Under the pieces are notes generated by a model. The model saw nothing but the letters and a program-made list of their open reading frames with translations, made no database searches and was not told the DNA's origin. Made by a program: the position numbers and the translations under genes. From Lunularia cruciata (lineage: Eukaryota > Streptophyta > Marchantiopsida > Lunulariales > Lunulariaceae), in assembly GCA_948567375.1 (NCBI GenBank), contig OX419762.1, positions 39,785,034 to 39,849,033 on the forward strand: a stretch of 64,000 nucleotides of DNA, in the 5' to 3' direction. Below, piece by piece: positions 1-64,000 of the stretch; position 1 is the stretch's first letter; each line of letters opens with the position of its first letter.

Positions 1-255
1 CCAAAGAAAACCGGAAGTTTCCCCATCTTAACCTCTCACTATCTTTCTTTCTCTCAATTTTTTTCTCTTTTCTTTTCTCTCACTCTATTACTAATAGGGT
101 ATATATAGGACCTACCATCTGAGAATAATCCCTTCTAGGGAACACAAAAGGTTCAGGTTGCTCCAAGATTTCAATAGCAACATCAAATCCTAGAGTGCAT
201 ATTAATCTAACTCTCATGGATAGTTTATCCATAAGTTGAAAGATTATCTCCATCA

Positions 256-893
256 CTAATCTTGAGAACTAGCTGATGAAGGTGGTAGTATTTCTGTAAC
301 TGTACTAAGACTCTCTCCAAGATCCTTCACCAAAGTCTCCAAAATTGCTTTTACCCCACTACACTCATGTCCTATTGGAAGTCCTTCCATTCCACAAACC
401 TCACACAACTCCTTGGTCTTAGATCTTCTCCCTCCTAATCTTGGTGAAGAAGGTCCAACATGCAAACCCAAGTCAAGTAAGCCTCTCCTTTCCCTCAATC
501 TCTTGCTCTCAAAGGTCAATGGACATGAACTTGCCTTATGTCCCTTCTCTCCACATATAAAGCACTTGGACTCACTCTTTCATCCAAGTGGTGTAGGTTT
601 TTGGATCCTCGCAACACTCTCTTCAAATTCTATTGTAAACTCTCTTTTCCTCAAATCCACCCCTAAAATCACCTCAAACCCTTGGAGAACCTTGCATAAT
701 CTCAATTTCCACTCTTGATGACCCTTCATGTTCCCAAGATGAATCTAAACACTCAAACATGCTTTTTGTTGATCTCAAACTCCTCATGCATGAGATCTCC
801 ACTCTGTAGAAATGACCCTTCCTCACAATGTCACTCAAATTTCCCAACCAGTATGTCACAGTCCTCTGAAACTTTTCACACTTGATCATAACT
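256..893 (-). pseudogene. Family A leader ORF (zinc-knuckle protein), broken
   Basis: This is the counterpart of the leader frame at 44220-44717 in copy 2. The C-terminal part (256-519) keeps a Cys-rich segment (CEVCG...GHEC) and a Ser-rich tail. A CX2CX4HX4C knuckle is encoded just upstream, but an in-frame TGA at about 580-582 separates the two halves. The N-terminal part (674-889) is in another frame, with an indel relative to copy 2 near the SSWEH segment. The function is unknown. The zinc knuckle suggests nucleic-acid binding, which is inference. Confidence 0.6.
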
Positions 894-1568
894 CTAGGGT
901 ATCCCTCCTTGCAAAATTTCAGATCTTTTCATCAAGCCATTTGGCCTAGATACCTTTCTATTCAGCACACATATTTCAGATTTGGTCTGAAAACCACCCC
1001 CTCACTTCAAAAACTTGTAACTCCCTGCGCAAGAACGATGTTTCTCTAATTTTTGTGGCAGCAGGTAGGATACAATGCATTGAATTTTCTTGGAAATTTT
1101 CAGGAGAATTCACTGAAAATTGAAGAAATGGCAGACTCTGTACAATTTTCTAGAGAGCATGAAGTTGCGGGAGCACTTTACCCTATCAACTTTCAAAAAT
1201 TCTAGCCCAGTACGCATAGTAGCTCTCACAATAATTTCAAGTGTGCTAACTGAAAGATAACCCAAGCTATCATGTGTAGAAATTTCAAGTCCAGATCTCA
1301 AACTTGAGATTTTGCCAAAAATCACCTTAATGTCCAAAATCTGCAATCCACCTCACACAATCTCTCCAATTCCTCTCATGTGTACAAGATGTACAAAATC
1401 ACCTCAAAGACATCATAATGAACTACAGGGTATACAAATAGATCTTGGTTCTCTAACATAAGTTCAGCCCTCTCCTCTCCTAATGTCTTCTCCAAGTGAG
1501 CTCTCATAGCCTCCTTCTGCCTAATGTAGAAAATTGAACGCGGAATATTATCTTGCCTTCTAGAGAGG

Positions 1569-1585
1569 TCCCGACAACGGAACCA
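1569..1585 (-). other. Primer binding site, tRNA-Asp-like
   Basis: Read on the minus strand, TGGTTCCGTTGTCGGGA lies four bases after the LTR end. It resembles the tRNA-Asp 3' complement used by many plant gypsy elements (TGGCGCCGTTGCCGGGG), with a few changes. It primes minus-strand cDNA synthesis. Confidence 0.7.
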
Positions 1586-1589
1586 AAAA

Positions 1590-2282
1590 TGTGAGCCGGC
1601 CTGTCTCTCACTCAGGATGAACCTTTGATGGCTATTATGGTAGCCCACCATGGACTAAGAAGGCAAGGAACCCCAATTCCATCATACTCCTCCAAGGCTA
1701 ACACTCCAAGACTCAAGACATTTCTCACTAGAGAACTCAATGAGAGAGAGATAGTTGCAAATGAAAGGATGATGAGTACCTCCTCACCCCTTGTTTATAT
1801 ACTTGTGAAATAGTTACGTACCAAAGTTACTAATTACCGTAGTAACTCAAGTTACTAGACTAAAAGTCAAGTAAAGTCAAAAAGTAGAAAGGAATATCCA
1901 TTCACATGGGCATATTCCCCTAAGCATGTGGTCTTATCTTGACCCAACCACTAAGTCAAGGATTCCTTCACATGGGCTATCCTTGGACAAAAGAAGAATC
2001 CAAAACAAAAAGGCTTGCGGGCCCAAGAGTTCTCAACTCTTTTCTCAAAGCCAAACACCTAGGAATAATACCAAGTCAACACACTAAAATCCAAAATAGT
2101 GGTGCTCATCTTTTCTATTTCCTCTAAAGTAAGGTCCACTTTATCTTAGCTATGACTAACTTTAGCTAACCATGACTAATATATAACCATCCTTTATCTC
2201 TATATAAATAATATCTCTTTAAGTACTTGTAATACCAAGCTAAATATCACAATACCACACACATGCACAAATGGGTGTTACA
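1590..2282 (-). repeat. 5' LTR of family A copy 1
   Basis: It starts TGTAACACCC and ends GGCTCACA when read on the minus strand, and matches both LTRs of family A copy 2 (42705-43383 and 49827-50505) along its length. It is followed directly by a tRNA-Asp-like primer site, so it is a 5' LTR. It should hold the U3 promoter and the R and U5 regions. Confidence 0.9.
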
Positions 2283-3341
2283 GGACACATAACAATCATG
2301 GTGTTTGTGGATAAGCTTAGTAAGCAAATCCACTTGGCACCTACTTGTGATACCATAGATGCTCTAACCTTAGTGAAAATCTACTTCAACAATGTTTGCA
2401 AGCATCGTGGGATGCCACTTGTACTCATCTCTAACCGTGATCCTTGATTTACTTAGAAATTTTGGCAAGCACTCTTCCAGATACTTGACACCAAGCTTGC
2501 TTTGTCCACGGCCTCTCATCCTCAAACTGATGGAAAAATTGAACATGAAAATTGTACATTGGAAGATATGTTGTGTGCTTTTGTCAATATCTACCATACC
2601 AATTGGGATGAATGTCTTATAGCTGTAGAATTTGCCTACAACAATTCCAAACAGGCAAGCACCGGATTTTCTCCTTTCTTTCTCAATTTTGGCCAAGATC
2701 CGCTTGTCCTAGATTCTTTTCTTGCTCCTCCTCCATCTCAAGTTCCTCATACTTCAACATTCTTGACCACTATATCCCAATCTCTCCAACAAGCCAAATC
2801 TCACCTCCTTGTTACTCAGAGTCGTCAAAAACAATATGCGGACCACCATTGTTGTGATCTCACCTTTGAAGTCTGTGATAAAGTCATGCTATCCTCTAGT
2901 AATCTCCCTCTCCCCCTTGATACCCAAGTTCATAAACTTACCCCTAATTGGATAGGACACTTTGATCTCATCCAAATTGTCTCTTCTGTTGCTTATCAAC
3001 TTGCCTTGCCTTTTCATATGCGTATCCATCCTATCTTTCATGTTTCCAAGTTGAAACCCTTTGTTCCTAACCCCTCTTCCTTTTCCTCTCAAGTCTAACC
3101 TCCCCTTCCTCTTGTCCTTATCAATGTTCATGAGGAGTACGAAGTTGATTGTATCCTTGCACGTTGCCATATTCAACAAGGCCATCGACAACATACGGAG
3201 TAAAAGGTCCTTTGGAAAGAGTATCCTTTTCATGATGCTACATGAGAACCTCTTTCTCACCTCTAGAATGCACAGACGGCCATCTAGGAGTTCGAAGCTT
3301 CATTGGTGATGAGGATGTCACCAATTAGCGGTGGTGGAATA
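2283..3341 (+). pseudogene. Family B chromovirus pol 3' part: integrase core to chromodomain
   Basis: This is the 3' end of a Ty3/gypsy polyprotein, collinear with 31165-32233. Integrase core pieces are visible: VFVDKLSKQIHL around 2299-2336, SNRDP in place of the usual SDRDP (second catalytic Asp lost), and GKIEHEN with the catalytic Glu. A C-terminal integrase domain follows, and then a chromodomain at about 3124-3265 (EEYEVDCIL, and ATWEP with Trp changed to a stop). In-frame stops lie at 3096-3098, inside the chromodomain and elsewhere, so it cannot make integrase. The 5' part is cut off by the family A insertion at 2282. Chromodomains of this class direct integration to modified chromatin (family knowledge). 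Confidence 0.85.
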
Positions 3342-3707
3342 TGTAACAATACGGAGTTTAACAACAAAGTTAGTAGGGCTAACAAAGTAGAAAATAAGAA
3401 AAATTAGCCTAGAATATTCTAGAAGTATCTAGGAAGCTTCTTGGAAAGCTTCTCAGCTAGCTTAGCTTGCACCTCAAGTAAGTAGCTTCTGAAAGGAAGC
3501 TTCTAGAAGCTTCCAACTAGCTTAGCTTGCACTCCAAGTAGGCAGCTTCTAGAAGGAAGCTTCTTGAGAAGCTTCTCAAGGGGCTTGTATGCTACCTGTA
3601 AATACCAAAGCCAAAGCTCATACTAGGCATTCGGAGTTTCCCTCATTCAAGTGTCCCAATGTGAGCTTCCATTCTCCTATTTCTCTCCTCGGTCTTGGTC
3701 TTTTACA
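3342..3707 (+). repeat. 3' LTR of family B
   Basis: It begins TGTAACAATA right after the pol frame and ends TTTTACA. It matches the LTR at 32234-32636 apart from indels in the middle. The middle is made of imperfect repeats of about 60 bp that contain AGCTTAGCTTGCA and many GAAGCTTC blocks. The sequence right of 3707 is a family A LTR fragment. Confidence 0.85.
3411..3514 (+). promoter_or_regulatory. Heat-shock-element-like arrays in family B LTR
   Basis: At 3411-3425 three inverted 5-bp units (GAA-ta-TTC-ta-GAA) fit the nGAAnnTTCnnGAAn consensus exactly. At 3495-3514 there are four units (GAA-gc-TTC-ta-GAA-gc-TTC). The first array is kept in the other LTR copy at 32302-32316. HSEs bind heat-shock factors, and plant LTR elements driven by them are known (ONSEN in Arabidopsis). 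Activity here is inference. Confidence 0.6.
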
Positions 3708-4114
3708 TTACTCCTCCAAGACACAAATCATTGCTCACTAGAGGATTCAATGAGAGAGAGATAGTTGCAAATGAAAAGATGATGAGTAACTCCTCACCCT
3801 TAGTTTATATACTTGTGAAATAGTTACACATCAAAGTTACTAATTATTGTAGTAACTCAAGTTACTAGGCTAAAAGTCAAATAAAGTCTAAAGTCTAAAG
3901 TCTAAAGGAATATCCATACTCATGGTAATATTCTCCTAAGCATGTGGTCTTATCTTGACCTAATTACTAAGTCAAGGATTCCTTCACATGAGCTATCCTT
4001 GGATTATAGAAGAATCTAAAACAAAAAGGCTTGTGGGTCCAAGAGTTCTTAACTCTTTCCTCAAAGCCAAACACCTAAGAATAATACCAAGTCAATCTAT
4101 TAGAATCCAAAATA
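3708..4114 (-). repeat. Family A LTR fragment
   Basis: Read on the minus strand this matches the U3-to-R part of the family A LTR (for example the AAGTTACTA and GTCAAGGATTCCTTCACATG blocks). Both LTR ends are missing: it abuts the family B LTR at 3707 and a family E pol remnant near 4115. It contains a short AAAGTCT tandem run at about 3885-3905, where other copies have a different number of GACTTTA units. Confidence 0.8.
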
Positions 4115-5313
4115 TATATTCTGAAACTTGAATGTATTCTGAAATTTGATATTAGGATGAACAACATCCAACTAATCCACTAGCTATGCACTACAAATGT
4201 GTAGTGGATTTGGTTACAATGCCTATTGGTGTATGAAATGCGTACTCAGCATTGGCACAAGAAGATTTATCTATCCAAGTAGAAAGGAGAGCTTTGTGGA
4301 AAAAATCCACCAAAGGTATTTGTAGGTTTCTTTTGGAAGATGTAATTTGTCAATAAAATTATGTAGGGAAAATCATAGTAAATTGTGGATAATTAGACAC
4401 TCATGAGGCTAGGGAGTTTCTTGAGAAGTGTGGGGTTAAGGTAGCACTCACTATGACTTACAATTCAAAAGGAAGTGCCAAGAGCAAGCAAGGCCATCCT
4501 CTAGTAGTGAAGGATACTGTTAAGGCTTGTAGAGGAAGAGCAAGGGAATGACCAATGATGTTGCGATTTGCATTATGGACCCATAATGCAAATAGAAACA
4601 TCCTTGGTCACACCACTGCTAGCATGCTTCTACTATGAGTGATCACACTACTCATAGCTTGCTTATTGGGTTTATGCCAACAAAGCTAATGCAAGGAAAA
4701 AAGCCAATCATGCCTATCAAGGATCATGTGCACACATGGAGTGTACTAGTGTGGGAAGATAATCTTACAAAAGCAAGGAAAAAAGCCAATCATGCCTATC
4801 AAGGATCATGTGCACACATAGAGTGTACTAGTATGGGAAGATAATCTCACTAAAGAAGAATTGTTAGCCTTGCACATTCATCAATTGGAGAGACAACATG
4901 AGGATGTAGAGCTTGCATTGGAGAGACTTAAGAAATCATGTTTAAAGAATAAGGAAAGATTTGACCAGTAGCATTGGTTGAGACCTAAGAAAATTAAAGA
5001 AGGAGACTAGGTGTTGGTATACGACAATGGCCTTGAAAACCAACATGGAGCTCTAAGGAGGTTCTCTCAACAGTTTGGACCGTATGTTGTGGAAATTGCC
5101 TATGATAATGCTACATACTCCTTGAGAGAATTGGATAGAACTAGGTTGAAAGTACCAATGGCCAGGAAACATGTGAAAATCTTTAAGAGACATAAGAAGG
5201 AAATAGACATGGAGAAGATTGAGGATGAGTCCAATATCCTAAGTGACAATGAAAGCTTGGGACTAAAGATAATAGAAGAAGAGATCATGGATGAGCAAGA
5301 GATTTCTGTTTAG
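4115..5313 (+). pseudogene. Family E gypsy pol remnant: integrase core and C-terminal domain
   Basis: The first part decodes to a diverged integrase core (VDLVTMP near 4206, then HEAREFLEKCGVK and a YNSKGSAKSKQGH block near 4450-4530). After an internal duplication at 4691-4854, the frame from about 4855 gives the arginine- and lysine-rich linker. A final open stretch, 5011-5313, carries the GPY/F-like module (FGPYVVEIAYDNATYSLREL) and an acidic tail. Stops and a frame change make it non-functional. It is a different lineage from families A, B, C and F. No chromodomain is seen at its end. Confidence 0.75.
4691..4854 (+). repeat. 82-bp tandem duplication inside family E pol
   Basis: Two near-identical units start at 4691 and 4773, each beginning GCAAGGAAAAAAGCC. 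The unit length of 82 is not a multiple of three, so the duplication breaks the reading frame. Confidence 0.9.
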
Positions 5314-5365
5314 CACTAACACAACTTGTACATTCCAAAAGATGCACAAGTTTAGAGGAGGCGGA

Positions 5366-6918
5366 TGTCATGTTGTGGTTTGGCTACTACGGGAATTACC
5401 TATGTGTGTCTTTATGATAGATATTTTATCTAAAGTGTACCATATGGTGCACACGTGTCCATGTTAGTAATCCAATGCCCTCTAGTTTTGTTTGTCATTC
5501 TAACCTTATATTGAGTCCTTTTGTTTGTTTTTCAAGGTTTTAGTTTCATCCAATATGATTTTAGTAGTTTCATCTATTTCATTTTGGTTCTTTAAGTAGT
5601 GTTTAGAAGGGCTATGACTCTATGGAATTTAGTTGTGAAAGGAGATAAATAGGAAAAAAGTCCCTCCATTTTGGTTGGTCCATGTAGAACATATCATGGT
5701 CCTTAGTTCATGAGGGTTTTTAGGGGCTTTTTGGGAGGGAGGTTCTCCACATATGGGGACAATTGGATTTGGTCACGAGAGAGATCAAGGGTGGCTTTCT
5801 CATCTTCAAAAGGAAATGAAGACAAAAGAAGGAAAGAAAGAACAAGAAAAGGGGAGCAAAAGGTCTGGAGTTTTATGGGCTGTGGACTGAAAGGATATCA
5901 GGAAATGAAGGCAGGAAAGGAAATTGGTAGGGAGGAAAGGAAATAGAAGGCAGAGAGGAAAAAGGAAATCAGCAAAGATAAGGAAACAAAGGCAGGAATG
6001 GGAATCAAAGCAACATGAAAGGAAATAAGCAGTAGGAAAGGAAATTGAAGGACATGAAAGGAAATTGGAAGGAAGAGAAAAGATCAGGAAACAAAGGCAA
6101 GGGAAGGAAACAAAAGTAAAGAGAAGAAAAGGAAATGAGGGCAAAAACGGAAGGAGAAATCAAAAAGGAAAGGAGAAACTAGGGGCAGATTAGAAAAACT
6201 AGAGCAGAAAGGAAGGAAGAGGAGGGAGGACTTGGGAGCTCCGGCTGCTGCAACTAATGTTGTGCAAAAGGCTGGTGGTCATAATTGTGGGTGTTCTCTT
6301 TTTTGCATGGCCTGTGCATTGGATTTTCTTTTCAAATTGTCGAGAGGAGATTGGATTTAGCTTATAGTTGAGTGAGGAGAGTGTGTGGATAAAGGGAATT
6401 GAAGTTGAGTGGCATAGAAGGGAATCTATTTTGAAGAAGAGAATTCAAAGACAACCTGGTCAATTACCAAACTGCCACTCTATGTAAGTTTTGATGTTCC
6501 AGTTGAGGAGATATGCCTACCCAAAACTGGGAGGTCTATTGTCTCCACAAAATTTATCGACTGTGTGATTTGGCTCATCATCTGCTCAGTGGCAAATGTG
6601 AAGGAACTAAGCATAGGGTAGTGAAGCTCATGTGATGGGATATAATTTGGACTCAAGAATCACTCATATCTATACAATAAAGGTGAAGTTCTGGATGATC
6701 AAATTTAAGTTCCAGGTTCTGGTTTTCTTTTAATGTGCTAAGCATTGATAACTACTGTTTAGTTGATGCGTGAATTTCTTGGTCAGACCTTTTAGGATTC
6801 TTGTGATAGGGTTTAGGATGAAGCTTGTTTAGTTCACATTATTCAAGTTCAAGGTGATATGCTAAATGTAAGCGACTTGTCATAAGGATTACACTACATA
6901 CCACTTTGTGTCACAACA
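5366..6918 (+). repeat. Possible 3' LTR of family E
   Basis: A purine-rich stretch, TTTAGAGGAGGCGGA (5351-5365), directly follows the family E pol stop region and precedes TGTCATGTTGTGG, as a polypurine tract precedes an LTR. A plausible end is GTGTCACAACA near 6918, but no second copy is in the window, so the right border is a guess. The interior holds a long purine-only zone (see 5800-6230). The short open frames in it have no recognisable homology. Confidence 0.35.
5800..6230 (+). other. Long purine-biased tract (GGAAA-rich)
   Basis: The plus strand is almost entirely A and G for more than 400 bases, built of irregular GGAAAGGAAA, AGGAAATGAAGGCA and similar blocks with few pyrimidines. 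No coding pattern is convincing on either strand. Such tracts can form triplex structures, which is inference. Confidence 0.7.
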
Positions 6919-7084
6919 TTTAAAAGATCTAGGAAAGAAATCATGTTGGACCTTACAAGTTGGACTTGGAAATCAAAGTAAGTTGGTTTAGGGTGGCTCC
7001 AATGATAGTTACACACGTATCAAGTTTCACCTTGTCCACTATAGCTAAATGAAAGGTGTATTCCCAAGCAAGTCATCATATGAC

Positions 7085-7707
7085 ACCGGTATGGAAACCT
7101 ATTGCCCGCTCTCTCTCATTAGCATTGGGTTCCACCAACTATTGTAATTGTGAGTCCCAAACAAGTCCAAGATCTCTCTCCTTATAAGCATGGGAGGTTA
7201 GGAAACTCATGAGTGTAGGTAAAGCAACTCTAGGTTTCCCAACAAGGTTCACCACTACCATCAATCATTCTCACCATCTGAGACTAGCATCCAACATCTA
7301 GAATATCATTGACAATAAAGTGGGCTAGTCGTTGAATCTCATCATATGCACATTGTAAAATCTCTCTATGTAAGAGATGTCTACCAAAGATGAAGATGAT
7401 GAGCCCATGATCCAACTTAAGCTATATAAAAAACATGGCAAGTCCAATCCAAGACCAAAATTGATGTGTACTTGCTACTTCTTGTGTGCAAGGATCACCC
7501 GTCAAAAGGACATTCTCCAAAATGTATGTTGGAGAAACTACCTAATGAACCTAGAGATGTTGTAACATATATAAAATCTCCCAAAATTTACCCAAATGGG
7601 GATCCTATAGACCTTAGACTTGTTTGGTATGGGAATATCCTTGACATGGCCATCCAAAAATCACCAAATGAATGGTACTATATCTCTCCAAATCCTTTTA
7701 TGGTATA
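7085..7707 (-). pseudogene. C5 DNA methyltransferase remnant, motifs IV to IX (family C copy 3)
   Basis: It is collinear with about 52965-53580 of the + strand copy. Read on the minus strand it still shows motif IV as VIFGWPCQG (catalytic Cys retained, near 7650) and motif VI as LENV (near 7515), followed by the degenerate VIII region. The N-terminal motif I portion is missing, and indels and stops break the frame, so it is a fossil. It is useful for showing that DNMT is a stable part of this element family and not a one-off capture. Confidence 0.75.
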
Positions 7708-7857
7708 GATATGAGTCCACCAATTTTGAAACAACAAATGAAGGTGGACCAATTGGCTGAGGTACCAATCTAGGAACCAAAAATCCAAGGTTTAAACCCT
7801 ATTGTGTACAATCCTAAAGGACTGGCTAATTTTTCCAAAAGACTACCACAAAACCAT

Positions 7858-8110
7858 CTAAGCTAACCTCATTCCGACAAGTTAGCTCTTTTAGGCCTTC
7901 ATAGCCTCTCTAGCCCAAAACTCTATGCCTTGAAGCCATTTAAGCTAGCTAGGCTCATGCAAGCAAGTTGGCTCTTCTTGGCACCTTTAGGCATTAATAG
8001 CCTCTCTAACCCACAACTCTATACCTTGAAGCCATCTACACTAGCTAGCCTCATGCTAGCAAGTTTGCCCTCGGTTGCTTCTTTAGTCCATAACTTTGTG
8101 CCTCAAAGTC
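7858..8110 (-). repeat. Three imperfect 80-100 bp tandem repeats in family C LTR
   Basis: Blocks beginning AAGCTAACCTC, AAGCTAGCTAGGCTC and ACACTAGCTAGCCTC follow one another, each with a following CTCTATGCCTTGAAGCC or similar segment. The other C copies show one such block, so this is a local expansion. Confidence 0.6.
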
Positions 8111-9231
8111 TCTAAAGCCAAATAAGAACTTTCTTTTTGCCACATCAAACACTCTCCAATCTGGCTAACCTTTTCCAAATCTAACACATCTCCAAATCTA
8201 GCCAACTTTTGCTAACTTGACCTATGAACCTCTCCAATCTGGTTAACCTTTGCTAACTTGATGTCTGAACTTAGCCGACCTCCACCAACTCAAATGTCCA
8301 AATTAGGTCAATCCTCTACTAACTTGATAGAAATCCAAGCCTTTTGCCAATTAGGAGTTTGTGTAACCTCCACCAAATTTGGCACACGTCTAAATTTGGT
8401 TGACCTTTGCCAAGTCAAACCTCCAAATCATGCAATCCTCCACCAACTTGATAGATCTCCAAGTCTTTTGCCAATCTGGAGAACCCCTAAATCCTTTGCT
8501 AAAATAACCCAATCTTTCCAATTTAGGAAATAGGGAATTCCAATCCTCAATTTGACCTTAATTTCATAGAATTTGAGCACACCATCCACTCAATTCTCAA
8601 CTTGATCGTCAATCTATAGCCAATTCCACAATGCACACAATCTACTCAATTTAAATCAAAATCAAATAAAAATAATCAAAGGTTCCATCAATCAAGAAGT
8701 GCTTTTGTACATCATTTGCTCAATTTTTAATCTATAGCAAATTCCATAATGCACACAATCCATTCAACTAAAATCAAAATCATGTAATAACAATTGAAGG
8801 TACTATTAATTGCACCAAGCTTGGAGATACCACCAACACCCATAGTTTCTTGCACTTGATTTCTCCTTAATGCACACTTCTCTAATGTGATTAGTTTGAT
8901 CACACACTCAAATCAAATCAGAAACTCAACACTCAACTCTATGTATTACCAACAATGAGCATTGATTACATTGTCAAGCCATACCCACTATTATGCATAT
9001 AAACATCACTACACAACATACATAATTTTCTACATCATACACAAAAGAAGCACAAATCATGCATAAGTCATACATGAACTCTAAAGTGCAACAATAATCA
9101 GTTCATTCTTCCACTCGAATCACACTCAATCAGATTGATACTCGATCCTTCACTTAACAATTTACCAATAATCAAGCACTAATTATGGTCAAGTCACACC
9201 CACTCTAGCTAAGAGACTCCAAGTAATGTTG

Positions 9232-9795
9232 TTATGTTGTGGTTTGCATAACTAGTAAAAAGGAGTTTAGTATAGTTTATCTCCACATTGTTGGAGTAGA
9301 TTTTAGAACAAATCCCACGGTTGAAGTATTGCCATGTGAGCAATGTATGTAAGTCTCCATGACTGGCCACATGGATAATGGTCTTGTACTCTTTGAGTGC
9401 TCTTATGTATATAGTTGGTGGAGCGTTGATAGATTGGTGTGTTTTAGTTTTAGGAGTCTTGAGCAAGAGGACAACGTGGAGAGTGTGAGGGTTGTAGTAG
9501 AGCGTGGGTGCTAGAGCACCAAGAGGAAGCACTTAAGTAGGAGATGTCATGTGCTCCTAATGTATTATTCTTGAATCCTTTTCTTATCAAGCTTCAGATT
9601 CTAAATCATGATGAACTTAGATTGGATGGTCATGCAATTTGGAGCTGCATTCATGGAGTCAATGATGGAAAGCCCGAATCCAATTGTTCTTCCTATGCTT
9701 ACTTATGCGTAGGTTGGTGACTTGAAAATCTATGTGCTATTATAAATTGAGAACGACTTGATGTTGTCCAATGGCTTCAAGTTGGAGTTGTGGGG
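9232..9795. other. No gene recognised
   Basis: The sequence begins TGTTATGTTGTGGTTTGC, similar over its first 17 bases to the supposed family E LTR start at 5366, and then diverges. No long frame fits any retroelement or host protein I can name. It forms the left flank of the family D insertion at 9796. Confidence 0.4.
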
Positions 9796-10518
9796 TGTGG
9801 TACACACATTTTTCATTTTGGATAAGTTTCAAAGAAGAAGTGCATTACTGAAACCAAATTGAACACAAATGGAGAAGAAACAATGAGAAACATGTATTTT
9901 GATTTGACCCAAAGAAGTTGAATTTGTGTTAGAGGAAGAAGGACTCAGATTGGATCAGATCCAAAGAAGCTTAATTCATGTCAAAGGGAGAGGAGGAAGG
10001 AGGTCAGACGCCAAAAGAAGGTACTTTGCATCGAAATGAAGGTTGTAGGTCGGGATTAGTGCGGGGGCCATATCTTAATGACCACATGTCCAAATCATGT
10101 TTGCTATGTCTCGTTGAAAGCATCTTGTTTAGGGCTTTTCATTGCCACCAAAATTGTAAAGTTTAGAGGTTTTTAGTAGAAGTTACAAGCATTTGAAATT
10201 TTGGGAGTAGATGTATAAAGTAATTTAGTGTCTTCGGGTTCACAGTACTTCAGGTCTATGTTCTTCGGGTTTGTACTACTTTGGGTTAGAAGTTTCTTTG
10301 CCTTAGGATGAAGGTGACTAGATCTGAGGTAGTCGGACCGCAAAGTGCAGTGAAGGTGACTTGGGGAGTCTTGCCAGAGGCATCAGAGGAAGTTAGCATA
10401 GGGAAAGAAGATATTTATGATACCCATGACTTCAATTTCTGTTTTGATTGAAGATAAGATAGGATTAGAAGAGAAATAGTAGTAGTGAATGAACCTAAAG
10501 TGCAAGATCAGATAGTAA

Positions 10519-10894
10519 ATGTCTTTAGGTCAGTTACATGAGTGCTTAGGGGAAATTGGGTTACAAATTGAAGCCGTAGATAGCGTACCTATGCTTTCAA
10601 TTACAATTCTTGATAAGGATGTAGTAGAATTAGCAAAGGAATTGATAGTAGTTAGACCCAAAGTAAGAGAAGTAGGAGTGCAAGTGTCTTTGGATTTGAC
10701 ACTTGACATTAGAGAGGAGTGGGTTAGAAGATACGGAAGTAAATAGATTACCTATGAGTTTAATTGTAGATCAAGAAAAAGAAGTGTTAGAATTGGTAGA
10801 AGAATTGGTAGTTGGTAAACCCAAAGATAGAGTAGTATGTGAGGTTACTTCAAGATTGGAAGCCAAAGTCAAAGTAGACATTGGATTGGAGTAG
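10519..10894 (+). pseudogene. Family D protein, C-terminal remnant
   Basis: Two overlapping frames (10519-10746 and 10703-10894) encode acidic, Val- and Glu-rich sequence ending EVT...KVDIGLE. This corresponds to the C-terminus of the longer protein in copies 3 and 4 (ending EVDIGSD or EVDIGSE). A frameshift near 10700-10740 separates them. Function is not recognised. The N-terminal and coiled-coil parts of the long form are missing here. Confidence 0.5.
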
Positions 10895-11011
10895 TAACAA
10901 TTTTGAGATTTAAAGCGGTAGATATGAAGAGGTGCCTTATCATTTTGGATCTACAGGTAGGAAGAGTTGTTAGGAAATGGTATAGATGTTAGTAACTATC
11001 GATTGCTCTAC

Positions 11012-11019
11012 TATTTAAA
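11012..11019 (+). promoter_or_regulatory. TATA-like box of family D unit
   Basis: TATTTAAA is followed by GGAGGCATTTG. The same context is present at 20517 (copy 2) and, on the minus strand, at about 36856-36862 (copy 3). In copy 4 it has decayed to TACTTAAG. Its place toward the 3' end of the unit fits a U3-R-U5 layout. Confidence 0.5.
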
Positions 11020-11691
11020 GGAGGCATTTGTAGTGTTATGTTGTTCAATGCTAATAATTTCTGATAATAGATAAAGCAAAGTGCTATGAAACAGTGCTCA
11101 TCACTTGAGTTTAATTCCGAGTATCAATGTTGCGTGTGTGTTTGTGAGTGTGTGGAGAATTTTGAAGTGCAAATCAATGTGTGTTGGATGTTGGATTCCG
11201 CAACCTTGATCTTCATTTTGTGTGTTTGATCCTGAGTGAAGTGCAATCAAACAATGCCTTGATAGATCTGAGAGGAATTGTAGTGTTGGTAGTATTCTTA
11301 GTTGTGAGTGCAGCGTAGTGTTGATGTGGAGCAATTTCAATCAAAGAAGTTGTGCTTTCAGTGGAGGGGTGGAACACAATTTTGAAGTTAAGTCATTTTG
11401 CAATGAGGTGCCATTTTTGGGAGAGATTGAATCATCACAATCACAATTGTTTGGAAAGATTTGATGGAGTTGTGATTAAATGTGACAAATTGTTGTGAAG
11501 AGACTACAAGTCAGTGCTTGTTACTCTCTTCTGGGTGTAGTTTCTACCTGAGATATTAAAGAAGAATCCAAGAAGAATTAATTTGGTTACTTTGCTTTGT
11601 ATTTGACCAATTCTGAATAGTATCTTTGTGGGAACAAACTTTACTTATTTGAGTACTACAAAAGTGATATTTGCTGGGTTGTCACATGGGG

Positions 11692-12932
11692 TCCATTTGG
11701 CAAAAAGAGAAACAACTAAATGGTAAAAGGCAAGTGATTAGGTCCCAAGAGGAGAAGTCTAAAGGCTTTCTACCATCAAAGGAGGTATAAGAGGGCATTT
11801 GGGGAGCAAAAAATAGAGTTATAGAGAGAAGCTAATAAGCTATAATTTTAAGATAAAAACCAAGTGATTTAAGAAAATTTCAATAAGATATGATCAATTG
11901 AATCAAGGGGGTGGAATTCATATTTATGTACATAAATTGGATGATTTTAAGAGTTTTGTGAAAAATTTTCATGATCTATTAGCAAAGTTGGAGAGAATAA
12001 TTTTTTTTTATTGTGCTACATACAAGACATTCTATTTTTGGATCAATCTCAAATCAGATCTGATCAATTGAAGCTTGAGCTCTAGAAAGTAAGGTGTTGG
12101 AGATGAGATGATGATTACGTTTGGAGTTTTGGTCACTCCTCAAGTTATAGTTTTAATGAGCTTATGAAAATTTCCAATATTTTGTATGGTTAATTTTTTC
12201 ACTTCTATACAAAGGTTTCATATGAATTTTTTAAATAGAGAATTCAAGGTCTTGGATCAAGTACACATGAGTCTGTAGAGCTCACAAGTTAGCCTAGCTT
12301 AGGAATTGATCTATATCTAAGGATTGGGGTTGGATTAGGCCATCAAACTTTGTAGGAGTTTAAACAAGGCACAACCAACTACTACAAAAAAGTTGGTTGG
12401 ATTAAGGTGCATGGATAGTGAGAGCCAATGCAACAAGTTTTACTAAAATTACTATTGTAAGCTCAATAGAGCATTTTTATTTTCAATCGTGATTGAATGT
12501 CAATTGTCATATTTTGTGACTATGTTTGAAAATTTTAGATTGAAGATTTTAGATTGCTAGAGGTTTTTTGAAGATTATGTGTATCTCTTATCCAAAAGTC
12601 TGGTGAAAGTTACCAAGAACTAGAAGCAAACCTTCAATTAGACATCTCAAAATTAAGGTGGAAATTACAAAAATCTGGCTAACTTTGAGATCTTTTTAAA
12701 GGAGCTCTAATGATCAGATTGTGACTTACTTCATACCATTGGAAAGCTTATCTTATAGAATTTCTATTAATCATGCAATCTAGATCATGCAAACCAAAGT
12801 AAAAAAAATAATTTGTTCTCATTTGAGTTACATTGAGTTTTCCTTGTCAGAAAGGCATATAATTTCTCCACTTGGAGTACAAATTGGATGAAACTTGGAA
12901 TACATATTGAAATCAACTTGAGGATAGGGCAA
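11692..12932. other. No gene recognised; AT-rich
   Basis: This is the right flank of family D copy 1, up to the family F LTR stub. No frame with recognisable homology, no LTR and no tRNA is visible. It may be unique sequence or a very old repeat. Confidence 0.5.
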
Positions 12933-13247
12933 TGAAATACTCCAAGGACAAGAGAAGAGAGAAAACAAAGATTATCACTCAAACATTTGGTGCCTCAAAG
13001 GAGCACATTCTCTTTATTATATAGACAAAGAAGATCTCCTCCAAGGAAGCTCCACCATAGGATTAGGCACACAGATAGGTGACATGTTAGCAAGCTCCAC
13101 CCTTGGATTACTTACTTGGATAGGTGACATGTTGGTCTAGGTCCTATCTGGTTGGTCAAACAAGCTTTGACCGGTGAGAATCTTTTAGGGAATCTTCATG
13201 TAGGAGTCTTAGAATCACATGAGTAAGGTACCATTGGGAAGCTCTCA
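12933..13247 (-). repeat. Family F 3' LTR, truncated
   Basis: It matches the outer part of the LTR at 17808-18122, starting with a mutated TGAAATACTCC in place of TGTAATACTCC and ending at AAGCTCTCA. From there the sequence turns back on itself for 21 bases and then enters internal pol sequence. Confidence 0.85.
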
Positions 13248-13375
13248 ATGAGAGCTTTCCAATGGTACCTTTCCAATGCCTTTGGTAGCCACTGGATGGA
13301 TCTTTATCAAGCTAGAAGGTGTGAAGAGATGCTCACCGTACATGAGGAAGAATGGAGTGACCTAGGTGGATGCAT

Positions 13376-14131
13376 TCACTGAATTGTTGTAAACGAATTC
13401 CACCAACGGGAGTAGGGTGTCCCACCTCTCTGCTCTTCTAAGGTGAAGCCGCGTAACATGTCTTCAATCGTGTGATTAGCTTGCTTTGTTTGGCCATCTG
13501 TTTGTGGGTGGTAAGCTGTGGACATGGCCAACTTGGTTTTGAAGAAACCAAAGAGTGTTTGCCAAAATAAACTGATGAATTTAGTGCTTCTATCAATGAT
13601 AAGTACTCTAGACAAGCCATGGTAAGAGAAGACTGCATCTAAGTATAATTGAGCTAGTTGTGGAGCAGTCACATCCTTGGTGGTAGGGCATACATGAATC
13701 ATTTTGCTCAGCCGGTCCACAAAGACCACAATGGAGTCAAACCCTGAGGTGGTCTTGGGTAATTTGCAGATGAGATCCATACTCACTTGTTCACAATGTT
13801 GGGTAGGAGTGGGGAGAGGTTGAAGGAGCCTTGCAAGAGCTTGATTAAAAGCTTTGTTCTGTTGACAAAGTAGGCAATTGTGCACATAGTCCATCACATT
13901 GTTGCTCATCTTAGGCCAATAGTAATGGCATTGGACTGCATCCAAGATCTTGTCCACTCCGACATGACCTACAATGACCGAATCATGACATTTTGCTAGA
14001 ATGGTGGTGCATAATTCTAGGACATTAGGGATCCATAATCTGCCATCACAAAAGGTGAGTCCTTGGGTGTTGGTGATGCCTTTGGATGATTGTGCTTCTA
14101 CAATGTGTGGATCAATTTTTATAGCAGCCAA
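13376..14131 (-). pseudogene. Integrase of family F copy 1
   Basis: The 251-residue open stretch covers the zinc-binding HHCC region (H...GHVGVDK...CLLCQ) and the catalytic core. Core motifs read VFVDRLSKM (first Asp present), IDRSTKF (normally SDRD..F) and GQTKQAN. In the last, the catalytic Glu of the usual GQTE is replaced by Lys, so it should be inactive even where open. The end is frameshifted after TLEEQRGG, and the C-terminal domain is missing. Integrase joins cDNA ends to the target (family knowledge). Confidence 0.85.
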
Positions 14132-14149
14132 AATATCTGGCTAGAATTC

Positions 14150-15480
14150 AGGGTTAATCTTAACTTCTATCACCAAGTTGTTTGCCATTTGCATGCGGGT
14201 GAATGCATCTACAAGTTGCTTCTTACCTTCCACGTTGGTGATTGTCATGTTGAAGTGTTGTCACCACTCTGCCCACCAAATCTGGTGATGAGATAGATCC
14301 TTCTGCATTTTGAGGTAGACTAGGAGTTTGTGGTCTATCTCTACTACAATTGCGTTCTTGCCCAGATAGTGCTTCAAATGCTTGGTTGCCAGAAGGATGA
14401 CTAGGTCTTCTTGTTCTATGGTGTGGTAGTTGCACTCTGCCGATAGCAACTATCGAGAGAAATATGCAATTGCATGCCATCCGTCATGCCACTCTTGTTG
14501 TAGGATTGCTCCTATTGCTACGCTTGATGCATCTATAGCCAACTTAATTGGACGTTTTGGGTCATATCACTTCAAAATTGGTGCATGTAGCAAGGTGGTT
14601 TTCAATTCTTGAAAGGCCAACTCTTATGCAGTTCCCCATGTCCACTTCTTCCCCTTGCTAAGTAGTCTCATTAAAGGCTGTGCAACCTTCGAGAAGTCCT
14701 TGACAAATCTACAATAGAATTCTATCAACCCCAAGAAGCTCTTGAGTTGAGTCTGATCTTCTAGAGCACTCCATTTTTAATGACCTCTATTTTATCCATC
14801 AATACTTGAATGCCCTCTACACTTACTCAATGCCCCAAGTAGTCTACTTCAAACTTGCAAAACTCTCACTTGGAGATTTTGGCGTACAATCAATTATGTC
14901 TTAGAATCTGAAGGACCTCTCGTGGATGTTGTTTGTGTTCCATCATCATGCTACTGTATACTAAGATATTGTCCAAGAAGACAATAATAGACTTATCCAA
15001 GTATGGAAAAAATATGTCTTTCATTAGACTCATGAAAATGGCAAGTGCATTGGTGAGGCCAAAAGGCATCACCAGATACTTGAAGTGGCCATACCTGGTT
15101 TGAAAGGCAGCTTTGTGCACAACCTCCTCTGCAATTCGGATTTGATTGTAACCGCTCCGCAAGTTCAATTTGGTGAAGTATCTTGCTCCATGGAGTTGAT
15201 CAAACAGGTCATCCATGCAAGGTAAGGAGTTCTTCACTATTTGTTCTTCACTATTTGCTGATTGAGACCTCGATAGTCAATGCACATGTGCATTGTACCA
15301 TCCTTCTTCTTCACAAACAAGACAGCCCCATATGTTGATACGCTAGGTTGGATGAACCCCTTCTGCATCATCTCCTCAATTTGAGTCTTATACTCCTCCA
15401 ACTCATGAGGTGATAGGCAAAATGGGACCTTACAAGGAGGTGTCTTCCTTGGAAGTGTCTCAATTTTATGATCTTCTCTC
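14150..15480 (-). pseudogene. Reverse transcriptase and RNase H of family F copy 1
   Basis: RT pieces are clear at 15237-14890: [29 protein letters not shown], and the catalytic box FLDNILVYS, where YxDD has become a D-N pair. The RNase H region (about 14480-14223) is split over two frames, with the IDHKLLVYL block readable at 14261-14449. Multiple frameshifts and stops separate the pieces. It is the middle part of the family F polyprotein. Confidence 0.8.
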
Positions 15481-15482
15481 CT

Positions 15483-16031
15483 TTATGGTGGTAATCTTGA
15501 GGGTAGATCATTGACATCTTGAAATTCATCCACCACAACTTTCAATTTCTCAAGAATTTGTCCATCAAGTTGTGCACTCTGGACTTCTCTTATTAGACCC
15601 ATGAAATATCTATTGGTCTTATAGACAGTTGCCGTCCCTATGACATATAAAGGCAGTTCTTGCCTGTGTGATTTTTCTTTAACCCCAATGATTGACCATT
15701 GGTGGGTTTGCACTACTTTCTTCCTCCAATCTACCATAAGGTTGTAATGCTCCATCCATGGCATGCCTAAGATTGCATCATAATGAGCTAATTGTATCAC
15801 TTGCCACTCAATTGCTTCTTGATATTCTCCTACATAGAGTGTTACCCATCTAGGTAATGATTCAATCCTCTCTGTTTGCCCGTTAGACAAATCTACTTCT
15901 TCACTTCCATCTCTCTCTAGATCCATTCCCAATCTTATTGCAACGGAGCGAGATAAGAAATTCTTTGTTGCTCCCAAATCAATTAATACTCTCACTTGAT
16001 TGCCTTCTAGGACTCCATCCACGACAATCAA
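15483..16031 (-). pseudogene. Aspartic protease region of family F copy 1
   Basis: The 182-residue open stretch begins MIVVDGVLEGNQVRVLID. The active-site triad reads D-L-G-A where D-S-G is the norm, while copy 2 reads D-P-G-A. The downstream HYDAILGMPWM block is the usual C-terminal protease signature. The following linker leads to RT. The change at the second triad position in both copies suggests decay or shared descent from an altered master. Confidence 0.8.
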
Positions 16032-17216
16032 TTATGAGGTTGCCTTTCGGGATCTTTGCAAATTAGTCTTCTTCCTTTCCTCGCTTCTTTGTTTCCTTAT
16101 TGAGCTAATATGGCTGTGAGGTACATTTATTGGTGATCTTTGTTTTCCAAAGTGATTTCCAACTCCTCCTCTTTAATGTGCCTCTCCATGTTGTTGAAAG
16201 ATCACCTATATGAAAGCCGAGGGCCTCTAGGGAAATGAATGCAATAGTTGGTAGATATGTGCCCAATATAGCCACAATTGTAACAATGGTGTTGTTCTCC
16301 TTGAGTTCCTTCTCCTTATGTGACTCCATCTCTTTTTTCTTCTACCCGTCCACGCTCCCCTTGAAGCGGTTGTGCTTCTTGATCTCAAAATCAAAGGTTA
16401 CCTAATTCCATCGATACTGGTCCACCCATGTGTGGCATTTCTGCCCAATAATGTTGAGGTGGAACTACTCCTTCACCTCCACCTAATGTTCTTGCTATTC
16501 TCTGCATACAAGTAATGGCTTCAAATACCGTGTGAGGATTTTGCACCATAACTTCTTGGTGAATCCGCTACTTTAACCCTAGTTTGAAATTGTCAAGAGC
16601 CTTTGCTAGACTCATGTCAATTATTGCAACTTGTAGATCTAGAAATACCTCCACATACTCTTGTACCTTGTTCTTTTGTCTCAATTCCCATAGTCTGGTT
16701 TGAGCCATCTACACAGAATCCACCGATTGGAAATTCTTTAGCAATCCTTCTTGCATTATTGTCCACGTGACCTCCCTTCTCTTTGCCAACATGGATCGTT
16801 CCCAAGCATCATACCATGTGAGGGCTTCATTGGTCAAGTACTCATATGCAAACACGCTTGTAGCATGCGCAGTGATCTCTATTGAGAACAATCTGAAATA
16901 TTGATTCATTCTCGAGATCCAATTTTCCACTACTTCCATCATACGCTGCTCCTTGTAAGGCTTGCTGTTGCAGGTCTTCTTCATCCAGAGTAGCAATGTG
17001 GCTTCATTGTTGATAGGGTTTGTAGGCACAAGTGCCTCTCCAAGTACTTTAGTTGTAGGTATTGGGTTTTGAGATGGCTCTTTTTCTTGCATGGCTTGAT
17101 TGTTCCTGAGGAATCTGCACTTGACTTTGTAATGTCTCCATGGTCATCTTAATCTCTCAAAATTCATTCAACATCCCTTGCATTCCTTGCACCAGCTCTT
17201 GCAATTGCGGATCCAT
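16032..17216 (-). pseudogene. gag of family F copy 1
   Basis: The start codon (complement of 17214-17216) opens MDPQLQELVQGMQGML, shared with copy 2. The capsid part includes EPYKGQR/KPYKEQR and YDAWERSMLA segments. Frameshifts near 16760 and 16600 split the frame. The zinc knuckle near 16250-16300 reads CYNCGYIGHISTNY, with the fourth Cys changed to Tyr, while copy 2 keeps it. Gag builds the cytoplasmic particle in which reverse transcription takes place (family knowledge). Confidence 0.75.
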
Positions 17217-17794
17217 GGTTCCTACAACACTCAATTACTAATGTCTACTTCAATACAGAGTCAATATGATCACTTTGGAAGGCGCATGAACTATCAGAAC
17301 TACCATTGGGACCTAAGAAGCTATCACTCTTTGCTAAAATTCCTTAACCACAAAATCTCTAAACATCACTTTTGGTCTCACTACATAACGAATTTCTACT
17401 TGAGTGTTGAAAGGGAGAGGATTTGGGACATTCACATCTATATCATCATAATAGAATGTAGATTGTCAAATTCCACTCTTTGTCATATATCACCACATGT
17501 AAAATCAACGGGTTTGGTGAGTTCATCACCATGTCCATGAATTCTGCACCAAAGTGATAAACTAGCGATACTCTCATTTGCTCACGTTAGATGCACATAA
17601 CCTTGATATGGAATGGATTCAAGAATGGAAAGCTAGGTGTGGGAAATTGTCCTCTCGGTGCAACCATCCCATCCGCTCTCTAAAGTCCTTCCTAAGTCTA
17701 GCAATTACTCTATGGTCTCCACCTCAAATTACTCAGTTTCAGTAGTTCATGCTCTTCCAAGAGGGGGGATCCACTCTCTTGGACTAAGACACTC

Positions 17795-17806
17795 GCTCTG
17801 ATACCA
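17795..17806 (-). other. Primer binding site, initiator tRNA-Met
   Basis: TGGTATCAGAGC on the minus strand, one base inside the 5' LTR. It is the exact complement used by many plant gypsy and copia elements. Confidence 0.9.
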
Positions 17807-17807
17807 T

Positions 17808-18542
17808 TGTAATACTCCAAGGACAAGAGAAGAGAGAAAACACAAATTACACACCCAAACATTTGGTGCCCCAAAGGAGCACCTTCTCTTTATTATACAG
17901 ACAAAGAAGATCTCCTCCAAGGAAGCTCAACCATAGGATTAGGCACACAGATAGATGACATGTCAGCAAGCTCCACCCTTGGATTACTTACTTGGATGGG
18001 TGACATGTCGGTCTAGGTCCTATCTGGTTGGTCAAACAAGCTTTGACCGGAGGGAATCTTTTAGGGAATCTTCATATAGGAATCTCAGAATCACATGAGT
18101 AAGGTACCATTGGAAAGCTCTCAACAAGACAAAGTTGGGAGGGAGGAAGGCCAACCTTTGCTCTTTTGAGGGGGAATCTGTATTTTTTTAGGCCTAATTC
18201 ATCCGTTTAGGCCTCCGAAATTACCTTCAAAGATTTCAAGCATATTTCGGTTCCTACTCTATTAGTAGAAGTCCCCTTTTGGTGATACTTCTCTCTGATC
18301 TGTTTAGTCCATCATGTGTAACAACCTTCTAGATGTTACCAAACCAATTCACACCTTTAAATCATATGTCTAGCTATTGGTTTTAAGGTTCTCAAGTTTA
18401 TTTTGGTTTCTGCCATATTAGTAGAAGTACTCTTTGGTGATACTTCTATCTGATCTGTTTTGACCATCATGTATAACATCATTCAAGATGTTACCAAACC
18501 AAATTTCACATCTAGATCATGTGGCTAGCTCTTGGTATTACA
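17808..18542 (-). repeat. 5' LTR of family F copy 1
   Basis: The 735-bp LTR reads TGTAATACTCC at its left border and GGTATTACA at its right border on the plus strand. It is collinear with 57629-58366. Confidence 0.9.
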
Positions 18543-18800
18543 AGCAAGATGCTCTGAAGTTGATTATCAAACGCATAGAGAGTTGTTGAATTCTTGTGGT
18601 TGGATCTTCTCCCTATATGCATGCTTGTTTATATGCCCAATTGGCTTGGATTGGTATGCTGACATTGTGCTTAGGTTCTTTCCTTCTATGAGTACTATTT
18701 TTTTCTCCTTGGTAATGTTAGAAGTGATGACTAGTAGACAAGGAGTGCATGTTATGATGACAAGTTTGGTTGCCCGTTACCTTCTTACCTTGTAGACGGA
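18543..18800 (+). repeat. Family C leader fragment (plus orientation)
   Basis: Near 18690-18800, blocks such as GAAGTGATGAC, GCATGTTATGATG and GTTGCCCGTTACC align with the leader between PBS and gag of the + strand family C copy (about 41810-41905). It lies between the family F LTR and a C LTR fragment of opposite orientation. This indicates rearrangement. Confidence 0.5.
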
Positions 18801-18934
18801 ATCCTAGAAACAAGAGTAGAAGGATCTAATGGTTGGATAACATCTTCACTCTTACCAGCAATGATAGATTTATATACAACCTCTAATTCGTAAACTCCAC
18901 AGCTATTTGTAATTCCCAAAGAGAAAAAAGCAAA

Positions 18935-19258
18935 GTACAACAATGCTCACCGGCTTCTATCCACCATAGCTAAGAACTCAAACGCTCAGCATCAAAGAAG
19001 TGAGCTCTCTAGAGCTGCACTTTGAAATTATACTTCCCTACTTGACCTAGGTCTCTACTCCTAACCACACCGTTGATGGCACATTTGATGGTGCAAATGG
19101 TGCGAGTGATGGTAGGTCCCACCATGTGATCATTAGCCCTAACATGAAATCTGGCTGCCAACTAGTAGTCCATGAGCAACTACAAAAATAACAATGATTG
19201 CCCACACTACTACTCAACATTTGAGCAGATTAGCTTTGGCACTATAAATGTAGTGATA
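18935..19258 (-). repeat. 3' LTR remnant of family C copy 2 (first ~325 bp)
   Basis: On the minus strand it starts near 19258 with the equivalent of TGTCATGACATTTG and runs through AGTGCCAAAGC and the GGTGGGACC block to about 18935. It is collinear with one LTR subrepeat at 29339-29010 and at 29000-28684. The remainder of the LTR is missing. It is separated from the RNase H region of the same element by the family D insertion (19314-21194). Confidence 0.7.
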
Positions 19259-19313
19259 GTTGTTGTGCATTTATGCATTGCTATACAACATATATCATTG
19301 TCAACATCATACA

Positions 19314-21194
19314 TGTGGTACCCACATTTTTCAATTTGGACGAGTTTTGAAGAAGAAGTGCCTTGCTGAAACCAAATTGAAACCAAATGGAGAAGAAATA
19401 AGTGGAAACCTGTGTTTTGATCAGACCCAAGAAAGTTGACTTCATGTAAGAGGAAGAAGGCTCAGACTAGATCAGACCCAAAGAAGCTTACTTCGTGTTA
19501 GAGGAGGTTAAAAAACTCGGATCAGATGTTGAAGGAGTGCAAACCCAAAGGAGAAATGAAAGTTACAGGTCGGGATTCCTTTGGGGGCAATATCTCATTG
19601 ACCACAAGTCAAATCATGTATGCTATATCTCGTTGGAAGTGTCTCATCTAGGGCTTTCTATTGCCACCAAAATCGTAGAGTTTGAAGGTCTGTAGCAAAA
19701 GTTACAAGCATTTGAAGTTTGCGGGAGTAGATGTACAGAGTAGTTTAGTGTCTTTGGGTTGGTGTCTTTGGGTCTACCCGACTTTGGACTTGAGACTTGA
19801 GACTTGAGACTTCAGGTTTACACGACTTCGGGTCATGAAACTTTGCCTCAAGATGAAGATGACTAGATCTGAGGTAGTCGGACCTCAGAGTGCAGTGAAG
19901 GTGACTTTGGGAATCTTGCAAGAGGCGTTAGAGGAAGTTAGAGTAAAGAAAGAAGATATTTGATAGAATTAGAAGAGAAATAGCAATGGTGAATAAACCC
20001 AAAGTGCAAAATCAGATAGTAAATGTCTTTGGGTCAGTTACATGAGTATTTAGGGGAAAGTGGGTTGCAAATTGAAGGTGTAGATAGTATACCTATGCTT
20101 TCAATTATAGTTCTTGATGAGTACATAGTAGAATTAGTAAAGGAATTGATAGTAGTTAGACCCGAAGTAAGAGAGGTAGGAAGGTAGGTGTCTTCGTATT
20201 TGACATTTGACATTTTAGAGAAGAGTGGGTCGGGAGATAAGGAGTTAGATAGGTTACCTGCTAGTGGAATTGTAGATCAGGAAGGAGAAATGTTAGAATT
20301 AGTAGAGGAGTTAAGAGTTATGAAACCCGAGGACAAAGTAGTGAGTGAAGTTACTTTGGGTTTGAAAGCCGAAGAAGAAGTAGACATCGGATCGGATTAA
20401 GAACAATTTTGAGATTTGAAGAGGGAAATATGAAGAGGTGCATTGTCATCTTGGATCTACAGGTTTGTAGAGTTGTTAGGAAACGGTGTTTTTGTTAGAA
20501 CTATTGTTTGCTTCACTATTTAAAAGTGGCATTTGTAGGAAATTGTTGTTCAATGCTTATTATTTATAAGAATAGATAAAGCAAAGTGCTATGAAGTGGT
20601 GCTCGTCGCTTGAGCTTGATTCTGAGTATCAACATTGTGTTTGTGTTTGTGAGTGTTGGGAGAAATTTGAAGTGCAAGTCAGTGTGCTTGTTGGATGTTG
20701 GATTCTGTAGCCTTGATCTTCATTTTATGTGTTTGATCTTGAGCAAAGTGCAATCAAAGCAATGCCTTGACAGATCTAAGAGGAATTGTAGTGTTGATAG
20801 TATTTTGCATTTGTGAGTGTAGCGCAAAGTTGATGTGAAGCAATTTTGATCGAGGAAGTTGTGCCTTCAGTGGAGGGGTGGAACACAATTTTGAGGTGAA
20901 GTCGTTTTACAGTGAAGTGCCATTTTTGGGAGAGCTTGAATCCTCACAATCAAGATTGTTTGGAAAGATTTGATGGAGTTGTGATTAAGGAGTGTTACTT
21001 CGTGACAAGACTACAAATCAGTGCTTGTTACTCTCTTCTAGGTGTGATTTCTACCTAAGACACTAAAGATGCAATCAAGAAGAACTACATGTTACTGTTT
21101 GACTTTGTATTTGACCAATTCTGACTCATATCTCTATGGGAACAAACTTTACTTACCCAATTACCGCAAAAGTGATATTTGTCAGGTTGTCACA
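19314..21194 (+). mobile_element. Family D short unit, copy 2 (probable solo LTR)
   Basis: Starts TGTGGTACCCACA and ends GGTTGTCACA. Flanks are ATACA (19309-19313) and ATGCA (21195-21199), a 5-bp duplication with one mismatch. The layout matches copy 1, including the TATA-like box at 20517. It sits inside the 3' end of the decayed family C element: C sequence resumes on both sides. Confidence 0.8.
20188..20400 (+). pseudogene. Family D protein, C-terminal fragment (copy 2)
   Basis: The 70-residue stretch includes LEKSGSGDKELDRLP and ends EVDIGSD. Both segments are kept almost unchanged in copies 3 and 4. The upstream part (to about 20020) is in the same style but has stops. It is acidic, with no enzymatic motif. 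Function is not recognised. Confidence 0.55.
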
Positions 21195-21299
21195 ATGCAT
21201 TATAAAAGCACAACTCACCCGTAAGTCATACATGAATACACCCACCAAGGCCTTAAAATATACATAGAAAAGTATATGCATGCCAACCTAACACTATCT

Positions 21300-22970
21300 C
21301 CTCATCTATCTCACCATGCCAACATGATCCAATTTGATGTTAGGACATGGATCTATACTCAACCCATATGCATCATGGTTCACCACTCTAGGTCTATGAA
21401 TAACCCTGAAAGCATATGCTTGTAAAATCAAAGCTCATTGTGCAAGCTTCCCTAAAAGTTTGTCAGACTCTATCAGCCACTTCAATGGTTGATGATAAAT
21501 GATCAAAGTGAAAGAGATACCAAATAGGTAACATCAAAAATGTGCTACTACACATATTTTCCAAGCACTCTCCTTCATATAAACTATTCTTCACTTCTAT
21601 TGAAACTATACTTCATCTCTATTGGTTGATGATCAATGATGAGAGTGAGAAGGGTACCAAATAGGTAATATAAAAAATGTGCTACTACCCATAATATTTC
21701 CAAGTACTCTCCTTCATATAAACTATACTTCACCTCTATTGAATTGTTGGAGCGCCTAACATAAGCCACTACAAACTCCTTCCTCTCATCATCTGATGGG
21801 TGAGCATTGCTCTAAACCCCAATGTACTCCAATCAATATGAACCTATAATGGTTGTCCTTTGATTAGTCTCCTAAGAATAGAAGAAGATTTCAACCTTCC
21901 CTTGAGCTCTATAAAAGCTCTCTTGCTCATCTCTCTAACACCACTCATGTGTAAGCTTGGTCAACTTTCCTTGGCAATGGCACTAAATCCTCTAACATAT
22001 TGGCAATATAAGTTCACCAACCCAAGGAATAATCACATTATACTCACATCCATAGGCCAAGGAATACATGCAATAGCCTACACCTTGGTCTACTGAACAC
22101 CAAGTCCTCCAAGGTAGATAGTATGACCCAGATACTCAACCTACTTATAGAAGAATCTACACTCCAAAGATGCAGTTTTAGTCCATAAGATCTCAACCTC
22201 TCAAACACCTCCAACAAATGTCTCTCATGCTCCTCCACAATAGTGCTATAGACTAAAATGTCATCAATATAGCACCAAGCAAAATCCAATCCTACTAGGA
22301 TCCTATTTATGACCCTTTGGAACTTGGCAAAAGCATTCTTTAACCCAAATGGTAAGAATCTCTACTAATATAATATATCCTTGCCATGAGGATCAATAGC
22401 CCAAAATTTTATGTTGGACTTGTCCTCCTCCTTGATTGGCAATTGATGATATCTTGCTCAAAGTTCCAAAGTACTAAGACCTTTGCATGTCCAATCATAC
22501 CAAAGAGCTCCTCTAGTGTATACCTACACCAAAGGAGCTCTTTGATTTGATTGGACATGCAAAGGTCTATTAGTTGATAGGACAATAATCTCCACATATT
22601 AGCTTATCTATGCAATTGCCATGCATATCCTTCTTGGCAAGCATCACTATAGTTGAAGCATACTCTCCTTGTGAAATCTTCACTAAACCAACCTCAAAAG
22701 GGTCTCTCCTCTAGCTCTAAATCAATGTCTCTATATCATTATATTTGTAAGGGCATCAAAAAATTGGTGTATCACTAGTAAGCTTAATCCAAATACCCTA
22801 TACTTTTAGAGCACCCAAATCATTCACACTAAAGGCCAAACAACTTGTGTAGCTCCTCAAGAACCTCCCAACTCTTTGTCTTTCTCATCCTTTAAGCTTG
22901 GGTCCAATATTTGGCACCCATGTATCCTTTATAATTGATGTGAGAAGATGGAAGATGCATTGGCTAGCTG
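21300..22970 (-). pseudogene. RT and RNase H of family C copy 2
   Basis: Readable blocks include the catalytic box CYIDDILVYST (near 22270), RSNNSIEVKYS and LIIDHQPI in RNase H, and the final stretch equivalent to NRDADGLSR. Tandem copies of an RNase H segment start at 21487 and 21624. A fold-back duplication lies at 22478-22567. The frame is broken throughout. The N-terminal border is the UAG at 22971-22973. Confidence 0.8.
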
Positions 22971-22973
22971 CTA

Positions 22974-24530
22974 CATTGGGCCATTGAGAGTAGTGATGTC
23001 ATGCTTCCAACCACTAGATTCCCCAACCTTAGTGCAAAAAACTCCTACTCTAGCTACAAGCTCCATACGTCCTTTAGCTATATCCCAAGTAGACCAAGGG
23101 TGTAACCTAAGTAGATCACACTCAATTGGATGGACACCAAGTAGACCACTCCTACTTGTAGCCATTGGTTTTATCCCAAGAATACCCTACCCACTTGGGC
23201 CATTGCCCCTAGCATGTGCTTGATTTGTGTTGGTTGGCATAGAGCTCACAAGTGTTCAAGTGGTGATGCTTATAAGTGTATCTTATGTTGTTTTGTTAAG
23301 CTAAGGCTCACAATCTAGGTCACACAATTTAGGTCCATAGGTCAAGCTATGGACCTTGGCATATATGCCTCTAACACTATTGTAATAGTGATAATATCAG
23401 TATGAAATCCCATTGCCTACTCCTTCTCATTGGCATTGGGCTTAACCAACTATTGTAACTATGAGTCCAAAACCAGTTCAAGACCTCCCTTTTCAAAAGC
23501 ATGGAAGCTTGGGAAACTCATAAGTGTGGGTAAAGCAACTCTAGTATGTCTAACAAGGTTTATTATCACCATAGATGACCTATCAACCACTACCACTATC
23601 TAAGACTTGCACCCAACATCCAAAATGTCATCAAGAATAAGGTGGTCTAATCACTAAATCTCATCATACGCACATTGTAGAACCTCTATAGGTAAGAGGT
23701 TTGTCCACCAAAGACAAAGAAGATGAACTTGTGATCCCACTTTGGTTGGATTTAACAACACAATAAGTCCTATCCAAGAATAGACTTGATGTGTACTTGC
23801 CACCACTTTTGTACAAGAATCACCTATCAAAGGGACATTTTGCAAAATGTAGGCTAGAAATAGACTAATGAACCTAGAGATGTTGTAGTATACATATCAT
23901 CTCCTCAAACACACCAGAATAGGGATCTTGTAGACCTTGATCTTGGCCACCATGGATATGTCCTAACATGGCTGTGCACAAATCACCAAATGAATAGGAC
24001 CATGTCTCTCTAAATCTTTTGCCCTTAGTAAGGAAATATTTGCTAGTAAGGTCTTTTGGTAATCCTTGATTATTGACATCAATGATAATTCAAGATATCA
24101 ATAAGCCAAGTGTAGCATATGATGTAAAGAGAATCACCTAGTAGTCTCATCTCTCTCCACATACAAGTACCCCTATACTCGTATACATACGTGTAGTATC
24201 ATAGCTAGTGCCAAACTACTGCCAAGCACTTTCCCTCATATGAACTATACTTTGCCTCCACTAAATTGTTGGAGCAACTAGCATAGCCCACCATAAAATC
24301 CTTCCTCTCATCATCATGTTGGATGAGCATTGCTCCAAGCTCCAACATACTCCAATCATTGTGAACCTGAAATGGTCATCCTCTGATTGGTCTCCTTAAT
24401 ATAGGAGCAGATGTCAATCTCTCTTTGAGCTCTACAAAAGCTCTAGTGTTAATCCTACCAAAAAACTCCAATAGACATACTCCCTCTACAATATATTGCT
24501 AAGCAATGAGTGTGGTATCCAAAGGTGACA
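22974..24530 (-). pseudogene. DNMT region of family C copy 2
   Basis: It is collinear with 52690-54008 of the + strand copy. The C-terminal tail (23165-22971) reads SGLLGVHPIE...LHPWSTWDIAKGRME. Motif VI has become QNVP (Glu to Gln) near 23840. Motif IV reads P-C followed by a stop where the active copy has P-C-Q (near 23960). The motif I half (LEFFGRI near 24460) is separated from the rest by a 235-bp RNase H segment inserted at about 24218-24452. It is catalytically dead. Confidence 0.8.
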
Positions 24531-24889
24531 AGGTAATAGACTTTGGAAGCTCATCCTCACACTGGTCTCTTGGTAGTACAAAGGCTCCACTCTAAGCTTG
24601 TCGTAACAACTGATCTACTTGCTATTGCAATGCCTCCTCAAAACTCCATAATAGAACATCCAAGATGGATGCAACAATCCCACTTGTACTCCAAATCCAA
24701 GAGATTTCCTCTGGTATTGGAATATCCTTTGCATGGGCATTCCCCTCCAATAAGTCACCAAGCCAAGTAATGGAACCACTAAAAGCTACGGATGTTATGG
24801 TGCTTAATTGTAGTCAGCCAAGATTACCACTACTAAAGTGTATTGGTAAGTGACATACCTATCCCTTACCTAACTAAAAATCTAAATCT

Positions 24890-25290
24890 ATAAGAGGCTA
24901 TCTCCTCCCAATAGTCAATACTAGAACCCATGAGGTATAACACTACTCCACCAACTAGCACATCATATGACTTTGCTATTGTTGCAATGGCCTAAGCTCT
25001 CACTACAAAGCTTTTAGTTGGATGATTGGGCTGAATTTGGACAATGAGCTCTCCATATGTGATATATTGTGTAGAACCATCCCTAGATGTTTAGATCTGA
25101 AATAAAGACCTCTTCACATCAGTCTTTTGTAGCTCAAGACCAACAATTGTAGCCTTCTCCAACATAAGGAGCTATGTATAGAGTCTAATAAGACACTTTA
25201 TGGTGTATAGACCTTCCTTTAAAGTCCCACCAAACAAAAAATCACCTTTGGTTATCCAATAGAACAACTCCAAGTGTGAACCAAGCTTGC
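24890..25290 (-). pseudogene. Aspartic protease remnant of family C copy 2
   Basis: Read on the minus strand, the GGAAGGTCTATACACC block and the following LLDS segment align with the protease at about 51985-52330 of the + strand copy. The Asp-Ser of the active site remains but the Gly is lost (DSI for DSG). Frameshifts are present. Confidence 0.6.
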
Positions 25291-25719
25291 TCAAAGGTAG
25301 GTCTAGTTGGTAACTCTTCCAACCTAGTTGTTATTGCCTACCATAAACCATTGGTCATTGAGCGGATCCCATGCTCCTCAACCTCCACTATCAACCACCT
25401 CTACTCTAGAAGCAAGAATAATATCATCCCTACTCTCACAAAGTCTGGCAATCAACCAAAATACTAGAGTTGGATCAACTTCCAATGTAAGCATGTCATT
25501 TGTTGAGAACAAAGGGAAACACATAATCAACTAAGTCTCCCCTAACATTGTGCTAGACTCAACTTTTGTAGTGGTAGGTAGTTGTCTAGCATCTAATCCA
25601 TCATGCACTCCATCACCACCTACCACACCTACACTAAGAAGCCAAGGAGCCATGGATGTCATTTGTACTACCTAAGAGAGTGTGAAAGACTAGGGAACTA
25701 TGACCTATCTACCAACCTC

Positions 25720-27136
25720 TCCTCACTTTATTTCCCACTCTATTGATTCTCCTCTAGGCTTTGGAGAACATATTGCACTCCTAGTCATTGCGGAAGATGC
25801 ATCTACTTGTATTACTCTACACATAAAGTTCAAGATGTCTCTATCACCAACATAAGAAGTGGAAGCCTTAGCACCGGAATCTAATCTCCTTTGAGCTAAG
25901 GCTATGCTAGCCAATCCATACTTCAATTGCTCAATCCAAGTAGCTATAGTTGCATTAGGAGCAAGGGTAGGTATTGTGCCCCTACCATGTGTGGATTCAC
26001 CTCTATCACCTCATCCTCTATGACTTAGAGCTCCTCTACCATCTCCATAGCAATCCTACCACTATGTAACTTTGAATTTAGGTCAAATCATCGACTAGTA
26101 TGACCAATCTATAGCAATGATCATATTGTTTTTGTGTTGGTTGTGATACACTAAAGGTATCATGTCCATTACCATGAGTGCATTATCTCTTGTGGTGAGG
26201 TCTACTATAAGTCCAACAAGCAACACCACCACTCATTGGCTACGTCTAACACAAAAATGAAGATAAGGGTCTAGCTACACTCCACTTGCTCCATAAGATC
26301 TAGGTTGTCTACTTTTCCCTTGAAAGTCAACACAATGTGGTGTACTTTTTTGCACTCTAGAAGAAGTAACAATTGTGGATGGGATCTCCTTACCAAATCC
26401 AAATATCACCACTCTCCCCTCCACCATATTGAGCTCAATGTGCTCAGCCAAACTAAAGACCACCGCCAAAGTAGGTAAGGTAGCCTATAACAACATAACA
26501 TCATATACTCTATATCACAATTCCCTATCTAGGATCCCTAAACTAGACTGCTTTGGCCTCAATAACTCCTTGAGTGAAACTGATCAGTCATCATGAGAGT
26601 GTATGCTTGCATAGGCTCTCTCTAGCCTTCCTTGAAAGCTCCTCATCTTGTTAGTATGCACTCCTTGATAGTTCTACCTCAAGCATTGGAAGAACTCCAC
26701 CATGGGGTTAAACTTCAATAATGCACCACCTCTTGTAGCAATAAACCCACTTGTAGTAGTACCAACTCCCATTAGTGCACCTCTACTAGATTCACCAATG
26801 CTATTAGAGCTAGAACTCATGGGTATTGCCAATCTAGCCCTAGCAATTGAACCTAAAGTGATGGAGATGTAGTTTGAAGACCAATATTGTCTCTGTAGCT
26901 TGATCTCCTCCAAGTGAGCTCTACTAAACTCATGATATTCATCCATTGGTAGACTCTCCAATTGTTGAAACAACCATTTCCGTACTATGAAAATTTTGAA
27001 TAAAGTTGAGTTCTGCATCTATTGCAGATCATACCAACTATTAAATTCTTAGATGAAGTCATCCAACTCAATAGTACCCATTATACTAGAGTAGCATTTG
27101 GGACCTTTGAAGACCCCATAAATCTCATCCATGTCC
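25720..27136 (-). pseudogene. gag of family C copy 2
   Basis: Open stretches at 27018-26674, 26469-26275 and 25926-25723 match gag of the + strand copy: MDEYHEFSRAHLEEI, LAEHIELNMVEGRV and RRLDSGAKASTSYVGDRD. The uninterrupted region around 26650 shows what the gag sequence looked like before the family A insertion in copy 1. At the site of the TAG seen at 51054 in copy 1, this copy has a CAA sense codon. Confidence 0.75.
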
Positions 27137-27688
27137 AAAAGCAACAATGTGAACACACAAGGTGCACTCTCAACTAATCAACTCCAAATCAAAGTCAATC
27201 TCTTCTTTCATTAGGACCTTGATATATAGGTTGATACCAAGTGCCACTCTATGTAAACCCATTGCATACTATAGTGGTTTCTCCTCTAAAATCCCCAAAG
27301 AACTCTATCATGATAAGGTAACTCAAACTACAACCATAACCACCACAAGTGCCACCACCAACTAAACATCACTCTCTAATTTAGCTCTAATTGTGACAAT
27401 TACATTAGGAAAAAAGATGATATGTAATCTACCATGAAAAGATCCACTCTCATGGTCTACAAATCATCACTTCTTGCCTTACTAGAGAGGAACATAGGTA
27501 GTTTGATTAGTCATCACTGTAGCCTCACTATCAAGAGTACACTAAAGCACCAATGCTCTAAAGTCAAGGAACCTCACATAAACAAGGTGCACAAACAAGA
27601 AGAAAAAAATGGAGTGGATCCAATAATAATAATTCTAAGCAAAACCTTTCATCTCATAAATCAACATTGGACTAATTCTACCACCATT

Positions 27689-29339
27689 TGTAATTTGATA
27701 TAATAAGAGTGTCTACTTACTCCTAAGCTACCAAGATCACCAAGGATGGGATCAAACTGCCTCTCCTAGCCAAAGCTACATGTGTATAGGTATTACTTGA
27801 CCAGTCATTAGGACAACAAGTAAAGGTGGACCAGTTAGCTAGGGCACCAATTTAAGAACCAACGATTTTGGGTTCAAACTCTATTGCGTACAATTTAAAA
27901 GTGTGGGCAGATTTTGCCAAATGATGACCAAAAATATATCTAAATTGGCTAGCCTCATGCCAACAAGTTGGCTTGCTAGGCCTTTATAGCCCACAACCCT
28001 ATGCCTTTAATTTCTCTTGCCCATAGAAAAGGGCTTCTAAATGTTGAAATTCAGCAAAATGAGGCTTTTTGTCTTGCCAATTTGAACCCTTTCTAACTCT
28101 TGCCAAGCTTCACCAACTCGAGCATTAAGTAGGGAAATTTGAGCAACCTCCAAATTTAGACAACCTTTGCCAACTTGACCTCCAAATTTGGACAACCTCT
28201 ACCAATTGGATACACTTCCTCTAAAGTTGCCTGATTGTAAAATCCTATGTTAACTCTCAACTTGAGCTAAATTGAGAGGATGTGGATCTCCAAATCACTA
28301 ATTCACCTCCTTGGGTTCAAATTGAATACCTACTACCTCAAATTGACTCAATTCTCAAAATTTGGCCAATGCTTTTACAAACCATCTATCCCACTACCAA
28401 ATTTGCACCAACTTGAATAGAGCTTCCACACATGATCACTCTTTGAGAAAACTAGTACCACAATCAAATGTACCAATGATCAGCCAAGCTTGGGGATACC
28501 ACCAATCCCTTTAGTTCCTGCACTCAATTTCTCTACAATGATCACTTCTCTGATCTAATCAGTTCATTCTTCCACTCACATCACAATCAATCAAATTTTT
28601 ACTTGATCCTTTACTCAACAAGTTGCAAGCAATTGTGCATTGATTATAGTGAAGTCACACTCACTTTAGCTAAGAGACTCTAGGTGATGTTTGTCAGCTA
28701 TTGTCCACCATAATCATGAACTTGAAGGTTCAACATCATAGAAATGAGCCCTCTAGAGTTGCAGTCTGAAAGTATACCCCTTTGCTTGACCTAGGTATTT
28801 AGCCTTAGCAACACCATTGATGGTACATTTGATGGTGCAAATGGTGCAAGTGATGGTGGCTCCCACCATGTGATCAATAAACCTAATATGAAATCTGGTT
28901 GCCAACAAGTAGTCCATGAGCAACTACCAAAATAATAATGATTGCCCAAACTACTACTCCAATGTCCAAGCAAACTAGCTTTGGCACTATAAATATTGTG
29001 ACACCAATCTAGGTAAGAGACTCCATCTAATGTTTATATATCTCTATCCACCATAATAGGAAGCTCAAAGGCTCAGCATCATAGAAGTGAGATTTCTAGA
29101 GTTACACTTTGATCTTATATCTCTCTATACTCAACCTAGAACTCCAACCTTAATGACACCAATTATTGCCTATTTGATGGTCCACCTAATGGTAGTTCTA
29201 ATAGTGTGATCAATAATCCTAACACAAAATCTAGTTGCAATTAAGTAGTCTCTAAACAACTATAGGTAGAATCATGATTGCAAAGACTAACACTCCATCG
29301 CGCAAGCAAACTAGCTTTGGCGCTACAAATGTCATGACA
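27689..29339 (-). repeat. 5' LTR of family C copy 2
   Basis: On the minus strand it begins TGTCATGACATTTGTAG and ends CAAATTACA, 1651 bp. The first ~650 bp are two tandem subrepeats (29339-29010, 29009-28684). It is followed by AATGGTGGTAGAATTAG, the decayed form of the primer-site region at 41623. It is collinear with 39942-41620. Confidence 0.75.
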
Positions 29340-30049
29340 TCTCATTTTGGATACTTGATAACAAAATATATACTCAAAAGGTACTCACATTACCAACAAT
29401 ATAAGATAAAAAATTTATTCACTTCAATAGTAAGATTGATTGGATGTAATAAGAAATATAATTTAGATAGATTTTTAATAAAATTTCTACAAAACTCTCA
29501 AATTATCTAAATTTATATTTGAGAAAGAATTTAAATTCATTTATTTTAAACTCAATCTACATACCTACCTTTCTACAATTTATATTTTTGCATCTAACTA
29601 ATGCTTGGATACAATTACATCAATTCATAGTATTTTATTGTGGTCAGAATTTCTTTAGGATAAGTAATATTTTGTTAGGTCAACACTTAGTGCTTTTGAC
29701 AATGACTAAAGTTAAAAATTAGACATATCTTCTTTACAATTTTATTTAGGATTTGATTGCCTTTAAGATTGATAATCATAGTTTTTAACAATGAAAGTCT
29801 AAAAATGAGTACTTGATGTGTATATCTTACAAATCAAGCTCCCACCTTGTCATGGAAGCTTTCTAATAACAAATCTTACTCTTATTTTGCAAGAGGAGGC
29901 TCAACCATAACCAATGAAAGAACATACATGTCATGAGAAGTGTAGAATTATATCTATTTTCTTAAGCTTAAACTATGTGATTCAAAGACAATTTAGAGGT
30001 AATAGAGAATATATTTTTTATTTTGAGTAATATTTAGTAATAATTAAAA
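29340..30049. other. No gene recognised; very AT-rich
   Basis: The segment lies between the family C LTR and the truncated family B pol. No repeat border, RNA gene or coding pattern is seen. The short open frames have the composition of random AT-rich DNA. Confidence 0.5.
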
Positions 30050-32233
30050 TTATTATTGGAAGAGGAGAAAATCAAGGCCATTACTGATTGGCCTACTCCA
30101 AAGGATGCTACAAAAGTACATGCATTTAATGGATTGGTCAGTTTTTTCCAACGGTTCATTCACTATAATGCTTATGTGGCTGCACCATTGGTTGACCTCT
30201 TGGAGAAGAACTCAAGCTTCCAACGGACCAGCAAGCATGAAGAAGCATTGTAGAAGTTGAAACATATGGTGTCTTCAAGACCCATTCTTCAACCATATGA
30301 TCCTCAGCTACCTTGTGTGGTTGATTTTGATGCTTGTAACTTTGCAATTGGAGCCGTGTTGCAATAGGAATTCCCAGATGGACTACATCCCATTGCCTTT
30401 GTGTCTTGCTGACTAAATATAGCTAAAAGAAATTACTCTACTTGAGATTGGGAACAACTTGCAATGGTATATGCCACCAAGGTATGGAGGCATTATCTCT
30501 TGGGGAAACAAGTAATCATGCAAACTGATCACAAACCATTGTTGCAGACCTTACACTTGGAACACATGAAGAGTTGACATCATCGATGGGAGGAGCAACT
30601 CCAATTGTTTGACATCAAACTTGAGTACAAACCAGGTTGGTTCCATGTCATCCTTGATACTCTATCACGACAACCTGATTTGAAGTCTCTTCCTCTCATC
30701 ATGGTGGCAATTATAATGGTGTCAATTATAATGGTGTCAATTGACTCCAAGATCCATAACAAGTTTTGGTTAGCTCTATAACAAGATCTCTTCTTCCAAA
30801 TGGTACATGGTCGTTTGACAACATGCAACAAGGAGTACAACACCTTCTCCTTCAAGGAAGGCCTTCTATTCTATGAGGACCGGATCTATGTTCCAGCCAA
30901 AGGTGATCTCCCACTTGTGCATCTTCAAGAAGCCCATGATTTACCAATAGTTGGTCACATGGGTGTAGACAAGACCTTGGGTACACTCCAACACCAATGG
31001 TAGTGGCCCAACATGGCACAAGATGTTTGGGAGTTTTTTTGATCATGTGAGGGTTGTCAATGCAACAAGGCCAATAACCAAAAGCCAAGTGGACTCCTTC
31101 AGCCACTCCCTATTCCAACTACTTGTTAGGAACATGTGAGCTTAGATCTCATCACATCCTTGCCCAAGACAAAGCAAGGTCACACAAAAATTATGGTGTT
31201 TGTGGATAAGCTTAGTAAGCAAATCCATTTGGCACCAACTGTTAATAATGTGGATGCTCCAACCTTGGTGCAACTCTACTTTGACAATGTATTCAAGCAT
31301 CATGGGATACCATGTGTACTCATCTCCGATAATGATCCTCGCTTCACTAGAAAGTTTTGGCAAGCACTCTTCCAAATACTTGGCACCAAGCTTGTTTTGT
31401 CCGCAGCTTATCGTCCTCAAACCAATGGACAAACTGAACATGCAAATTGCACCTTGGAAGATTTGTTTCGTGCCTTTGTCAACATTCACCATACAAATTG
31501 GGATGAATGTCTTGCAATTGCGGAGTTTGCATACAACAATTCTAAACTAGCAAGCACCGGATTCTCTCCTTTCTTTCTCAATTTGGGCCAAGACCCACTT
31601 GATCCAAATTCCTTCTTGCTCCTCATCTGTCTCATGTCTCTCATACTTTCACCTTCTTGACCATGATCTCCCAATCCTTCCAACAAGCCAAATCTCATCT
31701 CCTTGTTGCTCAAAATTGACAGAAACAATATACGTATCACCATTGCCACAATCTCAGCTTTCAAGTTGGTGATAAGGTCATGCTCTCATCCAATAACCTC
31801 CCTCTCCCACTTGATACCCAAGTTTGTAAACTTGCCCCTAATTGGATATGACCTTTGATATCACCCAAATTGTCTCTCTTGTTGCTTATTGACTTGCCTT
31901 GCCTTGTCATATGTGCATCCATCTTGTCTTGAATGTTTCCAAGTTGAAACCCTTTGTTCTTAACCTCTCTTCTTTTTCCTCTTGAGTCCAACCTCTCCTC
32001 CTCCTATCCCTATCAATGATCATGAGGAGTACGAAGTTGATTGTATCTTTGCACGTCACCATATTCAACAAAACCGTCGACACTATATGGAGTACAAGGC
32101 TCTTTGGAAATGGTATCCCCTTCATGATGCCTCATGGGAACCTCTTTCTCATCTCCAGAATGCACAATTGGCCATCCAAGAGTTTGAAGCTTCACTGGCA
32201 ACGAGGACATCACCAACTAGCAATGGAGGAATA
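30050..32233 (+). pseudogene. Family B chromovirus pol: RNase H, integrase, chromodomain
   Basis: The frame enters at the RT/RNase H connection (EEEKIKAITDWPTP). RNase H shows DFDACNFAIGAVL and QTDHKPLL. Integrase shows the zinc region (GHMGVDKTLG... CQCNK) with stops in it, and an intact-looking core at 31136-31660: VFVDKLSKQIHLAP, SDNDPRFT and GQTEHAN keep D, D and E. A frameshift after 31660 separates the C-terminal domain. The chromodomain follows at 31982-32150. RT proper is absent because the element is truncated on the left near 30050. Confidence 0.85.
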
Positions 32234-32281
32234 TGTAACAATGGGAGTTTAGCAACAAAGTTAATAAGGCTAATGAAGTAG
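31982..32281 (+). pseudogene. Chromodomain segment of family B integrase
   Basis: The open stretch carries EEYEVDCIFARH, EYKALWKWYPLHDASWEPL and a following helix (LAIQEFEAS). The aromatic and Trp-Glu-Pro positions of the chromodomain fold are present. It is the 3' end of the polyprotein and runs into the LTR at 32234. In chromoviruses this module follows integrase and binds histone marks (family knowledge). Confidence 0.75.
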
Positions 32282-32636
32282 CAAATAAGACAAATTAGCC
32301 TAGAATATTCCAGAAGTATCTGGGAAGCTTCTTGGCTAGCTTAGCTTGCACCCCAAGTAGGTAACTTTTAGAAGGAAGCTTCTAAATAGCTTAGCTTGCA
32401 TCCCAAGTAAGCGACTTCTAGAAGGAATCTTCTTGAGAAGTTTCCCAGTTAACTTGGCTTGGACTCCAAGAAAGCGGCTGAAGGAAGCTTCTCAAGAAGC
32501 TTCTCAAGGACCTTGTATGCTCCCTATAAATATGAGAGCCAAAGCTCATGCTAGGCATTCAGAGTTTTCCCTCATTCAAGTGTCCCAATGTGAGCTTCCA
32601 TTCTCCTATTTCTCTCCTTGGTCTTGGTCTTTTACA
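32234..32636 (+). repeat. 3' LTR of family B copy 2, with HSE-like and TATA motifs
   Basis: The 403-bp LTR begins TGTAACAATG and ends TTTTACA. It has an exact three-unit HSE (GAA-ta-TTC-ca-GAA) at 32302-32316 and repeated GAAGGAAGCTTC blocks up to about 32510. A TATAAATA box lies at 32525-32532. No 5' LTR of this copy is in the window. Confidence 0.85.
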
Positions 32637-35446
32637 TTGGGACTAACATCTTAGTGCTAACATGTCTAAATTGGGTGTTCATTATCTTGTTAGAAACACC
32701 TTCTCAAGGGATTTCCATTAGCACAAAAATTAGAACATTTTAAGATATGTAACAAAAATTACAATAATTTGAAGTTTAAAATTACCAAGGGTTTTCATAG
32801 GTGATGGAAGAATATATGAAGGTTGCACAATAACTCAAGAAGGAGAAGGAGAAGGAGAAGGAGGCCAAAGCAAAAGAATGAATTGCCTTAATGAGGACAA
32901 TATATTTTTAGATTTAAAGTCAACAGATACTTATGGGACATTTAGTTACATCCATAAAATATTTTATGAGTACACATAGAGAAGAATTGATAAGCTATAA
33001 AATCATCTCATAAAATTTGATGGTTAACAAAATTTTGGCAAAATTTAAGTTTTTAAATTTATAGAAAATGGTTTTATGGGTAAATATCATAATCCATAAA
33101 AATCCATAGGTCATGTTTTAGATTACCCATAAATTTTTTAGATTTATGGAATTTTGCCAATAAAACCCCTTGTACTCTGATGTACATCCCATAAAAAATT
33201 ACAAATCTGTAAAATTTTTAATGGATATTTACAAAACCCATCAAAGGCAAATCTGAAACCCCTTAATCACCAACAAGTCTTGGAACTCTTCAATGCCAAA
33301 ACCGAAGAATAAGATATGACTACAAAGAAGAAGAAACCTTTCAAGAATCTTTGGGATGAATCAATTGAAATCAAAGAGGATGCAACCAAAGGAAAGATGA
33401 CTCTTCCTTAGAATACTTATGGAAAAGTTAGTTCTTTGTAGTAGTATTTGGAGCCAAAGAAACCTTCTTAGTTGTATGGTCTTTGTTGTTGTAGGACCTT
33501 TGTAGATGTAACCTTTGGAGTAGTCAGTTTGAAGAAGATAAAAACTTGTAAGTTGTCTTTGGAGAAGAATTGATACCTTCCTTGACATGTGCAAGATGCA
33601 TAAGTAACCTACAAGCAAGTAGATAAGATTATACAATAAGTTAGGATTATCAATGTATAGTGAAGATGAGCCAAGAAGATCTTTGGAATACTTCCACCAT
33701 TAGATTCATTTGGCTTAGAGTAGGAAGAAACTATTAAGGTTTCAATCAAGTGTAAATAAATCATTCAATACTTTGATATTAAAGCAAAAAGGAAAAAAAT
33801 CCTTTGGTTGGTTTTGCTTAGATTATGATTATTGATTGTATGCCTTAGGTGAGTTGTGGTGAGGAACTTTGTAAAAGGAACCTAAGTGCTTGAGTAGGAG
33901 TGACCAGTTGTACATGTGATTAGGGTATGGGATCCTTGATTTTTATGAGGTAACAAAGCAATGCCTTGATGAATCAACAATAAACTATGGTTTTGAACAT
34001 CATTGAATCTAAAAGCAAAGTCTTATTTTCAATGCAAAGTACATTTGGTGTTTAGTATATTAGTGCAGAGTACATTTGGTGCCTTTTGGGAAAGGTAGAA
34101 CACAAACTTTGGAATTGAATGTCTTCATAGTGAAATAGCACCATTGGAGTTGACTGAATCATCATCTTTAGAAAATGGTTGGAGCTTAACCTTAGTTAAA
34201 GTGATATTTAATTTTCCATTTGTTGCATGATTTGCAATAGGTGACATGCTCTCTTTTGGAAGTGGTTCATGCCTATGATGTCAAATATATAACAATAAAG
34301 AAACTACCAATAGATCTTGCCTTAGAAGATGAATGAAATGATAATTTTTTAATATTGAAGAAATCAAGATAATTTTTATAAAGATTAATAGTTATAAGTA
34401 GAGCAAAGGATATATCATATAAAAAATCTTAATTTATGTCAAATTTAAGCTTTCATTATTTGAGTTGAATCTTCTACTAGAAATAAATGGCCATGGAGAA
34501 AAATGAATAAGAAAGAAATACTTTTCTATTCAATTTCATGTCCAAGAATTTTTATATTAAAATTAAATTTGTAGATAAAATTATATTTAGAGAATGTTTG
34601 ATGTATATATTTGGCATGAAAATTTGTGACCTCAATGATTAAGGTTTTCCAACTTGGTGCTCTTAGTGGTACTTATGCTAGTCAATGGGATTGTATCATT
34701 TTTATTTCATTCTATAAGCAATGAATTTGGAAACAGATCCAAAACATAAATTTCAAGAATTAAGTTGATACTTACTATCAATAAAGTGTGTAAAGTAACC
34801 TAGATTGTTCAAGAAGAATATTATAGAAAGATTTCACATCTCATTAACTTTCATTATGGTCAAAATTTGATGTGGATATGCACTAGTTGGAACTATCATA
34901 TTATGTTAGATCCAACTATAAGACATGAAGGTATACAATCCAATCATAAAAAACTTTTTCATTTGAATAGAGGAGATAAAGTTAGCTTCAAAAGAGAGTA
35001 GAATCAAGACCTATAGTTTACACAAACACTATTGATTTCCAGAGCTCAAGAGGTATGTCAAATGGACAAAATGATCTTGATATCAAATATTCAACAAATC
35101 AATAGATATAGATTGGAATTCAAGCACAAGCTCAAGTTATAAACCATAAATTATTATCATATGAAGAGGAAGACCCATATTAACCAAGGGAAAAAACAAG
35201 TAAAGAGCATCAATTAGCAAGGCCTTGATACAACCATATAAAAGTATGAGTAAAATTGATAATAGAAGTAGGGTAGTAGGAAATAGATCTTTACCAAATG
35301 ACTAACCACTTTTGGTGGAGAAGAACCCAAATTGATAATTTACTAATTATCAAAATAACCACTACATGACAAGTTTCCTGCTGTGTTTGTTCCTTTGGTG
35401 AAATAAGGGGGGTAGTCCTTGTTTGTTCTTTTGGTGAGGTAGCCTA
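32637..35446. other. Mostly unrecognised; one diverged family D-like patch
   Basis: Between the family B LTR and the 75-bp repeats I see no convincing gene. At about 33930-34210 the plus strand resembles the R-U5 side of family D units (GCAATGCCTTGATGAATC, GGTAGAACACAA, TTGACTGAATCATC in the same order as near 11250-11440), so it is probably an old relative. A GAAGGAGAAGGAGAAGGAG microsatellite lies near 32842. The rest may be old retroelement debris. Confidence 0.4.
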
Positions 35447-35671
35447 TGGTTGTTATTTTGGTAAAATAGGGGTATCCGGCTAATCTATATTAGCAAAATA
35501 TGTGCCTTCAACCCTATATTGTGGTTGTTATTTTGGTAAAATAGGGGTAGCCAGCCAATCTATATTTTCAAAATATGTGCCTTCAACCCTATATTGTGGT
35601 TGTTATTTTGGTAAAATAGGGGTAGCCGGCCAATCTATATTAGCAAAATATGTGCCTTCAACCCTATATTG
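35447..35671 (+). repeat. 75-bp minisatellite, three units
   Basis: Units start at 35447, 35522 and 35597, each beginning TGGTTGTTATTTTGG. They differ at a few bases only. The period is 25 codons and one frame stays open across the array, giving a repeated LYCGCYFGKIGVA block. A protein is not supported by anything else. Confidence 0.9.
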
Positions 35672-36299
35672 TATGTTTGGGGTTCCACACTTTTTTTAGT
35701 AACACAAATCTGTGAAACTCTGACTTTATAATTTTGACACTAAAAGTGCCAAGATCAATAAAAAGCTTAAAGCTCCTAAATCCGTAAACCGTGTAACACT
35801 CCCATTTTATTACGTCTTGTGTCCATGCATAGCAGATAGGTATCACTTTTTGACATTTTCTGACGAGTCTATGCTATATATATCATCTAAGCATAAACAC
35901 CACCCTCCTCTTTTGAGCATATTAAGGAGCTATGGTGCTATAGTCAAGAGATAGATATGGAATTTTGACAAGAGTGCCTCTTAGAGGAGGTTGTGTCAAA
36001 ATATCAACTTAAGAAATGCTACAAGTGTTATAAAGAAGCTCATGTAGTGGATTTCATACACTCACCAAGAGTTAATGTTAGCTTGATCAAGCTAATCTCA
36101 CCTCTAGAGTATAATTAAGGTTGATCTTTGTATTTTGTCTCTAGTTCTTCATAATTATACAAGGATTGAAAAAGCATGAAGACCATAAATACCAAAAATA
36201 GACTTGACCAACCAAAACACTTTGGTTGGACGTGCAAATGTTTAAGATGAGTTCTCCTTGATAGTAACATGTAGCTCTTCGAAGTAACATGTAGCTCTT
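35672..36299. other. No gene recognised
   Basis: The sequence between the minisatellite and family D copy 3 has no homology I recognise. Near the right border an 18-base AGTAACATGTAGCTCTTC block is repeated at 36263 and 36283. Confidence 0.5.
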
Positions 36300-39200
36300 C
36301 TTGGTTGCATCTTTAATCTCTCAGGTAGAAACCATACCCAGAAGAGAGTAACAAGCACTGATTCGCAGTCTGGTCACAAATTCACACTCCTTAATCACAA
36401 ATCCTTCAATTCTTTCCAAACAATCTTGATTGTGATGATTCAAGCTCTCCCAAAAACGGCACTTCATTGCAAAACAACTTTGCCTCAGAATTGTGTTCCA
36501 CCCCTCCACTGAAGGTACAACTTCCTCGATTGAAATTGCTTCACATCAACTTCACACTGCACTCACAAATGCAGAATACTACCAACACTACAATTCCTCT
36601 CAGATCTGTCAAGGCATTGCTTTGATTGCACTTCACTCAGGATCAAACACACAGAATGAAGATCAAGGCTACGGAATCCAACATCCAACAAACACTCTGA
36701 CTTGCACTTTGAATTTCTCCAAACACTCACAAACACAAGTACAATGTTGATACTCAGAATCAAGCTCAAGCAACGAGCACTACTTCACAGCACTTTGCTT
36801 TATCTATTCTCAGAAATAATGAGCACTAAACAACATTTGATTGTGAAGGCCACTCTTAAATAGTGAATCAATCGACAGTCTTAACAACTATACCATTCTA
36901 CAACAACTCTTCTAACCTGCAAATCCAAAATGACAATGCACCTCTTCATATCTGCCTCTTCAAATCTCAAATCTGTTACTAATCCGATCCGATGTCTACT
37001 TCGTCCTCGGCTTTCAAACCCAAACCCAAAGTAACTTTACTTCCTAATATTCTGTCCTCAGGTTTCACATCTTCTACTTCTTCTACCAGATCCAGCAATT
37101 CTTTTTCCTGATCTGAAATTCCACTAGTGGGTAATCTATCTAACTCCTTATCTCCCGACCCACTCTTCTCTAATGTCTCCATTGGTAACTCCAAAGACAT
37201 TTGTACTCCTACGTTATTTACTTCGGGTTTTGCTTGAACATCTTTCCAAAGCTTTTCTATCTCTATTTTCACTAAGTCTAATCTAATTGAAATGTTATCC
37301 TCTACTTCTAAAATCTTCCTATCTACTCGAGTCCTTAAACTAATCAACAAGGCGTTCAAATCAGTGTCTTTTGCCTGTCTTTGCCTTGTCTCCTGCACCA
37401 ACAATTTAAACTCGTGCAATCTTGTCTCTTCAATTTGAACGCTGGCCTCTATACTCAACATTGCATTCATCTAGAGGACAATCTCCTTTATCGGCTCCAA
37501 TCTTGTCTTCCTTCCTCGTTCCTGATCTGCAAGCCAGTCCTCTCGATACATCGCCAACTCCTCGAACTTGGCTTTCACCCACTCCTTCTTCTCTTTCTAG
37601 ACAACCTTCTCCTCTTGATTACAAAGTAACTCTTGTAATCGGTCTTCTTCTCTGTATCGTGCCGCCGACTCTCATTGCTAGAGTTGCTTCTTCTCCTCGA
37701 CACTCTCCATCACTCTATTGAGCTCCTGATCCTTTGCAGCTACTCTCGCCATAGCATAGATTACTTCTACTCTTGAATCAGCAAACTGCTGCTTCAAGAT
37801 CTCATACTCCACTACTTGTCTCTCCCTTGCTATGTCACTCTTCTTCACAAGATCCTCTTGATAATTTACCTCTCTCTTCAGGTCTTCAATTACCTGACTT
37901 CTCACCACTGCCTCTGCTTGCAGCACTTCCCTTTCCTCCTCTCCTCGGGTTACACTCTTTTTCAACTCCAAGTTCTCTTCTTCTAATTGCGCTAATACCT
38001 GCAACACAATCGTCACCTCCGGACATGTTGACTGCATCTCCCTCTTCTTGCACTCCAACCTCACCAACAATGGACACACGATTTCTTGCTAGTACTCCAC
38101 TCCATTTCTTGCACCTACTTCTTCCGGCATAGAAATCTCCCTCCTTACCTCTTCTTCACCCGATACTCACCTTCTCCTCTGTAGTCTTTGTATCGGAATT
38201 GATGCCTCACTTCCCGAGCTTTTGCTTACCTCGTCTTTTGCTTTACTCGGCACCGCTTCACACTTTGTCTTACGTCTTGAGCGAACTCCTCGCTGTACTG
38301 CGATCTTCTTTTCTTCGGGCACAGTTACTTTGTCTTCCAACTGTGTATGAACTTCTTCTTCTTCTGCTTCTTCAGCCAATGGAGCCGATGTCATTTCTCT
38401 CCCTTCATCACTATTGCTACTCGTATCCCCACTCTGCAACGTTAGCTCAAGCTCTTCCTTGTGTTCCAAGTCTTCAGTCTTGAGCTCGGCATCTCCTTCT
38501 GAGTCTTCGTCCTCCGACTCAATTACCACCATTCCTTGCCTCGTGTTGCCTCTCCGCGTCTTCCAAGGTTTCTTGATATCTTTGGCTTCACCTTGTGAAC
38601 CTCTCTTCTTTGTTGTCAGAGTACTTACTTCTATCTCCACGCTCTTACCCGTCTTTGTGTTGTAATCATCCGTGCTTCGGATTTGGAGAATGTACTATTG
38701 TTCCTCCACGTTGACTTCTCTTCTTAAGTCGGGATGGAAGTGAGACACCATTCTGTTTTGCTCCGCCAAATTGAGCAAATTCAACCCAAGGTAGAAATGT
38801 GCTGCAAACGATACGATGTAGTGTAGAAGCGACTTATCCCTCAAATTCTACACCATCTGTCGCGTCCTCCCATGGAAGCACCTCGCCCAATTAATAGGTT
38901 CTCCTGCAAACAACTTATGGAAGAACACCGCTTTGTGTTTCATCACATAAGTGTTCTCTCCGGCTTCAAGATTGCCATGAGAGCACTCACAATCCCTCTC
39001 TTCACTGGATCCTTGTAACTCTCAACCTTATACTCATTCTTTGTTCTCTTCGAAGAGAAAGCGTCTTTCACCTCCTGAGTCTCCTGAGCTATCTCTCCCT
39101 TCCCCAAGAACGTGGCTCCCTGCTCCGAGCTTGCCTCCTTCTTGAGTACAAGTCTCCAATCCAACCCTGTCCAGCGAGCCGGATTTCCTCTCTTCCCTTC

Positions 39201-39941
39201 TTCCTCGGGTCCATCGAGACACTTACTCTTGATGATTTTTGTCATGAATCCTGGAAAGCTTACATTCCAGTTCCATGCCAGAAATGTGATCCAAAGTCGG
39301 CTCAAGACCGCGATCCTCGCTATTACGTCTAACTTCTAAATCGCATGATTTCTCACTGTGAATTCGGAGTTTTTCTTTCCTCCTCCCATCTCTTCTACTT
39401 TCTCACTCTCTCTTGATTTCACTCTTGCGACTTCTCCCTTGCGCACTAACACAATTCCAACTCTATTTCCCTTCCCCCGGTCACCTACAAGACGACTTCT
39501 CAACGGCGAAGGAAAACTACTCGACATTTTGTCGTTGCAAGTTTGATTTTTATAGAGTTGCGCTTCTTCATCTTCCGTCACTTCAAGTTTCTACCGAGAA
39601 ATCACACCTCTTGCATGCACCTGTCACTGTCAAACAACCTTCCCGCGTATGGGCTGCCAGTTTTTGAACGGTCCCTTTTTGAATTTCTTGCCCCGACGAA
39701 AGGTTGTTAGACTGTCTTTGCTTTGGGTTGAGCTCCCCTTGATACGAAGACATTTTACTTTGGGTTGTATGCTAACAGGGCATTTCTGAGTACTTCGCCT
39801 TATGACCCAAAGTCACTTTACTTTGGGTTTCATCCCGAAGACTCTTTTCTTCGCCTTCTTTGGCCATACAGGTGCAATACAACTTCTCTATACACTTCTT
39901 CTCCTTTATTTTGAAAAAAACAAAAAAATATGGGCACCACA
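36300..39941 (-). mobile_element. Family D long unit, copy 3, 3' end truncated
   Basis: On the minus strand it starts TGTGGTGCCCATATTTTT at 39941 and runs through a long protein frame and a TATTTAAG box (36862-36856). It then runs through the R-U5-like part shared with copies 1, 2 and 4, up to about 36300, where the last ~100 bp and the GTTGTCACA end are missing. Its start abuts the family C LTR, so it probably inserted near position 10 of that LTR. Compared with the 1.9-kb units it keeps about 1.8 kb of extra coding sequence. Confidence 0.75.
36979..39600 (-). pseudogene. Family D protein (coiled-coil, acidic), copy 3, broken
   Basis: The segments 39581-39336, 39305-38943, 38640-38167, 38079-37678 and 37470-36979 form one protein of roughly 860 residues, with in-frame stops and one frameshift near 38990. 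The N-terminal part has KHKAVFFHKLFAGEPINW and a Leu-rich helical stretch. Next comes a highly acidic Ser/Glu region with a basic patch (about 38640-38167), long Glu/Lys coiled coil (38079-37400), and the tail ending EVDIGSD. It has no RT, protease or nuclease motif. It loosely recalls plant transposon-associated proteins of unknown function. It lies upstream of the unit's own promoter-like box. Confidence 0.6.
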
Positions 39942-41620
39942 ATTTGCAACACCTAAGCTAGTTTGCTAGGATGCTTGAGTGATTATCTTGGCAATGACCA
40001 TTTTATTATTGGTTATTCATGGACTACTTATTAATGGCTATCTATTCAATTAGGGTTTTTTTTTTTTGCACTGCTGGAGCCATTAGTTACTTTTTTATTA
40101 TTGTTAGATATGTTGTTAAGGTTGGACTCTTTTGGTCTTCCCAAGGTATAATTCAAACTGGAGTTTCATAAAGCTCACCTCTTTCATGTTGAGCCTCTAA
40201 GCCCTTGGTTATGGTGGAAAGAGTTGGTGGGTGTAACATAGATGTCACGCCATTTGTAGTTCCGCATCTAGATGCTCGGACACTGGAGTTCCAGTGATGG
40301 TAGTTAGAGTTATTCTAGCTGTTTCTCAGGGACTACTTTCCGACGGTTAGATTTCGTGTTTGGGGTACTGACTTCACGGTGGGGCCCACCGTCACTTTGC
40401 ACCATTTGCACCGTCGAGTGTGCCGTCAGCGGGACCGTTAGGGTTTCAGGGCTAGCTCGAGTCCAGGGGGTATAGTTTCAAAGTGAGCTCCAGAGAGCTC
40501 ACTTCTCTGATGTTGAGCCTTCGAGTTCCTGGCTATGGTGGACAGAGGCCGGCGAGCGTCACCTGGATTCTCTATGCTTGAGTGGGTGTGGCTTGACTGT
40601 AATCAGTGCCTAGTTGTTGGCAGTTTATAGAGTGACAGATCAAGTACTGATCTGAATTGAGTTGAGTTGAAAGTGTTAAGCAATCTGATTACATCAGAGA
40701 AGTGAAGTCAGGGGGAAATCGGGTGCAGGAACGTTGAGTGTTGGTGGTATCTCCAAGCTCGGTGGATCGTGGTAGCTCGATTCAGGTTCTATGTTTCCCT
40801 AGTGTGCAGAAGCTCGTGTAGTTGATGCAAATTTGGCAGTTAGGCGGACGGTGTGCGGAAGCGCTGGCCAAATTTCGAGCAAAGAAGGAGCAATTTTCGA
40901 GCAGTGTTGTGATTTTGAGCTCAGGAGGTGAAGGCAGGACCAATTTGCTGCGAGTTGGGCTCAGAAAGTGAAATTGAAGGTGGAGTTGGAAAGCTCTTCT
41001 CATGAAATTGTGATTTGGAAAAACCCGTTTTGTCAATTTGGCTCGAGTGGAAAGTTAGCGGGGGATTTGGCGGACATCCATCTTTAGGGTTTACGTCAGA
41101 TTTTACGTCAGATTTACGTCAGATTTTGGGCCAGAATTGGAGGAGTTTCGCTGTTTGGCCAGATTTGGAGAAGTTTCGCTAGTTTGGAGGAGTTTCACAG
41201 ATTTGGAGAAGTTTCACCAATTTTGGAGGAGGTTCGAAGTGGCAACAAGAAAGGCCTCATTTGGCTGAATTTTGGCGTTTAGAGGCATAGGGCTGTGGGC
41301 TATGAGAGGCTACGAAGGCCTAGAAGGGCCAGCAAGCCAGCTTGCTGGCGTGAGGCTAGCTAGTTTAGTGTAGATCTTGGTCATTAGTTGGCAAAATCTG
41401 CCTTTCTTGCTAGATTGTGCGCAACAGGGTTTGACCCCTAGATCTCTTGTTCCTAGACTGGTGCCCTAGCCAACTGGTCCACCCTCACTTGTTGTCATAG
41501 TGACTGTGCCACTGTTATCTATACACATGTAGCTTTGGCTAGGAGAGGCAGTTTGATCCCATTCTTGGTGATCCTGGTAGCTTAGGACTTAGATACGAAC
41601 TACTCTTATGTCAAATGCCA
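39942..41620 (+). repeat. 5' LTR of family C copy 1
   Basis: It runs from ATTTGCAACACC (the first nine or so LTR bases replaced by the family D border) to TCAAATGCCA. It contains two ~310-bp tandem subrepeats, from 39942 and 40252, that share ATGTTGAGCCT, GCTATGGTGGA and GGGACTACTT-like blocks. The same double structure is in copy 2 (28684-29339). Confidence 0.75.
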
Positions 41621-41622
41621 AA

Positions 41623-41640
41623 TGGTGGCAGAGTCAGTCC
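41623..41640 (+). other. Probable primer binding site of family C
   Basis: TGGTGGCAGAGTCAGTCC starts two bases after the LTR end, where the PBS belongs, and is partly kept in copy 2. The matching tRNA is not identified. It shares only TGG and AGAG with the initiator-Met site. Confidence 0.5.
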
Positions 41641-42225
41641 CGTGTTGTGTTATGAGATGGAGGGTTTTCGTTTAGATTTCTTGTGATTGGATCCCCTCCA
41701 TTCTCTGCTTCCTGTTTGTGCACCACGTTTGTGTGAGGTGCCTTGACTTTTGAGCGTTGGTGCTCTGGTGTGCTCTCGGTGGTGAGGCTGGAGTGATGAC
41801 CAGTCAGACTACCTTTGTTTCTCTCCGGTGAGGCAGGAAGTGATGACCTGCAGACCGTGAGAGTGCGTGTTATGATGGCAGGTTACAGGTTGCCCTTCCC
41901 CTAGTGTAGTTATCTCGGTTAGAGTTACATTAGTGGGTGGTGTCTAGTTGGTGTTGGCACTTGGTGGGGCACTTGCAGTTGCGACTTGCGGTTGCAGTTG
42001 GTGGTTCGGGTTTGCTGTTGCAGTTACGTGGTCACGACGGAGTTCTTTGGAGATTCCAGAGGAGTTAGCCCTGCAGTACGCATTGGGTTTACTCGGAGTG
42101 GTGCTCGGTATCAGCCTGTATCTCAGGTCCCAGTGAGGAAGGAGATTGACTCTGAGTTGGAGTTTGACACAGGAGCTGATTCAGTTGAGAGTGCACTTGG
42201 TGTGTCCGCACCATTGTTGTGGGAC

Positions 42226-42704
42226 ATGGACGAGATTTATGGGGCCTCCAAAGGGCCTAGGCGTTACTCTGGTACAATGGGTACTATTGAGTTGGATGAT
42301 TTCATCCAGGAGTTCGATAGTTGGTGTGATCTGCAGCAGATGCGGAACCCGACTTTGTTCACACCCTTCATGGCATGGAAGGGGTTGTTTCAGCACTTGG
42401 AGGGTCCACCGATGGACGACTACCATGAGTTGAGGAGAGCTCATTTGGAGGAGATTGAGTTATGGAGACAGTATTGGTCTCCACACTATGTCTCCATCAC
42501 TTCAGGTTCGGTGGCCAAGAGTAGGTCGGCTGTACCTACGAGTTCTAGCTCGAGTAGTGTTGGTGGAGCTAGTGGAGGTGCACTAGTTGGAGATAGTGCT
42601 ACTACGAGTGGAGGTACCGCTGCAGGAGGTGGTGTGGTACCAGGGTTTAACCCCATGGTGGAGTTCTTCCTATGTTTGAGGCAGAACTACCAGGGAGCGC
42701 GGAC
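42226..42704 (+). CDS. gag of family C copy 1, N-terminal part
   Basis: I start at ATG 42226 (MDEIYGASKGPRRYSG), because the decayed copy keeps an ATG there, although the frame is open further up. The capsid-like part has the retrotransposon gag pattern ELDDFIQEFDSWCD, FMAWKGLFQHLEG and HLEEIELWRQYW, followed by a Ser/Gly-rich stretch. The frame reaches the family A insertion at 42705 after QNYQGAR and continues in phase at 50508. Gag would form the particle that holds RNA, RT and, in this element, possibly DNMT (inference). Confidence 0.75.
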
Positions 42705-43383
42705 TGTAACACCCATTTGTGCATGTGTGTGGTATTGTGATATTTAGCTTAGTATTACAAGTACTTAAGAGATATTATTTATATAGAGATAAAGGATGGT
42801 TCTATATTAGTCATGGTTAGCTAAAGTTAGTCATAGCTAAGATAGATGGGACCTTACTTTAGAGGAAGTAGAAAAGATGAGCACCACTATTTTGGATTTT
42901 AGTGTGTTGACTTGGTATTATTCCTAGGTGTTTGGCTTTGGGGAAAGAGTTGAGAACTCTTGGGCCCGCAAGCCTTTTTGTTTTGGATTCTTCTTTAGTC
43001 CAAGGATAGCCCATGTGAAGGAATCCTTGCTTTAGTGGTTGGGTCAAGATAAGGGGAATATGCCCATGTGAATGGATATTCCTTTCTACTTTTTGACTTT
43101 ACTTGACTTTTAGTCTAGTAACTTGAGTTACTACGGTAATTAGTAACTTTGGTACGTAACTATTTCACAAGTATATAAACAAGGTGTGAGGAGGTACTCA
43201 TCATCCTTTCATTTGCAATTATCTCTCTCTCATTGAGTTCTCTAGTGAGCAATGTCTTGAGTCTTGGAGTGTTAGCCTTGGAGGAGTATGATGGAGTTGG
43301 GGTTCCTTGCCTTCTTAGTCCATGGTGCGCTACCATAATAGCCATCAGAGGTTCATCCTGAGTGAGAGACAGGCCGGCTCACA
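42705..43383 (+). repeat. 5' LTR of family A copy 2
   Basis: TGTAACACCC to GGCTCACA. It contains a TATATAAA box at 43172-43179 about 210 bp before its end, and GACTTTACTTGACTTTTAG short tandem units upstream of it. Confidence 0.95.
43172..43179 (+). promoter_or_regulatory. TATA box in family A 5' LTR
   Basis: TATATAAA followed by CAAGG, the only strong TATA in the LTR, identical at 50294-50301 in the 3' LTR. It should set the RNA start some 30 bp downstream. Confidence 0.65.
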
Positions 43384-43387
43384 TTTT

Positions 43388-43404
43388 TGGTTCCGTTGCC
43401 GGGA
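43388..43404 (+). other. Primer binding site, tRNA-Asp-like
   Basis: TGGTTCCGTTGCCGGGA, four bases after the LTR end. Only the GTT/GCG part differs from the plant tRNA-Asp complement. Confidence 0.75.
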
Positions 43405-44219
43405 CCTCTCTAGAAGGCAAGATAATGTTCCGCGTCCAATTCTACATTAGGCAGAAGGAGGCTATGAGAGCTCACTTGGAGAGAACATTAGGAGAGGAGA
43501 GGGCTGAACTTATGTTAGAGAACCAAGATCCATTTGTATACCCTGTAGTTCATTATGATGTCTTTGAGGTGATTTTGTACATCTTGTACACATGAGAGGA
43601 ATTGGAGAGATTGTGTGAGGTGGATTGCAGATTTTGGGGATTAAGGTGATTTTGGGCAAAATCTCAAGTTTGAGATCTGGACTTGAGATTTCTACACATG
43701 ATAGCTTGGGTTATCTTTCAATTAGCACACTTGAAATTATTGAGAGAGCTTCTATGCGCATTGGGCTAGAATTTTTGAAAGGTGATAGGGTAAAGTGCTC
43801 CCGCAACTGCATGCTCTCTGGAAAATTGTACAGAGTCTGCCATTTCTTCAATTTTCAGTGAATCGTCCTGAAAATTTCCAAGAAAATTCAGTGCATTGTA
43901 TCCTACCTGCTGCCACAAAAATTACAGAGAGATCGTTTTTGTGCAGGGCGTTATGAGTTTTTGAAGTGAGGGGGGTGGTTTTCAGACCAAATCTGAAATA
44001 TGGGTGCTGAATAGAAAGGTGTCTAGGCCAAATGGCTCGATGAAAAGATCTGAAATTTTGCAGGGAGGGACGCCCTGGAGTTGTGATCAAGTGTGGAAAA
44101 TTTAAGAGGAGTGTGACATATTGGTTGGGAGATTTGAGTGACATTGTGAGGAAGGGTCAATTCTGCAGAGTGGAGATCTCATGCATGAGAAGTTTGAGAT
44201 CAACAAAAAGCATGTTTGA

Positions 44220-44717
44220 GTGTTTAGATTCATCTTGGGGAACATGGAGGGTCATCAAGAGTGGAAATTGAGATTATGCAAGGTTCCCCAAGGGTTTGAG
44301 GTGATTGTAGGGGTGGATTTGAGGAAAAGAGAGTTTACAATAGAATTTGAAGAGAGTGTTGAGAGGATCCAAAAACCTACACCACTTGGAGGAAAGAGTG
44401 AGTCTAAGTGCTTTCTATGTGGAGAGAAGGGACATAAGGCAAGTTCATGTCCATTGACCTTTGAGAGCAAGAGATTGAGGGAAAGGAGAGGCTTACTTGA
44501 CTTGGGTTTGCATGTTGGACCTTCTTCACCAAGATTGGGAGGGAGAAGATCTAAGACCAAGGAGTTGTGTGAGGTTTGTGGAGTTGAAGGACTTCCAAAA
44601 GGACATGAGTGTAGTGGAGTAAAAGCACTTTTGGAAACTTTGGTGAAGGATCTTGGAGAGAGTCTTAGTACAGCTACAGAAATACTACCACCTTCATCAG
44701 CTAGTTCTCAAGATTAG
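44220..44717 (+). CDS. Family A leader ORF: zinc-knuckle protein between LTR and gag
   Basis: A frame of 165 codons preceded by a stop at 44217-44219 and lacking an obvious ATG at its start. Residues 64-77 form a CX2CX4HX4C knuckle (CFLCGEKGHKASSC). A second Cys/His cluster (CEVCGVEG...GHEC) follows near residue 120, and the tail is Ser/Pro-rich. Copy 1 carries the same frame, broken. A related upstream stretch (44083-44271, with IVRKGQFCRVEISC) is in another frame, so an indel near 44240 probably splits a longer protein. Extra proteins upstream of gag are known in some plant gypsy lineages. Function is unknown, and RNA binding is a guess. Confidence 0.55.
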   Translation: MFRFILGNMEGHQEWKLRLCKVPQGFEVIVGVDLRKREFTIEFEESVERIQKPTPLGGKSESKCFLCGEKGHKASSCPLTFESKRLRERRGLLDLGLHVGPSSPRLGGRRSKTKELCEVCGVEGLPKGHECSGVKALLETLVKDLGESLSTATEILPPSSASSQD

Positions 44718-44951
44718 TGATGGAGATAATCTTTCAACTTATGGATAAACTATCCATGAGAGTTAGATTAATATGCACTCTAGGATTTGATGTTGCTATA
44801 GAAATCTTGGAGCAACCTGAACCTTTTGTGTTCCCTAGAGTGGATTATTCTCAGATGGTGTTAGTCATGTATATACTCTATTAGTAATAGAGTGAGAGAA
44901 AAAAAAAAAAAAATTTTTTTTGAGAGAAAAGAAAGATAGTGAGGGGTTAAG

Positions 44952-46568
44952 ATGGGGAAACTTCCGGTTTTCTTTGGCAAGGATGGAGAAGATGTGGAGG
45001 CCTTTGTGAGAGACTTCAAGAGAGCTTGCATAGGAAACAATGAGAGGAGGAAGAATGAGTGGGCCTCATTATTACCAGATTTCTTTGAGGATGCAGCACT
45101 TACATGGTATGAGTCAGAATACCAAAAGAGAGAGAGGAGAGAGGGGGAAGAGGAGTCTTGGGAGACTTTGACTTCAGCACTCATTGAGAACTTTCTTCCT
45201 GATGAGAGTTATGAGAGATTGATGAGTGAGGTTACATTTCTCAAGCAAGGAGATGGAGAGAAAGTGAGGGTCTATGTGGAAAGAGTGGAAAAGTTGGAGT
45301 CCAGATTTCGCATAGTGTTGAGGAAGGGTGGGGATGATGTGGAGACTACAATGATTGGCATAGGGGCCATGCTCACCAAGAATTTTGTGGGAGGATTGAG
45401 AACACAAATTAGAACCAAGGTGAGATATGAGAAACCTTCTTCCAAGGTTAAAGCTATCAAGATCGCAATTTGTATGGAGGAGAGTTTGGAAGGGGATGAG
45501 AGTGATTTGGTGGTGAAGGAGGTTGTGCATCCTCCTCAAGGCTACAAGTATGGTGGAACTTCTGATACTTTGGTGACAAGGGTTGCACCACAAGTAGTAG
45601 TTGCTCCAGTTCTTGCACCTCCACCAAAAGATCCACTCCAAACCATCACAGAACAACTTGCGGATCTCAAGATCAATGTGGTGCAACTATGGGAGAAGAG
45701 AGAGGTGGATCAGAATGTAGGGAGAGGGCCTAGGAGTTATGGAAACTATCCATATAGAGGAGGCCAACCAGCCAACAATTTCAATGATAGAAATTGTTTT
45801 GGTTGTGGAGGAAGAGGCCATATCCAAAGGAATTGCCCAAATTCCACTTACCATGGAGGAAGGGGTTATGAGGGAGCCAATAGAGGGAAAGAGGGAGGTA
45901 GTGAAACCCAAGTGGCTCCTAATCCCAACAAAGGTAAGGAGATAGCATCCATAGATGTGGTTGAGAGCAAGTATGAGAAGGGAGAGTGCTCAAACTCCAA
46001 GGGTCCTAATTTGGAGCTTTTGGCACAAGAGAAGAAGAGAGCTCGTTTTGCAGAGGATGTTCACTCTTCTCAAGGATTTACTTCAAGCAAGGATACTCCT
46101 ATGTCTACTAGGAGCACTCGCACCTCAGCACCATCAACAACAAAGACTCCAAGGAAGAAGTTGGGGATGGAGGACTTCTTGATCTCAAAGCAACAATGGA
46201 ACTACAATGTGTTGGAGGATGTTGGTAGTCACAAGGCTAACATCACAGTGGGCCAATTAATTGCTTTGAACCCTACCTTGAGAAAGGAGCTTAGAGGTGG
46301 TTTGAGTTCTACAAGGAGCAAGAAGAAGAAGAAGGCAAAATTTCCAGTATCAATGGGGGTGGTGGATGCCAAGCCAGCACCATGGGAGGCTTGTGAATAT
46401 GCCTCCAAGATTGATGTGAGAGTGAATGGTCACAACATCAAGGATGCATTGGTTGATGGAGGATCAGCAGTGAATGCCATGTCAGAAAGGTTGATGAAGA
46501 AGTTGGGTATGATACCCTCAAGACCTTCAACATTTGTGGTGAGCATGGCAAACAAGCAACAAGTTTGA
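44952..46568 (+). CDS. gag and start of protease, family A copy 2
   Basis: Starts at ATG 44952 (MGKLPVFFGKDGEDVEAFV). The capsid part (residues about 1-190) has FEDAALTWYESEYQKRERRE and VRVYVERVEKLESRFR. The zinc knuckle CFGCGGRGHIQRNC begins at residue 282. A Lys/Arg-rich linker follows, and then the N-terminal half of the aspartic protease, with the active site as D502-G-G-S (VDGGSAVNAMS). The frame ends at TGA 46566-46568 inside the protease, and pol continues in the same phase. CGA-to-TGA decay at a CG site would explain it. Programmed readthrough is less likely, since the stop splits the protease fold. Confidence 0.9.
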   Translation: MGKLPVFFGKDGEDVEAFVRDFKRACIGNNERRKNEWASLLPDFFEDAALTWYESEYQKRERREGEEESWETLTSALIENFLPDESYERLMSEVTFLKQGDGEKVRVYVERVEKLESRFRIVLRKGGDDVETTMIGIGAMLTKNFVGGLRTQIRTKVRYEKPSSKVKAIKIAICMEESLEGDESDLVVKEVVHPPQGYKYGGTSDTLVTRVAPQVVVAPVLAPPPKDPLQTITEQLADLKINVVQLWEKREVDQNVGRGPRSYGNYPYRGGQPANNFNDRNCFGCGGRGHIQRNCPNSTYHGGRGYEGANRGKEGGSETQVAPNPNKGKEIASIDVVESKYEKGECSNSKGPNLELLAQEKKRARFAEDVHSSQGFTSSKDTPMSTRSTRTSAPSTTKTPRKKLGMEDFLISKQQWNYNVLEDVGSHKANITVGQLIALNPTLRKELRGGLSSTRSKKKKKAKFPVSMGVVDAKPAPWEACEYASKIDVRVNGHNIKDALVDGGSAVNAMSERLMKKLGMIPSRPSTFVVSMANKQQV

Positions 46569-46577
46569 CCAGTAGGA

Positions 46578-49500
46578 GTGATGGATAAGGTGGTAGTTTC
46601 AGTTATGGGAGTCCAAAATCTCATGACTTTCCAAGTCTTGAAGGATTCAAGCTATGACTTACTTCTTGGGAGGCCATGGTTGAGAGCAGCACGCACAACT
46701 GATCGATGGCACAAAGGGTACTTAAGGATTGGGCCATCAAACCATAGAGTCACTGTTCCTGTGACTAACACCACCAACACTTCACATTCAGATACCCCAT
46801 CTTCTGATTATTGGGAATCAGATTCTGAAGGAGGAGCTTCAGGTGTGGACACAAGCATGGAAGAGGAGACTTCCACGGAGGAGGATGAATCTGAATCTGA
46901 TTCAGATGTGTATCCTTTATGTGCTATGGATTTTGCACCTAAGCCAGAGGTTTTGAAGGACCCAGATAAATCACCATTGACACTTGAGGAGGTAGAGAGA
47001 AGGTTATCTACCCTCAAGTATGGCCCAAATGTTACCAAGGAGGAGAAGGTGAGATTTGAGGAGATTTTCCGCAAGTTCATCCATGTGTTTGCTTTTAGTT
47101 ACAAGGATTTGAAGGAAGTCACCTTGGAGGAGCACAAGATAGAGGTGGAGTCACATGCAAGACCAATCCGCCAAAAGCAACGTCGCATTAGCCCACCAAT
47201 ATCTTTGGTTGTGAAGGAGGAGATTGATAAGCTCAAGGAGGCTGGATTTATCTTTGAGGTGGAGAATTCAGAATGGGTGTCTCCAATTGTCATTGTGAAG
47301 AAAAAGAATGGCAAGCTTCGGGTATGTGTGGATTACAAGAAGCTCAATGCTGTTACCAAGAAGGACTACTACCCATTGCCATTCATTGATGAGATCTTGG
47401 AGGAGGTTGCAGGTCATGAGAGGTACAGTTTTGGAGATGGTTATAGTGGATATAACCAAATCAAGATTGCACCAGAGCATCAACAACTCACCACATTCAC
47501 CACACCTTGGGGAACTTACGCTTTCAAGGTCATGCCTTTTGGGCTTTGCAATGCTCCAGCCACATTCCAACGGTTCATGAACAAGGTATTTGAACCTTTC
47601 ATTGGGAAATTTGTGAGAGATTTCATTGATGACTTTTGTGTCTATGGGAGCAAGGAGGAGCACTTTGAGCACCTAATCAAAGTCTTGCAACGCTTGGATG
47701 AGGCAAATGCATCACTCAACCCAGAGAAGTGCATTTTTGGATGTGAAGAAGGTCTACTTTTGGGGCACATCATCTCCAAGGATGGAATAGCAGTTGATCC
47801 TGAGAAGGTGAGGAAAATCTCAGACCTTCCATTCCCGTCAAGCTTGACAAAGTTATGCCAATTCTTGGGAATGGTTGGGTACTACAGGAGGTTCATCTTC
47901 TCATTTTCCAACAAGGCTTATGCATTGACCATCTACATGAAGAAGGGTGTAGATTACATGGTGATTTTGGAAGACAAAGAGGCTCTCAAAGCTTTTGAGG
48001 AGCTCAAGCAATCCCTTGTTGTAGCTCCAATTCTTGCTAAACCTGATTGGAGTAAGCCTTTCATCCTCTACACTGATGCTTCTAGTGTAGCTATAGGATG
48101 CACTCTTAGTCAATTAGACCAAGATGGGCATGATCATCCAATAGCTTATGCTAGTAGGCAGATGGTTTCAGCAGAGAAGAACTACTCTGTCACAGAGAGA
48201 GAAGGGTTGGCAGTGATCTTTGGTCTCAAGAAGTTTAGACACTACTTGATTGGAGGGAAAGCCACAATTGTCACGGATCACAAGGCTTTGAAGTACATCT
48301 TCAACAAGCCTAATGTTGAAGGGAGACTAGCAAGGTGGATGATACTCTTGTCTGAGTATGACTACACAATTGAGGATAGGCCAGGAAAGAAACATGCAAA
48401 TGCTGATTTGTTATCTAGAGCCTATGATCATGATGGAGATGAGCCAGTAGATGATTCCTTCCCGGATGAGGAGCTCATGACAATCTCAGTCACTCAAGAG
48501 GTTCCAATGGAGTACAAGGAGATTGTGGATTTTGTGACAAGAGGTAACTATCCAAAAGGGATGCATGCTAGGGAGAGGAAGGCCCTTGCAGCAAGATCTA
48601 GACCTTACACAATGGTGGAGGATATTCTTTTTCACCAAGGAGCAGATGGTCTACTTCGAAGAGCAGTGGGTAAGGAAGAGTCTATCCTACTCATAAAGGA
48701 GTTTCATGAAGGTTTAGTATGTGGAGGACACTTTGCAGGAAAGGTGACTGCTTTCAAGATTCTATATGCAGGTTACCATTGGAGAGGGATTTTCAAGGAT
48801 TGTCTTGATTATTGCAAAACTTGTCATGTTTGTCAAGCTTTTGCTAGAAAGTCTACATCCACTCCACCACTTAGATCAATTCCATTGCTAGGACCCTTTG
48901 AGAAGTGGGGAATTGATTTTGTAGGACCTCTCAATAGAACCCCAAGGAACAATCGGTACATTGTGGTAGTTACTGATTACCTTACCAAGTGGGTTGAGGC
49001 TAGACCATTGAGGGACAAGAATGAAGATGAAGTGGGTAGATTTCTTTATGAACGCATTATCACTAGGTTTGGATGCCCTTTGGAGTTGGTTTCTGATAGA
49101 GGAGGAGAGTTTACAGGAAGCATTACTACAGCCATGCTACGACATTTCTCTATCACACATAGAGTAACTACATCCTATAAGCCAAATTCCAATGGCTTGG
49201 CAGAGAGAACCAATCAGACCTTGTGCATGATGTTGGCCAAAGATGCAGAAATGGAGGGGGCTAAACATCATTGGGACAAGAGGATTCATGCAGTTTTGTG
49301 GGAGTATAGGACAACCATGAAGACTTCCACTGGATATTCTCCATTCCAATTGGTGTATGGTATTGAGTCTACCTTACCTATTCACTTTGATCTTCCTACC
49401 TTCCAAAGCATTCATAGGAGATTGAAGAAAGCACAAGGAAGTGATGCAGAGAAGTCAAGGAAGGATCAACTCATGGAGTTGGAAGAGGCAAGAGCAGTTG

Positions 49501-49778
49501 CTATGGTTCGAGTGGAGCAAGCCCAAAGGAAACAAAAGGAGAGCTATGACAAGAGGCAAGGCAAGAAGAAGGTGGAGCCTTTCAAAGAAGGTGATTGGGT
49601 AATGTTGTTTGATTCCATTCGATTCAAGAGAGTGCAAAAGAAGTTTTTGCCTAAGTACTTTGGACCTTTCATAGTAGAGAAGGTGTGGGGAAATTACACT
49701 TATGATCTCAAGGAGTTGGGAGGAAGACACTTTGATAGGATTAACCATGATAAGTTGAAGATGTACCATAGAAGGTAG
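46578..49778 (+). CDS. pol: protease end, RT, RNase H, integrase, family A copy 2
   Basis: A 1066-residue open frame in phase with gag across the TGA at 46566. It carries the protease C-terminus (YDLLLGRPWL near residue 30), an acidic linker, RT with CVDYKKLNAVTKKDYYP and the box FIDDF (residues 349-353), and RNase H with YTDASSVAIG (D500) and TDHKALKY. Integrase has zinc ligands H710, H718, C746 and C749 and core acids D780 (GIDFVGP), D840 (SDRGGEF) and E876 (LAERTNQ), all present. The last 100 residues hold a GPY/F-like FGPFIVEKVWGNYTYDL module. No chromodomain. The enzymatic core looks functional. The expression block is the stop in the protease. Confidence 0.95.
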   Translation: MMDKVVVSVMGVQNLMTFQVLKDSSYDLLLGRPWLRAARTTDRWHKGYLRIGPSNHRVTVPVTNTTNTSHSDTPSSDYWESDSEGGASGVDTSMEEETSTEEDESESDSDVYPLCAMDFAPKPEVLKDPDKSPLTLEEVERRLSTLKYGPNVTKEEKVRFEEIFRKFIHVFAFSYKDLKEVTLEEHKIEVESHARPIRQKQRRISPPISLVVKEEIDKLKEAGFIFEVENSEWVSPIVIVKKKNGKLRVCVDYKKLNAVTKKDYYPLPFIDEILEEVAGHERYSFGDGYSGYNQIKIAPEHQQLTTFTTPWGTYAFKVMPFGLCNAPATFQRFMNKVFEPFIGKFVRDFIDDFCVYGSKEEHFEHLIKVLQRLDEANASLNPEKCIFGCEEGLLLGHIISKDGIAVDPEKVRKISDLPFPSSLTKLCQFLGMVGYYRRFIFSFSNKAYALTIYMKKGVDYMVILEDKEALKAFEELKQSLVVAPILAKPDWSKPFILYTDASSVAIGCTLSQLDQDGHDHPIAYASRQMVSAEKNYSVTEREGLAVIFGLKKFRHYLIGGKATIVTDHKALKYIFNKPNVEGRLARWMILLSEYDYTIEDRPGKKHANADLLSRAYDHDGDEPVDDSFPDEELMTISVTQEVPMEYKEIVDFVTRGNYPKGMHARERKALAARSRPYTMVEDILFHQGADGLLRRAVGKEESILLIKEFHEGLVCGGHFAGKVTAFKILYAGYHWRGIFKDCLDYCKTCHVCQAFARKSTSTPPLRSIPLLGPFEKWGIDFVGPLNRTPRNNRYIVVVTDYLTKWVEARPLRDKNEDEVGRFLYERIITRFGCPLELVSDRGGEFTGSITTAMLRHFSITHRVTTSYKPNSNGLAERTNQTLCMMLAKDAEMEGAKHHWDKRIHAVLWEYRTTMKTSTGYSPFQLVYGIESTLPIHFDLPTFQSIHRRLKKAQGSDAEKSRKDQLMELEEARAVAMVRVEQAQRKQKESYDKRQGKKKVEPFKEGDWVMLFDSIRFKRVQKKFLPKYFGPFIVEKVWGNYTYDLKELGGRHFDRINHDKLKMYHRR

Positions 49779-49811
49779 AGAGACCTTCACTTTGAGGACA
49801 AAGTGAAAACT

Positions 49812-49826
49812 TAGTCCGGGGGTAAA
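49812..49826 (+). other. Polypurine tract of family A copy 2
   Basis: TAGTCCGGGGGTAAA just before the 3' LTR. Its G-run primes plus-strand synthesis. The mirror image is seen at 59514-59528 in copy 3, with the G-run reduced. Confidence 0.7.
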
Positions 49827-50505
49827 TGTAACACCCATTTGTGCATGTGTGTGGTATTGTGATATTTAGCTTAGTATTACAAGTACTTAAGAGATATTAT
49901 TTATATAAAGATAAAGGATGGTTCTATATTAGTCATGGTTAGCTAAAGTTAGTCATAGCTAAGATAGATGGGACCTTACTTTAGAGGAAGTAGAAAAGAT
50001 GAGCACCACTATTTTGGATTTTAGTGTGTTGACTTGGTATTATTCCTAGGTGTTTGGCTTTGGGGAAAGAGTTGAGAACTCTTGGGCCCGCAAGCCTTTT
50101 TGTTTTGGATTCTTCTTTAGTCCAAGGATAGCCCATGTGAAGGAATCCTTGCTTTAGTGGTTGGGTCAAGATAAGGGGAATATGCCCATGTGAATGGATA
50201 TTCCTTTCTACTTTTTGACTTTACTTGACTTTTAGTCTAGTAACTTGAGTTACTACGGTAATTAGTAACTTTGGTACGTAACTATTTCACAAGTATATAA
50301 ACAAGGTGTGAGGAGGTACTCATCATCCTTTCATTTGCAACTATCTCTCTCTCATTGAGTTCTCTAGTGAGCAATGTCTTGAGTCTTGGAGTGTTAGCCT
50401 TGGAGGAGTATGATGGAGTTGGGGTTCCTTGCCTTCTTAGTCCATGGTGCGCTACCATAATAGCCATCAGAGGTTCATCCTGAGTGAGAGACAGGCCGGC
50501 TCACA
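49827..50505 (+). repeat. 3' LTR of family A copy 2
   Basis: 679 bp, two substitutions from the 5' LTR. Followed by AGAC and the resumed gag frame of family C. Confidence 0.95.
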
Positions 50506-51143
50506 AGACTGACAAGCTGAGGAGCTTGCAGGAGTTCCAGCGGAAGGCTGGAGAGAGCCTACGCGAGGCATACACTCGCATGAGGCGGCTGATCAGTTTC
50601 ACTCAGGGAGTTACTGAGGCCCAAGCAGTCCAGTTTTGGTATGGGATATTGGACAAGGAGTTGCGCCGTAGAGTTCGTGATGCTACGTTGTTGCAGGCTA
50701 CTTCGCCCACTTTGGCAGTAGTCTTTGGTTTGGCTGAGCGTATTGAGCTCAACATGGTGGAGGAGAGAGTGGTGACATCTGGATTTGGTAGAGAGACCTC
50801 ATCCACGGTTGTGACTTCTTCTAGAGTGCAGCAGAGTGCACCACGCCCAGTTGATTTTCGAGGACAGGGTGGACAGCCCAGATCCTATGGAGCGAGTGGA
50901 GGGCCTAGTGGAGTTAGACCCTTACCCTCATTTTCGGGTCAGCAGCAGCCAGTGAGTGGTGGTGTTGCTTGTTGGACTTGTGGTGGACCTCACCATAGGA
51001 GAGAGTGTACTCAGGGCAGCGGACCTGATACCTCTAGTGCATCACAGCCAGCATAGAGGCAGTGTGAGCATTGCCACAGATTTGGTCACACTAGTGACCG
51101 GTGTTTTGACCTACACCCGGAGTTACGGAGTGGTAGGGCTGCT
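50506..51143 (+). pseudogene. gag of family C copy 1, C-terminal part with zinc knuckles
   Basis: It resumes at TDKLRSLQEFQRKAGESLR right after the family A LTR. It contains the helical LRRRVRD and LAERIELNMVEERV blocks, a variant knuckle CWTCGGPHHRREC, and, after an in-frame TAG at 51054-51056, a standard CX2CX4HX4C knuckle (CEHCHRFGHTSDRC). The decayed copy has a sense codon (CAA) at the TAG, so this stop looks like a CAG-to-TAG mutation and not a designed one. Gag and the DNMT protein share the same frame. Confidence 0.75.
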
Positions 51144-54011
51144 ATGGCAGGTAGTAGAGGAGCTCCAGTTCATGGAGGACGAGGTGGTAAAGGTGGTGGT
51201 AGAGGATCTACACCTAGTAGGGGTGCAGTACCTGCCCTTACTTCTGACACAGCTATGGCTACTCGGATTGAGCAGTTGGAGCAGAGATTGGCTAGTATGG
51301 CTATTGCTCAGAGGAGATCAGATTCGGGTGCTGAGGCTTCCACCTCATATGCTGGTGATAGAGATGCTTTGGACTTCATGTGCGGAGCAGCACAGGTGGA
51401 TGCATCTGCAGCAGTGACTAGGAGTGCAGTACGTGCTCCAGAGCCTAGAGGAGCATCAGTGGAGTTGGACCCACAGAGAGGAGAGGTTGGGAGACAGGTC
51501 AGACTTCCCCAGTCTTTCACGTTATCTGAGGCATTGCAGACGACATCCATGGTTCCTAGACGTCCTAGTGCAGGTGTGGTAGGTGGTGATGGAGTACCTG
51601 CTAGTCAGCCACCTGCTACTACACAGACTGAGTCTAGCATGATGTTGGGGGCGGCTCAGCTGATTATGCGGCATCCTTTATTTTCAGCCAGTGACATGTT
51701 TACATTGGGAGTTGACCCAGCCCCAGTGTTCCGGTTGGCTACCACGTTGTGTGAGAGTAGGGATGGTGCAGTTCCTACTACTAGAGCAGAGGTGGTTGGT
51801 AGTGGAGCTGACTTGGTTGAGGAGCATGGGATCCATTTAGCGACCTGTGGTTTATGGCAGGCAGCAGCGGCTAGACTGGAGGAGTTGCCAGCTAGACCGG
51901 CCTTTGAGAGAGCGCGGTTTACACCTGGTGTTGTCTTATTGGATAACCAGAGGGGGATCTTTTGTTTGGTAGGACCTTCAGGGAAGGTCTATACACCACA
52001 GAGAGTCTTGTTAGACTCTGGTGCGCAGCCCCTTATGTTGGGGAAGGCTGCAGTTGTTGGTCTGGAGTTACGGAAGACCGATGTGGAGAGGTGTCCATTT
52101 CAGATCCAGACATCTCTTGGTGGTGGTTCGACACAGTACATCACACGTGGGGAGCTTGTTGTCCAGGTTCAGCCTGGTCATCCGACTGATAGCTCAGTGG
52201 TGAGAGCTCAGGCTATTGCGACGATAGCTGAGTCATATGATGTGCTAGTTGGGGGAGCAGTGTTATACCCTATGGGTTTCAGTATTGACTATTGGGAGGA
52301 GACAGCCTCTTATAGACCTGGTTGGCAGTTTGGTGAGGGACGGGTATGTCGTCTACTAGTACGTTTTAGTAGTGGCAGTCTTGGCTCACTACAGTCCGGG
52401 ACCATGGCAGCATCAGTTTTGGCTTTCAGCGGTGCAGTCACTTGGCCTGGTGACTTGTTGGAGGGGAATGCCCATGCAGAGGATACTCCAGTACCAGAAG
52501 AGATCACTTGGCTATGGAGTACGAGTGGGATTGTTCCATCCACCTTGGATGTTCCATTGTGGAGTTCAGAGGAGGCATTGCAGCAGCATGCAAATCAGTT
52601 GGTGCAGCAGGCTTGGAGTGGAGCCTTCGTACCATCAGGGGATGAGTGTGAGGATGAGCCTCCAGAGGCGATTGCTTTGACACCTCTGGATACCACACTC
52701 ATTGCTTGGCAGTACCCAGTAGAGGGGATATGCCCATTGGAGTTGTTTGGTGGGATTAGCACCGGACTAGCTGCGATGTTACAGGCGGGTATCCGAGTAC
52801 AGAGGTACTTGTATGTAGAGAGAGATGAGACTACTAGGCGAGTCTCTCTACATCATGTGGCACACTTGGCCTATCGGTATCCAGAGTTATTACCGATGTC
52901 AGCAGTCAGAGGTTACCAGAAGGCCTTACCAGGAGACATTTCCTTATTGGGGGCGCATGACCTAGAGAGACATGGGCCTATTCACTTGGTGATTTTTGGA
53001 TGGCCATGTCAGGGACATACACGTGCGGGCCGCGGTTTGGGTCTTCAGGATCCTTGTTCTGGTGTGTTTTGGGAGATGTTACGGATACTACGACATCTCC
53101 AGGTTCATCAATCTGTTTCTCCAGCTTACCTTTTGGAGAACGTTCCATTGATGGGTGATTCTCGCACTAGAGTGGTGGCAAGTACACATCAGGTCCATTC
53201 ATGGATGGGACCTGCTGTATTGTTAGATGCAGCCAGAGTGGGATCACGGGCTCATCGTCTTCGTCTTTGGTGGACGAACCTTTTACCCAGAGAGGTTCTA
53301 CAGCGTAGTTATGATGGGATTCAGCGACTTGACCACATCCTTGTTGATGATATCTTGGATGTTGGGCGTCAGTCTCAGACAGTGGTAGTGGCTGATAGGT
53401 CACCTATGGCAGTGGTGAACCTAGTTGGACAGCCTAGAGCTGCATTTCCCACACTCATGAGTTTCCCAGGCTCTCATGCTTTTCGAGAGGGAGGACCTGG
53501 ACTTGTTTGGGACTCACAGTTACAGCAGTTGGTGGAGCCCAATGCTGATGAGAGAGAGCGGACGATGGGTTTTTGCACTGGTATTACCGCTGTTCCAGCA
53601 GTGTCAGAGGCATCCAGGCGTCAGGTGTTAGGTCAGGCTATGGACCTGAACTGTTTGACCTGGATTGTGAGCCTTGGTTTGGCAGAGCAGCGTAGGATGC
53701 GCTTGATAGGCATCACCACTCGGACACTTGTGAGCCCTGTGCCTATCGAGACGATTCAGGCACATGCTGGGGGCGATGGACCGAGTGGACATGGTATTCT
53801 TGGGACACATCCAGTAGCTACTAGGGAGAGTGGTCTACTTGGAGTCCATCCAGGTGAGCGTGGGCTACTTGGATTACACCCTTGGTCCACATGGGATGCA
53901 GCCAGAGGACGTATGGAGCTTGCAGCCAGAGTGGAGGGAGTTTTTCACACAGAGGTTGGGACCTCTAGTGGTTGGGAGCATGACACCATTGCTCCCAAGG
54001 GCCCAGTGTAG
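51144..54011 (+). CDS. Aspartic protease and C5 cytosine DNA methyltransferase (retrotransposon polyprotein segment)
   Basis: A 955-residue open frame in phase with gag. Residues 291-293 are D-S-G of a retropepsin (LLDSGAQPLMLG), with the later YDVLVGGAVLYP block near 365. From about 528 to 850 a C5-methyltransferase domain follows in canonical order: motif I PLELFGGISTG (531-541), motif IV GWPCQGH with catalytic Cys622, motif VI LLENVP (Glu665), an Arg-rich motif VIII GSRAHRLR (701-707), RERTMGF, and motif X-like RRQVLGQAMD (G830). WGP-like and AHR spacing recall DNMT3-type enzymes, although PCQ is Dcm/DNMT1-like. No PWWP, ADD or BAH module is seen. All catalytic residues I can check are present. 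It transfers methyl groups from AdoMet to cytosine (family knowledge). ATG 51144 may only be an internal Met. Confidence 0.9.
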   Translation: MAGSRGAPVHGGRGGKGGGRGSTPSRGAVPALTSDTAMATRIEQLEQRLASMAIAQRRSDSGAEASTSYAGDRDALDFMCGAAQVDASAAVTRSAVRAPEPRGASVELDPQRGEVGRQVRLPQSFTLSEALQTTSMVPRRPSAGVVGGDGVPASQPPATTQTESSMMLGAAQLIMRHPLFSASDMFTLGVDPAPVFRLATTLCESRDGAVPTTRAEVVGSGADLVEEHGIHLATCGLWQAAAARLEELPARPAFERARFTPGVVLLDNQRGIFCLVGPSGKVYTPQRVLLDSGAQPLMLGKAAVVGLELRKTDVERCPFQIQTSLGGGSTQYITRGELVVQVQPGHPTDSSVVRAQAIATIAESYDVLVGGAVLYPMGFSIDYWEETASYRPGWQFGEGRVCRLLVRFSSGSLGSLQSGTMAASVLAFSGAVTWPGDLLEGNAHAEDTPVPEEITWLWSTSGIVPSTLDVPLWSSEEALQQHANQLVQQAWSGAFVPSGDECEDEPPEAIALTPLDTTLIAWQYPVEGICPLELFGGISTGLAAMLQAGIRVQRYLYVERDETTRRVSLHHVAHLAYRYPELLPMSAVRGYQKALPGDISLLGAHDLERHGPIHLVIFGWPCQGHTRAGRGLGLQDPCSGVFWEMLRILRHLQVHQSVSPAYLLENVPLMGDSRTRVVASTHQVHSWMGPAVLLDAARVGSRAHRLRLWWTNLLPREVLQRSYDGIQRLDHILVDDILDVGRQSQTVVVADRSPMAVVNLVGQPRAAFPTLMSFPGSHAFREGGPGLVWDSQLQQLVEPNADERERTMGFCTGITAVPAVSEASRRQVLGQAMDLNCLTWIVSLGLAEQRRMRLIGITTRTLVSPVPIETIQAHAGGDGPSGHGILGTHPVATRESGLLGVHPGERGLLGLHPWSTWDAARGRMELAARVEGVFHTEVGTSSGWEHDTIAPKGPV

Positions 54012-54017
54012 CAGCCA
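54009..54017 (+). other. UAG-CAG-CCA: candidate programmed readthrough stop
   Basis: The DNMT frame ends with TAG followed by CAGCCA, matching UAG-CAR-YYA, the leaky context of tobamovirus replicases. The RT frame continues in the same phase. The decayed copy 2 has TAG-CAG-CTA at the same aligned place (22973-22965, minus strand), still within the consensus. Readthrough would yield little RT relative to Gag-DNMT. Confidence 0.65.
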
Positions 54018-55601
54018 GTCAGTACGTCTTCCACTCCTACTACAGTTACAGAGGATACTTGGGAGCCAGATCTTGGACCCAAGCTTACTGGAGAGGAAAG
54101 ACAGAGGGTTTGGAGGTTCTTGAGGAGTCACACGAGTTGTTTTGCCTTCAGTATGAAGGATTTGGGTGCTCTGAAGGGACCTGGTATACGGATTGAGCTG
54201 ACTAGCAACACACCAGTTTTCCGACGTCCTTATCGATATAGTGATATGGAGAGGACATTGATTCAGAGCCGGAGTAGTGACCTTTTTGAGGCTGGTTTGG
54301 TGGAGATTGCACATGGAGAGTATGCATCAGCGACAGTGATGCCAGCCAAGAAGGATATGCATGGCAACTATACAGATAGGCGGATGTGTGGAGATTACCG
54401 TCCTATCAACCGACAGACCAGGGCTGATCGGTATGCCATGCCTACACCGGAGGAAATTTTTGATGCGATTGGGCATGCAAAGGTCTTCAGTACTTTGGAT
54501 CTTCGAGCGGGATATCATCAGTTGCCGATCAGGGAGGAAGATAAGTCCAAGACAACATTTTGGGCTATTGATCCTCACGGCAAGGATGTGTTATATCAGT
54601 GGAGATTCTTACCATTTGGGTTGAAGAATGCTCCTGCTGAGTTCCAGAGGGTCATGGATAGGATCCTAGCTGGACTGGATTTTGCTCGGTGCTATATTGA
54701 TGACATTTTGGTGTATAGCACTACTGTGGAGGAGCATGAGAGACAGTTGTTGGAGGTGTTTGAGAGGTTGAGATCTCATGGACTCAAATTACATCCTGGG
54801 AAGTGTAGGTTCTTCCATGAGCAGGTTGAGTATTTGGGTCACACTATCTACCCCGGAGGACTTGGTGTTCAGCAGACCAAGGTGGAGGCTATTGCACGTA
54901 TTCCTCGGCCTACGGATGTGAGCAGAGTGCGAGCATTCCTTGGGTTGGCGAACTTCTATCGCCGCTATGTTAGAGGATTTAGTGCCATTGCCAAGGCCTT
55001 GACGAAGCTGACCAAGCTTACACAGGAGTGGTGTTGGGGAGATGAGCAGGAGAGAGCTTTTGTAGAGCTCAAGGAGAGGTTGACATCTGCTCCTATTTTG
55101 AGGAGACCGATTAGGGGACGACCATTTCAGGTTCACACTGATTGGAGTATGTTGGGGCTTGGAGCGGTGCTCACCCAACATGATGATGAGGAGAAGGAGT
55201 TTGTGGTGGCCTATGCTAGTCGCTCCAACAATTCAGCGGAGGCGAAGTATAGTTCATATGAGGGAGAGTGCTTGGCAGCAGTTTGGGCAGTAGCACATTT
55301 CCGATGTTACCTATTTGGTAACCCCTTCACTCTCATCACTGATCATCAGCCGCTGAAGTGGTTGATGGAGTCTGACAAGCTTTCAGGGAAGCTTGCACGA
55401 TGGGCTCTGATTTTACAGGAGTATGATTTCACGGTTGTTCACAGACCTGGAGTGGTGAACCGTGATGCAGATGGGTTGAGTAGAAACCCATGTCCCAGCC
55501 AGCAGGATCAGACCGGAGCACGTTGGCATGGTGAGACAGATGAGGAGATGGTGCCAGGTTGGCATGCATCAGCCTTTCTGTGTATATTTGCAGAGACATT
55601 G
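54012..55601 (+). CDS. Reverse transcriptase and RNase H of family C copy 1, 3'-truncated
   Basis: The frame continues in phase after the UAG. RT blocks: VMPAKKDMHG, MCGDYRPINRQT, FSTLDLRAGYHQ, LPFGLKNAPAEFQR and the catalytic box CYIDDILVYS (YIDD at 54693-54704). RNase H keeps its four acidic residues in HTDWSMLGLGAVL, YEGECLAA, ITDHQPLKW and NRDADGLSRNP. At about 55601 the frame crosses into antisense family F sequence, which adds a foreign tail up to a stop at 55664. No integrase follows. Retrovirus-type integrases normally lie after RNase H in Ty3/gypsy, so this is either lost or absent from the family (copy 2 also lacks it). Confidence 0.85.
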
Positions 55602-55842
55602 GTGGTATCACTCGCCACTCAATTGCTTCCTGATATTCTCCTACAAAGAGGGTTACCCGTTTAGGTAATGATTCAATCCTCTCTGTTTGCCCATTTGGTA
55701 ACTCTACTTCTTCACTTCCATCTCTCTCTAGATCCATTCCCAATCTTATTGCAATAGAGCGAGACAAGAAATTCTCTGTTGCTCCCGGATCTATTAATAC
55801 TCTCACTTGATTACCTTCTAGGATTCCATTCACGACAATCAA
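55602..55842 (-). pseudogene. Protease start of family F copy 2
   Basis: Opens MIVVNGILEGNQVRVLID, then P-G-A at the active site (D-P-G-A), and RLGMDLERDGSEEVELPNG. It is cut at about the residue pair EWR, after which the frame reads through antisense family C sequence. Confidence 0.8.
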
Positions 55843-55869
55843 TTGTGAGGTTGCCTTTCGGGATCTTTA

Positions 55870-57043
55870 CGCATTATTCTTCTTCCTTCCCTTGCTTCTC
55901 TGCTTCCTTATTGAGCCAATAAGACCGCAAGGTACATTTACTGGTGATCTTTGTTTTCCAAAGTGGTTTCCACCTCCTCCTCTTCAATGTGCCTCTCCAT
56001 GTTGTTCAAAGATCGCCTGTACGAAGGCCGAGGGCCTCTAGGGAAACAAGTGCGACAATTGGTAGATATGTGCCCAATACGGCCACAATTGTAACAACAG
56101 TGTTGTTCTCCTCGAGTCCCTTCTCCTTGTGGGACTCCATCTCTTTGTTCTTCTACCCGTCCCCGCTCCCCTTGAAGCGGCCGTGCTCCTCAATCCCGGA
56201 ATCGAAGGTTGCCCAATTCCATTGGTATTGGTCCACCCATGTGTGGCATTTCTGCCCAATAATGTTGAGGTGGAACTACTCCTTCACCTCTACCTAATGC
56301 TCCTGCTATTCTTTGCGCACAAGCAATGGCTTCAAATACCGTGCAAGGGTTTTGCACCATGACTTCTTGGCGAATCCACTCTTTCAACCCTCGTTGGAAA
56401 TTATTGAGAGCCTCTGCTGGACTCATGTCGGTAATTGCAACTTGTAGATCCAAAAAGGCCTCCACATACTCTTGGATGCTATTCTCTTGTCTCAATCCCC
56501 ATAGTCGGGTTCGAGCCATCTGCACAAAATCCACCGATTGGAAATTCTTCAGCAGTCCTTCTTGCATTGCTGTCCATGTGACCTCCTTCTCTCGGCCAGC
56601 ATGGATCGTTCCCAAGGATCATACCATGTGAGCACTTTATTGGTCAAGTACCCACATGCAAACATGCCTGCAGCATGCTCTGTGATCTCTGTTGAGAACA
56701 ATCGGAAATATCGATTCATTCTCAAGATCCAATTTTCCACAACTCCCATCGTACGCTGCCCCTTGTAAGGCTCGATGTTGCAAGTCTTCTTCATCCGGAG
56801 TAGCAATGTGGCTTCATCGTTGATAGGGTTTGTAGGCATAGGTGCCTCTCCAAGTACTTTGGTCATAGGTACTAGGTTTTGAGACGGCTCTTCTCCTTGC
56901 ATGGCTTGATCGTTCCTGAGGATCTGCACTTGACTTTGTAATGTCTCCATGGTCATCTTAATCTCTTGAAATGCATTCAACATCCCTTGCATTCCTTGCA
57001 CCAGCTCTTGCAATTGTGGATCCATGGTTTCTACAACATCCAA
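55870..57043 (-). pseudogene. gag of family F copy 2
   Basis: Two stretches, 57043-56549 and 56615-56190, are separated by a 1-base frameshift near 56585 (copy 1 has one more C there). The N-terminus contains MDPQLQELVQGMQGML, and the middle MKKTCNIEPYKGQRTM and QMARTRLWGLRQENSIQEYV. Near 56085-56100 an intact CX2CX4HX4C knuckle (CYNCGRIGHISTNC) is encoded on the minus strand. It is better preserved than copy 1. Confidence 0.8.
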
Positions 57044-57615
57044 TTGCTAACGTCTACTTCAATACAGTGTCAATATAATCGCTCTCGAAGGCGCACAAAC
57101 TATCGGAACTACCATTGGGACCTCAGAAGCTATCACTTGTTGATAATACTCCTCACCAAAATTCCTAACCACAAAATCTCTAAACATCACTTTCGGCCTC
57201 ACTACATAACAGATTTCTACTTGAGTGTTGAAAGGGAGGGGATTTGGGACATTCATATCCATATTATCATAATAGAATGTAGATCGTCAAATCCCACTCT
57301 CTGTCATATATCACCACAGGTAGAATCACCGAGTTTGGTGAGTTCATCACTTTGTCCATGAATTCCGCACCAAAGTGATAAACTAGTGATACTCTCATCT
57401 ACTCACGCTGGATGTACATAACCTTGATGTGGAATGGGTTTGAAAATGGAAAGCTAGGTGCGGGAAATTGTCCCCTCGGCGCATCCATCCCATCCGCTCT
57501 CTAACGCCCTTCCTAAGTCTAGCGATTACTCTATATTCTCTGCCTCAAATTACTCAGTTTCAGTAGTTCGTGCTATTCCAAGAGGGGTGATCCACTCTCT
57601 AGGACTAGAACACTT

Positions 57616-57627
57616 GCTCTGATACCA
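57616..57627 (-). other. Primer binding site, initiator tRNA-Met
   Basis: TGGTATCAGAGC on the minus strand, one base from the LTR end at 57629. Confidence 0.9.
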
Positions 57628-57628
57628 T

Positions 57629-58366
57629 TGTAATACTCCAAGGACAAGAGAAGAGAGAAAACACAGATTGCACACTCAAACATTCGATACCCCAAGGGAG
57701 CACCTTCTCTTTATTATATAGACAAAGAGGATCTCCTCCAAGGAAGCTCCACCATAGGATTAGGGACACAGATAGGTGACATGTCAGCAAGCTCCACCCT
57801 TGGATTACTTAATTGGATGGGTGACCTGTCTGGTCTAGGTCCTATCTGGTTGGTCAAACAAGCTTTGACCAGAAGGAATCTTTTAGGGAATTTTCTTGTA
57901 GGAATCTTAGAATCACGTGAGTAAGGTACCGTTGGAAAGCTCTCAATGAGACAAAGCAGGGGGAGGGAAGGCTAGTCATTCCTCCGTTGGAGGGGGAATC
58001 TGCACATTTTCGAGGCCTAATTCATCCGTTTAGGCCTCCAAAATTGCCTTCAAAGATTTCAGGCATATTTTGGTCCCTACTCTATTAGTAGAAGTCCCTT
58101 TTTGGTGATACCTCTTTCTGATCTCTTTAGTCCATCATGTGTAACATCCTTCCAGATGTTACCAAACCAATTCTCACCTTTAAATCATATGTCTAGCTAT
58201 TGGTTCTAAGGTTCTCAAGTCTATTTCGGTTTCTGCCCTATTAGTAGAAGTACTCTTTTGGTGATAATTCTATCTGATCTAATTTGACCATCATGTATAA
58301 CATCATTCTAGAAGTTACCAAACCAAATTTCACATCTAGATCATATGGCTAACCCTTGGTATTACA
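57629..58366 (-). repeat. 5' LTR of family F copy 2
   Basis: 738 bp, TGTAATACTCC at the left border and GGTATTACA at the right on the plus strand, collinear with 17808-18542. Confidence 0.9.
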
Positions 58367-58370
58367 CACA

Positions 58371-58417
58371 CACAATCTGTTTAAGAGACTCCAGGTGATG
58401 CTCACCAGCTTCTATAT
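58371..58417 (-). repeat. Family C LTR scrap
   Basis: AAGAGACTCCAGGTGATG and CTCACCAGCTTCTAT match the subrepeat border of the C LTR (compare 28672-28700 and 18940-18955). It is wedged between the F LTR and a family A LTR. Confidence 0.6.
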
Positions 58418-59103
58418 TGTAGCACCCATTTGTGCATGTATGTGTTATTGTAGTATTTAGTTTGGTATTATAAGTACTTGAGAGAAAATATTTATATAGA
58501 GGCAAAATATAGTTCTACATTAGTCATGATTAGCTAAAGTTAGTCATAGTTAAGATAGTGTGGACCTTACTTTAGAAGAAGTGGAAAAGATGAGCACTAC
58601 TATGTTGGATTCTAGTGTGGTGACTTGGTATTATTCTTAGATGTTTGGCTTTGAGGAAAGAATTGAGAACTCTTTGGCCCACAAGCCTTTTTGTTTAGGA
58701 CTCTTTTATAGTCCAAGGATAGCTTATGCAAAGGAATCCTTGACTTAGTGGTTGGGTTAAGATAAGACCACATGCTTAGGAGAATATTCCCATGAGTATG
58801 GATATTACTTTAGCTTTTTGACTTTATTTGACTTTATTTGACTTTATTTGACTTTTAGCCTAGTAACTTGAGTTACTCCAATAATTAGTAACTTTAGTGT
58901 GTAACTATTTCACAAGTATATAACCTAGGGGTGAGGAAGTACTCAATATATTTTCATTTGAAACTATCTCTCTCTCATTGAGTTCATTAATGAGCAATGG
59001 TTTGAGTCTTGGAGTACAATGGAGTTGGGGTTACCTTCTTAGTCCATGATGCATTACCATAATAGCCATCTGAGGTTCATCTTGAGTGAGAGATAGGTTG
59101 GCT
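58418..59103 (+). repeat. Family A LTR, plus orientation, lone
   Basis: Runs from TGTAGCACCC to GGTTGGCTT, collinear with the whole family A LTR but diverged. It carries three TTTATTTGACT-type units at about 58815-58858. No PBS follows. Instead an inverted A LTR begins at once. Confidence 0.85.
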
Positions 59104-59513
59104 TTGTGAGCTGGCTTGTCTCTCACTCCATACTCATGGGAATATTCTCCTAAGCATGTGGTCTTATCTTGACCTAACCACTAAGTCAAAGATTCCTTCA
59201 CATGTGCTATCTTAGGACTATTGAAGAATTCAAAACAAAAAGGCTTGTGGGTCCAAGAGTTCTCAACTCTTTCCTCCAAGCCAAACACCTAGGAATAATA
59301 CCAATTCAACACACTAAAATCCAAAATGGTGGTGCTCATCTTTTCCACTTCCTCTAAAGTAAGGTCCCCACCATCTTAGCTATGACTAACTTTAGGGTAG
59401 ATCATGACTTAGGTAGAACCATCCTTTATCTCTATATAAATAATATATCTCAAGTACTTGTAATACCAAACTAAGTATCACAATACCACACACATGTACA
59501 AATGGGTGTTACA
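59104..59513 (-). repeat. 3' LTR of family A copy 3, with internal deletion
   Basis: Read on the minus strand it starts TGTAACACCC (59513) right after a polypurine tract and ends with the GACAAGCCAGCTCACA end at 59104. About 270 bp of the middle, including the TATA region, are missing, which leaves 410 bp. Confidence 0.85.
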
Positions 59514-59561
59514 TTTACCCCTGGATTAAGCTTTCACTTTGTCCTCAAAGTGAAGGTCTCT

Positions 59562-61252
59562 CTACCTTCTATGATACATCTTCAACTTATCATGGTTAAT
59601 ATTATCAAAGTGTCTTCCTCCAAAATCCTTGATATCATAGGTGTAATTGCTCTACACCTCCTCCACTATGAAAGGTCCAAAGTACTTAGGCAAAAACTTC
59701 TTTTGCACTCTCTTGAATCGAATAGAATGAAACACCATTATCCAATCTCCTTTTTTGAAAGGATCCACCTTCTTTTTGCCTTGCTTCTTGTCATAGCTCT
59801 CCTTTTGTTTCCTTTGGGTTTGCTCCACTCAAACCATAGCAATTGCTTTGGCCTCTTCCAATTCCATGACTTGATCCTTCCTTGACTTCTCTGCATCACC
59901 TCCTTGTGTTTTCTATAATCTCCTATGAATGCTTTGGAAGGTAGGAAGATTAAAGTGAATAGGTAAGGTAGACTCAATACCATAACCAATTGAAATAGAG
60001 AATATCTGGTAGAAGTCTTCATGGTTGTCCTATACTCCCACAAAATTGCATGAATCTTCTTGTCCCAATGATGTTTAGCCCTCTCTATTTCTACATCTTT
60101 AGCCACTATCATGCACAAGGTCTAATTGGTTTTCTCTGCCAAGCCATTGGAATTTGGCTTATAAGATGTAGTTACTCTATGTGTGATAGAAAAATGTCAT
60201 AGCATGGTTGAAATAATGCTTCTTGTAAACTCTCCTCCTCTATCAAAAACCACTCCAAAGGGCACTCAAACCTAGGGATAATACATTCATAAAGAAATCT
60301 CCCAACTTCATCTTCATCTTCATTCTTGTCCTTCAATGGTCTAGCCTCAACCCACTTGGTAAGATTATCAGTAACTACAACAATGTACTGATTGTTCCTT
60401 GGGGTTCTATTGAGAAGACCTACAAAGTCAATTCTCCACTTCTCAAAAGGTCCTAGCAATGGAATTGATCCAAGAGGTGGAGTGGAGGTAGACTTTCTAG
60501 CAAAAGCTTGACAAACATGACAAGTTTTGCAATACTCAAGACAATCCTTGAAAATCCCTCTCCAATGGTAACCTGCATCTAGAAGGTGAGGTCTAGATCT
60601 TGCTGCAAAGGCCTTCTTCTCCCTAGCATGCATCCCTTTTGGATAGTTACCTCTTGTAACAAAGTCCACTATCTCCTTGTACTCTATTAGAACCTCTTGA
60701 GTGATTGAGATTGTCATCAACTCCTCATCCAAGAAGGAATCATCCATTAGCTCATCTCTATCATGATCATAAGCCCTAGATAACAAATCAGCATTTGCAT
60801 GTTTCTTTCCTAGACTCAATGTTGTAGTCATTCTCATATAAGAGTACCATCCACCTTGCTAGCCTCCCTTCTACATTAGGCTTTTTGAAGACGTACTTCA
60901 AACCCTTGTGATCCATGATAATGGTGGCTTTTCCTCCAATCAAGTAGTGTCTAAACTTCTTGAGACCAAAGATCACTGCCAATCCTTCTCTCTCCGTGAT
61001 AGAGTAGTTCTTTTATGCTGAAACCATTTGTCTACTAGCATAAGCTATTGGATGATCATGCCCATCTTGGTCTAATTGACTAAGAGTGCATCCTATAGTA
61101 ACATTGGAAGCATCAGTGTAAGGGATGAAAGGCTTGCTCCAATCAAGTTTAGCAAGAATTGGAGCTACAACAAGAGATTGCTTGAGCTCCTCAAAAGCTT
61201 TGAGAGCCTCCTTTTCTTCTAAAATCACCATCTAATCTACACCCTTCTTCAT
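59562..61252 (-). pseudogene. pol of family A copy 3, interrupted by family D
   Basis: The stop at 59562-59564 matches the end of pol in copy 2. Open pieces: 61231-61013 (RNase H start, YTDASNVTIGC), 60982-60788, 60837-60172 (integrase zinc Cys pair CKTCHVC and core IDFVGLLN), and 60118-59738. A stop replaces Glu in the MVSA segment, a 4-base deletion lies near 60825, and a deletion of roughly 150 bp removes the HHCC histidines near 60595. The GRAEF-type second Asp region is frameshifted. Family D copy 4 is inserted at 61253, and the upstream part of pol is beyond the window. Confidence 0.85.
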
Positions 61253-64000
61253 TGTGACAACCCGGAAAATATCACTTTTGCGGTTATCGGGTAAGTAAAG
61301 TTTGTTCCCGCAGAGACACGAGTCAGAATTGGTCAAATACAAAGTCAAAGTAGCAATTTAGTTCTTCTTGAGTTCTTCTTTAATCTCTCAGGTAGAAACT
61401 ACACCCAAAAGAGAGTAACAAGCACTGACTCGCAGTCTTGTCACAAATTAACACTCCTTAATCACAACTCCATCAAATCTTTCCAAACAATCTTGATTGT
61501 GATGATTTAGGCTCTCTTGAAAACGGCACTTCACTACAAAACGACGTCGCCTCAAAATTGTGTTCCACCCCTCCACTGAAGGCACAACTTCCTCGATCAA
61601 AATTGCTTCACATCAACCTCACACTGCACTCACAAATGCAAAATACTACCAACACTACAATTCCTCTCGGATCTGTCAAGGCATTGCTTCGATTGCACTT
61701 CACTCAGGATCAACCACACAGAATGAAGATCAAGGCTACGAAATCCAACATCCAACAAGCACACTGACTTGCACTTCAAATTTCTTCACACACTCACAAA
61801 CACAAGTACAATGTTGATACTCGGAATCAAGCTCAAGCAACAAGCACTGCTTCACAACACTTTGCTTTATCTATTCTTAAAAATTATGAGCATTGAACAA
61901 CATGATACTGCAAATGCCACTCTTAAGTAGTGAAGCAATTGATAGTTCTAACAACTATACCGTTCTACAACAACTTTTCTAACGTGTAGATCCGAAATAA
62001 CAATGCACCTCTTTATATCTACCTCTTCATATCTCAAAAACTATTACTACTCTGATCCGATGTCTACTTCGTCATCTGCTTTCAAACCCGAACCCAAAGT
62101 AAATTTACTTCCTACTACTCTGTCCTCGGGTTTCATATCTCCTACTTCTTCTACCAAATCTAGCAATTCTCTTTCCTGATCTGAAATTGCACTAGTGGGT
62201 AATCTATCTAACTCTTCATCTCTTGACCCACTCTTCTCCAATGTCTCCATCTCTAACTCCGAAGACATCTGCACTCCTATGTTATCTACTTTGGGTTTGG
62301 CTCTAACATCTTTCCAAAGTTTATCTATCTCTATTTTCACTAAATCTAATCTAATCGCAATATTGTCCTCTACTTCTAAGATCTTCCTGTCTACACGAGT
62401 TCTTAAACTGATCAACAAGGCATTCAAATCAGTGTCTTTTGCATGTCTTTGCCTCATCTCTTGCACCAACAATTTCAACTTGTGTAGCCTCGTTTCTTCA
62501 ATTTGAATGCTGGCCTCTATACTCAACATCGCGTTCATCCTAAGGACTATCTCCTTCAACGGCTCCAATCTCATTTTTCTTTCTCACTCTTGATCTGCAA
62601 GCCAATCCTCCCTATACATGGCCAATTCCGCCTCGAACTCGGCTTTCACCGTCTCCTTCTCCTTCTCCTTCTCCTTCTGTACAACCTTCTCCTCTTGATT
62701 ACGAAGTAACTCTCGTAATCTCTCTTCTTCCCTATATCGTGCTGCCAAATCTCTTTGCCAGAGTTGCTTCTTCTCCTCTACGCTCTCCATCACGCTATCG
62801 AGCTCTTGATCCTTTGCTGCTACTCTCGCCATAGCATGGATAACTTCTACCCTTGAATCAGCAAACTGTTGCTTCAAAATCTTGTACTCTGCTACTTGTC
62901 TTTCCCTTGCTATGTCAGTCTTCTTAACAAGATCTTCTCGATAACTCACTTCTCTCTTTAGATCTTCAATTACCTAAGTCCTCACTACTACCTCTACTCG
63001 CAGTACTTCCCTTTCCTCCTCACCTCGGGTTATACTCTTCTTCAACCCCGAGTTCTCTTCTTCTAATCTTGATTACACCTGCAAGACAGTCTTCACCTCT
63101 GGACAAGTCGACTGCATCTCCTTCTTCTTGTGCTCTAACTTCACCAACAAAGGACACACCACCTCCCGCAGGTACTCAACTCCATCACTCGAGGTTACCT
63201 CTTCTTGCATAGCAACTTCTCTTTGCACTTCTTGTTCATCCGATACTCGTCTTTTTCTCTGCAGTCTTTGTATCGGCACTAACGCCTCGCTCACCGAGCT
63301 TTCATTCACCTCTTCTTTCACGTTACTTGGACTTGCATCACACTTCGCCTTGCGTCTCAAGCAAACTCCCCTCTAAACTATGATCTTCTTCTCTTTTGCC
63401 TCGGGTACTTCATCTTCCAACTTTGTGGTGTCCTCGGCTTTGATCTCTGCCTGCACTTCTTCTTCTTCCTCTGCAACAGCTGGCACCGATGTCATTTCTC
63501 CACCCTCATCGCTGTCGCTTCTCATATTTCCGCTCTGTAGCATTAGCTCGGGCTCCTCCTCGTGTTCCAAGTCTTTGGACTTGCACTTGGCTTCAGCTTC
63601 CAAGTCTTCATCTTCCAACTCAATCACCACCATGCCTCACCTCAGGTTTCCTCTCCTGGTCTTCCGAGGTTTCGTCGTATCTTCGGCTTTGCCCTGCCAA
63701 CTTCTCTTCTTCAATTTTGGAGTACTCACTTCTATCTCCACATTCTTCCCCGTCTTCTTGTAGTACTCATCGGTGCTTCTGATTTGCAAGATGTACTGCT
63801 GCTCCTCTACATTGACCTCCTTTCTCAAATTGGGATGGAAATGAGACACCATCTAAGTTCACTCCGCCGAGTTCAGCAAATTCAACCTGAGGTAGAAATG
63901 AGCTGCAAACGGCATGATGTCATGTGGAGGCGATTTATCTCGCAAATTCCACACCATTTGTTGCATTCTCCCATGGAAACACCTTGCCCAATTAATTGGT
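61253..64000 (-). mobile_element. Family D long unit, copy 4 (continues past window end)
   Basis: On the minus strand it ends CCGGGTTGTCACA at 61253, abutting family A pol. It is collinear with copy 3 from its R-U5-like part through the long protein frame. The TATA-like box is decayed (TACTTAAG near 61925). Confidence 0.85.
62047..63900 (-). pseudogene. Family D protein, copy 4
   Basis: Segments 63852-63637, 63633-63373, 63360-63073, 62949-62584 and 62574-62047 are all in one phase, so a frame of about 600 codons is broken only by four in-frame stops and no frameshift within this span. Order: VNVEEQQYILQIRSTDEYY, a basic patch, a long Glu-rich acidic region, an IQRLQRKRR segment, a coiled coil (EEERLRELLRNQEEK), and the tail with LEKSGSRDEELDRLP and EVDIGSE. 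No catalytic motif. The N-terminal part lies beyond the window. Function unknown. Confidence 0.65.

Follow-up and report, generated by a model that had tools for sequence, protein, structure and literature searches.

A Ty3/Gypsy retrotransposon family of the liverwort Lunularia cruciata with a predicted DNMT3-type cytosine-C5 methyltransferase at the end of its Gag-Pro polyprotein

Does a Gypsy retrotransposon in Lunularia cruciata encode a cytosine-C5 DNA methyltransferase (DNMT) of its own and, if so, at what level is the enzyme made and on which DNA would it act? The question is raised by an open reading frame (ORF) at positions 51144-54011 of a 64-kb stretch of contig OX419762.1, called here the window, meaning the whole stretch that was analysed. 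The ORF, of 955 aa, exists as a preliminary description had reported it; that description saw in it a methyltransferase between a retropepsin and a reverse transcriptase (RT). On the analysis below, the locus most likely represents a known, rare kind of element in a land plant, and belongs to an old family of the green lineage.

The methyltransferase is borne out by independent searches and by modelling. On the forward strand, the ORF contains a retropepsin (pro; 51915..52340, recognized in the sequence by LLDSGAQ with Asp291) and, flanked by it and by the RT, a C5 methyltransferase domain of the DNMT3 type at about residues 515-860 (52686..53720, +), placed by Pfam, a PDB search, a family profile, an AlphaFold2 model and motif positions. 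Pfam DNA_methylase matches residues 597-676 at 27.3 bits (cut-off 22), so that the search for a C5-methyltransferase fold suggested earlier did return one, of DNMT3 type. DNMT3A is found in the PDB with an E value of 5.1e-9 from a single sequence and of 7.5e-25 from a family profile. The AlphaFold2 model (pLDDT 90.9, pTM 0.90) has DNMT3 chains (DNMT3A/3B) as its top structural matches, and DNMT3A/3B are nearest by both sequence profile and fold. Motifs in the 955-aa ORF start at residues 290 (LDSGAQ), 532 (LELFGG), 619 (GWPCQG), 664 (LENV), 703 (AHRLRLWW), 803 (ERERTMGF) and 828 (VLGQAMDLN), and the residues claimed beforehand, Asp291, Cys622 (codon 53007-53009) and Glu665 (codon 53136-53138), are all at the positions given for them.

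The blocks of the methyltransferase, which we take to be motifs I, IV (PC), VI (ENV), VIII, IX and X, stand in linear order, and not in the rearranged order of the DRM type. Animal DNMT3A/3B and plant DNMT3 have the catalytic fold and the linear motif order in common with this domain, whereas the element's DNMT is housed in a retrotransposon ORF and is without the partners of cellular DNMT3: Pfam found no PWWP, ADD or DUF3444, and DNA_methylase alone, in the 955-aa ORF and in the full-length ORF of another genome copy (L100), which argues for a retrotransposon domain of DNMT3 type and not a cellular DNMT3. BAH, RFTS, chromo or helicase domains accompany the methyltransferase in DNMT1/MET1, CMT and DNMT5; Pfam found none of them in the 955-aa ORF, which is thus not assigned to these classes. 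The genome also has an intron-split DNMT3-like gene (L129) and a DRM-like gene (L130), recognized by eye and then placed in a tree; by eye, L130 shows the rearranged motif order. According to Yaari et al. (2019, PMC6453930), DNMT3 is retained in plants other than angiosperms.

The ORF belongs to a longer, damaged element, copy A, whose parts all lie on the forward strand. Its 5' LTR of about 450 bp (40243..40691) is 98.0% and 96.9% identical to the LTRs of two genome copies, L104 and L099, and the 5' leader (40692..42225) has 95% identity with the L099 leader. By homology to a Marchantia protein, gag starts at 42226, breaks off at 42705 and resumes at 50505. Its N-terminal part (MDEIYGASKGPRRYSG..., 42226..42705) was placed by tblastn with residues 1-154 of that protein (P0002), and the block is also present in 19/20 genome copies; the C-terminal part (50505..51053), placed by homology, has a zinc knuckle (CWTCGGPHHRREC) seen by eye. 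The gap is filled by an unrelated nested LTR element (42705..50505, +), delimited by self-comparison and Pfam, with 99.7% identical LTRs at 42705-43383 and 49827-50505 and an ORF for RT, RNaseH and integrase (INT) at 46578-49778 (+, Pfam).

Position 51144 is only the first ATG downstream of an in-frame UAG within gag (51054..51056), and the true gag start is further upstream. This UAG is private to copy A and was rejected as a recoding site: the matching codon lies inside an open frame of at least 300 aa in 19 of the 20 genome copies (in L106 the frame over it opens just two codons earlier), and the remaining copy, L107, has no gag. Downstream of the DNMT, UAG CAG CCA (54009..54017) separates Gag-Pro-DNMT from RT and RNaseH (54012..55591; Pfam and self-comparison), which lie in the gag-pro-DNMT frame; INT and a PHD finger are lost, and another element is found from about 55605. 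The 3' LTR of copy A is not within view. Rfam and tRNA scans gave no finding. The earlier statement that the DNMT is in phase with gag stands as to the frame, but the gag of copy A is itself cut, by the UAG at 51054 and by the nested element. With these two lesions, the loss of INT-PHD and the 3' truncation, copy A is defunct, its pro-DNMT frame being still open over 955 aa.

Three copies of the DNMT element lie within the window. Copy B (18943..29003, -), identified by comparison and homology, is old and has many stops; it has LTR-like ends (29003-28600 and 19256-18943) and the order gag-pro-DNMT-UAG-RT, its main blocks show 75-79% nucleotide identity, and INT-PHD was not found in it. Self-comparison places another element inside it (21197-19314). 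Copy C (7089..7698, -) is a DNMT remnant with 74-75% nucleotide identity to A and B. A flanking repeat at 36279-38899, 61250-64000, 21197-19314 and 11686-9796 was judged not to be part of the DNMT element, as in copy B it sits the way an insertion would, between pre-LTR stretches that adjoin each other and overlap by 5 bases in the query; reading it as a 5 kb LTR is wrong, the LTR of the DNMT element being about 450 bp long.

Beyond the window, a search of the genome with DNA_methylase (565.8 Mb in 74 contigs) gave at least 123 matches in 566 Mb, cellular genes included, a lower bound because 123 of 2161 first-look candidates were scored. The 20 genome copies examined have the longest open frames among the 123 listed, and all were found via the DNMT, so the sample is silent on how many copies are without it. 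The order pro-DNMT // UAG // RT-RNaseH-INT-PHD is present in 20/20 with nearly constant spacing, and gag in 19/20, L107 being the exception; the gag-protease-DNMT-RT order, which the preliminary description had proposed to look for elsewhere in the genome, is thus found there. At the amino-acid level they are 93-99% identical to pro, DNMT and RT of the window. Several of these copies show frame breaks, and in the 18 whose DNMT match is unbroken, GWPCQ is kept in 17, LENV in 17 and a stop-free domain in 11.

Pfam detects RVT_1, RNaseH, Integrase_H2C2, rve and PHD in the RT ORF of L104, the PHD at 40.9 bits (cut-off 24). Among five copies examined for LTR pairs of about 450 bp, the pairs are 99.1% identical in L104, 98.0% in L099, about 97% in L101 and 88% in L103; L100 lacks such a pair where one would be expected and has just a 69% match 5-6 kb further upstream. 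The young pairs indicate that the family was recently active. From the RT-RNaseH-INT order (L104, by Pfam) and the LTR pairs (L099, L104), the copies are classified as a family of Ty3/Gypsy LTR retrotransposons with a Gag-Pro polyprotein that is predicted to end in a DNMT3-type cytosine-C5 methyltransferase. That a Gypsy element encodes its own C5 methyltransferase is then a family trait, seen in three window copies and 20/20 genome copies. A one-off chimeric join, for which the preliminary description had allowed, or an error of assembly is virtually excluded by these copies together with named liverwort and moss proteins of the same kind.

The stop codon between DNMT and RT bears on the level at which the enzyme is made. 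For plant RNA viruses, UAG-CARYYA is described as the motif of type I readthrough (PMC5382211). After the UAG, copies A and B have the hexamers CAG CCA and CAG CTA, respectively, and 20/20 genome copies have CAG CCA, CAG CTA or CAG TCA; the hexamer is CAA TCA in L066, a relative of 51% identity whose contig is filed under a cyanobacterial MAG. (The search that gave L066 also gave 32 weak loci in bacterial records.) All of these contexts match UAG-CARYYA and have an open frame beyond; the genome copies are too closely related to count as independent cases, the distinct ones being the family of copy A, copy B and L066, which vary just at positions that CARYYA permits. The match to the published definition of type I readthrough, as in tobamoviruses, is exact, the difference being that here the putative leaky UAG, known from sequence, parts Gag-Pro-DNMT from RT in a retrotransposon. 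The context suggests that the DNMT is probably made at the Gag level, together with Gag-Pro, and the RT through readthrough only, by leaky termination.

Protein searches give Calypogeia, Marchantia, Sphagnum and Riccia as the nearest named relatives. P0001 (Calypogeia) and P0002 (Marchantia) are 62% and 63% identical with 98-99% of the query part covered, and P0003, the best relative without a species name, is 71% identical over 82%. The DNMT-bearing Gypsy proteins of these four genera share the pro-DNMT order with the Lunularia family and sit in public sets as hypothetical or unnamed. Further out among the matches listed are Closterium and, weakly, Haematococcus; none of the species names given for the matches listed (40; 83; the best 120 of 287) is that of a vascular plant, most of these matches carrying no species name. 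One search of viral contigs was without a match, and another gave 65 weak loci (best E 5e-13 at 37%), assumed to be phage methyltransferases.

Both DNMT and RT are present in 65 of 114 relatives, 24 with the DNMT before the RT (type I order) and 41 with RT-RNaseH-DNMT (type II order); 32 of the 41 type II proteins have a PHD finger. Among type I proteins with a complete DNMT C-terminus, 29 end 11-165 aa past the DNMT, some perhaps at a contig end or through the gene model, and 16 continue uninterrupted from the DNMT into RT, some being intron-spanning gene models; readthrough is thus not universal. The domain-order label changes once on the DNMT tree (105 rows, 62 labelled) and once on the RT tree (58 rows). 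Path distances in the two trees correlate with r 0.85 (n=55; 0/2000 permutations as high), and with r 0.91 within type I (18) and 0.64 within type II (37). Judged by these trees, DNMT and RT are shown to have been inherited together across many related elements.

How often Gypsy elements acquired a DNMT3 is less clear-cut. In a tree of 46 chosen retrotransposon rows of both orders and cellular sequences, one branch (100/99) divides all 46 from the host's DNMT3 and DRM and human DNMT3A, a cellular set of three partial rows, one of them long-branched. Type II is not one clade in this tree, and forced type II monophyly is not rejected (p-AU 0.21). One old capture followed by one relocation is the simplest reading, short of proof. 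Repeated, separate capture of DNMT3 by at least two Gypsy lineages, behind the two domain orders and the element of the charophyte Klebsormidium, would fit the clean separation of the orders, a tree from which the rows of Klebsormidium and most cellular DNMT3s of the green lineage are absent, and the independence of charophyte and dinoflagellate captures stated by de Mendoza et al. (2018, PMC5890265); given the common branch of both orders and the concordant DNMT and RT trees, we consider it rather unlikely. We would give an even chance to a fuller form of the single-capture reading, in which a green-lineage Gypsy element took up DNMT3 once, long ago, and kept it as a particle protein, with one branch making it at the Gag level before a leaky UAG of tobamovirus type and another carrying it in Pol after RNaseH, many of these elements also having a PHD finger.

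Evidence that the DNMT has been under constraint comes from its motifs. Among copies, pN/pS in the DNMT frame is 0.39 (0.25-0.57) compared with 0.46 in the +1 frame, so that this measure shows no purifying selection on the DNMT; the comparison of copies A and B has the same flaw (0.46 vs 0.45 in the control frame). RT is separated from its control frames (0.29 vs 0.64 and 0.74), and INT is not (0.52 vs 0.42). Across 25 aligned rows, with identities as low as 31%, the Glu of motif VI does not vary and at least 90% of rows keep the catalytic Cys, which appears to be better evidence of constraint than pN/pS. In three distant relatives (P0036, P0038, P0034), EHV or ENA takes the place of ENV in motif VI. 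These variants, the fusion of the domain to Gag-Pro and the fact that, in the account of de Mendoza et al. (PMC5890265), activity is shown for no Gypsy DNMT would fit a domain that works on RNA or is a mere structural part of the particle, a reading that we hold to be improbable.

The preliminary description had also supposed that the enzyme might hide the element from host defence or tune that defence, and for this the data give no support. Pairwise C-to-T differences between copies amount to 0.056 per site at CG, 0.035 at CHG and 0.008 at CHH, a pattern read as CG and CHG methylation with resulting decay, as in methylated transposons; the copies thus do not appear to escape methylation. Copy A has a CpG observed/expected ratio of 0.41, and the old copy B one of 0.06. 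The decay of the copies could also be expected if the DNMT were a self-limiting regulator, which would methylate the LTR or copies already in the genome and hold their number at a tolerable level, rather than protect new cDNA, and slower transposition is among the possible benefits proposed by de Mendoza et al. (PMC5890265). However, host methylation yields CG and CHG decay too, so that the decay does not single out the enzyme of the element; the family has inserted recently; and a particle protein made at the Gag level would be better suited to act inside the particle, so this role seems doubtful.

Elements of this kind have precedents, and the one named in the preliminary description was correct: de Mendoza et al. 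(2018, PMC5890265) reported Gypsy-Dnmt3 in Klebsormidium. KnitGypsy-Dnmt3 of Klebsormidium nitens is likewise a streptophyte Gypsy element with a DNMT3-type domain, several copies and conserved key residues; compared by description, its domain lies inside the Pol polyprotein ORF, whereas the DNMT of Lunularia ends the Gag-Pro ORF ahead of the UAG. Among the protein matches listed, the Klebsormidium element does not appear by name. The same source describes DIRS and LINE elements with a DNMT in dinoflagellates (SymbioDIRS-Dnmt3, SymbioLINE-Dnmt), which are also retrotransposons with a DNMT of their own, of other classes and, according to that source, with no relation to the Gypsy elements. SymbioDIRS-Dnmt3 of Symbiodinium carried out de novo CG methylation in yeast; the Klebsormidium Gypsy-Dnmt3 domain showed no activity there, a result its authors called inconclusive. 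A 2025 paper (PMC12344493) reports DNMT3s within LTR and DIRS elements of streptophytes and dinoflagellates, and in one place assigns them to 'LTR Copia and DIRS' elements. A search of the open-access literature found no paper on such Gypsy elements in liverworts or mosses, and the literature seen, in searches not aimed at readthrough or domain orders, holds no description of a Gag-level DNMT before a leaky-type UAG, of the PHD finger or of the second order.

Taken together, the reading that we favour, with a probability of about 0.6, is a Gypsy family with Gag-Pro-DNMT3, a leaky UAG, packaging at the Gag level, self-methylated cDNA and PHD-directed insertion. Ribosomes would mostly terminate at the UAG and occasionally read through it, so that the methyltransferase would be made and packaged at the Gag level, in excess of RT, and the element's own protease would release it. 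More speculatively, the enzyme may methylate the element's new cDNA in the particle or with the pre-integration complex, at CG at least, as others have shown for another retrotransposon DNMT3, and the insert would then arrive already marked; the PHD finger at the end of the integrase may steer insertion toward a chosen chromatin state.

A genomic parasite thus seems to make a chemical mark of the kind with which hosts silence it. In the literature seen, transposons with the silencing enzyme of the host come from a charophyte and dinoflagellates; here they form a multi-copy, recently active family in a genome with its own DNMT3 and DRM. The leaky-stop context yields a concrete, testable prediction, namely DNMT at the level of Gag, and the two domain orders are a natural experiment on where a DNMT must sit to be useful. 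If the fuller single-capture reading is true, these elements would carry their own writer of DNA methylation and their own chromatin reader to every insertion. Marchantia, a laboratory plant with such elements, may offer a route to asking what a parasite gains from DNA methylation.

Copy A, the window's copy of the DNMT element (a Ty3/Gypsy LTR retrotransposon family with a DNMT3-type C5 methyltransferase between the protease and the RT), has ERERTMGF as its motif IX, and this exact string is absent from 18 of 18 genome copies. Among 31 relatives in the alignment, nearly all have Ala in the column of residue 807 (numbered in the 955-aa pro-DNMT ORF; codon at 53562-53564); the residue of copy A is a private change in motif IX.

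The DNMT element holds a nested, young Gypsy element (42705-50505, LTRs 99.7% identical), whose family is also represented to its right, at 58418-61252, by diverged pieces. Members of a further family of LTR-like elements, whose gag-pro-like ORFs run along the minus strand, are present at 12930-18542 and 55605-58366, the latter piece coming after the RNaseH of copy A. A repeat starting TGTGACAACC is found in the window at 36279-38899 (+), 61250-64000 (+), 21197-19314 (-) and 11686-9796 (-), and lies close to several DNMT-element LTRs, both here and in the flanks of the genome copies L099, L103 and L104. Its copies at 61250-64000 and 36279-38899 carry on the opposite strand an acidic, coiled-coil-looking ORF, three pieces of which gave no Pfam match.

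L066, a 51%-identical relative, is a gag-pro-DNMT // RT-RH-INT-PHD retrotransposon (1-9285) recorded under an uncultured Synechococcales MAG (AVDCRST_MAG81); the two ends of its contig overlap by 127 identical bases, and the contig looks like eukaryotic contamination of that MAG. A similar error may lie behind P0143, a protein whose name assigns it to a Candidatus Obscuribacterales MAG. Finally, the long-branched Gypsy proteins P0102, P0104, P0107-P0109, P0111 and P0112, which come without named hosts, bear the DNMT near the protein start and may represent separate DNMT captures.
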